A stretch of 64,000 nucleotides of DNA. Source: Rhytidiadelphus loreus (Eukaryota > Streptophyta > Bryopsida > Hypnales > Hylocomiaceae). The notes below the pieces were generated by a model. It worked only from the letters and a program-made list of their open reading frames with translations. It had not been told where the DNA came from and did not search any database. The translations under genes and the position numbers were made by a program. The stretch covers positions 82,330,981-82,394,980 of the forward strand of contig OX344762.1 in NCBI GenBank assembly GCA_947034895.1, read 5' to 3'. Every line of letters begins with the position of its first letter. Position 1 is the first letter of the stretch. Shown piece by piece: positions 1-64,000 of this stretch.

Positions 1-240
1 GTGCATATAGTCAATAGATGAAAACATGCCTGACCAACCCCGTTTAGCATTTATAGCCAATTGCTTCTCAAAATCCGCTCTATTAGGGTGTCCGCTAGGG
101 TGTTTCAAATAATGAGGGCCAAAGTAAGTACAAACAACAACACAAAAGCATTTCATGGCCTCCATAGCAATGAACTCACCAATTCTGCAATACCCATCAG
201 TGGCGTCAACAATAATCTTATAGGAGAGCATTCAAAGAGT
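1..240 (-). pseudogene. PIF/Harbinger-type transposase fragment (plant transposon protein family), cut by the window edge
   Basis: The minus strand reads VDATDGYCRIGEF, then MKCFCVVV, then FEKQLAINAKRGWSGMF and SSIDYMH, and runs off the left edge. The order of a conserved VDA..G stretch, an AMEAMKCF-like helix, an 'R.DFE..L.INA.RG..GM' block and an S-I-D-x-M-H motif is that of the plant PF04827/DDE_Tnp_4 transposases of PIF/Harbinger elements. The Asp in SID is expected to be catalytic. No stop is seen in the visible part. The rest of the gene lies outside the window, so I cannot tell whether the copy is intact. Family assignment is from remembered motifs. Confidence 0.7.
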
Positions 241-844
241 CGTTGTTTATTTTTGAAGTGTGGATAAGCCTAATTGCCCAATAGCATCACGTTTCTATTG
301 GAAGTAGCTATCATGAGCACAAACAATTGTAAGGGCATATTCATTAAAATGAGACAATTTGCATTCTCACTTTAATCTTGTTTCTAAATTTAGTATACAA
401 AAGAATTCATTAAATTGAGACAATTCAATAAAGTGAGACTGTAATATGCCAAGAGATTTATTAATTTAGCCTTTTACAAGAAATTATTTGTTAACTTTAG
501 AATGCAGGACAATTGAGGTACGGTTTTATAATTTGAGATTGGTCAATTTCATAATAGCTATTGAACTAAGAGAATGAAGTTATCGCTTTCTAGCACATGC
601 CTAGGTATTAGAGTTTCCAAATGAATTCATTATAGATGGATAGAAATTCAGGTCTTTGAATAAGGCTGGCATGAATGAAGTGTCTATTTTGTAATGACAA
701 TGATTGAGCCAATGTCCACCTCATCGAGGGCCATTGATACAGCACTACTTTCCCCTTTTGAAATAGACACTTTAGTATCCAATAACTAAATTAAAGAAAC
801 AAGAATTAAAGTTGTTAAGTGAATATGGATTATAAATGCAATAT
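241..844. other. AT-rich intergenic DNA
   Basis: No convincing coding frame, RNA gene or inverted repeat was seen. It separates the Harbinger fragment from the SINE-like repeat. Confidence 0.5.
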
Positions 845-1095
845 ACATGGGCGGAGGGTCACCAAGTCATGAGTTCAGAGGTTGTTTGGATAGGAACTAA
901 GTATCACGATTATGAGGTCCGGGTTCGATTCCCGTCGGATCTGTTTGAGCAATAGCGTGATGGACATGACTTGGTACTGCTAGTGAGTGATCATTAGGCA
1001 GGAAAGCAGTACCAACCAACCGGCCCCATCCCACATACTTGAGACAAGTGCTTAAGCCAATTTAACATGAACAAACAGTGATCTTCATCACTACT
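845..1095 (+). repeat. Possible tRNA-derived SINE
   Basis: A pol III B-box-like stretch GGGTTCGATTCCCGTC lies near 931-946, inside a short stem resembling a tRNA T arm (GGTCC...GGATC). No complete tRNA cloverleaf or clear acceptor stem can be drawn. About 140 bp of unrelated sequence follows and ends in a pyrimidine/T-rich tract near 1090-1110. This fits a tRNA-headed SINE better than a tRNA gene. Other copies would be needed to fix the ends. Confidence 0.4.
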
Positions 1096-1543
1096 CTCCC
1101 CCCTTTTTTATTCGTTTTATTTTGTATACTTTTTGTTCTATTGGAAGTAGCTGGTTCATCATACAATACATTAGTGCACCTAGTCTTCGATATGAAACGT
1201 AATAGATAACAAAAATACAATTAAAAAACAAAAAACAAAGTATGCAATAAACAAATATAAATATAAATATATTATATTGCACACTATTTATAACATCAAA
1301 TTGTGAAATAACAAGAAAATAACATCAATATAATAAACTACAATATTTTGCTAACTACATCTACTTCCTCCTTCTAAACCTTTATTTTATTTTTCGTACT
1401 TAAACATATGTATAAAAAAACTTTGAAATACTACAACTCCTCACAAATATTTTATTTTCTCTTTTTTCAAAAAGTAAGAAAATAACCAACAAAATCCTAA
1501 AACTTCTGATCACTTTCTATGCCTACTAACTATTCAAACACCC

Positions 1544-4390
1544 TCACTCCGCAGATGTATTGTTGTTTTCACCGGTCAAATAAGCATCCATTGATGCCTT
1601 GATAATAGCAATTTGATTTTTTGGAATTTTGACTTTTGGATCAGAAGTCCCTGTTCTGACACGCGGCTTCCATGCTGTCATAATACAGTCTGTATGCGTC
1701 CAGCTTGGGGAGATAGCCTTGTCCTCGCACCAAGAATTCCCTTGTTTCGTGTTCCAACCTACATATGTGTCCTCCATAGTGTGCTGAAAAGATGTTGGGG
1801 TCCAATATTGGAGCTGAATGGAATTTACATGACCTGGATCTGGATTCGGATTAGTAAGTGCACGAGCAAGCCAGAAGGGACGGAGGTCACCATCAGTAGG
1901 TCGCACTGCCACAAAGTAACCCGCATACACATCACGACCAACACGGAATGAAGGAGCTGGACGGTCACGCCTACGGCCAACGAAAGGTGCATCTTCTGCA
2001 AACTCTTCACGCATTTGACCACCGTCAAGGTACTGGTCTTCTTCCCCCTCAGCGATTTGAGATTGAGGCCAAAATCCATCTCGCAATGTTTCTTGTGCTA
2101 CAAGAGGTGCATTGAGAGCACTTCTCACACCTTCCCAGTACTTCTTCACTGGTGCATTCTTCCTTCGGTAGTCTCCAGACAAATCTTGATTTGCCATTGC
2201 CCCCCACAATGCAATGTATCCGTCCAAACCCTTGCAAACCTCATCGAAGCAACGCATATGCTGTGGTGCCAATGGTGTAGGTTTACCCCTTGGCACTTTA
2301 GGGGCCCCTTCTGCTGTCTCCTTCCACAACCGAATCCCCCCACCTTCTTTTGGCAACCAATCGACATCAGTGCACAAGATCTTGTATTGCATCAACGGCC
2401 AACCATTGGAATCTTTATAAAATTTAAATTGTTGTGCTTGAGAATGGCCTTGTAGAGAATCATCACCTGTATGCAAGTACCCTTCTACAAAGCGCTTGAA
2501 ATCAGGAACCTCCTCAATGAGGTGAGGAATGACAGGTTGAGTTTCGCAATCCATGAACGACTTCATCAACCTTGGAATGGTCGGATAGTCATTCTCCTTC
2601 AACTTAGAGCTCCATCGACCAAATAGAGCATCAATGTCCTCATGAGTGTGTCCAACGATGAGAAAATTGATGAAAACCTCTCGAAAAATAGCTCTATAGA
2701 CAAGGAGAGAACAAAATGCAAAAACCCAGCGGTTTTTATTGTCACCCGAGGCATTGTTAAGTTGTAGAGTCAATGTTGGAGGAAGAGGTTTAGCCTCGGC
2801 CAATTCTTCAGGAATTGACCCAAGGGAATCTGCACAAATATTTGAGCCCGACAATACAGCTCGCATCAATTCCGAATGACCACCTCCTACTAGCAATTCA
2901 CGAGATGAATGCTTGGGCTGCGACTCGAGATCTCGTAACAATTTAGCAATGGACCCAATGGTATGGTTGGAGTCCGTGGGAAAGATGTCCAAGCCGTAAT
3001 GTGCATATCGCACGTCTCCATGCCCATGAGCAATCATGCCCGTGACCGCAACAGGCATCTTCATATAAGAATCATTTCCCTTACTCTTGTGAGAGAAATG
3101 GGGAGAAGTTGTCTTTGAATGATCCATCTTATCATGGATTATTGTAAGAACCTTGTCAGGATACATCTCAGACATTCCACGGTTCCCATAATAAAGGTTC
3201 CTATGTGCCTTCTGTCCGTCAATGTGAGTCTTCAATTTCTTAGCCCAAATTTGTTGAGACCGAGAACCAAGAGTACAAGCATTCTTGAGCTGCTTCAGCC
3301 TATCACAATATCCACAACGTGCAAAACTATCACCTCTAGCTTTGGGGGCGTACTCCGGAAAAGATTGACGTCGAATGTTACTGAGTCCACTAGCTGAAAT
3401 ATGTTGTAATTGTAATGACAAATTCACATTGTTGATTTCCGGCAATTTGTCCTTCCACTTGAATCCAGACGAAAGAACCATAGAGGGCACTTTTTCTCCT
3501 GACTCGAGGGTCCTAGTTTTGTGTGGCATCGCGTCAGCTTCATTATCCACCAATAAACAAAGAGTCGTTGTAGCTTGCAAGGTGTGAGTTTGAGGCTTCT
3601 TCATACCCAAATTCCCATGATGTTCCGGTTTCTCCTCCCTCCTTGCTTTCTCCTTATACCTGTAGAAGGTGGCCTTCGATACTCCATGGATGTGGCACCA
3701 AGCCAATGGACAAACTTCATGCTTTGCTAAGGTAATTATGTCACTTCCATTCTCATCACAGTGGATTTGACCATGCACGTCTAGTAAACGCGATTTTCGA
3801 CTGTATACACCTCCGTCAACATACATAAGAGAACGAACGGCTTGAATTTGCCCACGTGGAAATGGTTGTACGCAGTTTTTAGAGCAGCACTCTTTGCTGG
3901 ACACCTCCGCGATGGATTGGGGGGTGAGTAGGACATCCTTCTTCGGAAGGCTGATAGGTTCCCTCCTCTCTCGAGAGCTCTCATATGAACGAACTCCAAT
4001 TCGAGGACGCCGTCTAGACCCGTTTAGTGCGGCTCTATAGAGATGTGTCTGCTCATGATCATATAGACTAGCACCATTCAGGTATACCCTCGAAATGGGC
4101 CAAGAGTGCATAGACCACATCCATTCTGAAGGAACTTCTTCCTCGCATAGAGACTCTGCTATATGAATTGCAACCCTGTTGTCAGCGAGCGGCTCCCCAT
4201 TGCTATCAATCACGAGATCTGCATCGACGTTGTGGCATATTCCTCTGGCCACTTCCGTTCCTGCTTCGTTTGTGAGTGTCACGGCCTTGGTAAACCAAGA
4301 AGGACGAGGGATACCCTCGCATGGTGCCACCCCAGGCGGGAGAGTTGGCACCGGAAGTGTAAACTCATTAGCATCTCGGGCAGTATCCAT
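1544..4390 (-). CDS. DUF7869-type transposase-like protein, 948 aa, single coding exon
   Basis: A long intronless frame starts at an ATG (4388-4390) with A at -3. Residues ~35-115 resemble the N-terminal domain of plant En/Spm Tnp1-like proteins (ARGICHNVDADLV, then PLADNRVAIH, then a W-P motif). Near residue 235 is CHIHGVSKATFYRYKEKAR, helix-turn-helix-like. A Cys pair (CGYC) is at ~360. The core is the DUF7869 signature: IIHDKMDHS, then LQLNNASGDNKNR, then FLIVGHTHEDIDALFGRW and YPTIPRLMKSF. Related proteins as I recall them read LQLDN, so the N here may replace a catalytic Asp. The C-terminus has an SH3/BAH-like stretch (VGRDVYAGYF, PFWLARAL). A DUF7869 transposase role is inference. A TTGCAG just before the ATG and a strong donor at 5717 suggest a 5'-UTR intron. 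Confidence 0.75.
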   Translation of the reverse strand: MDTARDANEFTLPVPTLPPGVAPCEGIPRPSWFTKAVTLTNEAGTEVARGICHNVDADLVIDSNGEPLADNRVAIHIAESLCEEEVPSEWMWSMHSWPISRVYLNGASLYDHEQTHLYRAALNGSRRRPRIGVRSYESSRERREPISLPKKDVLLTPQSIAEVSSKECCSKNCVQPFPRGQIQAVRSLMYVDGGVYSRKSRLLDVHGQIHCDENGSDIITLAKHEVCPLAWCHIHGVSKATFYRYKEKARREEKPEHHGNLGMKKPQTHTLQATTTLCLLVDNEADAMPHKTRTLESGEKVPSMVLSSGFKWKDKLPEINNVNLSLQLQHISASGLSNIRRQSFPEYAPKARGDSFARCGYCDRLKQLKNACTLGSRSQQIWAKKLKTHIDGQKAHRNLYYGNRGMSEMYPDKVLTIIHDKMDHSKTTSPHFSHKSKGNDSYMKMPVAVTGMIAHGHGDVRYAHYGLDIFPTDSNHTIGSIAKLLRDLESQPKHSSRELLVGGGHSELMRAVLSGSNICADSLGSIPEELAEAKPLPPTLTLQLNNASGDNKNRWVFAFCSLLVYRAIFREVFINFLIVGHTHEDIDALFGRWSSKLKENDYPTIPRLMKSFMDCETQPVIPHLIEEVPDFKRFVEGYLHTGDDSLQGHSQAQQFKFYKDSNGWPLMQYKILCTDVDWLPKEGGGIRLWKETAEGAPKVPRGKPTPLAPQHMRCFDEVCKGLDGYIALWGAMANQDLSGDYRRKNAPVKKYWEGVRSALNAPLVAQETLRDGFWPQSQIAEGEEDQYLDGGQMREEFAEDAPFVGRRRDRPAPSFRVGRDVYAGYFVAVRPTDGDLRPFWLARALTNPNPDPGHVNSIQLQYWTPTSFQHTMEDTYVGWNTKQGNSWCEDKAISPSWTHTDCIMTAWKPRVRTGTSDPKVKIPKNQIAIIKASMDAYLTGENNNTSAE

Positions 4391-4391
4391 C

Positions 4392-5717
4392 CTGCAAATA
4401 ATACAACAGATATGAGATTATTATATTGGAATTTATCCTCGCCTCAAGGATAAAGAGGCATACATGTGTTTACGAACTTATACAATTACGAACTACAACA
4501 AGAAGTAATGATTTATCACTGATTAGACGGGAAGGATTAAGTCTTACAAACAAAAGCATTGTCATTTAGTTTTTCATATTTCCAAGAATCAACTCATTAC
4601 GATACAACTATCTTTGAGTCGAAGATAAATATCAAATGAAGCAAACCCAGGAGATAGTCTAAGGTAAATCTTGTAAACATCATACTTCACCTATTACAAT
4701 TGGTCTTGATAACTATAGGTTATGTAACCCCACAATATAACTTTGTCCTCAATTCGGGGATCAGATTGTCTCGAAGATAATCATGATTGGTCCTGGGGAT
4801 CAACATTATCCTCGTGACGAGGATAATGGTGTCTAGGTTGGAATCCATTGTAAGATGATTGACATTTTCTTCGTCCCGAACAAAATTAAACGTTGTACGG
4901 ATATTAAATTTATACTTGTCTCAGAGATAATGATCTCATACAAGTTTGTACTGAAGACAATTCAATTTATCTTCGTCTCGAAGATAAGTACGATTGATAA
5001 AAGGATTGACAATGAGCTCGAATACAGGATAATGATCTATTGTATTTTCTCTACTAAAGACAATGAACTTTATCTTCGTCTCGAAGATAAGTATGACTGA
5101 TAAGAGGGTTGTTATTATCCTTGTGTCGATGATGACGATCTGCTAAATGTTCGTCACTAGATGGCAATTGAAATTATCTTCGTCTCGAAGATAAATGGGA
5201 ATCATAAGAGAACTGAATTTATCCTCTTTTTGAGGATAATTGTCTGATGGATGGTCTCTACTGTAACCAAATGGTATTTATCTTTGTCTCGAAGATAAAT
5301 AGCAGTGGTATCGGTGAAGCAATTTATCCTTCTTTCAAGGATAATGACCTGGTGATTCGTGTGTTCTGAAGGCTAATGCAATTTATCTTCGGCTCGAAGA
5401 TAAATCTGGTTGGGATAGAGGTTCAAATTAACCCCGTCTCGAGGATAATTGATGGAAAACGCAGTCACGAATCACTTCTCCGCGTTTCACGGCATAATAA
5501 TCGGGATCTAGTGTCCGCGCTTCAGTTGGCACTCAGTATGAACATTGATTGCTTAATCTTCATGCTCAGTGCTGAAACATCACTTCCAAATCTGAGACTC
5601 AAAACAATGCAGTGCATTTCCTATAACACTACGGTATAGTAACAAAGACCTCCGAATAAATGACATGAATCTCACAACTGTAATAGAAGGAGGATAACAT
5701 CGGAACATAAAACTTAC
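4392..5717 (-). other. Probable 5'-UTR intron of the DUF7869 gene, holding the palindrome array
   Basis: On the minus strand a consensus donor CTC|GTAAGTT lies at 5718/5717 and an acceptor TTTGCAG|G at 4392/4391, one base before the start codon. The 1,326-nt interval has no long coding frame and holds the palindrome array. The upstream stretch 5718-6030 looks like a plant 5' leader. No transcript evidence is available. Confidence 0.5.
4433..5448. repeat. Phased array of 21-bp palindromes (TTATCYTCG-N3-CGARGATAA), period ~104 bp
   Basis: Good copies start at 4806, 4967, 5070, 5174, 5278 and 5383. The CTTCG-type copies at 4967, 5070, 5174, 5278 and 5383 are spaced 103, 104, 104 and 105 bp. A second series with CCT/AGG arms starts at 5115 (weak), 5219, 5324 and 5428, spaced 104, 105 and 104 bp. 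Decayed members sit in phase near 4760, 4864, 4910 and 5011 (right half only). Further copies at 4433 and 4608 lie outside the strict phase. The DNA between palindromes is much more diverged than the palindromes. The array reads as an old ~104-bp tandem repeat, two palindromes per unit, whose palindromes stayed conserved. Confidence 0.85.
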
Positions 5718-6030
5718 GAGAACTCAAGCGAAATGATGCTCCCTACACACTACTAACGTCGTCGACAGAGACAAAGAAATAAACGCAGGAGTTTAGAGCT
5801 CTCGCCAGAGCAATGTCTGAGAGCGCGGAGTGGAGAATGGAATGAGCACAACAACAGATGGGTTTTCGGTAGAGAGGGACTTCGCGGGACGAATTCGGCG
5901 GGAAATTTGAACCGTTGAGAAGTTGAGGGGTCCAGAGGCGGAGTACCTCCACGCTTTATGGCCGTTGACATTTCGATTGCTCCATTTGGAGGTACTCGTG
6001 TGAGATATGGAATCACAGTTGTCTTTTGTC
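5718..6030 (-). promoter_or_regulatory. Probable promoter and 5' leader exon of the DUF7869 gene
   Basis: This stretch is less AT-rich than its surroundings. Read on the minus strand it is rich in C and T (CTCTCTACCG, TTTCTTTGTCTCTGTCG), as plant 5' leaders are, and ends at a consensus splice donor. Short overlapping open frames here show no recognisable protein. The transcription start is not determined. Confidence 0.4.
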
Positions 6031-6180
6031 AAGGAATCTGACTTTACACAAATTTTGTAGCTGTCTTTTGTGAGGCAATTTTGGATTACCTTAAATTAAA
6101 GCTACCTTTGTAGCCGTCTTTTGTGAGGGAATGGTGGATTAACTTAAATTAAAGCTGCCAAGTGCCAAGTGGAGGATTCT
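6013..6180 (+). repeat. Imperfect ~60-bp tandem repeat, about three copies
   Basis: The phrase GTCTTTTGTGAGG (or GTCTTTTGTCAAGG) recurs at about 6018, 6063 and 6116. The last two copies share a following TTAAATTAAAGCT block. No coding potential is seen. Confidence 0.6.
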
Positions 6181-6299
6181 CCTTCATTTGAGAATCCAAG
6201 TAGGAGCTCAAGTCCACCTTATTTTTAAATTTTGGACCCCACCTCCTGATTTTAGTGTTGTTTAAGAGAATTTGACCCATGATAGATGGAGGATAAAAT

Positions 6300-6375
6300 T
6301 AGTTTTCAGTAGGGTTTAGCGCCTAAGGTTAGGGTTTTTAGGGTTTAGGGTCTCCAGGGTTTTTTAGGATTTATT
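6300..6375 (+). repeat. Interstitial telomere-like repeat (TTTAGGG type)
   Basis: Degenerate runs of TTTAGGG/TTAGGG occur (GTTAGGGTTTTTAGGG, then TTTAGGGTCTCCAGGG). This is the plant telomere unit and supports a plant origin. Confidence 0.6.
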
Positions 6376-8756
6376 GTCAATTCAAAAATTCTTCAGAAAA
6401 TGAGGTCATTTTTTCAACATTTCTGTTGGAACATAAGAAGTCATTCTTTTGCTTTATCATTTTTTTCACATCCATTTCTACCTATGTTTCAACTTGTTTT
6501 CATTTACTTGAATTAGTTCTTAGAAAGGTATGAACTATCTTGCTTCTAGGGTAATTTGAGCATTTCCTCGGAAAATATCTTATAGGATGAATTGTTTTCA
6601 TTCGATTTCCTATATTTTTAAAAATGAAGGCAAATTTCACTACTATTACATTTTCTACCTATAAAACAATGTCACCATTGACATTATTGTATTCCAATTC
6701 CATGTAAAAGATATTAGCAATTTGAATTTCCTTCTCACACCTATTTGTGGTAATGAAATTTTTAAAATAAGGAATCTACATCTATTTCTTTTGAATATTT
6801 TTTCCTACATTTTTAAATTGTTTTAGCAACATTTTAAAATCATTTGCTATACATAGAACAAAATATTTTTTCAAATGGTGGTGAAAGTGAATTCAAATCC
6901 TCAACCACAATCCAAGAAAAACTTAAGGCAAGATGAATATTAATATTTTTTGATTGTAATAGTCGAACACAATGAAAATTTCATAGCATAATTTAAAAAA
7001 TCTGAAGTACAAGATCCTATTGTTATATAATGGTTTATAAGATATTTTTATGAATCATACTATTTTATGATGGTATGTACTTGAAGTTTATTAGAATTAT
7101 GAAATTTTTCTTAAAGTTAGACAACTAATGGAACTAAGCATTCAATTTGTAGGAATTATTTTTTTTCCCATTTATCATTCTTAAGAGGTTTAAAGAAGAA
7201 GACATCATGTTGAACATCATGTCTAAATAACACGATACTAATGAATTTATGCTTTGGAGCATGTCTAGCCTAAAGAGTACCGTCAATGAGTTGTTACTTT
7301 TAGCATAATTATAAGTGCCAAAAAAATAGTACAAATAAACTATAAAGAAGTACAAAATCATGATTATTTCCACCTACTAAAATCAAATTTGTAGGGGACA
7401 CTAATGTGTTTCAGATGTACAACACCATCATGTTATGAACACCATGAGTAATTAATTGTCAACATAAAAAACAAACATAATTATCAATGATGCTTAACAA
7501 TTAACTTGCAAACCGACTTTAAAATGAACTGGTACTAGACTGAAGATGTAAATACTTAATTCCATTTTTTTGTTTTAAACATTCAACTTCAATGAATTTT
7601 CCCTTATTGTACTCATTTGAAAAGTACTTCTTAGTACTAGTAACTCAATTGTTTTTTTCTAATAGTAAACTACATCCTTTGCATATTGTGTGTATTTTTA
7701 GAGTGCACTCTAACTTATAAAAAGATGAAATTCATTTTTTGTACTCTTGAAAAATTAAATTTTTACATGACAGTATTCCATTGAATACTCATGATTGGCA
7801 TTCAAAGAAATTAAACTATTATAAGATAGAGAATTGGGAATGTAAACTTAATTAAAACACATGCCTAACTTTTAAAACAACTATGAAATTGTGATAATTA
7901 CTAGTAAAAAATTAATAATACACTTTTGGAATGACCTATTATTTTGATTTGGTTAAGGGTTAAATAAAAAAAGATGTATTACTCTATAGTTTCTGTGATC
8001 CTACTATGTAATCCTTCTTCTTCATATATTCAATTTCAAAAGATATTTTCCTCCATTTCCTCAGAAATTGCATAACGTTTTTTTGTACATTCAATTCTTC
8101 ATACAACAAGAATTGTTAGTATAATTTGTAATTTATTATAGGATTGTGTGGTCTAAGCAAAACATAGTAGCGTACATTTGTTTTGTCAAAATGCCTTAGT
8201 CTTCTAAATAATTTTTTGAGAAGTTGTTACTTCAAAATTAGTTGCTCAGTGTATTTTGTCAAACTTTAAATATTACATATTACAATCATTCATGATTTAC
8301 ATGTCACTTTTGTACGTGATTACACATGGTAACTGCAATAAGAATAAAAATTTATTCATAGTACAACTAATATGCAAATCTTCAACTTTGGACCCTTTTC
8401 AAAAAAAGGTCAAATTACTAAAAGTAATTATATATATTTCAATTGATATATTTTTTGGGCCCTTCAATTTGTGCTTGCGCATCCAAGGATATTATCATAC
8501 ATGTTTTTAATGTTTGGTTAGCTTCCTCAACTTCAACCACTTCATGACCATTTTAGGATGCTCACGGTTTCACTACCAAATACTCATTGATTTCATTCAA
8601 ATTTTTTTTTGGCTTGGATGTGCTTCCACACCCAAGTATACTATCATAAGTTTAGGGAAGATGATTGTACAGTTTTCGAAGTCCTTCATGGATCATACAT
8701 AATTTTTATTTCACTCAATGACTACGAGAAAATATAACAACACTGTAAAAATCAAT
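6376..8756. other. AT-rich intergenic DNA
   Basis: Strongly AT-rich. Open frames are short, Phe/Leu/Ile-rich and unlike any family I know. No RNA gene or transposon ends were recognised. Confidence 0.5.
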
Positions 8757-8848
8757 GGCCAATTCAAATAATTCACCAAAAGTAAAATGTTTAGGAGTTG
8801 GGTTTTTAGGGTTTAGGGTTTAAGGCCAATTCAAATAATTCACCAAAA
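8757..8848 (+). repeat. Telomere-like insert flanked by a 25-bp direct repeat
   Basis: GGCCAATTCAAATAATTCAC plus CAAAA occurs at 8757-8781 and again at 8824-8848. Between the copies lies a short TTTAGGG-type tract (GGGTTTTTAGGGTTTAGGG). The two copies are identical over 25 bp, so the event looks recent. Confidence 0.7.
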
Positions 8849-10368
8849 TCATATTGTTGTCTACATATGAAGCTTAATTTTCATTCATTCTATTTGGACT
8901 AAATAATAATTATAAAATTATGGACAATACTAGCTCTTTGGGCAGTCCAAGCATCTTAATCCTAAACCTTATAATTAGGATTAATTTTTAAAACTTCTAT
9001 TAAATGTGGTCTTCCTCTAACTTCACTATCATGCAAATTACGATACTTTTGAAGTTTTAGTAACATAAAGTATTAAAAGGATAACAAGCCTTCTAATTAT
9101 TGTAGGCACTACTAATTCAAAATTATGAAGAAATTAACTTCTAGAATAAGATTCCTAAGTTTAAAAAAAAAAATATTTAGTTTTCTGGTTTTATCGTCTA
9201 CAACTTTAGGGCCAATACTTTTGAATCCAATAAAATTTATTTTGCATTTTCAGTATCGTGTTACACAATACGTACTTTTGAAAATGCAAGTTATAGTTCA
9301 AGTCATCCATAATTGCATTGCAATAAAATCATTTACTTACAACCATTCGTGTGGGAGGGAGTTTACTACATGTAGGATTTGCATGAAGAGTTATAAAATT
9401 GATAGATGGAAACAATTAAATAGAAAAAATAGAAAAAAAAAATGTATAAGATCCGAAGAATGATCTATAATATTTTAGGAATGTCATATTGAATATGGGC
9501 ATTCTTGTAGTACTTGAAATGGAAGTCTGTAAGCCAAAATTCATTGTGAAAACTTTGTTACCCTAATACTTGAGATTTGAATATATTTCTTGGATATAAA
9601 CATTATTATGCAGTTTGCCATAATATTCCCTCCAGAAGCTATATATTGGCTTCCTTAGAATAAACTGCTTCTGTCACAACATATGAAAAAGTGAGAGTAG
9701 GTAAAGACTAATGTTCAGGACTACGTATAATATTCCTAAAGCATTATTTTCAGTGTTCTAAGTGTGCTCTTCCATTTGAAGGTAAGTTTTTATTAAACAA
9801 AATTTTCATGGCATTTTCTAAAACCTTTGTATAAAGCAAGGAGTTCTACCTTTCCTACTATACAAGTTATAATAAAAATAATTTGTTGATTATTAGTCCC
9901 AAATGCACTTCCAATTGGAGCAATTATACAACAAAATAACATTTGTTGAATATTAATCTAGATAAATTAAAAAATTTGGAATTACATTTGTGACATCAAT
10001 TATAGAATTTTGTACTTAAAATCAAATGTATACTATTCCATGAATTTGTAGACCTGCTTCTTTACCATCTGCAAGATCATAATGTTCAAAGTAGCCTGTC
10101 TATTTTTTATTGGATACTATGTTTTTACAGACAAGGTTACTTACCTACAACATATTACTAAACTACGACGTAGATGTTTCGTGTCCAATGAATGACAAAG
10201 AATCTTTTTTTGTAAGACAGTAGTACAACTACTCGTCCTGAAGGTTTTATTGAGATAATTATCTTCAAGAGTAGTTTGACTTCCACTGAATGGTTTTTTA
10301 TATTTTTTAAGCTACTAATTTCCGAGGTAAAAAAAGGGATGATTTCCTTAGTTACCAATCTTTCCTTT
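8849..10368. other. AT-rich intergenic DNA
   Basis: No supported gene. Open frames are low-complexity, with no codon bias or motif to suggest a protein. Confidence 0.5.
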
Positions 10369-10976
10369 TAAGGGTTAAACATTTTGACAACGGAATTTAA
10401 GAAGAGCTTTATAAGTGTAGTTATATCCATTATTGTCAATACCCTAAACCCTAAATTACAAAATTGTCAAGAGTTTTAATTATGGAATTGAAAAATGCCA
10501 ATCCCAATGGTTGTAATGCTGTAATAATCAATCTACACCTAATGTTTTATTTCTTTTAAAAAAACATTGAAAATTGAGTAAAATAAGAGACTTCAAAGTT
10601 TATTTTAGAGTAGGTAATCTATAACTACCCGCAAACTTAAACTCCTCATAACTTTGAAAACATTAATCAAAATGGAATGATTCAGATATTTTTACATACA
10701 TATAGATATAGAAAACCAATTTCAAATTTTTATTTTTGAAAAAGTGATTTCTTACAAAAAATTTGGAGTTGCCCGCCGACCAATGAAAACTACATATAAT
10801 ACAATAACTTTTTGACCATGTCGCGAAAAGTTATAAGAACTTTAGGGCCTTGAAGCTACTACTTGGGCACATTTTCTATGAAAATTTCAAGGAAAAAAGA
10901 TAAAAATTTTGTTCGTTGTGAGTGGCTCCAAAACGCCATGTTGCCACAAAACGGCGTTTGGTCCTTCAAGGGTTAA
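10369..10976 (-). repeat. Dispersed repeat, reverse-oriented relative of the 48.5-kb TTAA element
   Basis: The right end reads GGTCCTTCAAGGG followed by TTAA. In reverse this is TTAA-CCCTTGAAGGACC, close to TTAA-CCCCTAAAGGACC at 48465. Internal landmarks also match in reverse: the AAAAAGTTAT region, 'TTTCAAATTTTTATTTTTGA', CATAACTTTGAAAAC and AACATTGAAAATTGAG. The left boundary was not found; the TTAA near 10375 lacks a matching terminus. Confidence 0.55.
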
Positions 10977-11016
10977 ATTAATGTAGAAACAGTGATTGGA
11001 AGTCCAACTACTATAG

Positions 11017-12000
11017 ATGACCTTTTTTTTTAAACAATATCTCGAGGATGAATACTTGCACTTTCATTGTGCATGGAGATTATTTGTCATCCATCTTTGG
11101 GCGGCTCGGCTTACCGAACCTGTAGGTTTGGTCTTCAGGGTTTTGCTCCGTTCGGTGCCAAACCTGCGGCTCGGCGCAGCTCTGGGACATCGTCTCCCTC
11201 CTTTCGCCGATGAAGCAGCTGGCCTGTCCAGTTGTGCGGGTTCATGCTTCCTTGTTGTGCGGGTTCATGCTTTCCTGATTTTGTGCTTTTGTGCGGGTTC
11301 TTGCTACCCAACGCTGGTGTTTTTTTTCCGCTGCATTGGTGCGGTGCTAGAGGCGTGCGATTTATGTCAGACCTGATCGGCGTGGTGGAGGCGTGTGCTA
11401 CTGGAGTTGTGGGCGACTATTGGAGTTGCGTGCGCTACTGGAGTTGCGGCGCATTTTGGTGTTGGAGGTACGTGCATTTTTGGCTGAGTCCGGTTTTTGT
11501 GCGAACTTCAGCTCCTGGGTGCGTAACTGGGTTCAGCTCTTTGTTTAGGGTTTAGCTCTTTGAATGTAGTGGCTTTGAATGTGCGCCTTCTTCGGGATTT
11601 TGCATCCGTTATTTGAATACCCTTGTTTGTTTGTGTGCTAGTGTTTGTTCCACACAACGTTCAAGTTTCCACTCCCAGATTTTAGTAGACAGCATTTTCT
11701 TTTGTTTACAAACAATCACTGTACAATCTCGCAGATCTGAATTGATCTATTTGCCGCTCAATTTCTTCCGTGTTGAGGAAGGCTCCCCTGCTGCAACGCG
11801 GATTCTCTTCAGCTCGCACCTGCAGGTCGGATTTCACTCTGGTGAACTAACGTGGATTCTCTTCAGCTCGCACCTGTAGGTCGGATTTCACTCCGGTGAG
11901 CTAACGCGGATTCTCTTCAGCTCGCACCTGCAGGTCGGATTTCACTCCGGTGAGCTGCTGGTTCCCCTAACTTCACATGTTGTGTTCCTAATGTGGCAGT
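11017..12000 (+). promoter_or_regulatory. GC-richer, pyrimidine-rich region, possible promoter/leader of the 13.3-kb gene
   Basis: Base composition rises sharply against the AT-rich DNA to the left. The open frames at 11017-11555 encode Cys/Phe/Leu-rich sequence from imperfect direct repeats (GTGCGGGTTC recurs) and do not look like a protein. It could hold the 5' leader exon of the ParB-methyltransferase gene, whose first recognised exon begins at a splice-acceptor-like TTTCAG near 13285. It could also be a retroelement remnant. Confidence 0.25.
11796..11957 (+). repeat. 54-bp tandem repeat, three copies
   Basis: Units start at 11796, 11850 and 11904 with ACGCGGATTCTC or ACGTGGATTCTC and share AGCTCGCACCTG and TCGGATTTCACT. 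The copies differ at a few positions only. Confidence 0.9.
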
Positions 12001-12418
12001 TAGTACTTTGCTTAGTTCTTTGCTTGCTCGTTTGTTTTCCTAGCTTGTTTGCTTGTTGCTTGCTTGCTTGTTTCTTAATGTTTGGCTTTATGCAGTGTAG
12101 GAGGAGTCCATACACATGGTTGAGAACTTCGTAATACTAGGTTTTGAATATGGGTTCAAAACTTCAGCCTTGTTTAATAATTCGTGGGTGCGCTGCATCG
12201 AATTTGGAGTATCATGTGCATCCCATTCATCAGAATGCAGGAATGCCACATTCTGTGACATTCCTGTGATTTTGATTTAGGATTTTAAAATACAAGATTG
12301 TGTCCCACCCTAAACCATGTAAATTCCAGAGTAACAGTAGTTCAAATTAGGGTTTCAAACTAATTACTAAGAAAATAAAACCAGAAAGTAACCAATATGA
12401 CCCAAACCTTGAACAAAG
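12001..12418. other. Intergenic, with a degenerate GCTTGTTT-type tract
   Basis: A short GCTTG/CTTGTTTGCTTG microsatellite-like stretch lies near 12015-12080. Nothing else was recognised before the palindrome block. Confidence 0.5.
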
Positions 12419-12650
12419 TTATCTTCGCCTCGAAGATAATTATGGTTGAGGCGAAGATAAGTATCCTCGCCTCGTGGATACTTATCTTCGCCTCAACCAT
12501 AATTATCTTCGAGGCGAAGATAACTTTCCCTGGGGCGGGGATAAGTATCTTCGCCTCAAAGATAACCATGTTCGCCTCGAACATAGTTACCTTCGAGGCG
12601 AAGATACTTATCCCTGCCCCAGGGAAAGTTATCTTCGCCTCGAAGATTTA
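12419..12650. repeat. Nested compound hairpins built from the palindrome family
   Basis: A perfect palindrome at 12419-12439 is followed by two larger inverted repeats. In the first, GGTTGAGGCGAAGATAAGTA is mirrored by TACTTATCTTCGCCTCAACC. In the second, TTTCCCTGGGGC...GATAAGTATCTTCGCC is mirrored by GGCGAAGATACTTATC...GCCCCAGGGAAA. Smaller TTCGCCTCGAA palindromes sit at their centres. Both strands therefore stay open and encode repeated FASKI/FEAKI-like peptides, which I treat as a by-product of the symmetry. Confidence 0.9.
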
Positions 12651-12968
12651 AAAAATAAATAAAAAAAACGAATATAAAAATAAAAAAATTTATAGAAAAA
12701 AAAAGGTTATCCTCGAGTCGAAGATAAAAGCAATAAAAAAAGATATGGAGGAAACAAAAATAAATAAAAGATACACAGAAAAAAAATAAAAAAAATAAAA
12801 AGAAAGAAAATAAAAATAAAAATAAATAAAAAAACGAAAAACGAAAAATAAAATTAAAAAAAATGAAAAAAATGAATAAAATGAATAAAAAAAAATTAAA
12901 AAAGGTTATCCTCGAGTCGAAGATAAAACCAATAAAAAAAAGATATAGAAAAATAGAAAAATAGAAAG

Positions 12969-13003
<35 letters not shown>

Positions 13004-13280
13004 TTATCCTCGAGTCGAAGATAACTAAGAAGCACATAGAATTTTCTTATAGTTATCAAGATTCATACCTCAACCATAAGGAAGTTCTCTGCAGGATAAA
13101 GGAAAGGGAATATCTTCGCCACGAGGATAACTCGTAAAACATCGGAAGAACTAAACACGACACAGTAGAGTCCCGGTACACCAATGCCCATAGAGAACTC
13201 ATTTGGAAATAGAATAAAGGAAGGTCATGTCCTCGGAACATCGATAACCCCGCACCTCATTATCTTCGTCCCGAAGATAT
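12651..13280. repeat. Palindromes spaced ~100 or 200 bp in A-rich DNA
   Basis: Members start at 12707, 12906, 13004, about 13110 and 13260; a weak one lies near 13226. Spacings of 199, 98 and 106 bp echo the ~104-bp phase of the first array. The first three share the same core (TTATCCTCGAG then TCGAAGATAA). The DNA between is A-rich low complexity, including a poly(A) run near 12969-13001. The last palindrome ends four bases before a TTTCAG acceptor-like site. Confidence 0.85.
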
Positions 13281-13332
13281 TTCAGTGAACAGAAATCCTA
13301 ACCAGAGTCTTGATGCCTGTAGAGATAAAAAC

Positions 13333-16300
13333 ATGGTAGACGATACAACCTACGATTACTCGGCCACTGAACCTTTCCTTGAACCATTCACAAAATGGGA
13401 GGGAGAAGAGCCCTTCATCAGCGACATGCCAGAACTCTACGGAGTACTCTGGCAACTCAAGCCCGTCGTCGCAGACTGGACATTCGGAGTGAACCGGTCA
13501 AAAGACTATGTATTCCTGCGATACAGGATTCTAGACTCGACGACCTTTCTAGACTGGAACATAAATGAGAAGGTGGCAAGAATCGAAAACCACCAGGGTG
13601 ACTACATAGTCGTCACCCTTGAAGTGGTCAATAACGACGGGGACGGGGTGAACCATTGCCACTCCATTGTCATCCCAAACGGTGATAGCAGAGGGCAGTT
13701 TGATTTCGAAGAACTAGTTAGCTCCCTCCACGCAACTAACCTAGTTGAATTAGCAGAGGACTTCACTCAGCTGTTCAGCCCATGGGAATGGAAAGCAGCA
13801 ATGTTCATGACGAGGAGACTGAACAACATCCTAAAATGCCTTGACAAGCACGCTATCTCGGCCAAGAGGGCGGACCCAAGAAGAGTGCAACAAATTCAGA
13901 AACCAGAGCACGATACTCAAGAACCATCAAGAAGACGAGGCAGATCTGGTAGCCGGGGGGTAAGTTGGGGTGCGAGTCGGGGAAGCGGGAGAGGGCAGGC
14001 TCGAGCACAACAACCAAAGAGAAAACCAGAAGAGACCAGCACGAGTCAACCAAACTCTAAGCGGCCAAAGGCATCCCAAGTCAGCAGGCCTGTTGCAGCA
14101 GCAGGGAGTTCGGGTTCTGCCCTAACCAATGTACAAACAGGGAGACCCGATGAAAGCAATGCGATTCAACACTACGAGCTCAAGGGAGCATACCAGAAAA
14201 AATTTCAAAAGAAAAATAAAGATTGTTTCATTTTTGACCCTGAAACATTTATGGTGAACATAAACCAGTGCTACCTAGCTAGAGCAAAGTATATCATTCG
14301 AAGGCTAGAAGAGAAAATAGTGTGCGAGCAAGTGCAAGAGCTAATTGAATTGTCAGACGAAAGGCAAAGGCAGACAATCTGTTTGACTCCAGTTGACGAT
14401 AATTTCAGACTCCTCAAAGTGCGTCCAAAATCATGGGATGAAATCAAGGACGGAAAATTCTATATCATCAACGGGTAGCATAGCATTACTGCATCGAAGA
14501 GGTTGCAGAAGGGAGGGTGCGTGGAAGAACGAAAGATCGAGCTGCAGACCTGGAGAGCCACAATTGTGTACAGTCTAGACGCCGATCAGTTGACAGAAAT
14601 CTCTGGGTGGTTTAATTCCACAAACCACCTGACCCATAGTCAGCCAACATGGGGGAATCAGATTTTGAATTGCCGATTGGTCTGGCTGGCCAACAGACGG
14701 GCGGCCGGATATAAGGGGGAAGCCGCCATAAGAAAGAATGGTGCCGTGGAGGAGGATGCAGCGTATTGGGTAAGAAGTCCACATAATTCTCACGATTCAT
14801 TACATCTTTGAGATACTTCATTCTACAAATTTTTGCCGCACTTCTTCAGTGCCTCTAGATGCATTCAGACGCTACATTATCTTCGAGTCGAAGATAATGA
14901 AATGCTTACGTTCATCGTTACATTGAATTCATTGAAATTGACTAATCTCCTGCACCCTGGACCTGCACAGAAATTTGTTGAAGGAGTAATGTACAGGCTG
15001 CAGAACATCAATCCAAAGGGAGAAGGTGCAAAGGTGAAGCTATACTCGGACATCAAAAATGAAATAAAGCTGGTCACCCTACCAGATGAAATCTACAAGC
15101 TTTGGGACGAGTTCATCCGATTGCACATGAAGGGGGGGTTGATTGATCCTGTAACTCACAAGCGTTACAGTGAAGGCAAATCATTCGACTCTAAGAAATT
15201 CAACTTGAGGAGGGAGTTTTTCAAGCATATGGGGCACCTCACAGACAAAGACCTGGAGGAGTACGTCCTCCATTTGCTTGGAAGAATTGCCGGCCGAACC
15301 AGAGACTACCCCAAAGTCTCTATCGGAAGAGCAAGGGTCTTGGTTGCGGATAACATGGCAGCAACCGACTGGGTGGAGAGAAGGAAGCGAAAAAATATCA
15401 TGCGCCAGGAGCTGCAGGCCATGGATAAGTCCTTCCACTTTGTGGACGCAAACGGCAACACAAAAGAGGAGGCATGGAGGACATTCAAACTCAATTGCCG
15501 TTTCACTGGAGCCTCTTGGGACTTCCTATTGACGGCCATCCCGAATGCATTCTTCGTGAAGCGGCTGACAAACGAGGCGAAGAAGAAGACGGCTGTTGAT
15601 TTAAAGGGAGATGATAAGTTCCCCACGGTCTTCCCCATGCTCACTCGCTTTGTGCAAACGAAGATGACTCCAAAGAACGATGGCGGAGATGTCTATATTC
15701 GGGGGCACGAATGCTTTCCCCAAGCATTTTGTACAACTAACCCATGGTCATATTTTGAGAGGAATCTGCCGCTGGCCGTCATTGACTTCCGGCAACTATC
15801 GAGGCCCGCACCTGGCGCTGGCGGTGCACCACCGGCAGGACCCTTGCTGACTTTTCTCCAGAACCATTTGCGGCCTTGCTTGTCAGCGCCCGACGTATGG
15901 TTGTGGATTATCGGAGATGACTATGACGCCGAGACTGTAATATGCTTCGCAAGGAAGCATATGAAGGAGTACATGCTGAAATTGTCCAAGTACATATCTG
16001 CCAAATCGGAGAGAAATGAAGAAGTCGTGAACCATGTGCGGACACCCGCAACCATCAAGATGCTATTCTTATTCAAGAAAGGTCCTGATGGTATGGGCAA
16101 GGGGGTCACCTCCATGAAAGACAAATATGTGACATCGGATACCACATATTACAGTGAGTGGTGGAAGAACACGGAGGCAAAGTACAGGGTTCATCACTCC
16201 GAGCTCCGCATGGAGTTCTACATCAACATACTCCAAAGCTTTTGTGTCACTGGTGAAAATGTCATCGGTATCTATCCCGGCGCAAAATTCATGATAGCAG

Positions 16301-17944
16301 CTAAGGTAAGGGATATGGCCTTGTTGAGTTTATCTTCGGGTCGAAGATATTTTTTTATGTCTTGTAGATTTGACAGCAGCTACCTCTGAATTGTTGACGT
16401 TTATAAGGTTCATTTATTTTGTCTCCTAGCCATTATCTTCGCCTCGAGGATATCAGTGCATTATGCTCAGTTCTCAGAGATGATTATTGAATTTTTTGCA
16501 GTTGTATGGACTCTACTGCTACGCTCTATTAGAGAGACATTCGTCTCAGAAGTATCGAGAGATGGTAGGAAAGTATGGGAAAAGGTTGGACATCAACGAT
16601 TTCTGTCATGACAACTCGCCATACCTCCCCAATTATATTCGACCTCGACTTCTCGGTACCCCGGAGCTTCACTCGGATACTCCCTCAGCAAGAGATGAGT
16701 ATCGAGAAGAAGCCGTCGGGGCGCAACAATTTGCAGGTGAGGACCATACGACAATCATCCTCAACGAATTCGGGTCGAACGAAAACCTCATGAACAGCGG
16801 AAATATCTCCGTCCGTGTGGAGGACTTCCAAGGGCTCGACCAAGATCCTGTATTGCCGTTCAGCGAAGGCTCCAGCAGGCTCCAACAGAAAGGAAAGTTG
16901 CCCGTCGAAGAGATCATTCCAGACGTTGATCTCAGCGACTACGAAGACAACTATTCCGATCTGGAGAACATCAATTATGACAGGGAGTTTGAAGGCGCAG
17001 GTCCATCAGGTCTCGGGGGCAATGAAGCCCAATCTAATAACCCGCCATCAGAACCTCTGTCATCCTCCAGTGTTCCGGTTGTTTCTGGACAAGTGCCACT
17101 CGTTCAAGTGAAGCAGGAGAATATAGATTTCTGGAGGGAAAGGGAAGAGAGGAAGGCCAAAAAGAGGGAAGAGGACAAGATTGAAAAGGAGAGGGTGAAG
17201 GCGTTAGAAACCGAGAATGCTAGGTTGAAGGCCGTCGACGCAGAGAACTCTAGGCTAAAGAAAATTGAGGAGGAGATGAAGGCGATGAAGGCTGCTCAAT
17301 CATCTCAGTGTAATCCCGTCCTAGAGGACTCCGGGAGGCTGAAGCCTGTTGAAGCTGCGAAAGGGGCTTTGCTAGCTCCCTGTCAGAAGTCTATTCCTCC
17401 TCCCCCTGTTGATTATCTTCGACCCGAAGATGATCATGACATTATCCCTGACGAAGACGATGGTGTTGCTCTCCTCTCCCCATGCAAAAGGAACAAAGCT
17501 GATACTGGACTTGATGATGGTGGTCTGCTGGGTTCTCAAGAGAAGGTGAATCCGAATCTAGAGGAGCAGGTAGAGCCGAATCGGTTGGAGGAGATTCAGT
17601 CCGATCATGACTTGGAGGACCTTCCTCCTCTTTCACCAAGAGAGGACAGGCCAGCTACTGCTGATTATCCTCGAGACGAGGATAAACAAGGGCAGCATAT
17701 CGAATTGGACTCTCAGGTGGAATCCATCCAAGAGACTCAAGCAGAAGAGGATAGTCTACTGGATCCCACCCCTCCGCGGAGAGTATCGCATGTGCATGAG
17801 TTGGTGGTCGAGTCGCAAAATCCGCCGGATGACTCTGACGACGATGAGGGCGAGCATGGGATGTGCGCTGCGGAGGATTCCCAGGCCCTGGAGTTTGATG
17901 AGGTAGAGCCTCATAAATCATCAGACCCCTATGATTTCTCCTAA
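13333..17944 (+). CDS. ParB/Srx-like + degenerate DNA-methyltransferase-like protein, three exons, one internal TAG
   Basis: Exons 13333-14769, 14869-16305 and 16502-17944 join in frame to ~1,438 codons. The first ATG (AACATGG) follows an acceptor-like TTTCAG, so a leader exon is likely. Residues ~1-175 are unrecognised; an Arg/Gly-rich basic linker follows. FIFDPETFMVNINQCYLAR leads to FYIING-stop-HSITASKRLQ, a ParB/sulfiredoxin-like nucleotide-binding motif (usual form NGQH) in which CAG has become TAG (14476-14478). Further on, WDFLLTAIPNAFF sits where DPPY is expected and GENVIGIYPGAKFMIAAK resembles the SAM-binding FxGxG motif, continued across the intron by YGLYCYALLERHSS. Exon 3 adds acidic low-complexity sequence and a Glu/Lys/Arg coiled coil (~17120-17300). 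Domain names are motif-based inference; DPPY residues are lost, so methylation is doubtful. Confidence 0.65.
14476..14478 (+). other. In-frame TAG inside the ParB-like motif
   Basis: The frame reads ...IINGX HSITASKRLQ... and stays open and domain-consistent on both sides. The family motif calls for Gln, so CAG to TAG, a single C-to-T change, explains it. Confidence 0.85.
14770..14868 (+). other. Intron 1 of the ParB-methyltransferase-like gene
   Basis: Donor TGG|GTAAGA and acceptor ATTCAG|ACG keep the frame (phase 0). The alternative acceptor CTTCTTCAG at 14849 shifts frame into a TAG. Confidence 0.7.
14877..14897 (+). repeat. Palindrome copy inside exon 2, encoding YLRVEDN
   Basis: A perfect TTATCTTCG-AGT-CGAAGATAA lies eight bases after the inferred exon 2 start and is read in frame as YLRVEDN. 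Confidence 0.85.
16306..16501 (+). other. Intron 2, carrying two palindromes 103 bp apart
   Basis: Donor AAG|GTAAGG and acceptor TTTTTTGCAG keep phase 0 and join the SAM-motif-like strand to YGLYCYALL. Palindrome copies start at 16330 and 16433, with last bases altered (GATAT) in both. The 103-bp spacing equals the period of the 4.4-5.4 kb array. Confidence 0.8.
17413..17433 (+). repeat. Palindrome copy in exon 3, encoding YLRPEDD
   Basis: TTATCTTCG-ACC-CGAAGATGA, with one arm mismatch, is read in frame as YLRPEDD within an acidic, probably disordered region. Confidence 0.8.
17665..17685 (+). repeat. Palindrome copy in exon 3, encoding YPRDEDK
   Basis: A perfect CCTCG-type palindrome (TTATCCTCG-AGA-CGAGGATAA) is read in the same frame relative to the motif as the other coding copies. 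Confidence 0.85.
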
Positions 17945-18452
17945 TCAAGTCAGTCGAATGCCTTGTAATGGATGTCTGTGCTGTATTTTTGAATGCCATC
18001 GATGCCGAGTGAGAGACTCTTATGTCGATTCATTCTGATTGACAGGAGGAAGTGGACAGTCTATGATTGTATGGCGTCGACGAGCTTCCCTTCTTTCACT
18101 GCGTATTGTAGAATAGTGTAGATACTCGAGAAAAATGTAGTGAAAATTTGCTCAAAATCGGGTACTGATTAGGAAATCCGTGTTTTGGGATGTACCTTGA
18201 ATTTTTTTGAAATAAATATACCAAAAATAGTTTTGTCAAAGGATCTCCTACCTAATGAACTGTTTTTGACCATGTCTGTGCTCAGCGCAAAGAAATTAGA
18301 AGCGTGCTCCGGCCGTTGGCACTCACACAATCTCTTAGCGAATGGGTTCTATTGTCGCTTAGTGGGGGTCAGAGGCCGTTGCCGTTTTGTGAGTCAACGG
18401 ATTCCGCTTTTGAACAGGTACTACATCTTTTTTTTGTGTTCTGTATGATCAG
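17945..18452 (+). other. Intergenic or leader DNA upstream of the FCP1-like gene
   Basis: No recognised coding sequence. An acceptor-like TATGATCAG ends at 18452 and fits the frame of the FCP1-like exon, so part of this stretch may be an intron or leader of that gene. Confidence 0.4.
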
Positions 18453-19289
18453 GTAGTAGCGAGGGGGAGCGCGAGTGTTCCCCGGAGTGTGATCGATGTA
18501 GTTCCCCAACCGCAACAGAAGTGGTTAAATGTGGTCTTCGATTTGAACGGGTTGCTCTGTAAGAGCGAGGGTCAAGGGCCTTACTTGAGAAAGGAGCATT
18601 ATACAATTCGCGATAATATTTTCTCCGATCGGATTCCTACCATCATTGGGACGAAGGCCGTCTTCGTTCGTCCCAACTTGAGGGAATTCTTAGACGAAGT
18701 TCATAGGTTCTCCAACCGCGTCGTAGTGTAGAGCTCTATGGTTAAGAAGAATGTGGAACCAATCGTTGGTTTCCTGTTCCAGAACTGCAGGGCGCCATTC
18801 GACATCCTAGGACAGGAGATGTGTAGGAGGATAGAGATCTCCGAGGGAAAATTCATGAAGGAGGCTGGAAGCCCTCGGAAGGATCTGCTTCTGAAAGTGC
18901 TTGACGAACAATTGTTTGTTGATGTCAATGATCCTACGTCCTTTAGTAAGGACAACACTATTCTCATTGACGACTCTCCGCAAAAGGGTGTCATGAATGA
19001 GAACGGGAATATGATTTTTGTCGAGAGTTGGAGTCGTCAGCAGCGCGATCAATTCTTGTTGGGCAAGCTGGGCCCCTGGTTGAGGCGACTCCACGAGGAG
19101 TGTCCTCTTGGTAGCTTGCGCGAGTTTGTAGATGGGAACCGCATTGGTTTGCCTCCGATGTCCCATACCGATGATAGGGCAGAATATATTTTGGATGGAA
19201 TGAGGAATTCCGCCAAGAAGTTTGGTTCTCGTTTTGTTTTGCCCGGAATGAATGTAGTGATTGAGCCGGATAAACGTAGGAAAAAATAG
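18453..19289 (+). pseudogene. FCP1/SCP-like (HAD) phosphatase domain protein with an internal TAG
   Basis: The frame runs from an acceptor-like site at 18452 to TAG at 19287-19289, interrupted by one TAG at 18729-18731. HAD motif I reads VVFDLNGLLC; canonical FCP1 enzymes have DxDx[T/V], so the second Asp is Asn. Motif II should be VVVWSSM, but reads VVV-stop-SSM (TGG to TAG). Motif IV, TILIDDSP, is intact, and the downstream 'NMIFVESW' and 'GPWLRRL' blocks fit the FCP1 homology domain. With the lost general acid and the nonsense codon, a working phosphatase is unlikely unless the stop is read through. It lies 0.5 kb after the ParB-methyltransferase gene on the same strand and shares its single-TAG decay. 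Upstream exons are not identified. Confidence 0.65.
18729..18731 (+). other. In-frame TAG in FCP1 motif II
   Basis: The stop replaces the Trp expected before SS in VVVWSS, a single G-to-A change from TGG. The frame is open for 83 codons before it and 186 after. Confidence 0.85.
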
Positions 19290-19658
19290 ACTTATCTGTG
19301 TAGTGCTCGATTCTGTACATGTTGTGAATACGGATTTTTATGTAAATTTTGTTTTTCTATTTAGTAAAATTTTAAAATTTGTTTTGAACATACTTTTACT
19401 GGCAATACTGAATTTCCTTTCAGCAAATCAGTGTGGGAATGTTCTTGTATGTTTATTTTTCTTCAGGTCTAAGCTAATTTCATTATGTCCTTGTCTGGTT
19501 CAATGTTGTATTTAGTTAGTAGTCAGGTATCTTTGGGCCCAGGATAATTTGAAAAATTATTGTGTTTCGTGTGGGTTGAGGATTTATGGTTCAAATTGCC
19601 AGATATCTTTGGATGGATGATAATTTTTGGAGGTATTCAATTCATTTTATCTCTGCAG
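19290..19658 (+). other. Spacer before the Ser-rich exon
   Basis: T-rich sequence ending in a strong acceptor (TTTTATCTCTGCAG at 19658). It may be an intron of the following gene. No donor exon was assigned. Confidence 0.4.
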
Positions 19659-20552
19659 GTCGAAGGGTCCATAGATGAACTGCTTCGACGCAGGCAACCA
19701 ATGACCAGGAGTCTCTTGTCAGGCTCCAATGCACCGCTGTCAAGGTTCTCAGCTTCGGCTGGTGGAAGCGGCATGCCCTTGTCTTATTCTAGGCCTTTCT
19801 TTCTTGGCATTGCCACAGATGTGGCTTCGGCAGCCATTGACTTCTCAAAGGGGAATGTAGAGGACGGCGTGGTAGACAGCCCACCAAGTCGGGGTCCAGT
19901 GAGGACCCCGATTTGCTCGCCGTCCCCAAAAAAGATGTCAACATGTACGCCAAGTCGATTGCGGTCGCAGTCACCAACTCTACGCACTCCAAACATTCCA
20001 CATCGGAAATTGTACGTGGATGACAATGGACACGCTGATAATCCTCAACGGCAAGATGGAGGTCCGTCGCCAACAGCTACTGCACATCGCCTTCTTCAGA
20101 GAGACGATGACAATACAGATTCCGCGGATGCGAATCATGGAAAGAGGATTTCGTTGATGGCTTTGTCTTCGGGTCATATACCGCCCCTTCTAGAGAGCGC
20201 CCGTTCCGAATCTGTGGGAGGCGGATCTTTGCCTCTTGCTAGGAATATTTCTCGCCAAAAAAGTCTTGGTACAGACTTTGGGCGGTCAAATTACACACGA
20301 TCTACTGCAACCGCCCTTCCATTCTTAAACACTGTCAATAGACCAATTCCGAGGCCGCCTCGTCGAAGCTGTAGATCTCTTTCCAACGATGGCATTTCCG
20401 GGCGTGAACACAAGCGGCGTCGAGTGATCAAGGAACATATTCAAGATCAGTACTATGGGCCTTCTCGACGCGAGGATATTTTCAGAGGTTTGGCAAAGTT
20501 GAAAGCAGTTGAGGCAACAAAGAGTAGTTCGTCCACAAAGGAGAATAATTAG
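19659..20552 (+). CDS. Unrecognised Ser/Arg/Pro-rich protein, last exon
   Basis: From the acceptor at 19658 the frame is open for 298 codons to TAG at 20550-20552. It is rich in Ser, Arg, Pro and Asp, with short basic/proline stretches (SPSPKKMSTCTPSRLRSQSP, REHKRRRVIKEHI) and no domain I know. It looks disordered and probably nuclear (REHKRRR is NLS-like). It may be the 3' exon of a gene whose start lies upstream, possibly the FCP1-like gene by alternative splicing. Its codon use and GC content match the 13-19 kb genes rather than the flanks. No palindrome copy lies in it. Confidence 0.45.
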   Translation, partial: VEGSIDELLRRRQPMTRSLLSGSNAPLSRFSASAGGSGMPLSYSRPFFLGIATDVASAAIDFSKGNVEDGVVDSPPSRGPVRTPICSPSPKKMSTCTPSRLRSQSPTLRTPNIPHRKLYVDDNGHADNPQRQDGGPSPTATAHRLLQRDDDNTDSADANHGKRISLMALSSGHIPPLLESARSESVGGGSLPLARNISRQKSLGTDFGRSNYTRSTATALPFLNTVNRPIPRPPRRSCRSLSNDGISGREHKRRRVIKEHIQDQYYGPSRREDIFRGLAKLKAVEATKSSSSTKENN

Positions 20553-21117
20553 CAGATTTTTGTAAAGAAATCAACTTCGTATAACTTTTCTTACTATTAA
20601 TAGAATTATCATTTACATACAATTTTTAACACAGGCAAGTGTTTCATGTGCACATGGCCTCTATATATTTTTTTTACACAAACACATTCAATCATTACAA
20701 TTACTGAGGTTATAATTATCGGGATTAATTTCATTCTCAAGGATGTGAAATATATGTACAAGTCACATAAAAATGTTTCATATGTAGATGAGTTCACAAG
20801 GATATTCATGTCCTTCAAATGTAAAGTGACCATTTTTTATAAAAAATGCCACATCAGTTTTGACCAGTCACTTGGAATTGCATTTTTCGTCACTTCATTG
20901 GTTATGTGCTCGTTGGTTTTATCTTGGCCTTCAACAACTTATCTTTGAAAGTTGAAGGCATAAGATCTCAAATTGGCCACTTTGTCTCGTTTTAATGAAT
21001 ATGCCCTTTTGTCACGATGGGCAAAAAGAGTAGTCTTTGCATTTGAAAGTGATGTTAGAACTACCTTGGTCCGTATATCGAAGTCTCAAAAAAATAGTTG
21101 GTAAACAACATTGATGT
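20553..21117. other. AT-rich intergenic DNA
   Basis: No gene or transposon end was recognised between the Ser-rich exon and the first CACTA-type MITE. Confidence 0.5.
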
Positions 21118-21324
21118 CACTAGAAGAAAATTATGTTAAAATCCCTGAAATTATGTCACCTTGTTTTTGTTGAGTTCCTGTTTCAAAACGCAATCAAAAC
21201 GCTAAAAAACACAAAAAAAACGTTTTTTTGCGTTTTTTTGCCTTTAAACTGCGTTCTAAAATGGGAACTCAACAAAACAAGGTGACGTAATTTCAGGGAT
21301 TTTAACACGGTTTTCTTCTAGTGT
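21118..21324. mobile_element. CACTA-type foldback MITE with TGT target duplication
   Basis: Ends CACTAGAAGAAAA and TTTTCTTCTAGTG are inverted repeats extended by an inner match (AAATCCCTGAAATTATGTCA against TGACGTAATTTCAGGGATTT). A 3-bp TGT flanks both ends, as expected for CACTA (En/Spm) elements. The element is 207 bp with no coding capacity. Confidence 0.85.
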
Positions 21325-21401
21325 GTCCTTCTGTCCTCTCTCTATCAACATTCACACGTTGTCTAGGCCTTAATCCACCTGGTGCACTAGAAGCCTCTAT
21401 T

Positions 21402-21633
21402 CACTACAAGAGAAAGGGGTATTTTAAGTATAGTCCTAGAGATAACATTTTAAGTAATGACCTTTTTAAAAGATTTTTAGTAAGAATTTACAAGATATTT
21501 GTGTCTTTCTAGTAAAATTTTACTAGAAAGACACAAATATCTTGTAAATTCTTACTAAAAATCTTTTAAAAAGGTCATTACTTAAAATGTTATCTCTAGG
21601 ACTATACTTAAAACACCCCTTTCTCTTGTAGTT
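21402..21633. mobile_element. Near-perfect 232-bp foldback MITE with CACTACAAGA ends
   Basis: It starts CACTACAAGAGAAAGGGG and folds on itself over ~116 bp per arm; I see only two mismatches (the terminal base and one A/G). The centre is TAGTAAAATTTTACTA near 21517. The left end is CACTA-type. The right end reads CTCTTGTAGTT, so its last base is changed and no target duplication is clear. Confidence 0.8.
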
Positions 21634-22146
21634 GATGAGTGTTCAAAGGTTGAAGGAGAGCTTTGAAAATCTCACTATCACTCTCCAAAACCACCAAATG
21701 ACGTTCAATGTTGCAGCATGCTTGGATAGAGGCCTCTATAATTCATTAAAGGCAATGTCATTAGTTGTAGCGAATATATTATACATAATGTAGAAAAAAC
21801 ATGGTTTAAATAATGGAAGTTACTTGTAGATGTATAACAATCCAATACCACATGACCAGGTTTTGGAAATGCCTTGATCAATAGATGCACAAATAGAGGA
21901 TCCTTCTCACGAGCACCTCTCCATGGAATTGTACCATTTATGAGTTGAGTCTACAAGGAGGTGAAGTTGTGGAGTAAGTCAATTTCTTCAAGGTTTGTAC
22001 TTGCATTGCTAAGTTGTTGGTTCACATAGATAGAAAATTTAGACACCACCGACATCTCCTCTCATTTTTTTGGTAAAAAAACGAGAATCCAAAAGCGCTG
22101 CAACTACCAAGGATAAACAAGTATAACAATTATTACTTGACAAATA

Positions 22147-25100
22147 CTATGTTGCTAGAAGTGGGTTTAAAACATTAAAAATATAAATGAGGGAAATTTC
22201 AATGGAACTTACCCAACGTTTGGATTTATTGAAATTGGAAAGCTTCAACTCGTTCATGCCCATCCAAGAGTCAAGTAGACGAAAACCATATGTATAGGCG
22301 CACTCAAGTGTAAATTTCCTTATCTTCCCATTCTTTGGATGGAACAATAAAGTTGAGCTCCATCATCATGAATATACTCCAAAGCAAACTCAAAGATGGG
22401 TTCAATAACTTCCTCTTTATTCAACAAGTTCCAAGTAGGAAAATTAGAAGGTGGAACTGACACATTGAAAATCGGTACTCCATCCGGAATATCAGCAACA
22501 ACCAAATCAAAGCATGGACCAGGGTTCACAGTGCCTAGAGTTTGCACCAAGAGTTTGCACTAGTTTCCTTCCAACCTTGACATTAAGAAAATGAAACATC
22601 TTAGATGCATGAATAAATTGCAATGCTATGCTTATAACTTAATGTAGAAAGAAAGGAGAGAATTATAACAAGGTTGGTGAACATAGATCTTACCTTTTTG
22701 CAAACTCAAGCATTTGATCCCATGTTGATGAATTGTTCCATGTCTTCTCTTTGACACTGAGCATCGCAACAATTGATGATGGTAGAATTAGAGTCTGAGG
22801 CTCAATACCATGTCTATCAAGTTGAACTGTAGACCTGGCAATGTATTCTAATGAAGCAAAGACATTTGTTGTAATAGATATAAGAGTTGGAGGACAATAA
22901 GAGCAAGTTTTATCAATCACTTCAAAAGTGTGGGAGGCACAAAAGATGGAAAAGGAACAAAAATAGATGCTGGCACAGACAAAAAGGGGGTGTCGTCCTT
23001 CATGACTGCTTCTTTCACCATCTTTATTATTTACAACCTTCTTCTCCCTTGGCTTGTGCCCTTTCTTCATTGGTGCAACTTCTTCAACCTCCTCTTCATC
23101 TACATATTCCTTTTGTGTGACTATCTTTGGATGGTCTTTAGCAACCTCTTTCTTAGGTCCCTCAAGTGTTGGGGCAAAAATCCTTAGACACTCTAAGTAC
23201 CAAACACTAGAAGAAAAAAGGGGGTTTTGCGACTGCAAGTTTTGAGTCACTGTGGACACAAATTACAGTAGTTGCAGTGTAGTTGTTTTCTAGTGAAAAC
23301 AACTACGATGCAACTAGAAAACAACTACACTGCAACTACTGTAATTTGTGTCCACAGTGACTCAAAACTTGCAGTCGCAAAACCCCCTTTTTTCTTCTAG
23401 TGAAAGACACATTTAGAGTTCTTGGACAGAAAATCCCCATTGTTGAGTCAAGGTAAACAAGCAACCCTTCAAAGAAGTATCAAGCCATCCTCTAAAAAGT
23501 TTGGGCATGAATTTCCTCTCAATCCTACCTTTTTTAATCAACTCTCGCTTGATATATCTACAATCATAGAATAGGTGTGATTATTGCAATGACAAAAATG
23601 CAAATACAATTATTTTATGAATTTGTAAAGCAACTTAAATTTACAAAAATTTCAAACCTTAAAGCAAAGGATACACCTGTATAGAATCCTCCTTATTGCA
23701 ACATTTGTATCCTCTTGCTCTTTGAAAGGAGTAGACCTTGAGTATGAAGACTCCTTCTTGAAGAACCACCAAAAAGCATGATCCCATAATACAATGCGCC
23801 ATGTCTCCACATAATCTCCAATTGTATGAAGCTTATCATTGACACTCCACTGAACCACAATATTCTCATACTCAATGATGCTTGTGAATTCTACCTTGGC
23901 TACTTCTTCCAACTACAAGGAATTTAAAAAATATAAATATAAAGACATTATTAAGGCAATGTATATTATATTACAACAATAAAATAAAAAGCAGAGTATT
24001 TATAAGCTTGTGAAATGAAATTATTGACCATATATCTAGATAAAAGAGAAGGTTGATTACATACCTCATCCCAAAACACAATTTTAGAGAGACAAGTCTT
24101 TAAGGTCATTGTATTGAAACCAAGGGGAGGAAATTTAAAGCCCTCCCTAGAAGTCTCGCTTGAGTTCCACCATCTAAGCCAACGAACCTTATGGTGTGGC
24201 TGAACTTGGCATATACATATCCTTTGAAGTTTTTTCAATGACATCTTGGGCTTCTTGTTGGCGCTGTAATGTAAGCTATTCTGAAATTTCAAAGAACAAA
24301 ATCATAGTCAAAACCAACATCCCAAAGAATCATTGAAGTCAAAAAAAAAAAAAAAAAAAAATTACATAATTCTTCAAGAAATCCAACACCATTTTTTGGA
24401 TTTGCAATGGTTGACTGCTTAAATTCTGTTCAAAATCCTTTGTTAGCAATATTGGCAACTTAGGTCATGGCATCATGAACTCCCTTTGGAGTTCAATCTT
24501 GCAACTTTGTTTTCTCATAGTATGTTTGTACTGCTACATTTGAAGCACTAGCAATCTCTTGTTGCAAATGGAAAAAAAAATGTTAAATCAATATAAAATG
24601 AATTCTATAAATTACTACAAATGAATGACAAAGTTTTTTAAACAAAAAAAACTCACTTGATGTAGGAATTGTATGAAGACGGGTGATGTCAATGGATACC
24701 AAGCACCAAGTAGTTTTCAATTTTCACAAATCTTGTAATCCTCATCGTTCAAAAGACTCTTAAACTCTTCCAATTTCAAGTTGCTATAGATAATCATCCT
24801 ATGCAACTGTTGAACCAAGTTACTTTTGATATAAAAATGCTCTGTAGACCTGCAAATACCAATAGAAATAGAATGTAAGATGAATGAATATGAAAGCATG
24901 GAATACTATAACATAGTAGAAGTCCACAAGAAGTGGTGAAGTAGAAGAAATTTTGTTTTAACAATAATTGGAATTCACCAATTGATGTTGTTCATATCTT
25001 CTAATAGCATGTATGGCCTTCTAACACTAGAAGCATACAATCAACAGGCAAATGCCACTTGTGATCCTGATGATACATCTTGTCAATGTAAGCATACCAA

Positions 25101-25757
25101 GTAGCCAATCTATGATTGCCATCCCATACAAAGAACATATGGTTTGACAAATGTAAGATGGATGGTTGAGAACTCAACCAACTCTCAAATTGGTCATTCT
25201 CTTATATCCAATGTTCATCCCAAGTCTCCACAATCTTAGAGGTCACTAACTTGGAAAGTCCCTTGTCATTTGTTGTTGACACATAAAGTACTTGATCACC
25301 CTGTCAATATCCATGAATAAACTTAACCTCCAATTGTTTCACCTGACCTTAAAGGAGAAGATGCACCAATGGAATTCCATTCATCCTACACAAAGGAATA
25401 TCCAATCGGGATCCTAGCCTACTACCATTGAATAATATATTATTGATGACAGCATTAGAGTCAAGTTTTTAACCATTCCGTACATCCTCTTCTACCGTTC
25501 GCCCCTTAAAAGTTGGTTGATCAACACTTTGACTTCCCACGGTGCTACCAACTTGCAATCAATAATAAATTGAAAACAAATTCAAATACCACCAAGTAGT
25601 CATAGAAAATCAAAACATATTGAATCACAACAATGATCCAAAAATGGTCATAGGGTTTATGTATGTAAAGAGAAATAGAAATGGATCTAGCCTGAATAAT
25701 GGTAACGAGCTCCAATTGCTCCATTTGTGTTAGCCTTCCATCAACGTCCATGAAGCT
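22147..25757 (-). pseudogene. Second ParB/Srx-like + methyltransferase-like gene, broken
   Basis: On the minus strand, FFVWDGNHRLATWYAY (about 25145-25099) carries a GNHRxxA motif of ParB/sulfiredoxin-like domains. Its frame also covers GLSKLVTSKIVETWDEHW, followed by an in-frame TAA at 25204-25202. Further along, exon 23259-22693 ends with WDQMLEFAKR at a consensus donor. After the intron comes FDLVVADIPDGVP (about 22510-22470), placed like the DPPY motif of DNA methylases, then FPTWNLLNKEEVIEPIFEFA. Near 22345 the frame jumps (DDGAQL, then LFHPKNGKIRKFTLE), so there is a frameshift. The order ParB-like then methyltransferase-like matches the 13.3-17.9 kb gene. A CACTA MITE sits inside it. 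It is a relic; exon limits are only partly resolved. Confidence 0.6.
23205..23402. mobile_element. CACTA-type foldback MITE with AAA target duplication
   Basis: Ends CACTAGAAGAAAAAAGGGGG and CCCCCTTTTTTCTTCTAGTG are perfect inverted repeats. AAA flanks both sides. The 198-bp element interrupts the second ParB-methyltransferase-like gene. Its arms carry GTGGACACAAATTACAGTAG, also present in the copy at 25763. Confidence 0.88.
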
Positions 25758-25762
25758 CTATT

Positions 25763-25906
25763 CACTAGAAGAAAAAAGGGGGTTTTGTGACTGCAAGTTT
25801 TGAGTCACTGTGGACACAAATTACAGTAGTTGCAGTGTAGTTGTTTTCTAGTTGCATCGTAGTTGTTTTCTAGTGCAGTCGCAAAAACCCCTTTTTTCTT
25901 CTAGTG
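25763..25906. mobile_element. Short CACTA-type MITE, same family as 23205, ATT target duplication
   Basis: Ends CACTAGAAGAAAAAAGGGGG and CCCCTTTTTTCTTCTAGTG. ATT flanks both sides. It shares the TTTTGAGTCACTGTGGACAC interior with the 23205 element but has lost part of the right arm (144 bp). Confidence 0.87.
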
Positions 25907-26336
25907 ATTATGAAAAAATAAAAGCATGCTTACATCTCCATTAAAAAAGACTCGTAGAAGTCCATAAATTTTACAGCTTGTCAACAAAAAGATCTTCTAT
26001 AGTCCAAATAAATAATCCAAAAAAATTGAAACATTAAGAATTGAAAATATACAACCACAACTTATATGATGTGATGTCTAAAAACAATCTCAAATAGTGA
26101 CCTCGTTAACAAGCCATCTTTTAGAGCCCAAATCTAAAATCCATAAGAAATTTGTAAACCTACATCCTATAACTTGGATTATGTTTGTGAGACCTCTAAA
26201 ACCTTGAAATAGTGACCACGAACTAACAAAGTCACTTTTTAGCATTCTGTGGGCGCTTATTTACCCACCTTTGGTAAATCGGCGAACACAACCAGGTTCT
26301 AGTCCTATGGTAGTTTTCTACTCTAATGAGTGTCTA
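25907..26336. other. Intergenic DNA
   Basis: No supported feature seen. Confidence 0.4.
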
Positions 26337-26410
26337 AGCATCAATCCATTGTGCCTTCCAAGCATCAATCCATTGTGCCTTCCAAGCATCAATCCATTGT
26401 GCCTTCCAAG
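26337..26410 (+). repeat. 24-bp tandem repeat, three copies
   Basis: AGCATCAATCCATTGTGCCT plus TCCA is repeated at 26337, 26361 and 26385. Confidence 0.9.
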
Positions 26411-27559
26411 CAATGGATCTTTTTTGCTAACTCTCTAATCGTGACTCTCTAATCATAGTTCTAATTGGCTCTTATGTTGACTATCTTGCTATGTTATGTT
26501 TTGTGTTTCCTATTCTTAAAGTTTACTCTATTGTCCTAATGGTAGGAGATCATCTCATGCCATTTCTAAAAACCTAAGGCTCGTTCAAATTGGACTTTCT
26601 AATCACCCGCTATGGGTGGATGAAGTATTGGTTGCATGGCTATCAAACTTCATCCATGGTTTTCTATAGGCTTCTCATTCCAATTGAGGGCGAAATTTGA
26701 CCTACGGACCTGAATCTATTGGTTCTAACTAAATCCTAAGTGTCAACTTGGTTGGATGAAATCTCCACGGTTTCATCCATTGTGGGCTTAAAACTTCATC
26801 CACCGATATCTCGGTTGTCCTAACTCCGATTCCTACGTGTCTTATGTTCTTGGTGAGCGGTGAAGGTGTCTAATCACTCAAATCTGATCTGACCTTGGAC
26901 CTAGTGACATCTAGCTCTCGGCCTACCTACAGCCTTGGCCCTACCCGGTTGGAACGTTGGGGGGATAGTTAGGTAATCATTGAGTAACGAGTAATCTTCC
27001 TCCATGGTGAGCGGTGAAGGTGCACCTTTACCCCCCCCCCCAAGTTAGCGAGAGTCGACCTTTATCTTTGTGACCGAAAGATAAGCCTTCTTCCTTGAAG
27101 GGAATTCTTTTACCTCTCTTCCTCCTTTTCCTCAATCCATGTGCCCCATCAAGAGGGGTGGTTCAAGGTAACCTTCACTTCCGTAGAAAATCAAATTGTT
27201 GGTTAACTACCACTTACACCTGGGAGAAAATACCATGCGCGTAAGATTATCCTAATGGTGGAGGGGATTCTTCCCTTATCTCCACCGAGGCCCTTCCCTC
27301 CTATCTAACTCCTCCTTTCTCTATTCTTCCTTCATTTGGAGGTGAGTGCCTTGAGGTTGTGGTGGAGGCGTTTGATGTTGAGGTGGTACTTGTTGGAGGC
27401 GCTTGGAGAGCTTCGTGATGCTTTGTTTCGTTTAGCCCCCTTATACCCCCTAGGCTAGGACTCCGGGTTTCTTTTACGTGCCCTTGTCTATTCTCTTTCT
27501 TCTTCCTACCTCCCCCCCCCTACTAGTTAACTTCCCCCCTTAGCTTGGTTTTAGCTAAT
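26411..27559. other. Less AT-rich intergenic DNA
   Basis: Base composition is more balanced than in the flanks and there are C-runs near 27030 and 27514. No coding frame or transposon terminus was recognised. It could be decayed retroelement sequence. Confidence 0.35.
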
Positions 27560-28140
27560 CCCCTTTTGTAACATCGGACCTTCCCCGAACTGGACTAAGG
27601 CCCCTCCCCAAACTGGACTGGACAGACCCTCCCCGAACTGGATTGAGGCCCTATCCCCCCTTCCCCGAGAGTTGGGTTGACCCTCCCCAAACTGGACAGA
27701 CCCTCCCAACTGGACTGAGGCCCCCTCCCTGTTGAACTGACCCCTCCCCTGCGAACTGGACCGGACAGACTCTCCCCGTTGGACTGAGGCCCTTTCCCCA
27801 TTGGACTGACCCCTTTCCCGTGAGCTGGACCGGACAAACCCTCCCCGCTGGACTGACCCCTTTCCTCGTTGAATTGATCCCTTCCCCGAACTGGACAGAC
27901 CCCTCCCCGCGGCTGGACCGGACAGACCCTTCCCGACTAGACTGAGGCCCCTTTCCCGCGAGCTAGACCAGATAGACAATCCCCACCGGACTGAGGCCCT
28001 TTTCCTATTGAACTGACCCCCTCCCCGAACTGGATAGACCCCTCCCCGCGGCTGGACCGGACAGACCCTTCCCGACTAGACTGAGGCCCCTTTCCTCGTT
28101 GAACTGACCCTTTCCCATGAACTGGACTCAATGCTCGTCG
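27560..28140. repeat. C-rich minisatellite cluster
   Basis: The phrases CCCTCCCCGAACTGGAC, GACTGAGGCCC and CCGGACAGACC recur many times in irregular order with short indels. Arrangement varies, with units of roughly 20-60 bp. The Gly/Ser/Arg-rich reverse frames come from this repetition and are not taken as genes. Confidence 0.85.
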
Positions 28141-28707
28141 CTCCCTGGTCACACTTTAGAGCCATTGGAGACTTTTAAACATGTTTCAACACAAATGCGA
28201 ATAAAGTTCAATCTACAATTGCATTTGAAGTTATGAGTGCAATGTACACCAATTCACCTATGCAACGTTTTGATTTAAAACTATTTTAATTTTTACACAA
28301 ACTAATAAATTATAGTCTATCCAGATACACTTAAAATTGACAACACGGTTTTATACAAGTTCAACTTCTAAAATTGTTGCTTGGTTCTTATGTATTTTAA
28401 TAGTGTTATAAACTGCAAGTTTCTAAACTTATCTCTAATATCAAAGTTTGCATTCTAAATAATTAGGATCAATTTACATTGTAGAGGCTCCTACACTACC
28501 ATCTTACTCTCCCTAATGTGAGTAATTTTTGTAGAAATATCTCTAATAATTAAAGTAGAAGATTTCAACAAATGTATAGTGTAAAAAGACCTATTTGTTA
28601 TCAAAGTTTGGGGCTTTACTAAAAGTGCTTCCTCTTAACAAAGTCCAAGTGTGACCATGTCCTTTAGTTAGTATATTGAGTTGACTAATACAAAATTTGC
28701 AAATTTA
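28141..28707. other. AT-rich intergenic DNA
   Basis: No supported feature seen. Confidence 0.4.
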
Positions 28708-29182
28708 AGAGCATCTACACATTGCCTCCTCAAGGAGAACACACTAAAGGTGGGATTCAAGGCCCACCATGGCATTTTGTACCTTGAGTTAAGGCTAGCC
28801 TCACTATGCACACAAGTGGAGGTTGACTAAATTGGAAAATATGCTATGTGGTAATGTTGTGGAGTTGGGATGGATTAACTCAGCTTAGGCCTGTCCTCAA
28901 GCTTGTGTATAGGACAATGTTCATAGAGGGAGGAATTATGTAGAAAAAATATATCAATGAAGAAGGCGGAGCCCAAAGCGGAGATACATTTGGGGGGAAA
29001 TTATCAAACACAAGGGTATTGCCCAAGATAAATTGCTAGCCAAAAAATGCTAGAAATTTGAATGAACAAAAAAAATTCGGATGAAGAATCCATAATGCTC
29101 AATTACATGGGTGGACTTGCATAATGCTCTGATTACACAAAATAACATGCCTAGCAAATGAATCAATAGGTATAGATGCTCT
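28708..29182. mobile_element. Possible MITE with AGAGCATCTA ends
   Basis: AGAGCATCTA at 28708 is matched by TAGATGCTCT near 29173-29182 in inverted orientation. The ~475-bp interior is noncoding. A target duplication was not established. The ends resemble those of hAT-like MITEs in plants, but assignment is tentative. Confidence 0.45.
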
Positions 29183-30343
29183 AAGGCTTGAATCCTTTCT
29201 TGAATTTTTGCATATTTTTGCTTGTATCTTTATAAATACATAGTATATACACTAATTTCATCAAATGCATCCTACAAAAAAAAATCTTTCAAAAGTCAAG
29301 CATTGGTTTCGTTGAACGAAAACTTTTGTATATAGTAAAAAAGGACCTTGGAACCTCTTTATTCATCATTAAGATTTTGTGTGTCAAAGCACTGAGGGAC
29401 TAATCATTGCAAACCAAAATTCTACAAAGGCAAACTACCCCATTCCAATTCAAACTCTCATATATCCATGACATCTAGGAAAGGTCCATTCTAGATTGTT
29501 TATATTGGAAAGTAAAAAATGCAAATGAAAGCAAAAAATTGCTTACTTCAAGGAGTTGATTGCACACAATGAGGATAACATTAGGGTTTCTTTTTTTGGC
29601 TTTCTAGTCCTAGATTACACCAAAAAATAATAATTTTGGTTAAAAAATGGGAAAAAATTGTAAAGTTTTTTGCCAAAAAACTTCAAACTAAAAAGAAATC
29701 TTGGATGTAATCGCTAGATTATGGATGGAAATAGAATTAGAGACATGTGATATGTACGAATGTGATATTTTCTATCCAACATGCGGATGAATGCTAAAAA
29801 TTTGGAGCACCACCATAACATTTTAAATCGCCACTTTGGCACTTCATAAAAAATGAAAAAAAAGAAGCCTTGGATAACATGTGACATAATCTATGCCTTA
29901 ACTACACACTTTAAAATTTATGAATTTACTTTGCATTAGTCTCAAATTAATGCAAATTGGTTCATTTCAACAATAGAATCATGAATGTAATTGGTAGTGA
30001 GATCATTATAGACTAAATTGGGCATATGTTATGTTGGACATGGGTTGGTAGAAGCCCTACAATAGCTAATTCTCTAACACTACCATGCATATCTACGGAC
30101 TTTTATAGGAAGTCCAAGGCACTACCCTCATATAAAATTTTAAAAATTAATCACATGCATGAAGTCTGAAAATTATTTTTTCACTTGTAATGTTGTTTCT
30201 TATTGCTTGTCTACCATTGAAATTTATTCCCACATTTTCCTAATAGTAGTATCATGTTGTACTAGTCATTATGCCCGTAATTAGATAGTTTACTTTAATT
30301 AAATAGTTTACCTTATATTGTAGTGCTTTTCGTTGCCAACATC
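29183..30343. other. AT-rich intergenic DNA
   Basis: No coding sequence or element ends recognised. Confidence 0.4.
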
Positions 30344-30655
30344 TAAGGTAGCATGCTCTAAAAGCATCCATGCTCTAAAAGCGATCATGACACAAAAGGT
30401 ACATTTTGCTTTCTTCAATGTACCAACAATGTACATTTCAAGAGGTGGTCGCTTTTAGTGATCACTGCATTTCAACTTCAAAAATTTGTAACTAATTCTT
30501 CAAAGGTCCAAAAAACATGAAACAATTTGGATTAGATGCCAATTCCTTTTTTCTTCCTATTTATGAAAAATTTACTGAATTTTTTTCAAGTAGTTTAGCT
30601 TCCCTAAAAAATGCAACCAGTTCTTAAATGGTCACTTTAATAGCAGACTACCTTA
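30344..30655. mobile_element. MITE with TAAGGTAG ends, same family as 53543
   Basis: The left end TAAGGTAGCATGCTCTAAAA and the right end, read in reverse as TAAGGTAGTCTGCTATTAAA, are imperfect inverted repeats. They match the ends of the element at 53543-53956. The interior is noncoding. Confidence 0.65.
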
Positions 30656-31343
30656 TTCATCAGGTTTTCACAGTGGACACAGGTCCACCATGGATCCAAC
30701 TGGAATTGACAACAGCCGAGGATTCACAAGCATGTTAAGCCTAGAGCATTGGATCACACACTCAGCAGCACAAAATTTCTTCACACTTCCCAAGGTGTCA
30801 ACTACCATATCCAAAGACAACAACACCTGGTTGATTTGTAAAGCAAATGTTGTGGAATCTGAGAAGGATGCGAGCTTACTGTCACTGACACTGGAACTAA
30901 GATAAGTCACGTAAACTTAGAGATTCATCTCATGTGTTGAAAGAAATTATGAAAAAAATACACTGTTGACTTACAAACGAAATTGACCAGAATTTTAGAG
31001 CATGCAAAAAACTGGCTTACAATCTGAAAAATCATCCCATATTAACATAATTAACATAATTAGAATGTGCCCACTTGTGCATCATTCTGAAGCTATTTCA
31101 ATTTCCAAACTGAAAGGTCCCTATCAAAATGTTCAGATTGATTGCCACAAAATTCAAAGTGCAAAAGTGCAGTTTCCAACAGCTATTCCAACAGCTATTT
31201 CAAGCTCATCACAGTCATCAGTAATATTAAGAGAGAGACTGAAAGGGAACAGCGATCCAGGAAGCTCAGTTAAGGACTGCTGTGAATTAAGAGTCCCTTC
31301 ATTCAAGACAACACTCAAAAGTCCATCATCAGTAACTAATTAA
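30656..31343. other. Non-transposon-like stretch of unknown nature
   Basis: Composition is balanced and frames of 70-113 codons are open on either strand, but no motif is recognised. A duplicated CCAACAGCTATT lies near 31177-31200. It could be a decayed exon. I do not call a gene. Confidence 0.25.
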
Positions 31344-32361
31344 GTATCCTTAAGTTCCTCGGGTTAACTTAGTATGGTCGATTTTACGTGAGAGCAGTGA
31401 TTACGTATTTACCAGAATTAGATGCAGAAATAGATATGTGCATACTTAGCAAGAGCATACAAGTTTGGATGAATACTTTGTAGCCTACAAAAATGAATGC
31501 AAGACGCTAAACCCACCCTGCGAAGTTGGCCCTGCAGGGTGAATTTACCCCTCGGGAAAACACATGAATTTTTATTTATTTATCACACATAATAAAATTT
31601 TCAAGTTTTGAATTCATATTTGCAATCAAAGGACCCTTATGAGGAAGGTGAGGTGAACAACGTAGAATTAGTAGGGCACAAAATAAGGGGGCTTTTTCTT
31701 ACAATCACTCCGCAAAATACAACATTCCCCCATAAGGCCAACTTCTTAGGATGGCTTTTAGTATCTTGCAAAATGACTGCTCTCTACAATGCACATCGAG
31801 TGGACATGCTCTTGTTGCCTACATTCACTTCATGTGATAAAGTAAGTTAATCCTTCTTAGAAGTGCTTGGAACAAGAAAATTGTCTTGGTTTTTATTGAG
31901 TCTAAAAGAAGATTTTCCTTGATTCTTTTGATGTGTGAGTTTTGGACACAATACAAGTAAACTTTGGATTTCAAATTGATGATTAAAGTTGCATCCAAAA
32001 TCAATTTGGGTCTCTCATGTTCATCCCATGTACATTTGAAATAAGAATATGTAAAGGGTTGGTTGAGCAATAGAGGTGCAATTAGGTATGGTTAATAAAC
32101 CTTTACCCCTAATTCTTAATTCCTAAGTTTCCAAGAAAACATGATATAGCTAGGGGGGGGGGGATCCTTGTGGATCCTTCATAGTGCACTAACTTTGAAA
32201 TTTGTCAATTAGAAACTAGTGATTATGATTCAAAAGAAGTTGATTTACTATCCCATCAAAAATGCCAACTACGAGCTCTTCATAAGCAAAGGGTTAGTTG
32301 AAAGGGAAATAAAATGAAAATGGTAGAAATATAGTTTAAAATGTAGCTACAAATATATTCA
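31344..32361. other. AT-rich intergenic DNA
   Basis: Contains a G9-10 run near 32152. No gene supported. Confidence 0.4.
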
Positions 32362-32520
32362 CAAATATGGGTGTGGATACTTAGGATACATATACATGTA
32401 AAGATATTGACATATACATACATATATAAATGCAAATATGGGTGTGGGTATATAGGATACACGTACATGTAAAGATATCAACATATACATACATATATAA
32501 ATGCAAATATGGGTGTTGAT
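32362..32520 (+). repeat. 71-bp AT-rich tandem repeat, 2.2 copies
   Basis: CAAATATGGGTGTGG (last copy CAAATATGGGTGTTG) starts units at 32362, 32433 and 32504. Each full unit ends in ACATATACATACATATATAA. Confidence 0.9.
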
Positions 32521-34623
32521 ACAAGTGCAAATTATTCCATAACTCATGATAACAAACTTGTTTGATACCAATATTTAGTCTTGGACTTTGGAAAAAAATT
32601 TAAATTTTCTAAACAAAAATATTTGGCTTTGAGTTTGTCAATTGAGTCTTGAATACATTGATTGAATATGTACTTAAATACACCAACCTATTTTATACTT
32701 ACTTTTCATATATTGTGTTCAATTGAAGTTTGAACTTTTGCTATAAATACAATCTACTAAATTTTGAACTTTCATGTATCTTACTATGAAACATGCATGT
32801 ATTGTTGTACCACACCATTTGTATTTAATGTCTCCTTAAATTTCAAATATTGATTGGCTTGTGATGTATCCATGTACCTTCTTTGTTATAGCTTTCTTCA
32901 TCCAATATTGTTTTCAAGTGTATAGGGTATGTCCTACAAAGAGTATTTGTGATCATTATACATTGACAATTCATGAAGCTATGTAGGGGTCTAGATGATG
33001 GACAATGCACTGGGAACTCTATACTTGTATCCACAAACTTCTTTGTCCTATTTTTGAAATTAGGTTTGTAGATTAGCCCTATACAAAAACATCTTTGCTC
33101 TTTCTATTGCATTGGTAGGGATATTTTCCAGCAATGTAGGGATCTAGATGAAGGTACTGCAATCAACAACTCTAAAGTTTATCCTTGCTATTCCATTGAA
33201 AAATATTCAAAACATAAAACAACTATTTATTTTGAATATATCATGAGATTTCACAAGCATTTTGACAACATAATTAATTCATAGTAATCTATTTGTATAG
33301 TAATCCAAATACTATAGAAAATCCATATTCTAGTTGTATAATATAAATTTTGAGTATTTAAAAATGTAGATGTTTGACAATGTTCTTAAAAAATTTCACC
33401 ACTAGTTAATTTTGATCAACCATTATAATCTCATTAGAATTGCAATAGTGAATCAAAATGAAATTGTTCATACATGGGTTTGTAATAAGTGTAAAATCAA
33501 AGGCAAATTTTTCTATGAATTGATTATATGGGAAGAGCAAGAAATTATCAAACTTTGAGTCTTCCACATTTGCAAGGAACTTGGCCAAGTTTGGACATTT
33601 GGGGGTTAAAAGCCCAAGTATTTTTTACAAAGATAAGAGCATTACAATATATAAGTTTAGTGACTTTTTTGAAATTCATATAAAAAATAAATATATTATG
33701 AATCATCATTATTTATTATTTATTTGGTAAAAATTAGAAAAATGTTTTTGCATCAACTTTGCTACTTCACTTAGACTTTGGAGTATTTGCCTTTGAAACA
33801 TCACCAAAAATACAAAATGTTTCAAATACAGAATGACAACATTTATTGACTAATATAACAACTTTGATTGATTTGTGAGAAAAGAAAAAATTGTTGATAG
33901 CAAAAGCATCATTACTCTCTCCCAATACAATTTTTTTCTTACACCAGGGTACATATTATATATTTGACCTTATTTTCCTTGTAAAAACTTCTTCATCGTA
34001 GAATTGTTTGTTTAAAATATACTAATAGAAAGATTTTAATACAATGTTGATATCATATACCAATAATATTTCAATATATACTTTAGTATTATCATTTTCT
34101 AATACGTACAAAAAATAATTTTTTTTGCCCACAAAATTGACAACCAAAATTGTCCAACAACGATACCTAGATATAGCATTGTATAACCATGCAATGGTCT
34201 ACCCCATGTTGGAAAAGTATTATGCTTTATTAGATACATGTGAAGGACTTACGAGTTAATTCAAGGATTATTGTTGGATGAGGAGCCACATAAAACAATT
34301 TTGTTCACTATAGGGGTCTCCTTTTCATGGGTGCAAAAGGCCCCCCTACCTCATTGGTAAACAATGTTATGGAATCATTTCAAAGAACTCACCATTCAAA
34401 CATTTCACTGTTGGATATCAACAACTTGAGTGTGGATGCACTCATAGATACAAATCTATGCCACTCAAGATGTCCAATCTAAATTACGTTAGTGGTGATC
34501 AGTTGGGCTGAATTAAGTTAACTTAGTAGTGTACATTCAAGTTCAGAAATGTGCACTACTAAGGTAGGTGGCTCGCTTAACATAATTTAGCTACAATGGT
34601 CTTGCTCCCATTTGGTTTGGTTC
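32521..34623. other. AT-rich intergenic DNA
   Basis: Only short low-complexity frames. No RNA gene or transposon end was recognised. Confidence 0.4.
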
Positions 34624-34627
34624 TTAA

Positions 34628-35595
34628 CCCTAGACCGCCCATGGCCGTTTTGGGTAAAAAACATCCTAGCTTTTGAAGTGCTATAAATCTAAATGTGACT
34701 AAGTAATAAAGATCTTAACCGTACAATCATGTAGTACACATATTGTAGATGTCATGGATCAAATTTGAAGTCATTTGACCGTGTAGATTGCAAGATTATA
34801 ATGTTTTAGTGTTGAAAAAGAATGCTGAAATTTTCCTAAAAACACATTTAGAGGCCAATTTTGATTTCTAAACCTAATGAAATGAAAAAACTTTAAGCTA
34901 CAAAGTGATTCAAAACCAGGATACAAACATATTGGTGGAAAAAAAAATCATTCAATTGACTCAATGTGTTTGCAAAATGGCTTGCAAATGTCAAAAATAG
35001 GTAAGAAAAGTTGCAAAAAACACATCTAGGGCTGAACCTCCTTCTACTAAAATGCTTCTCAGTCATTCATAAATTCTTGTATTGTTATGAAAATTTAGCC
35101 ACACGAACTAGACTAGTATGCGCAACTTTTACAAAAACAATTATTGAAATCGGGCATTTTATGAAGAAGATACAAGCCGCCGAAGTTCACTATAGTCCAT
35201 AAATGGCGGGATTTTGAATTTCGAATTGCTCCCAAACATTCAAAACAACTTGGATTGACATGAAAATTTCACCACAATAACTAGAATTCAAGGGAAACAC
35301 AACCCAACAAATTTTATTGAAATTGAACATTGGATGAAGGAGATACAAGCCCCCGAAGTTGCAGCCATGAAGTGCACTTTGGTGAATCAAATTGAGCCTG
35401 TGAACTTTGATTGGCTTCCAGAAAATTATTACCTCTTGGATTGATCTGAAAATTTTAACACACAAACTAGAAGAGAAGGCGCAACTTTCCCAACAAGTTT
35501 TATTGAATTTGGACATCGGATGCAAAAGTTACAGTACTTTGAATTTAACTTATAACTATGTGAGGACACTTTTTGTCCTCTTGGGCGGTCTAGGG
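34628..35595. mobile_element. piggyBac-like non-autonomous element with TTAA flanks
   Basis: TTAA (34624-34627) is followed by CCCTAGACCGCCCA. The right end is TGGGCGGTCTAGGG followed by TTAA (35596-35599). A TTAA duplication with CCCTAG...CTAGGG termini is the hallmark of the piggyBac superfamily, and the match extends outward (TTC/GAA). The 968-bp interior encodes no transposase. It holds about three imperfect ~170-185-bp repeats, each with GAAAATTT, an ACTAGA-like block and GGA(C)AT...GATACAAG landmarks. Confidence 0.85.
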
Positions 35596-35643
35596 TTAAG
35601 AAAACAAGAAGTCGCACAGTGTAAGTTGGAACTGTTATCATAA

Positions 35644-36934
35644 AACTGCAGCCTGTCCAGAGATTTGAATATTTGATCCAGGTGGTGATAACTTGAGTTA
35701 CTCAATACTATGAGTGGATCCACACTCCAGATTTTGAATGCTGAGTACTGTAATGTTTCTATTATTAAACTGAATATATTTTTTAATTATTTTTTGTTAG
35801 CAATTACAGTACACAAAAGTACAGTACTGTATGTCTTATTTTGATACAGTTTGAATAAGTTTGTGCAAAAGTTATGCAAAAATTAAAAGGTTGAAAGTAT
35901 TCTAATTATGTACATGATCTTTGAATGACACCAAGAAACAATTTGGACAATATCAGGATGACAACCTATTTCCAACCACTTAAGCAATTCAGCCTCTCTA
36001 TGACATGGGGAAGGCTGAGAAAAAAAAATTCCATGTAGGAAAATAGATTTAAGAAGGATTTCATAATTTTTTTCCTTTCAAAATAAAATTATCATGAATT
36101 TTTTTCATGAAGATTTTGTTTGTCCCATTCTCAATCTATGGGCAAAGCAATTTCCAATTGTAGAATGCTTACAACCCCAATGTGGGTGATCACTGTGGCT
36201 TTCAATGTACATATTGGGATCATTTTATGCTTTCAATGCACACCTCCCGGACATTTTTGTTGCTCCTGTTGACCATGTTGTATATGATGGTTGTCACCTA
36301 CACTGTTAGACTAGTGTTGTACTAAGGCATACAAAAATGTAACATTTTGGGAATCATGTGCATGTGTGATAAGTGAAGGCAAGTTTTTCCCACATAGTGT
36401 TTGTCTTAATAGTGACAAAATTAACATTTACTAGAAAGATTTTTTTCCCTTTAGAACTTTGTGATTTAAATTGCACATACAATTTATAACATATAGCAAA
36501 ATAGAAAGATGAAATGATTAGAAAGAATATGCAATTGTCTACAAATTTTCAAAGTGTTGAACTTAGGTGTTTCTAAAATTGACCATAGACTCTAAGGAAT
36601 AGTAAGGATACATTTCAAATAAGAATCTCGAGTAGTTGGTTTTAGAAAGCAATCAAATATAAGTGTAGTTACCTTACCTATTTTATATTTAAGACCTTTG
36701 TTTTAGTCACTCAAGGATCTAAAAATACATCTAAACACTTGAAGTACACTAAAATTCACTAAAATATCAAACATGAGGTTAATCACAGACAACTGTACAA
36801 GACTCTCAAACATCCTAGTATACACTTGTCCCACATTCATCCCACACTCAAAAATTCTTCACTCTCACCACCCAAGGTCCCAAAATCTTGAGGTCCCAAG
36901 TTTCCACTACAATACAATTTGAATGTATGACAAA
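35644..36934. other. AT-rich intergenic DNA
   Basis: No gene recognised. Confidence 0.4.
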
Positions 36935-37400
36935 TGTGCTAAGGTGACTACACCTAAATTCGACTACTTTCTAAAATCAATCACTACATGTTCTTGCCTA
37001 AAATGTACTCCCACTATTTATGAGAGTCTGGAGTCATGTTTTTTTTTGGAGAAAAAACAGCGACCATTAATGAAAAAATCCAACAAGGAAAAACAATTAG
37101 TTAAGTTCCTTAGGCCTACTCAACCTAGGTGCCAGATTGAGGGAGAGATGTTAGGCTTGTGAAGAGTACCGGACAAGAACATGTTAGTGATCTTGCACTA
37201 GATATCACTAAAGTTTTGATTGTTAATTCTTTATCTATCTTCATTACATTTATCGAGTTGGTTTTAAAAACACTTCATTTCAATACTTTGAAAATTCATA
37301 ATTTATTCATAGAGTGTCTTAAAAATGCATTCTAAGAGAATCTAGAATCCCCTTATGAGACCCGATGAAAATGTTTTCCAATATAAGAATGGAAACCATG
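36935..37400 (+). repeat. Dispersed repeat, copy 1 (copy 2 at 44399)
   Basis: AAGGTGACTACACCTAAAT, AAAATGTACTCCCACTAT, ATGAGAGTCT and AGAGAATCTAGAATCC occur here and again, in the same order, at 44399-44720. Neither copy has coding potential. The family is unidentified. Confidence 0.7.
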
Positions 37401-38428
37401 TTGAATTACTTATTTGTGTGATTTTAGGTGTAGTTACGTAACAGCCATTCAAGGTGATGATACCGAAATGTGGCATTCTAGAATGTCAATAATAATGAAG
37501 AGGGTTAATTTTGAATGCAGTAAGTTAACTCTTTCGGCAATCAGACAACCCTGCCAGTATTACTCACCACCGTAATCATTGGATTCAATACACAAATACA
37601 CGCTGCCTACTGTACGCGTATCGCGAAAGTAGAAAAGAACCACAGGCAGCGCGTACCATCAGAACTGATCACCAGTGTTAACTGACAAAGAGGCTACCAA
37701 GGGTTTAAGCTTATACAGTACAAGGAGCGCTGTGAACGTTGCAGTGAATTTGAAAGGGAAGAGAATGGCAGCTGGATGCGGGACACACACGCACACACAC
37801 GGTCCCAGACTAAAAGCTTAGCTGTGATTAACTTAACCTAAACAGCTAGAGACGATGAATTAGAGACGCCAGTAGCATCATCAATGAAGGGACCGTCACA
37901 GAGGGTCATGAATTAAGGACAGCCGCCACCCCCCGCTGGCCTCTCACACCAAGTTAGTACTACAAGACCGTTTTGCTCTCTCCCCTTTCCAGTCACGAAC
38001 CGAAGCCTTAGGTAGCTTCCTACTTCTACCCTCGGACTCCATTGCTACACAGTCCTTACCGCTGTGCCTGCAATTGTAGTTGCCCGGATCAGCTGGAAAC
38101 GAGTGTGTGCCCAGCCTGATCCGAGGGAGTAAGCACCACGGCAGCGCATTTGGAATTATCCTGCAGTTGTTTCTGTTGCAGCAATTTTTGAGACTCGTAT
38201 GACCAGTTGCAACTGTTGAATTAGGAGTGGGCAAGGCTCTGTATTCTGTGATTGTGCGTTGAGGTTTCCGTGGGTTTAAGAGAAACGCAAGTGGGGTATT
38301 GGTGCATTGAGGTTCCGTGGGTTTAAGGGAAGCAGAAGTGGGCACTGGAGCATTGAGGTTCCGTGGGTTTAAGGGTGCAAGTAGGCTGTTGGTATTTTGA
38401 GTTCTGTTGACGGGGGTATTGCGTGGGG
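37401..38428 (+). promoter_or_regulatory. Upstream region of the NAT gene
   Basis: Composition rises towards the gene. A CA microsatellite lies at 37787-37799. A 39-bp-scale imperfect repeat with GAGGTTCCGTGGGTTTAAG occurs three times between ~38261 and 38376, probably in the 5' leader. No TATA box was assigned. Confidence 0.45.
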
Positions 38429-41400
38429 ATGGCGGGAGGTGGGGCGATGGCCCCGGTGGGCAAGGGCGAGGATTTGAACCACCATGCCCTGGAACAGCTA
38501 CCAGGCTTGGCTTACTGCATCAATGACAACCCCGCCTGGCGTAAGTTCTCTCACTGAAATGTTCATTTTAATTCGTAGGTTCATACATGGTGTGTACCAC
38601 TTCTGTAATTTGAAACAAGTGTAATTTGACATTAAGCAATTTAAACACAAATGCTTACTTTTCTACATGAAAAGTGTGTTGATTTATCGATGGTAGCCTG
38701 TCGGTGTGGTCAACGCCTTGTCTTATCTCGTCTTGCTTCAAGTTAAATCAGTCTCTGAGGAGCTTGGAGGCGGTAATTGGTCTTCGGCTAAATTGTGAAA
38801 CTGCTACAGTTAAAAAATTATTAAACAGTTTTTTGAAAATCTGGTACGGTGATTGTTGATGTGGTTGCAGCGGAAGCAATACTTCTGGCCTTCCAGCATT
38901 ACCTAACAATGGTTGGAACGGCGGTGCTGATACCCCTCCTGATCTTCCAGACTGACACGGGTGTGTCTGCTGCGGTAATTTCCACTCCCTCCCAGCTTTT
39001 CAAGTTCATGTTCCAATCAACAGATCATGCATTTCCATTAATCCAGCTGTAGCCATGGACAGAGAATGTGGGCATTAAAAATGAGAATTTTGAGGTTTCG
39101 TCGTAGCTAATTAATAAGTGGTTGCAGTTCGAGACGCGCGATTTGGTGAGGGTGATTCAAACCGTGGTCTTCGTCTCCGGCATCAACACATTCCTGCAGA
39201 CGACGTTGGGCACAAGGCTTCCTGCCGTCATGGGAAGCTCTTTCTACTTCCTAGCGCCCACCATCTCCATCATCCTGTCCCCGGGCCTCGCTGCTATTGA
39301 TGACCCACATGAGGTAAGCTGAACTGAGGACGAGTGTAACTGGAACCATATTGCGGTTTGTACTGTTGCACTGTTACTCACGTTTTCTGAAGCAATAAAA
39401 AGCATTGCCGATTATAGTCGCAGTCGCGAGCAGTGCTGTCGCTTACACCCGCTTGTTGGGATGCAGAGATTTATTCGATCAATGCGGGAAGTGCAGGGCG
39501 CCTTTATTGCGGGATCGGCATTGAATATTATCTTGGGTTTCAGTGGATTGTGGGGTATCGCAGCACGGTAAGTAAGCACATCTTGTATTAAATTCACCGA
39601 AGGTGCCTTTTTGACGGATTCCGTAGTGGTGAACTGAATCCTGTTTTATCAATGTGTGCAGATACATCAGCCCTATCGTGATCGCCCCCGTAACGACTCT
39701 TGTGGGACTCGGTCTCTTCGAACGTGGATTTCCAGGGGTACTACTAAGACTGTCCTCATCGTCTCCATTTCTCTTCCGTACTTCTCGAGTTTAATCCTAT
39801 TTTACTTGTGGTCTGTACGTAATGACAATGTTATTTGGCAGGTTGCGAAATGTGTCGAAGTTGGCATCCCAGCGCTTCTGGTGATCCTGCTTCTGTCGCA
39901 GGTACTGCTTCGGTGGAGTTGGTCTTTGATTTGTTACAATTTGGATTTTCATGTGCTGGATGATGAATCTCACATTGGAATTGGGGTTGCAGTATTTGAA
40001 GCATTTTCACTTCCGAGATATCCACTTCTTCGAGCTCTTCCCGGTTATCGTCGGCGTGGCGATTGTGTGGGCTTACGCAGCCATCCTCACAGTGGCAGGT
40101 GCCTATGACCACGCTTCTGAATTGGGGCAGATCCATTGTCGCACCGACAGAGCAGGTCTTGTGAGTGCATCGCCCTGGGTGCGGGTGCCATACCCCTTGC
40201 AGTGGGGCGCCCCGACCTTCGACGCCGGCAATGCGTTCGCCATCATGACCGCCGCGTTTGCTGCTCTTGTTGAGGTAATTGACCGCAATCAGAAGTGCAT
40301 AAGCGTTCTTAAATTGGTTCGTGTGCCTTGAATCACGGCTAAGCACGCTGAAACTCTGTTTTTGAACAACGAAAATCTGAAGGGGAATAGAGATTTGGAG
40401 GAACTCCAAGTAGAGATCTACCTAAAATTATTCAGAATTAGCAGCAAGCTCCCTTAATGTTTTAAAATCGTCTGCTCATCGTTACCCCTGCGTTTGCTGC
40501 CCTCGTGGAGGCAATCGAACTGAAATCAAGTTAGAATGTAATTAAGTTTAGGTAATTCGAGCACAATTCTTCTGTGAGGGTTGATGATTGGCTTGCCGAA
40601 TGTACTCACCAAGATGTGTTGTTTCAGTCCACTGGAGGGTTCTACGCCATCTCCCGTTTGGCCGGAGCCACACCTCCGCCGCCTCACGTAATCAGCCGCG
40701 GCATCGGATGGCAGGGCATCGGCGTTCTGCTCAATGGCGTCTTTGGGACTTTCACTGGTGCTACCGTTGCTCCGTAAGTCTCCTCATCGTAACTCGGAAG
40801 TTGTCCAGAAGTTTTACTTGGGCCTTCAATCCGAATTTTGATAATAATTACTGATTTACTAGTAATTACTGGTCAAACAGATTTTGACTGGATCTGCGTC
40901 TTACATCTCACAATGTGGTCATTCGAATAGGTTAGCAAATCATAAATCATGCTCCTGTAGGCAATGGGCACCCTAAACCAGTAACCAGTGGAGGATGTCC
41001 ATTTTGTGTCTGCAAAACAATTTTAATCAGTCGTGTCTAAGCATGAGTCGTCGTTTTGCAGTGAGAACGCGGGCTTGATCGGACTGACTCGCGTCGGCTC
41101 TCGCCGCGTGATCCAAATCTCGTCCGCCTTCATGATCTTCTTCGGCCTCTTCGGTAAATTTGGCGCCATCGTGGGATCTATTCCTCAACCCATTGTAGCG
41201 GCCATACTCTGCATCACCTTCGGCATGGTGGCCGGTACTGGAATCTCGCAGTTGCAGTTCGCGAATATGAACATGACTCGCAACATCTTCATTGTCGGTA
41301 TCGCCATCTTCCTCGGATTATCAGTCCCCCAGTATTTCAGTGAGTTTACCATCCGCGCAGGCCATGGCCCTGTGTATACTGGAGCTCGCTGGTTTAACGA

Positions 41401-41605
41401 CATCGTAAACGGCTTCTTCTCTTCGCCGGTGATTGTGGCGCTTATTGTTGCAGCGTTTCTAGATAACACCATGACGAGGCACGTGTCGAAGAAGGATCGA
41501 GGCATGCTGTGGACCAGGAAGTTCCGGGTGTTCGATCGGGATGCTAGGAACCTGGAATTTTACAGGTTGCCGTTGGGTTTGCACAAGTTTTTCCCACCGA
41601 CGTAA
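38429..41605 (+). CDS. Nucleobase-ascorbate transporter (NAT/NCS2 family), nine exons
   Basis: Exons 38429-38540, 38871-38974, 39128-39313, 39467-39567, 39662-39737, 39842-39901, 39993-40274, 40628-40773 and 41062-41605 splice at GT/AG with matching phases and give 536 aa, the usual plant NAT size. It is a polytopic plasma-membrane protein that, by family, moves purines, uracil or related bases. Diagnostic marks are the TM1 QHY motif (AFQHYLTMVGTAVLIP) in exon 2, QTTLGTRLPAVMGSSF in exon 3, and the NAT signature ENAGLIGLTR at the start of exon 9, followed by FGKFGAIVGSIPQPIVAA. The conserved plant C-terminus ends near RLPLGLHKFFPPT. No break was found. The start is the first ATG after a GC-rich leader (GGGGATGG). 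The substrate cannot be told from the sequence alone. Confidence 0.95.
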
Positions 41606-43130
41606 TTTAGGGTTGAAGGTGTCTCTAGCCGGTTGCGGTATATCCTTTGTTGTGAGGATTTTAATTGTTAGATGGGACACAAGTCCTGAGGCAATAGGGT
41701 GACGGTGGGGAGGGAGGGGTCATGGGAAGTGGTCACCTGGAAGAGCTTCTCCTTTTGTACACTTGTGAAGCAATTTTTGTTTATAAATGTGCTCGTTTTT
41801 TTTCGCAATTTCAGTCTTCGTCATTTATTTACTGGCTATTGTAACACCGAAAATATTCATTAAAACAAGGTCTGATCCGGTTGGACATGAATTGGAAGCT
41901 CTGTTTAAACAAAACATGGACTGTCATGCAGGATATTGTTATCAAGTTCTGGATTAGTAACTGTTTTGTAAGAAAATGCTTTGGATGGAAAGAAGATTTG
42001 GGTGTTTGACCATGGCAATGTTATTGTGTACCAATGTCAAATCTTTGGGAGTGTATGGAATCTGCAAAATGTAAACGGACGTGACGTTGATCCTCCGACT
42101 CTAGGTTGTAAATCAGCTTCTAAAGAATAGACGTAGGCAGGCGATTTGACCCAGCATGCGGTTAAAGAATGCCATCGGTCTCGAAATGAAGCGTTTCGAA
42201 CGTAGATTTTTCTATTCAGTATGCACTTGTGGGTTGCAGGTGAGAAATCTTAGTCAAAACTCATATCCAAGACGCAAATAGAATATTTAATTCTTTCGCT
42301 GAGATCATTATCGAGTTTTTCTCGTTCAATGAGAAATCTTACTTTTATCACACCTCAAGCATTCTGTACTTTGCAATGGCTTTGTCATTAAGTACTCTAC
42401 ACAACATTTGAGTGTTCAGATCAGTCTTTAGCAGCTATGATAAGTCGCACTTTTCAACAGTAGATGACAACCCAAAAAATTGCAAAAGTCTTAAACTCAC
42501 TGGACAGTAGAAGCATGCGGACCTATTATTTAATGAGTGATAACCGACTGCCTTTTAGGTAGGGTTTGACATCTCCCAGTGTCGCAATTTAGGGCACATC
42601 CAGTATTCACACCAATTGGGAGACAAATTAATCTCAATAAGATGAGGCAAACAACCACATTTTCCTTCCTTCAATTTCCATCCTCCATTGTTGTGGTGTT
42701 ATTTTATCCTAATTTAACCCATCAATGGTCAAATCCTTTTTAGAAGTATTTGGACGACGCCTCTTCCCCAAACACTTCATTCATCAGTCGTCTGTAATTT
42801 GGACTTCTGACCGTTTAGGGTTTAATTAATGCCTCGTTGTGAATGTACCCTAATAAGATGCTTGAAGAGTAAAGATTGACCTCCCCGCCAAAATGTACAT
42901 AGATTCCTTTCCGAGGGTGTTGAGGGAGCTCCTCGGCTTCTCAAGTATCTTACAATCCACCGCCCTACTTAAGTTAATGCTCCACATTTCAAATCTGTTG
43001 ACCCTCGCTTGAAGCTCTGATTTGAATACTGCCAGTTGCGTTACGTAGGATTCCTGCTTCAATTCGGAGAGTTGTACACGACTGGTGGAGGCCATAGCAT
43101 GCGAGCCACTATTATAAAATCCTCCGGATC
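41606..43130. other. 3' flank of NAT and intergenic DNA
   Basis: Includes the probable NAT 3' UTR. An open frame at 42850-43095 (-) has no recognisable motif. Confidence 0.4.
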
Positions 43131-43600
43131 CGAAACGTAAACTAATCCTTCTGTAATCACAGAAATCCTGACAGCCAAATCTTTCAAGGCCTTTCCTGGG
43201 GAGGGTCCTTGAATGAGGTTATCGATTCCAGTGTACAACGGAATTCAGCAGCTGACACTAGCCCACTGGACTTGGAATACGTACTGCGCGCAGTCAAACT
43301 GGGTCCCTAAATCTCTGCCTCCTGCAAAAACATACAGCTGCTGCACACTGATGGCATGGCGCCCAGTTTTGACACTTTGCGGCTGTCCGGACTCTCGGGG
43401 CTCTTGCGGGTGTACACACTTGATGAGTTGATGCCAGGGCCTGGTTTCCCATAGCAATCGAAGACAGCCAGGTTAACCCCGCGTGTAACGCCGCTGCGGA
43501 CACTGCGTGTTGGATGGATGACAGACTGACTTACGACAGAAGTGCAGATGTTCATCCTTGCACAATTGTTTGAATGCCTTTGTTTCTTTTACAAAAGGTG
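43131..43600. other. Balanced-composition stretch with overlapping short frames
   Basis: Several 70-80-codon frames overlap on both strands. GC content is above the flanks. None shows a known motif, so no gene is called. It may be the remnant of an exon or transposon. Confidence 0.25.
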
Positions 43601-44398
43601 AACCTATCTAACAAGCATCTAAAGAAATATTCATTAGAGTCTTATATCATCCCATGACAGATTCTTTTAATAAATGGGCTTAGGAATACATTAGGTTAAT
43701 TTGTGGCTATAATCCATGCCTTAGGAGATGGCCATGGAGTTATTAGTGACTGTCCTAGGGCACTTACACCTTTCTAGTGTAAACTCATCATAAAAAGTTA
43801 CTTTTTCATTCCTTCATGTCATGGCCATGTTAGGAAATTTTGTAGTCATGCTAGAAAATGTTGTGACTACTTGAGGTGGTAAGATGACCATTATGGAAAC
43901 ACTTTTTGTTGATTGAGGTAGTCTAGAGACTCTTTTGGATCAACTAGTGAGTGCACTTCAAAGATACATAACAAATTCATACTCTGTCCAAAAAATCAAA
44001 TTTCAATTGCTTCCTTCATTTTTCACATTTGTCTTTGTATGGAAAAATATCTGAATTTCTTTGTTAATGCCAACAGAACAAACCACTCATTTTGCTTGTC
44101 ATAGGCAAGTTTACCTTATATGATTCACTCTATAAAAAAAAGGATGATTTCTATGGTGACTTGTTTGCCCTCACAAGGCGGGTTACAAGGTTAATTGTGT
44201 AAGAACATCCTTGTCACTGTGGAAATCATCATTTTTAGTGCAATGTGAATCATCTACTTTAAAAAAAAAAGACACTCATTGGAAATCAAACTATTTGTGC
44301 AAGACCTCCCTTTTCTGTACAAAATTCCAAAGATGAACATCTACACTTTTGTATTTCATAGGACTCTTTATCAACTATTGGACCACTCTAATATGCAG
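43601..44398. other. AT-rich intergenic DNA
   Basis: Nothing recognised. Confidence 0.4.
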
Positions 44399-44720
44399 TG
44401 TCTTTATAGGATTAAGGTGACTACACTTAAATCTACCTCCTACAAATTTTTGTCTAAAATGTACTCCCACTATTCATGAGAGTCTACGATTGGTTTTTAA
44501 AAACAGATATTTTGAGTACTTTAAAACTTCATAATTTATTCATACAATGTTTGAAATATGCATTATAAGAGAATCTAGAATCCTCTTTTGACTACCAACA
44601 AGACCTTGCAATAACTTTTTCAATATAATAATGGAGATTATGTTGAATTGCTTATTCACACTATACATGTACATCACAAATATAATTTTTTGATTGTAAT
44701 AGGCTTGTCCAAATATGTAC
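44399..44720 (+). repeat. Dispersed repeat, copy 2 (copy 1 at 36935)
   Basis: Shares ordered blocks with 36935-37400: AAGGTGACTACAC, AAAATGTACTCCCACTAT, CATGAGAGTCTA and GAGAATCTAGAATCC. Confidence 0.7.
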
Positions 44721-47079
44721 CTCAAATGGATTAGTTACCATAATTAAAAATGGATGAAGTAAGAAGATGGATAAACTGAAATTTCTTTAATTTGAACCTC
44801 TCCCCAATTACATTTTGGAATATCTTACATAGCTGCTACACTAACATTGATTACATAATACTTATCACATTCAAACTTTTTAACTTATAACATGACTGTC
44901 TTCTAATGAAAGGGTTTAAAGTGTACCGTATTTCTATAAACATTGCCTAATACATAGGTACATGTAAGTTTCATTTTTTTTCTTCCCTCTAACAGACAAA
45001 ACCCAAAGCTTTAAGTATAGGGGTTCTTTAACGAGAAAGGTCAATTAGTTTGTTGTTTAAGTGTCTAAGGTCACTTTCAAGTAGATCTAAATGAGATTTT
45101 ATAATGGTAATTTTGGAAATAAAATGTTAAACTCCCCCAAAGCCCAATTCATAATATTGACTTATAATTTTTGTCAATTGGACCACTTGCAACCCTACCG
45201 CAACTTGTTGTGTCACGATAAGACAAGTTGTACCAACTTATAGAATATAGACGGTTAGACTTACATGATTCAACAATTCAATTCCAAAACATACAAAACA
45301 ACTAGACTCAACTTTAAATACAATTGGCGATCCCTCACAAATTCATAGTTGATCAAAATAATTGCAACTTTGTTGGGACTTTTAGATTTTCAACTATCAA
45401 TTTATACTAAGAACTAGTCCAATTTTCTTGATAGTTAAGCTATGTGTAAATTAGAGATGACTATAGGCTGTCACCACAAGTTTATTCAACCACTTCCACA
45501 AACTATCATCCTCACAACTTCCTTACTAAATTTTACAAACATACAAATCAATTCAACTTCAATTTAGACATTTTAAACTACACTTGGTCTTTGACAAATT
45601 GACAACTTATCACATTTGCAACACTTGACCCTATGCTTGACTAATTATTCTTGACAAAAACAACTAGACTTAGTATAATTTAATGATACATCTTTCAACC
45701 AAAACAACAAACACAATAACAACTAGACTATATAGAACTCGATGTAGAATTCTAATCTAATTAATTCAAAACAATTTCAATCATAGTAGACGCAATCATT
45801 GCACCTTTTCAAATTCATTTCATCTTCCATCAATATAAATAGCAAGGAAATCTCGTCTTGCTCAACATTTCAGTGTTTGCCCGACTTCTTTGTCGATCAT
45901 GTAAACCTGCAACTCATAGTCCCACTTGGACTTTGCTTCATTCTCAACAATGACAATCTAACCCACCTGGTCAATTTGTCTTCCAAACTTTCATCTAACA
46001 ATCTCTTTGAATCCACTCCTTGACAATTCCTTTGTCCAGTGGCTCACAAATAATTAATTGATGGTTTGATAAATACAATTGGAGTTTCTATATTTACAAT
46101 AGTCACAAACTAATGACAAGAATATTCCAGCCATAACATAGGCAATTTGGCACACACAATTACATTCATACAACAATATAATATTAATTGATTAAAGATT
46201 TTTGTTAACACAAATTATTTATGAGCCATATACAAAAAATAGACTTTGATATGAACTCCCCCAACAAAAACCTAGCTATATAGTTTCAATGGACCTAGCT
46301 ATGTAGTTTCAAGAGTTGCATGACGACTTTTCTAATATTTGATCTCAACAAACACCAAGCCCAAATTGTCAACCTTCTAATCTTTCCAAGTCGACCTTCT
46401 TCCAATCTAATTTGTAAGCCTTTCATATTAGTGTGAACTATTTGACAACTTGTATTTTCACAACTAAATGGAACTAACTTGACCCTTACAAAAAACATTA
46501 AGAGGACAAAATGACAAATTGTATAAAATTGATATGACTACAGTATATATTAACGTTTTCATTTTGAAGTGGGGACAATTTAATGGAACCCTAAATTCTA
46601 GCTTCAAGAATTCATTTAATTAACTCAGTGGCCTTCTCCACATAAACCTAAGTAAATAAAACTCATCTCTACTGGATTAGTCTAAACTTGACTTTGGATT
46701 CCAAGTATTGTAGTTTATTTTGTATAATTGCTTAAAGATATGCTTCTTGAATAGCCTACTGTAAAATGAATTTATGTAGAATGGGGGATAAAAGCTATGC
46801 TCAAGGTTACAAATGGTATGCAACTACATACAATCTCTACCATTCAAAAAAAGTAGTTTGGAGACTTTGTTTTGTAAAGAATAAATAGTGTTGGTTTGAA
46901 ATGGAGTGGAATGTCTTCTAAGAAAATCAACATTGAATTAAAACAAGTAAATGCTACTACTTGTTTTATAATTTGTAAATTTCCTTTATGTCAATGTCTT
47001 GGTATTGAATGTAATATGCATATCCTTGGTTGGTGATGGAGTTTTTGTTATGTAGAGTAAATCCTTTAACTTGATAGCA
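44721..47079. other. AT-rich intergenic DNA
   Basis: No coding or structural feature recognised. Runs of CAACTT/ACAACTAGACT-like words recur irregularly around 45200-45760. Confidence 0.4.
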
Positions 47080-49760
47080 AAGGTCATCTAGAACATGTCC
47101 TAGGGCATCGATGAAGAAAGATTGAATGCCAATTATAATTATCTACGAGGATATGAGACCCAAGTTTGTGAATAAGGATAATGAAATTAGAGTTAAAGAA
47201 GGGACGAAGAGGTTGGTTTGTGAATATAAATGATGCTAAGTTCACTACATTGTTGCCAACCATATTCCACATATCTTAGAAGAATTCAATTAGGATTTTG
47301 TTTGGGCGAAGGGCTTGTTCTTTTACCATATTGTGGACAACCTATCAAAACTCAATGTTGGAAAAAGGCTCAATGACCATATCATTTTGGGAGGTTGTGG
47401 CAATTGATGGGATGCAAGAAAAAATCTCTTATCTAGCTTCAACAAGCGCTAAGGATTTGTTGAATTTGTTAGCTTGATACAATTCATTGTAATAGGATAG
47501 AATGTAGAAGGAAATGGGTCAGCATGATCAATTAAAGAAATGACTTCCCAATTGAGCTCATGTATGAGGGGTTTTGGATTTGATGGCATTTACAATTATG
47601 AAGAATTCTTTTGTACAATGATCTCTTGTTTGTATGCAAGTGCCATGGCACTTTGCTTTGAGTTTAGGTAATCAAATTCCTTGAAGGGCCTATTCATTAG
47701 TTTTATCAAGTGTGAGTCTTGGTTGCGGGTCATCCAATCATTATAAAGAGTAAGTTTGGCCTCTCTACTTGCCTCTCTAAAGTACTAGAATTGCTCCACA
47801 TATAAGGTTCAGCATGCTTTTGGAGGGGATTGGAAAAAATTGTCACTAAGATGTTTGATTTTCTTAGAGCAACTCAAGCCACTTGGGGAGGAAAGGTTTT
47901 GTTGTTAAGAACAGATTGCTCATCGAAAAGGGATGCAATCTAAGCCTTTTGCTCTTGGTTTTGGAGTACTAATGGGCAAAAAGATGGTGATAAAGGAGTA
48001 TAAGTGTTGTTTATGTATGGATAAGAAAATGGGAGATTAGTCCAAAAGTGTTTGAAGCAAGGGGAGGATATACCTATGGATCCTCCAAGGTTGTGGAGTG
48101 ACAGTGAAACATGAAAATTTTCAATTCAAGTCATGATGTTTTTGGTGCCATTATGACCATTATCCTATGTGTAGTATTTGTCACCTAATTTATTAAAGGC
48201 ATTGACTACAAACACATCCTACAAGTCATGTAGGTACATAAGATTCCCATGCATTTAGTCCTATACATGAACCTTTGGTAAGTGCTAAGCCATCTATCTT
48301 ATCTTTGAACATTTCAATTTTGTTAAAGTTCCCATTTAGTATCCAATGGGCATCTAAAAGAAGAAATGGCCCAATGGTATCCCATAGTCATGCATGATTA
48401 AATGTCTAATTGTAAGTGTAGATATTAAGGATTCCTAGTACAAAGGATGGTGAGAGCTATAGTGTTAACCCCTAAAGGACCAAGTTGCATTTTTTTGGCA
48501 ACATAGCAATTTTGGGTAGCTCACTACACATGCAATTTTTATTTTTTTATTTGAAATTTTCATACAACATTGGGACAAGGTTTTTCTTGAAGGCCAACAA
48601 TTTTCATAACTTTTGACTATATGGTTAAAAAGTTATGTATGATATGTAATTTTTTTCCAAGCTAGGCAAATAAAAAAATTCACTTTTTTCATAAACAAAA
48701 ATTTGAAATTGGTTTTCTAGATTTATATAAATATATGGAAAGATGTGAACCATTCCATTTTCATTAACGAGATGAAAGTTATGAGGAGTTTTAGTTTGTG
48801 GGCAATTATTGATTCTCTACTCTCAAATAAACTTTGAAGTCCTTTCTTTTAACTCAATTTTCAATATGTTTTGAAAAAAATATAATCACAGGATGTAGAT
48901 TTTTTATTATTACGGATGACATTACAACCATAGGGTTGGCGTTTTCAATTTCATAACTAAATTCTTAACAATTTTATATTTTGAATCATTTTCTCCTTCT
49001 TTTTGCTTCCTATTTTTTTTCTTATATGTTGTATAGTGCAATTCCAAATGATTTGAAAATTTTCAAGCATATAGCTAACTTGCTTTGAAGGATGAATTCA
49101 AAGCAACACTACCAACATGGACATCTTTTCATACAAAATGCACATGACCTTGTGAAGTGCAATAGCCCTATTTTTTTTTACATGGCCCCAAAAAGTTTTT
49201 TTTGTCAATTCCTGCTAATATCTTGCAATCCACATGGTGGAAATTTCTGAATTTTTTTTCCACATCTTTTTAAACGAGTGTAATATAACATCCTATGGTT
49301 ACATGTGTCCAAAAATATTGTTTTTTTTCTAAAATTTGATACTTGTACTAGAAGTGGTAGTTTTGAAACATTTTTGGTGAAAACATAGTTGAAGAACGTT
49401 AGGGATTAAACATTGGGCTCTACTAGGAATTAGGACCCCTGTCTTCTCAAAGACCCGCTCAAAGAATGGAGCTACTTTAGATGAGGTGAGGATGCCAATA
49501 ATAGACATTAAGCATATGGATTTGAGAATGAAGGTAACATTATTCCAAAAAATTAGACCACCCTTATGAGGGAAGGAATGGTTTGTATTCAAATTGTCAT
49601 TTAAGTGTAAATGATGGTCTTGCAATAGGAGGATATCAATTTGTGGTATGAAATTTTGGACAAGGTTGCATATTTCAAGTTGTTTAATGCATCCCTAGTC
49701 TTCTAAGGATTTTTGGTATTAAGGAACATGATGGCTATGGATTAGATAATATTCAAGACC
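47080..49760 (-). mobile_element. Degenerate LINE (non-LTR retrotransposon), split by a DNA element
   Basis: On the minus strand the endonuclease part reads NFIPQIDILLLQDHHL (about 49680-49610), like the LINE 'DI.FLQETHL' block. The interval 49405-48469 is foreign. Beyond it, WILNGNFNKIEMFKDKIDG (about 48345-48284) matches the 'GDFN' block, followed by a KYYTWDNG-type motif. Then a reverse-transcriptase entry region, NKILIEFF-stop-DMWNMVGN and FNSNFIILIHKLGSHI (about 47320-47130), matches the LINE 'GPDG..IEFY...W' and 'NSTFITLIPK' blocks. Stops and frameshifts are scattered throughout. The 3' part is truncated or unrecognised. It is dead. Confidence 0.65.
48469..49405. mobile_element. TTAA-flanked non-autonomous element inserted in the LINE
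   Basis: TTAA (48465-48468) precedes CCCCTAAAGGACC. The right end CGTTAGGGA is followed by TTAA (49406-49409). Short inverted ends (YCCCTAA) and TTAA flanks suggest a piggyBac-like MITE. It interrupts the LINE endonuclease region. A relative in reverse orientation ends at 10976 and another begins near 50890. Confidence 0.65.
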
Positions 49761-49785
49761 TGGGAGGCTGGAGAGCATTATGGGA

Positions 49786-49981
49786 ATGCTAAGTCTAATA
49801 GTTTATAATAAACGTTCATATCTATACTTTTCGTAAATATAAGGGTGTAGAAAGAGTGTGTTATGGGTTGTAACAGTTTTTGCTCAAGAGTATTATGGGC
49901 CCAAATGCCAAGTCTAATAGTTCATCACAAATGTCTATATCTATAATTTTTGCAAATCTAAGGGTGTAGAAAGAGAGTCTA
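49786..49981 (+). repeat. Imperfect ~124-bp direct repeat, two copies
   Basis: GCTAAGTCTAATAGTTTATA and GCCAAGTCTAATAGTTCATC begin the copies. Both share CTATA...TAAGGGTGTAGAAAGAGTGT or ...AGAGAGTCT. Confidence 0.75.
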
Positions 49982-50117
49982 CTTTACAAATTATAACATT
50001 TTTTTTACTATCCAACGGAATGGAGACAAATTTGCCTTGAAAATTGGACTTGGTATCATGGAATTGTTGTATAGTAGGGTCCCAATCAAAATGGCGTTTC
50101 GGAAATTGCAATGAAGG

Positions 50118-50570
50118 AAATTTCAATTTTGCCAAATTTGATAGCCTGCCATGAGCTGAAAAATTGGTATTTTATCACAAAGTTTTTACCACAGCATCAT
50201 CTTTATATTAGTAACATGTGTGCCAAATTTTAAGGCCAAAAGATTCACCAAAAAAAAGTTATTCAGAATCTACCAATATGGGTAGCTATGGAAAAAATTT
50301 CATTGCTGCCAATTTTGACAGCCTCCCAAGGATTGAAAAAAAATTACTCTATGCTAATAACTTATTTTTCAAATTTCAAAGACAAAAGATTAATACAAAA
50401 AAAGATATTTGCAAATTGCAATCTACCAACATGTGTTGTTTTGAGAAACACTTGTGGAAACCATTTCACTACTGCCAACTTTGACACCCTCCCAAGGGCT
50501 GAGAAATTGTCTATTTACCATAAATTTTTTGGCACAAGATATGATTCATGTTAATAACAAGTGCGCCAAA
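50118..50570 (+). repeat. Imperfect ~160-190-bp tandem repeat, three copies
   Basis: The word series TGCCAAATTTGATAGCCTGC, TGCCAATTTTGACAGCCTCC and TGCCAACTTTGACACCCTCC marks three units near 50130, 50310 and 50475. Each is followed by an (A)GGATTGA or GAGCTGAAAAATT block and an ATTAGTAAC/ATAAC-GTG-TGCCAAATTT stretch. Confidence 0.7.
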
Positions 50571-50885
50571 TTTGAATAGAGAGAGTGTGACTATGCAACT
50601 ATGCAATGATCTTTTACTAAAAGTTTCACTTAAACTATTAAAAGATTTTTTTTTCAAATAAATTATATGATGCTCTATTTCTATAAATATTTTCTTTAAA
50701 AATAATAAACCATGATTTATTGGGTGATGTTTGAAAATTTTAAAACCCTAAAAAACAATGAAAAGTACTCTATTGCGACATAAAAACATACCATGGAAAA
50801 TTGGAAATGTAGACATAGCCAACACACATTATAGTTTTTGATTGCAAGGTGCTTTTTAATCCAAATGTTGTTAAATAATGATAGG

Positions 50886-51250
50886 TTAATCCCTAAAGGA
50901 CCAAGTGGATTACTTTGATTTTCTAGAATATTCAGGCAAGTTCTTTTGACTTCATAATTTAGATTGTTTGTATGAAATTTTTAGAATGGCTGTTAATTTG
51001 TCAAATTTATATGTGAAGTTTTGTTTTACATCATTCTTATAAATATTGTAAAAGTTATAATTTTTTTTAAAAATATTTTAGTGTCAAAGTGGATAGCTAA
51101 AATATATTCTAAAATATAGTAATTAACCTTATTTGGTTTTATAGACTGATAGCTATACAAAATCACTTGAACCATTGAATTATGAATAACGAAATGAAAG
51201 TTACGAGGGGTTTTATTTGTAGGTAATGAAGGTAGAAAAAACATATAAAG
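50886..51250 (+). repeat. Diverged relative of the 48.5-kb TTAA element, left part
   Basis: TTAATCCCTAAAGGACCAAG (50886-50905) matches TTAACCCCTAAAGGACCAAG at 48465. An AACCATTGAA...ACGAAATGAAAGTTACGAGG block (51170-51209) matches the inner AACCATTCCA...ATGAAAGTTATGAGGAGTTT. No right terminus was found. Confidence 0.6.
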
Positions 51251-52700
51251 TAAGTTTTTGAACCTAGTTATGATTTACGGAGTTTTTTGAATTAAAACAA
51301 TAAGAAAGGAATATTTATGTTGGAGAATTATCACCAATGGGATTGATAATTCTTAATTTTTTGTAAAAAGTTATTAGTGGTTTAGTTTCTTCATTCTTTC
51401 AAAACCGCCTTCCACTTTATAATTTTTTGTCACATGAATATGAAAGTTTTTTTTATTAACATTTTTTGTGTGTATTCTCAATTCATCTTCTAAGTTACCA
51501 TTCAGAAAAACACACAAGTATTATGGGACATTCACTTTTTTTTTTCTTAAATTGTTGAAAGACCATACTTCACCTTTGGGAAGGGCTAGAAAAAACTCCT
51601 TTATGAAGTTTATTCTTATTAAACTTGCAATGGATTGGGATTTTCTATCTATAGTTTTAGGAGTGTACATGAGTAAGTTAACTAAAGGATCATACAATTG
51701 AATTTATTGAAGGATCTATATTGATGAATATTTTAGCCTTGCTTTAGATATAAGTATTTTGAAACAATTTTGGACATCAAAATTCAGTAAAATTTTAGGG
51801 CAATTTGAAAATTTGAAAATAATAAGAAATAATGAAAAATTGTGCATTGTGACATAAAATTAATTACCATGCAAAAGCATACACGGCAAGCACTCATGTT
51901 TTTATTCCATGGTGATTTCCAAACCCAATGTCAACAAATAAATATATTAAAGGAAATGAACCCATTGTGGGCAAAATGGTTGCCATGTCCCCACAATACT
52001 GTTGAATTGTTTTAATTTTTCACATAAGAGGGGACAAGTGTAAGAGAAACTTTTAGTTAATAAAATTATGTTTCTCCCAAATAATATGAATTTGTTATTA
52101 ATTTTTGAGGAGTATTTCCCATATAACCCAACAAACTGTGATTAGGCACCCCCCAAATCAACAAAAAAGCATCTGTAATTGTCATTTACTCACCTACAAT
52201 TGCTACAATATTTCCTTAAAATGACCTTGAAGTTGCCACTTTCTGTGATGGTTTTACAATCAACGCATAAAAGATCCTATTGTGCTACAAAGGCCGCTAT
52301 ATTCATGTCACTCAAATTTAACTATCTATACATTAAATTAGGTTGTTTGTTTGTTTTGTTTGTTATGGGCAAATAAAAAATATCCTATTGTGCCACAAGG
52401 ACCATTGTCACTCAAACTTGACTATTTATACAATAAATTAGTTGTTTGAACTATAGGTCCCTTAGTTGCGTTGGGTCCCTTATTTGCCTTGGAAAGCTTT
52501 TGTGCAAAGAGGGGTGCATGGGTTTTGTTTCATGGTATTCTAACTCAAGACAAAGAAGATATTGAGTTTCAAAGTTTTTATGAATTAAAAAATTAGAAAA
52601 TATATTTTATTTTTATTTTTGAAGGATTGACATCCTTGTGGTTGTAATAACATAGGACATATAGCAAAAGAAGGTAGAAGTACCTATTTGTGATAACTTA
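51251..52700. other. AT-rich intergenic DNA
   Basis: A partial local duplication around TTGTTTGTTTTGTTTGTT and TATCCTATTGTGC (52250-52390) is seen. No gene was recognised. Confidence 0.4.
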
Positions 52701-53162
52701 AGCATTTCATATGACACAGGGCATTCTACTAAGCATTTGAGCTTGTAGGATGTGGAATTACTAAGCATTTGAGCTCAATGTGTGCAAACATAAGGATAAG
52801 AATGCAAATTTTTTTTTCCTAAGCATGAATATTTTATTTAATGTAAATGTGAATCACTATATATTTTTTCAACCCATTGAGAGACTGTGAGTTCCTAAAC
52901 ATTCCCTGGACTATGCAAACATCACTAAACTAGCATTTCATATGATACAGGGCATTCTACTAAGCATTTGAGCTTGTAGGATGTGGAATTACTAAGCATT
53001 TGAGCTCAATGTGTGCAAACATAAGGATAAGAATGCAAATTTTTTTTTCCTAAGCATGAATATTTTATTTAATGTAAATGTGAATCACTATATATTTTTT
53101 CAACCCATTGAGAGACTGTGAGTTCCTAAACATTCCCTGGACTATGCAAACATCACTAAACT
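52701..53162 (+). repeat. Recent 231-bp tandem duplication
   Basis: AGCATTTCATATGACACAGG at 52701 recurs as AGCATTTCATATGATACAGG at 52932. Both copies run to ...ATCACTAAACTAGC. I see a single base difference, so the duplication is very young, or an assembly artefact. Confidence 0.95.
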
Positions 53163-53542
53163 AGCAATCCGACATGGCCGAGAGACTACTATGTCAGACT
53201 ACATAAAAAAATAAAAATAAAAAAATTTAAATAATATTTTAGTATTTTTTTTGAAATTTTGAAATTTATTATTATTTTTATTATTAAATAACCTGACTGT
53301 TCGGCCATGGTTCACAACATAGAAAACTATGGTCAGACAGTCTCTTGAAGGTCTCATATAACTTCTAATGTTTTCATCAAGACCCATTCCAATTTTATAG
53401 ACTTACCTATTATAGTTAGCCTTGACACTTCTCCCTAAGCAAGGAGAGAGATGAACAAACAAGAAGGTATAAACATAGAATATTTTTCAATGAATAGTGT
53501 ATCCACCTATTGTCCGCAATAGGTTAACCTAAAAAGCCATGA
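53163..53542. other. AT-rich DNA with an imperfect inverted repeat
   Basis: CATGGCCGAGAGACTACTAT(G)TCAGAC (53172-53197) is mirrored by an interrupted GTCAGACAGTCTCTT region near 53333, around an A/T-rich core. It is possibly another small foldback element, whose ends I could not fix. Confidence 0.4.
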
Positions 53543-53956
53543 TAAGGTAGTATGCTCTAAAAGCGACCATTTAAGAGCTGGTCCGCCTTTTTCATAGGCT
53601 GAAGTGGACAGAATTATTTTTAGATCATTTTTCAGAGAAAGAAAAATGGATGTGGAAACTAACACAAGTGGTTTTGTATTTTTCCAAGTATTTTTGAATT
53701 ACTTATAAATTTTCAAAGATTCAGGGCATAGGCGCCTATTTGTGACCATAGGTTTCCCAAAATCTGTTCACTTGCAGTTTGTAAACAGATGTGCGGAAAT
53801 CAAAGGCAGTGATTGGCTCTTGCAATAGAAAAATAATTTTTTCTTGATGCATTCAATTGTTACAGTGGTCCATTTAAGGATCACTTGGTTTCCATTTTTC
53901 ACCCCAAAATAGGAGCGGTTTGAAGAAGGGGAGCGCTTTTACAGCATACTACCTTA
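53543..53956. mobile_element. MITE with TAAGGTAGTATGCT ends
   Basis: The left end TAAGGTAGTATGCTCTAAAA-GCG and the right end CGC-TTTTACAGCATACTACCT-TA are inverted repeats of 23 bp with one mismatch. The 414-bp interior is noncoding. It is the same family as 30344-30655. Confidence 0.8.
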
Positions 53957-55379
53957 AGGGGTTGTCTAAAATAGGTACTTCTACCATAATGCCCAATAAG
54001 TCACCCCTGTATGGCCCAAATCTCATTGATTCAATAGTGACCACTATGACCATTCTCATGCATGACCATTATGGGTCCATTTCTAGCTGCCTGAGAATAG
54101 AATAGACGATTTCTCTGGAATAGGCTCTTTCATTCCTTGCGACTAGTAATAAGTGAATCTGTACAACAAAACCTACCCACTTGATGAAAAGACAACACGA
54201 CGAGAAGAAAGAATGTTAAGACACGCACATCACGAACTCTTCAAACTGTTTATTCTTGCATGTCACTGGACATGCTGATATCTTGAACAAGTTTTTGAAT
54301 GAATATCAAAATCAAAGAACTCGCAAAAATTCGTCAAAAATGAACCGTCTTTAGCTAACCTATTTATTTTGCTACGGCCCATCTAGTTGGTATGAAATAG
54401 GCTGTTTCACAAAGACGTCCAAGGAACGCTCACGAACAGTAATCTCCTTTGTACAGTTGTTCAAAAATTGAGGATGATCCTCCAGAATTGTAGGTGCGAG
54501 AACATCCTTGAGGAAGAACGTCATGATTTCCAGGGAACATATGGAAATGCATGACAAAAAGGGCCTCATGTGTGAGATGTAGCACTCTTCAATCAACACA
54601 ATTCTTCCTCAAGGATGTGAAACATACACACCAATCGATGTAATATTATGAAATACATTCCTGGTGTTATTTGCCTATATGCACTGCTAGGTTGTCCTCT
54701 TCTCCGGATTCTGTCAATGTTCCACATTGTTTGCAGGCCTGAACATTAAGAAACAACAGTCTAACCAAACAAAGTTTAGCGACGACAAAAATTGACGATT
54801 GATCAAATGGACTTCTTAGACAGAGCATTGCTGAAATTTGAAAGTTCATCTCTAGACTGAAAAGGTCATATCTTTGTCGTAGCTGAACTTTGTTTCTACA
54901 AGTTTAGAGAAGCCGACTTTTGTAGGTTCCAAAGCTTTAGACTAGTTGCAATAAGAACAAGGAATCCGGCAACTGGTTGCAAGGAAATTAGGAACATGTC
55001 AGATGAATAAAATTAACTACAAACATTAATGACACCCCTGGCTCATTGCTGAGTAATATTATGGTACGTGATCATGTCCTCCAAAACATGGAAGTGATTA
55101 TTCTCAAAAAACATTCATACGAAGTTACCCGACAAACACCCTAGTAAACACCCACGCAGTTTCTAAAATTAATTAAGATGATATCTACTGCTAATAAAGG
55201 ATGCCTTGAGGTGCAGCATAAACAAATATAACACAAAAAGATCGACGAAGAAACTTACTTGGACGGAAGAAATAAACCCCAGCAGAAGAGCTTCGGAACT
55301 TACTACACCCTGTACAAATCTGGTGACCTTTTCCTGGTTTATTGAGAAAGCGTCATTTTTGGTCTGCTGGAGAGATCGT
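53957..55379. other. Intergenic or 3' portion of the B3-CW gene
   Basis: Composition becomes more balanced past 54100. Minus-strand frames at 54372-54599 and 54667-54849 carry no known motif; they could be 3' exons or UTR of the B3-CW gene. Confidence 0.3.
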
Positions 55380-58300
55380 CTAACTCAGATGACCGCAACC
55401 GTGTCCCTTCCTCCAGACCTTACCACCTCTTACTTTTGCTGTAGCATGAGACCTGAATTTCTCGCTCAATACTAGTTTTTGCATTTGCCCATAAGCTTCG
55501 TTCCACGTTCGAGGTTGTTTGCAGCAGGTCTCCTCTTTTTCAGCAGGAGGTGAATCGGAGACTTCGGAATCGTCGTCAGATGACTCCGTGTCACTACCTG
55601 TCTCACAGTCTGCAAAGACCATAAGACAACGACTACCACCGTTATTGCCTGAATAAAAAGGAAATGCCCCACTTTAAGATGACGGGTCGTTTAGATATTC
55701 AAAAAATTGGCTGCATTGTCTAAATAATTCTCTCATCTGGATTGTACTGGATTTCCACACGATACTCATATTAACGCTTTAAGAAATTAGTAAGCCGCTT
55801 CTGTAAAATAACGCCAGGCCATGGACGATACAAGAAGCTACTCCTTTCCAATACTTGCAGCCATCATGCACAATAATATATGAGACGCATGGTTTCATGA
55901 CAGGCAATGAAATTAAATCATGATGGGGAAGTCACGCGCCTGTTTCTGCCAAACCCTCGAGGAGTTCGTCCATCTCACGGTCACTCAGCTCCTGTGGTGC
56001 AGAGCAGTAGGCCCTACAAAATCAAGGACAGTACATTATACATAATATTTAAGGTGTACAGATTCAAAACAAAGTGGACACTCGGAGCTTGGACCGCGTG
56101 TAAATTCCATCAGCTTGACTAAAAGGTGATCTTCGAAAGAGGACAAACAACAAGGGACAAACACCACGCAACCGGCGCCAACCTTTTCAAATCCCACTCA
56201 TTCTCTGAACAGTTCCAACTTGCAGCCACGAATGCATCAGCCGGTAGTCTTCGCCAGCATCCACAGTCATCGCATTTCACCCACTGGTCATCCCTGAATT
56301 TACAAGAATTCAACTATCAGTAATTGAAGGTCTAACAGGACATAAAACGGACGAACGCCTGACGCTGAAAGGGCGAGTAAATCTAAAACAGCAGAGCATT
56401 TCATAGATAGTAAACTTCACATAACTGAAGTCTCATATAACCGAGCTTGGTACTACCCAGTTGTTTCACTCACGTTACCAAAGCCAGATATAATGTAAGG
56501 AATCTCACTCTGGAATCTCAGCGCTGTAGAATGTTTGCTTGGTAAGAACCGGAGGCTCCTACTTAGACATAAATCCAAAGTTAGGAATTACACTTCAAGT
56601 AGCTGAACGACAGATACAGGAAAAATAATTCACAGGGCTAATTCTTTGCTCTTTAATCCTCAAGCAATTATACGTAATGCGCACCTAGTCAAACACAGTA
56701 AAAGCTTCAATTCCTGAATCAATGAATGTTATCCACTTCGTTGTACAAAATTGAACAAAATCACATAGGTGCCATTCAAAATAGGATGAATCACCTTGCA
56801 TTCTTCGATCTCATGACCGTCAACACAAGTAGTCGTCAAAACAACACCAGGAGGGGCCCGAAAAAGATCCTGAATGTCCTCCCATTCGTAATAGTCCTCC
56901 ATAGTTAATCCCAGACTCGTTCCTCCTGAGCCCATTGAACCCGGTTTCATATTTACATGGTCACAGAGCTCCGCGGTGACGGACTGTCGTACTCCTAAAT
57001 TGTTCCCCATGATTGCTTCGTCACCCGCCAAGTGATCTGTTGATTTAGTTTCAGGAGGAAGATGTGGAGCCAACCTCCTTTTCTTCTTGTCAGAAGATTT
57101 AGTTAAGCCAAGGTTGAATCCCGTATTTTCGGTTGAAGGTGTTGCAGAAAGGTCGTGTAGTATTGCGTCGTCCAGCACAGACTTCCCCTCTTCGGTAGAA
57201 ACTCTGAGATCTCTCTTCGAGGGCACCCGTTCTTCAACCTCATCCTTCGAGACATTGAGCTTGATAGCTTTGCTAAGCTGGTGAGCAAGAACACACTCCC
57301 GTTAGCAATATACTTCTTATGATAAAATTTCTTCTACAAAAGAACCAAAAATTCTCTATTATCTGATTTTCAGATAAGTACCGTTTCAAACTTCGTAGCT
57401 TTGTACATTGTGATATATCCTCGTCTCAAGAACGACGCCCTCCATTACATGCTACGTTCATCTCAACTGAGAACGTTTGTAAATATGAACACCGGGCTTC
57501 CAATTGATTTTCAAAGTTAGGTCTAGATTTGATATGCATGGTTCCTATAAGAAATTTTAAAAATAAGGCAGCACTACAATATTCTCCAGAGAATTCTGTT
57601 AAGTTGCCTTGAAAGAATTGAGCCTGTGAATCCGGTGCATGCTTATTCTAAAAAAGGAGGAAGGAGGGAAAGAGGACACATACTGCAAGCGGCAGATAGA
57701 TATGGCTTTCCCAACCCAATAGCATACTATCAAATCTAGACCTAACTTTGAAAATCAGATGCAAGCAGAGCATAATTATATTTTATAGCGCGGTGGATGT
57801 TGTAGAGAAAGACTCTCTTGATCTGGAAGACACAGACGAAGAAGAGGAGAAAATCGAACCTTTTGGGAGGCCGGTTTTTGTTTGCGGATACCTATGAGTA
57901 CAGTTCCTTCTGGCTCCAACCTGCTGAAGTAGACTAGATCAACAGAAGCACATGCCGATGAGTGTTGATTACAATAATTGTCACATCACGATGAGTAACA
58001 CAACTTTCTCGAAGCTAAATTATATAGAGAGAATATTTCATCCACAAAGATAGCAATTTCAGGTGGTGGTGTGTTTGGAGCATGATCGTTAGGAACATTA
58101 AGGCCACGAAAGAGGACTTCAGGTAAAAGACTTCTTTTTTGCACCTGTATCTCCACCACGTAGATTTCGAGCTTGAACGAACGGGTAAAATTTCTTGAAG
58201 TAATAAATTCGACTCTCTTTGCTGTACCAGAAGCAAAACTCGAAGGACCACTTCTTTCCTGTATCATCTATAAGTGACATCCAGACGCCTCCTGGCTTGG

Positions 58301-60800
58301 AAATTGGAGGGAAGTGTTCCTGATACAGCATTAGGCAACCAAGCAATGATGTTTAATATATCACCCATATAGTACGACTAAGAAGCTTCGTAACGTACGT
58401 GATATTTGAGTGAGAAATCAGATACTAATTAGAGAAGCACACCTCCACTTTGCGCTTGGGAAGAACAAAATGACCAGTGCTCCTGCAATCGGTAGCACTC
58501 ACCACTTTATCAAACAGAAGGGTTGTATTCGTCTCAGAGCTGTTATCCACGTCAAGGACACAAAAAATGATCGTGAAGTCATCTCTAGATTACAAATCAT
58601 GAAGGGTGCTGAACTTGAATCCAATCAATATCAAACAAAAACGAACCACCAGTATAGGAAAACATTAAAATGACATATTTTGTGCAGTAGATACAATTTC
58701 TCTGTGAGAGGCACTGGGCTGGCGTTTGTGATGAGAGGAGTATTGACGGACATCGAACGTGGCACAGCCGGAAACCTAGCTCTTTGTTTCCCAACTGGAG
58801 CCTCTGCAAACATCCACCAAATAAATTTCAGCTGATTATATAACAATTTCTATTTCATGCAAGCATAGAATTGGCGCAGTAAATCCGCTCATCACATGCT
58901 ATGTAAAAGACGCCGATACTTCCCTTACTCAGGCTAAAATTTGGATTTACTAGCAAAGCAAGAGTTCTAGAAATGAACGTAAAATAAAACATCAAAATTT
59001 TTTTAAACGGGAAACAAAGCTGCTCAGGCTTATCCAAATTTTATAAGTGGGTAATACCTGAAGCAGGTTCATTTTCAGAGGGTTGTGAAACCTCGAAAGC
59101 CAGAGGACTAAGTGCTTGTTGGTGAGCTGTAGTCAGATTCTTCCCCAAGACACATTCCACTAGTAGACTTGTCCCACCTGTCCACATCCCAAGCCACCGT
59201 GGATGTCACATGCATGGCGATCTCAAACCGTAGTTACTACGAACGGCGTTCGAGAGCGCTTTCGCTCCGAGCTGAGCGTCAATTTGAAGGTTTTCAATTA
59301 TATCTGGGAGGTTGCAGCTCAAGAACACACGATGTTGGAAAAGAAGAGACGTCAACGACAAACTAGGGAGCAAAAACGCACTCCAAAACACTCGAATCTG
59401 GAATATTATAATGTTCTTCGTAACAATGCCACAAGCTTGTCAGAACTCACAGATGTTCACACCCTTGACGCATTGATAATTGATATCTGAAGCAGTCGAC
59501 AGCTGGACATGGAGATTAGAAACGCCTACCAGGAATTAGACAGGTGGACGCTGTGGTCGCCAAAGCGCTTGAGCTTCGCTTTGCAGCAGCAGTAGCGTCC
59601 CTCAATATGCGAATACTAACCTTCTTCTCCACTGGCATCTCTTCCCAAAAGAGATTTTGATATGATTTGAAAGTAATTCATGCATCACTTGGATTCGTTC
59701 CACGAAGCGACTGTCACCTATAAGCATCTGTCGATTTTCACAGTGCTGCGATACTTTAGGTCTCCGAAGCAGTATCACAGCAATGTCGATCTTTGATTCA
59801 AATACTCCGGTCAATAAACTTCAACAACCTGAGAGACGTTCAATGCGACCAGCGTCACCGACATTTGCCCTAGGACTCCTGTAATACCCAAATTCTTGAC
59901 CTGTACAATAACCAGAACATCAGAAGATGTACCTCAACCGTCCTTCCGGAAACCTAAACACCGTACCACAACCATGTACGCCTCCTACTTCAGTATCTTA
60001 ATAAGAGTTGAAAAACCGCTCGAAACTAAATACTGATCGCACTCACTAGAATTTCATCGAAATTCGTAATCCAAGAGACGAAGCTCAGTACTATTCCGAA
60101 ATCAAAGCTGCAAAACGAAATTGTGCGAAGCACAATCACCGTGAGGGCCAAAGAAGATGCTGTAGCTTAGAATTAAGCGAAACAAGACTCGGTGCAGATT
60201 CAACCTCGTACACATCCGTTAGCCCTCATCGAAGTCACACTCTTCAGACGACGAATACTAAAATGCGTGAGCGCAGAAGAAAGGAAGTAGATGTCAGTGG
60301 CGCTCTGACACAACTCCAGAGCGCGAAAACAACGCCGTAACCGCATCAGAGTGCAATAATTCGGGCAATCTTCCATCCAGAAGATCACCAGACAACTAGA
60401 GCAGAGGACAGGCAGCCTTTATGACGATGTTGCTGTTGCTGTTTAGAATAACTAAGCCATGAAGCTCACATACCATGAACATAGGTCGCCTTGAGGAAAC
60501 CACCGGATCAAGGTAGGCAAATATGAACCTGCATATCATATGAATTCGCACAACATCGAAATGATCACACCATGCTCCAAAACTGCATGCTGACGCTTCC
60601 CCCGTCTCATTCACAAATTCCTTTCCAACCTGAATTGTCCGTCTTCCTCTAAAGCACATCCAAGACCGCAATCCAGCAGCATTCCCACAACATTCCAGTC
60701 CAACAACCGGAACGCCCAAATTCAAACCCTAAACCAAAGGACGCTTCAGTTCAGCGGGATGAACCGAATTGCGCGAGAATTGGACTCCGAAGACCTCCCA
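55380..60800 (-). CDS. B3-domain + CW-zinc-finger transcriptional repressor (VAL/HSI2 family)
   Basis: Minus-strand exons rebuild a B3 domain: 58584-58443 (FDKVVSATDCRSTGHFVLPK), then 58319-58145 (HFPPISKPGGVWMSLIDDTG, FEFCFWYSKESRIYYF, ARNLRGGDT), then an exon starting at 57933 (VYFSRLEPEGTVLIGIRK). These splice in phase. Exon 57277-56795 ends with YYEWEDIQDLFRAPPG, like the segment before the CW domain in VAL proteins. The CW finger follows at about 56304-56170 (WVKCDDCGCWRRLPADAF, WNCSENEWD). This B3-then-CW order is specific to plant VAL1/HSI2-type repressors, which bind RY elements and recruit Polycomb silencing to seed/embryo genes. The N-terminal PHD-like part and the exon joining to CW were not resolved. 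A possible C-terminal acidic exon lies at 55622-55380. Confidence 0.75.
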
Positions 60801-61250
60801 AAACAATGCATTGTGCTTGAAGAGCTCGGAATCTGGCAAGACCTGGAAATCGGACGACGAGAGAGGGGCATCAATCGGATGAAAATGCGGCTCTAAATCT
60901 TATGTTGGAAAAGTCCGTTTGAGTGAGGATGGTGATGAAGAATGTATCTGAAGGAGAGAGAGAGAGGAGAGAGAGAGAGAGATACCGACTCCCGAGAGGG
61001 AATGTGGCGCATTACCGTTGCGCGTTCCCGGAATAGCGACCTCCATTGTCGCCGCTATTCGCGCCCCCATTTCTTCGACTTTTGTAGATTCTGTGTTCCT
61101 GTTCAGAATTCATTATTGGAGACGCCGGCCCCGGTATCGGATTGCGCACCGGTGCAGACAAAATCCCGGTTCTCCAAATTTCGCATTGGATGAGGGAGGT
61201 CCACGAGGCCGCCCTGGACTGGTCTGGTCACGTTGAATCTAAAGGTGACA
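60801..61250 (-). promoter_or_regulatory. Probable promoter/5' region of the B3-CW gene, with a GA/CT tract
   Basis: A (GA)n tract at 60953-60981 reads (CT)n in the direction of the gene, a common feature of plant promoters and leaders and a possible GAGA-factor (BPC) site. GC content peaks at 61000-61220. No TATA box was assigned. Confidence 0.45.
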
Positions 61251-62020
61251 GCGCTTTTCACCTTTGGGGAAAACTCAGGACTTCATTATTTACCACGAGA
61301 TGATCAAACTTGAAAACTTTGAATTCGTACTTGGAATCTAAGGACCTTGAATTATAAAAGAGGTACATAACATCCAACGAAATGATGTGAAATATTTCAC
61401 ATTAATTCATCCCTTGGATGATACGATGTGGAATATTTTAGAAACTATCAAAAGGTATCAAAAGGTTACATGTCAAAAATGTTACAAGTTGAATAGAAAT
61501 TTGGTAGGTCCTAGCAACACAATACAACAAAATATGTTAATGAACTACTATTAGTGATGGACATAACTCCAAGTAAGATGCATTGAATAAATTTGTCATT
61601 GGCAATTTTGTTATTTGAGCACATTATTGTACATTGGCATTGGCAGGAAGAAGTAAATGGCCTCCGAGAAGGTGTCAAAATCATTGAATCGTGTCTTGCA
61701 CACATGGATGAATTTTGTATGAAGTTATGAAGTTATGTTATTTATGACTAACTATTCTAAAATTGGAAGCACATTTTTATATTTATTCACCAAAGTGAGT
61801 TTTTGCATTTGCATTTTTTTATTTAGTGTAATAAATATAGAAAAGCATTCATTAAGGCCTTTCCAATAAAAATGCAATGTTTTTTCTAAGTTTTTTTGGG
61901 GCACCATTGACAATGAAAAGAGCAAAAGAATGGCATTTATATCTAATTATTATTATATTCTAATATTTTTACTATACCTAGTCTTTTGGTCATTTTGGGA
62001 CTTACAATAAATATTGATAA
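61251..62020. other. AT-rich intergenic DNA
   Basis: Nothing recognised. Confidence 0.4.
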
Positions 62021-62124
62021 ACAACCCTATCTATGAGTGTGAAGGATTGAGTTTGGCTCATGGAGGGATAAAACAATCCTATCCACGAGTGTGAAGGATT
62101 GAGTTTGGCTTGTGGAGGGATAGA
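62021..62124 (+). repeat. 52-bp tandem repeat, two copies
   Basis: GAGTGTGAAGGATTGAGTTT recurs 52 bp apart. The flanking words CCTATC and GGAGGGATA are also shared. Confidence 0.85.
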
Positions 62125-62751
62125 ATCACTACTCTAGAAAAAGTCATGGAGACCTCCCTTCTCCTCAATTTAGGGATTCTTGATCAAAAAGGTCTTAATA
62201 CCATAAAGCATTGTTTGCTCAAAAATATTAAAATAATGCATATAAAGGGGCTTGAACTTGATATAGGAACATGGTACTAGGTCTTTGTTGATGAAAAGTG
62301 AAGAATTGGCAATTCATATACTCCATTATATGGTTCTTTAGTTCACAAATTGAAATGTATTTAATGTTTACTTTGAAAATGAAATTGCTCAAAAATGGTG
62401 TGTCAATAAGTGTGGTTTGAGTTTCATAAATTGCAAAGACTTTGATTCACTAGTCTCCCCTAAAGTGCCATGAGAAACTAAATTTAGAAGAGGAACTTAA
62501 CTAATCCATATTTATTATGGTGTACTTAAAAACTTTTAATATAATTGATTCATTTTTAATCGTAGTTCATTCATTTTTCTTGTAAGTAAATTGTCTTGAA
62601 TTAATGGTTCCCCTTGGCATAGATAATTGATGTGAATACCATAACCTAATGCAATTGAATGAGTTGGGTTAGGGTTGATTGGAGCTACAAAGTGATGCTC
62701 TTGATATCATATACAATAAATTGATCCATGAAGTAAAATGGTAATCCAACT
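62125..62751. other. AT-rich intergenic DNA
   Basis: Nothing recognised. Confidence 0.4.
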
Positions 62752-62840
62752 AGTTGTAATGACTCATTCTCTTATCAAGTTGAGTTTGCAAACTCAAGTT
62801 GTAATGGCTCATTCTTTTATCTAGTTGAGTTTGCAAACTT
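62752..62840 (+). repeat. 45-bp tandem repeat, two copies
   Basis: AGTTGTAATGACTCATTCTC and AGTTGTAATGGCTCATTCTT begin units that both end in AGTTGAGTTTGCAAACTYA. Confidence 0.85.
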
Positions 62841-64000
62841 AGCAAGTGCTTGTAGAAAATTCACCTCAATTGTGTTTTTATATTTGCTAGTTGAATTTTT
62901 CTGATTTTCCTAATTGAGCAAGAATTCTCCACCTAATAAATATCTATTCATAGGGTAGAGAATTTTTTTGTTATGTTTGCAAAAAAATATCTAGTGTTGT
63001 TATCATCTTCTAATTTCTCTTTTATATACCATACCTAGCTATCAAGGTCAGCAAAAATTAAATAAACTAAAAAAAGTTGAAAAAAATAAAAATTTCTCTT
63101 AGAGGTAACTAGAAAACAAACTAAATTAACGTTGCAAGTGCCAAACAATAAAAAAATGGGCAAGTGACAAGCGGTTTAGGATTCCTTACATCCAACTTGC
63201 CACATGCAAATTTCAAAATAGCAAATTCACCACCTTCTCAATGTTTCTATTATTAAGACACCTAGTTCTTGAAAAAAAAATTGAAAATTGAATTTTTTTT
63301 TAATTCTTAAAGTGGTTATGAAATTACTTTTCTAACTTTAGTTCATTATTTGGTATAAAATACCAACCTTGATAGCTACATACAATATGTGGCAAAGAAG
63401 AAACAAGGTTATGAGGGTATCTATAGACAATGACAAATAGTGTTTTTATAGGTATAAAAATATTTTCAATGTTGAATTTTTAGAATCTTCTCACGTATGT
63501 CTTCAATTAAACTTAAAAAATCATTATATATCCAAAATGTCCAATATCTAATGATTTTTTTATGAAATGAAAAACTCCAAGCCGTAAAATATACTACCTC
63601 TTTCCCAAAATGATCTTCTTGCTAGCCTCGATTTTTACTAAAAGAAAAACGTGTTTGCCACAACTAGCTAAAATGCGACTAAGTGTCCTATACAACTATC
63701 CTACAATTGTAGCCCTCTCTATTTGTTACGTCATTATTTTACATCATTAGTACAATGTTTTAGTTGCAAAGTAGTTGTAGAATGATGTGAATACATTGTT
63801 TTAGTCGTAAAGTAATTGTAGAATAAAGTGTAAGACTACGAGAGTTGTAGCAAAGTTCAAATTTGGAATGAATGTGAATTATTCTCCATCCAATATTCAT
63901 CATAGTTGCCAATGTGGACAAGTCTATGCTCTGTGGAATCCACCGTGTCTATCTATAGTAGCAAAAAAAACACTAAGAAACAATTAGAATATGACTGCAA
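62841..64000. other. AT-rich intergenic DNA
   Basis: A short direct repeat (ACATTGTTTTAGTYGYAAAGTA type, ~46 bp apart) lies near 63750-63830. No gene was recognised up to the window end. Confidence 0.4.

What the first reader, a model, noticed from the sequence alone, without database searches (positions are those of the whole stretch)
4433..17685. A 21-bp palindrome family shared by two divergent genes
At least 20 copies of TTATCYTCG-N3-CGARGATAA, several perfect, occur between 4.4 and 17.7 kb and none was seen by eye in the rest of the 64 kb, including the NAT and B3-CW genes. They sit in the probable 5' intron of the DUF7869 gene and in the upstream DNA, exons and an intron of the ParB-methyltransferase gene. 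The simplest reading is one mobile or regulatory system that includes both genes, with the palindrome as binding site of one of its proteins. The link is inference; the motif distribution is directly visible.
Basis: partly seen in the sequence, partly recalled or inferred. Interest (0 to 1): 0.88.

Follow-up and report, generated by a model that had tools for sequence, protein, structure and literature searches.

The report
Self-tagging palindromes of a giant transposon
A plant genome holds many copies of a very large jumping gene that carries its own ParB-like protein gene and is studded with dozens of copies of one 21-letter mirror-image DNA word, which looks like the address tag by which the element's own protein finds it.

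The parts
331..21008 (.). giant TIR DNA transposon, 20,678 bp
   Evidence: boundaries from comparison of copies, inverted ends and target duplication
327..330 (.). target-site duplication TTGT, left copy
   Evidence: five other copies also have perfect 4-bp duplications (cttg, tata, gtac, taca, ttta)
21009..21012 (.). target-site duplication TTGT, right copy
331..357 (+). left terminal inverted repeat AAGGGCATATTCATTAAAATGAGACAA
   Evidence: 27 nt, 96% complementary to 20982-21008
20982..21008 (-). right terminal inverted repeat
1544..4390 (-). DUF7869 gene (948 aa), probable DDE-type transposase
   Evidence: PF25273 E 1.4e-46; conserved HDKMDHSKT, DN and GHTHxDID blocks
4392..5717 (-). predicted 5' intron of the DUF7869 gene, host of the first palindrome array
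   Evidence: acceptor GCAG directly before the ATG in the window and four other copies; donor GTAAGT at 5717 in the window
4433..5448 (.). palindrome array 1 (13 sites)
12419..13280 (.). palindrome array 2 upstream of the ParB-methyltransferase gene (13 sites), beginning with about 11 abutting 21-bp units at 12419-12649
13333..14769 (+). ParB-methyltransferase-like gene, exon 1: N-terminal domain, linker predicted disordered, ParB CTPase-like domain; in-frame TAG at 14476-14478
14770..14970 (+). intron 1 with palindrome 14877-14897
   Evidence: splice sites and alignment with five other copies
14971..16305 (+). exon 2: helical region, then beta-class DNA-methyltransferase fold (residues 238-445) without DPPY
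16306..16501 (+). intron 2 with palindromes 16330-16350 and 16433-16453
16502..17944 (+). exon 3, weakly conserved, with coding palindromes 17413-17433 and 17665-17685
   Evidence: 33-36% identity to six other copies; the five full ones have two or more sites in this exon
18435..19289 (+). NIF/FCP1-like phosphatase gene, interrupted by an in-frame TAG
   Evidence: PF03031; present in six other copies
19457..19623 (.). degenerate third palindrome cluster (19527 at 3 mismatches; 19457 and 19603 at 4)
   Evidence: the five other full copies have 1 to 7 good sites here, mostly 37 bp apart
19659..20552 (+). gene X, main exon, no known domain
   Evidence: no Pfam match; 54-55% identity to six other copies

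Best explanation
The palindromes are the element's own address tags. A 20.7-kb terminal-inverted-repeat DNA transposon (probably Sola1-type, transposase = DUF7869) carries an accessory gene for a protein with a ParB CTPase-type domain fused to a DNA-methyltransferase fold that has lost its catalytic motif. That protein, as a dimer, probably recognises TTATCYTCG-N3-CGARGATAA, much as bacterial ParB, Noc and KorB recognise palindromic sites, loads at the arrays in and next to the 5' parts of the element's genes, and thereby marks the element as 'self' and keeps its promoters active (anti-silencing or autoregulation, as VANC21 does for VANDAL21). Shown: the transposon, both genes in it, near-exclusive and dense placement of the motif, conservation of the motif against diverged background and in homologues from other records, the ParB and methyltransferase folds as predictions. 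Inferred: which protein binds, that binding spreads or uses CTP, and the effect on expression.
Against: No binding data. No ParB Pfam match in P0101 or any of 22 relatives. The ParB block reads GQHS where canonical ParB has GERR (recalled), so CTP use is uncertain. The DNA-recognition helix was not identified. Other element proteins (DUF7869, X, the phosphatase) are equally linked to the motif. The two palindrome arms covary, which a plain dimer site does not require. The number of sites per intron differs (intron 1: one in the window, two in the other five). Sites in arrays were picked by their match to the motif, which favours core over linker in the within-array comparison.
Confidence: 0.5

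Rival explanations
1. The palindromes are internal binding sites of the transposase (DUF7869) that help assemble the transposition complex or titrate or autoregulate transposase.
For: A roughly 250-bp MITE-like piece with similar ends keeps two palindromes. DUF7869 has an HTH-like stretch (GVSKATFYRYK; weak IS66 TnpA match, E 0.0027, below cut-off). One of the two large arrays lies in its own 5' intron.
Against: The ends carry a different repeated word (TTCATTAAAWTGAGACAA). In the six full copies sites with at most 2 mismatches begin 3.7-4.1 kb from the left end and stop 1.4-3.3 kb from the right end; only a 3-mismatch site lies nearer, about 0.8 kb from the left end in five copies. A copy without the DUF7869 coding region still holds 36 sites. 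One decayed, diverged DUF7869 fragment (40-48% identity) has no site with up to 4 mismatches in the 8 kb around it (n = 1).
Confidence: 0.17
2. The palindromes act as RNA hairpins in the pre-mRNA (splicing or export control), not as DNA sites.
For: Arms covary (positions 6/16, pooled Fisher p 6e-9 on distinct sequences; arms more complementary than permuted ones, 7.90 against 7.57 of 9). 18 of the window's 32 sites lie in predicted introns or an exon.
Against: The bases themselves are nearly fixed, which pairing alone does not need. Related array units inflate the covariation.
Confidence: 0.1
3. The palindromes recruit a host factor, for instance a GATA-type zinc-finger protein (half-sites hold GATAA), as promoter or intron enhancers.
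For: AGATAA / TTATCT half-sites; placement near gene starts.
Against: Over half of the right half-sites are GGATAA (113 G against 80 A at position 16 of 196 sites), a poor GATA site (recalled). The neighbouring TCG/CGA and the fixed 3-bp gap exceed what GATA factors need. A host regulatory site should also occur at host genes, but none of the 87 perfect sites listed lies outside this element group.
Confidence: 0.12
4. The arrays are by-products of tandem duplication and template-switch correction of palindromes, without function.
For: Array lengths and periods (21, 37, 40, about 52, 73 bp) vary among copies; arms covary, as quasi-palindrome correction would cause.
Against: Single sites, not in arrays, are kept in introns 1 and 2 and in exon 3 across families whose introns otherwise share only 44-45%, and in homologues from other records.
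Confidence: 0.06

Closest known systems
Sola1-1_Ec32 of the brown alga Ectocarpus (PMC12477816, passages only)
   Same: giant DNA transposon (21.5 kb; here 20.7 kb) with a gene on the strand opposite to the transposase whose product joins a ParB-like and a DNA-methyltransferase domain; Sola2 elements have 4-bp duplications (PMC3627910, passages)
   Different: the passages describe no repeated palindrome or target site; probably a plant here; the methyltransferase fold here lacks the DPPY motif; homology between DUF7869 and Sola1 transposases not tested
VANDAL21 / VANC21 anti-silencing system of Arabidopsis (PMC5735166, abstract and sections 8 and 9)
   Same: TE-encoded protein; short motif in tandem repeats within introns and upstream of the element's own genes; dense only in the element
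   Different: 9-bp non-palindromic motif, mainly non-coding; VANC has DUF1985/DUF287, not ParB; its targets change quickly, whereas this palindrome is kept across deep divergence and also lies in coding sequence
Bacterial ParB, Noc and KorB (structures 7bnk, 7bm8, 7ol9, 8qa8) with their palindromic sites (recalled)
   Same: CTPase-domain fold; palindromic DNA sites
   Different: eukaryotic transposon, fused to a methyltransferase fold, 21-bp site with 3-bp gap, GQHS instead of GERR (recalled); no ParA-like Pfam match among the 8 pieces scanned
Transposons with epigenetic cargo: TET/JBP in fungal DNA transposons (PMC12730594, abstract) and DNMTs in retrotransposons (PMC5890265, search listing only)
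   Same: mobile elements carrying DNA-modification-type genes, thought to counter silencing
   Different: different enzyme classes; no dedicated site family in what I saw

Membership tests
Sola-type TIR DNA transposon | 4-bp target-site duplication | tested here: met
   6 of 6 copies with both ends read; feature from PMC3627910, stated there for Sola2
Sola-type TIR DNA transposon | terminal inverted repeats | tested here: met
   27 nt, 96% complementary
Sola-type TIR DNA transposon | transposase homologous to Sola1 transposases | not tested
   no Sola reference protein was at hand; DUF7869 shows D, DN and D/E blocks only
Sola1 giant element with ParB-methyltransferase cargo | cargo gene opposite to the transposase with both domains | tested here: met
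ParB superfamily | ParB CTPase-domain fold | tested here: met
   [not shown]
ParB superfamily | match to ParB sequence profile (Pfam) | tested here: not met
   no ParB match in P0101 or 22 relatives
ParB superfamily | CTP-binding GERR-type motif (recalled) | tested here: inconclusive
   invariant INGQH block instead
ParB superfamily | binds a palindromic site | not testable with these tools
   palindrome present, binding not assayed
beta-class amino DNA methyltransferase | fold | tested here: met
   [not shown]
beta-class amino DNA methyltransferase | catalytic [DNS]PP[YFW] | tested here: not met
   0 of 66 aligned sequences: the window and 65 of 99 homologues
VANC anti-silencing proteins | DUF1985 / DUF287 domains | tested here: not met
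   no such match in the 8 window pieces or 5 pieces of other copies
VANC anti-silencing system (works like) | self-specific motif arrays in introns and upstream regions | tested here: met
VANC anti-silencing system (works like) | binding causes loss of DNA methylation | not testable with these tools
   no methylation or expression data

The most novel reading that the evidence does not exclude
This is a eukaryotic ParB-parS system turned into a transposon's self-recognition and anti-silencing device: a ParB-type clamp fused to a catalytically dead methyltransferase fold loads at a conserved 21-bp palindrome, spreads over the roughly 20-kb element and protects its transcription, with the site so constrained that it persists even inside a coding exon and in other genomes.
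Probability: 0.28. Interest if true: 0.87.

Novelty: new variant of a known kind. Interest (0 to 1): 0.68.

Why it matters
The passages read in PMC12477816 suggest that ParB-methyltransferase proteins of giant algal transposons may bind and modify their own element; I found no target sequence described for them. This work supplies a concrete, dense, conserved candidate site and shows that the methyltransferase part lacks its catalytic motif in all 66 sequences aligned, which points to binding rather than marking by methylation. One gel-shift experiment can now decide it. If right, ParB-type sequence-specific loading also works in a plant nucleus, and transposons have evolved a second, unrelated VANC-like self-recognition system.

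Tried and rejected
Even spread of the motif over the genome: rejected. A short repeat array or satellite rather than an element: rejected by inverted ends and target duplications. The palindromes as the terminal transposase repeats: the ends carry another word. Active methyltransferase: the catalytic motif is missing in 66 of 66 sequences aligned. RNA-hairpin strand test: not significant. Viral relatives: one IMG/VR contig (L029) has one exact match, about what chance allows in so large a collection (my estimate, not a call); its genes were not examined. PHROGs, NCBIfam and PDB sequence searches gave no family for the ParB-methyltransferase protein. The third reading-frame peptide of the palindrome was counted (3 and 2 hits in exon-2 and exon-1 homologues, 0 in DUF7869 homologues) but not examined. 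A genome-wide count of terminal repeats and of the MITE-like piece was tried and never answered; so were single searches with two distant homologues, not repeated. Transposase homology to Sola1 could not be tested. Papers: ten searches; DUF7869 occurs in no held paper; Petroll et al. 2025 is not held; Iyer et al. 2011 was seen only as a fragment of a reference entry, its authors recalled. PMC7466625: passages only, nothing relevant.

Full report
Observation. The pattern TTATCYTCGNNNCGARGATAA with up to 3 mismatches occurs 32 times in the window (12 perfect), 0.03 being expected. All but one lie at 4433-17685; the other is a weak site at 19527. The window lies on contig C2 of a 407-Mb assembly with five contigs of 51-94 Mb among 489. 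TTTAGGG-like runs in the window and the named DUF7869 relatives (Ceratodon purpureus, Physcomitrium patens) suggest a moss or another land plant. The species was not identified.

It is a transposon. I fetched the stretches of contig C1 around the sites that one search listed. The six large clusters of sites are copies of one element with the same gene order: DUF7869 (minus), then ParB-methyltransferase-like, NIF/FCP1-like phosphatase, and X (plus); one of the six (C1:1.55 Mb) lacks the DUF7869 coding region, and its left end was not found. Blastn boundaries and the end sequences show inverted ends close to AAGGSCATATTCATTAAAWTGAGACAA and perfect 4-bp target duplications in 6 of 6 copies with both ends read, the window's included: TTGT at 327-330 and 21009-21012. 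The window element spans 331-21008. A sibling at C2:372 kb is about 98% identical over most of the part fetched.

Motif and element. In six full copies (the window's and five on C1) 196 sites with up to 3 mismatches lie inside; none lies in about 92 kb of flanks. Five 10-kb places at round coordinates hold none with up to 4 mismatches. The genome total is 8,601 against 532 for the reversed pattern. From one search's list, counted by hand, 85 of 87 distinct perfect sites in the first 7.3 Mb of C1 fall in the six C1 copies; the other two are in a MITE-like piece and in a diverged, decayed relative whose first exon is 39% identical over 176 residues. Of 48 DUF7869 copies listed (of 2,175 first-look candidates), 37 have a divergent exon-2 copy of the ParB gene within 30 kb on the expected side, with 95 exon-2 copies used (of 1,007 candidates; a 56-residue fragment, the last row, was left out); random placement gives 0.17 on average and 2 at most, and the wrong side holds 1. 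Both lists are cut, so 37 is a lower bound.

Where the sites sit. Array 1 lies in a predicted 5' intron of the DUF7869 gene: an acceptor stands directly before the ATG in the window and four other copies, and a GTAAGT donor at 5717 in the window. Array 2 lies in the 0.9 kb before the start codon of the ParB gene; whether that stretch is transcribed is not known. It begins with about eleven abutting 21-bp units that form 55- and 70-nt inverted repeats. Single sites lie in introns 1 and 2 and in coding exon 3. A third array (1 to 7 good sites, mostly 37-bp period) precedes the main exon of X in the five other full copies and is degenerate in the window. Periods differ (21, 37, 40, about 52, 73 bp), so no fixed helical phase is kept.

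Constraint. Flanking positions carry at most 0.54 bits, core positions up to 1.95. In introns 1 and 2 the window and five other copies share 87% and 91% of core bases but only 44% and 45% elsewhere; intron 1 has one palindrome in the window and two in the others. In 8 of 8 regular arrays, from five copies, the core differs less among units than the linker (0.00-0.11 against 0.13-0.54); sites were chosen by their match, which biases this comparison. In exon 3, where protein identity to the window is 33-36%, two or more palindromes are present in all six full copies. Across records: protein predictions that run past exon 1 into intron 1 encode the palindrome (LSSxR[RG] or Y[PL]RxED) in 8 of 24 homologues, 42-58% identical to P0101, and 6 of 99 exon-2 homologues do so near an end; reversed peptides give 0 of 123; among 99 DUF7869 homologues there is 1 forward and 1 reversed hit. 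The organisms behind these records are mostly unnamed, so 'other genomes' rests on the divergence. Positions 6 and 16 covary, which fits perfect-palindrome upkeep by a dimer site, a hairpin, or template-switch correction; related units inflate the p value.

Mechanism. The element encodes a ParB-type protein, a class whose known bacterial members bind palindromes, and carries on average about 33 palindromes per full copy placed before and within its genes. The simplest mechanism is self-recognition: the protein binds its own palindromes to keep the element's genes on, or to regulate them. The closest functional parallel is VANC21, which binds YAGTATTAY arrays in introns and upstream regions of VANDAL21 and causes methylation loss. 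Against a quick copy of that story: this motif is palindromic, long, and conserved across deep divergence, whereas VANC targets change quickly.

Prior knowledge. [quoted passage not shown] So the element type is known. The palindrome family, its conservation and the loss of the catalytic motif were not met in the passages, abstracts and sections I saw or in the listings of ten searches; most subscription journals are not held.

Noticed in passing
window 21403-21632: Near-perfect 119-nt inverted repeat (99% complementary, arms overlapping), a fold-back element just outside the transposon's right end.
   Followed up: no
window 21118-21323: MITE-like inverted repeat beside the transposon; a related piece lies inside the copy at C1:1.55 Mb (local 19487-19711), which suggests that this copy was hit by it.
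   Followed up: no
L025:6335-6615 (C1:4716335-4716615): MITE-like piece of about 250 bp with ends resembling the giant element and two palindromes; it may show that the palindrome matters for mobility in trans.
   Followed up: partly
window 14476-14478 and 18729-18731: In-frame TAG codons in the ParB block and in the NIF/FCP1-like gene: this copy is probably inactive. The second half of the phosphatase frame also has 1 or 2 stops in each of six other copies, perhaps an unrecognised intron.
   Followed up: partly
L009-L011 (C1:320118-345965): This copy is 25.8 kb, with roughly 7 kb of extra sequence between the two divergent genes.
   Followed up: no
window 52701-53166: 231-bp unit in two nearly identical tandem copies (99%).
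   Followed up: no
window 27577-28095: Tandem repeats of 69/139 bp rich in CCCCTCCC and GAACTGGAC words.
   Followed up: no
[not shown]
   Followed up: partly
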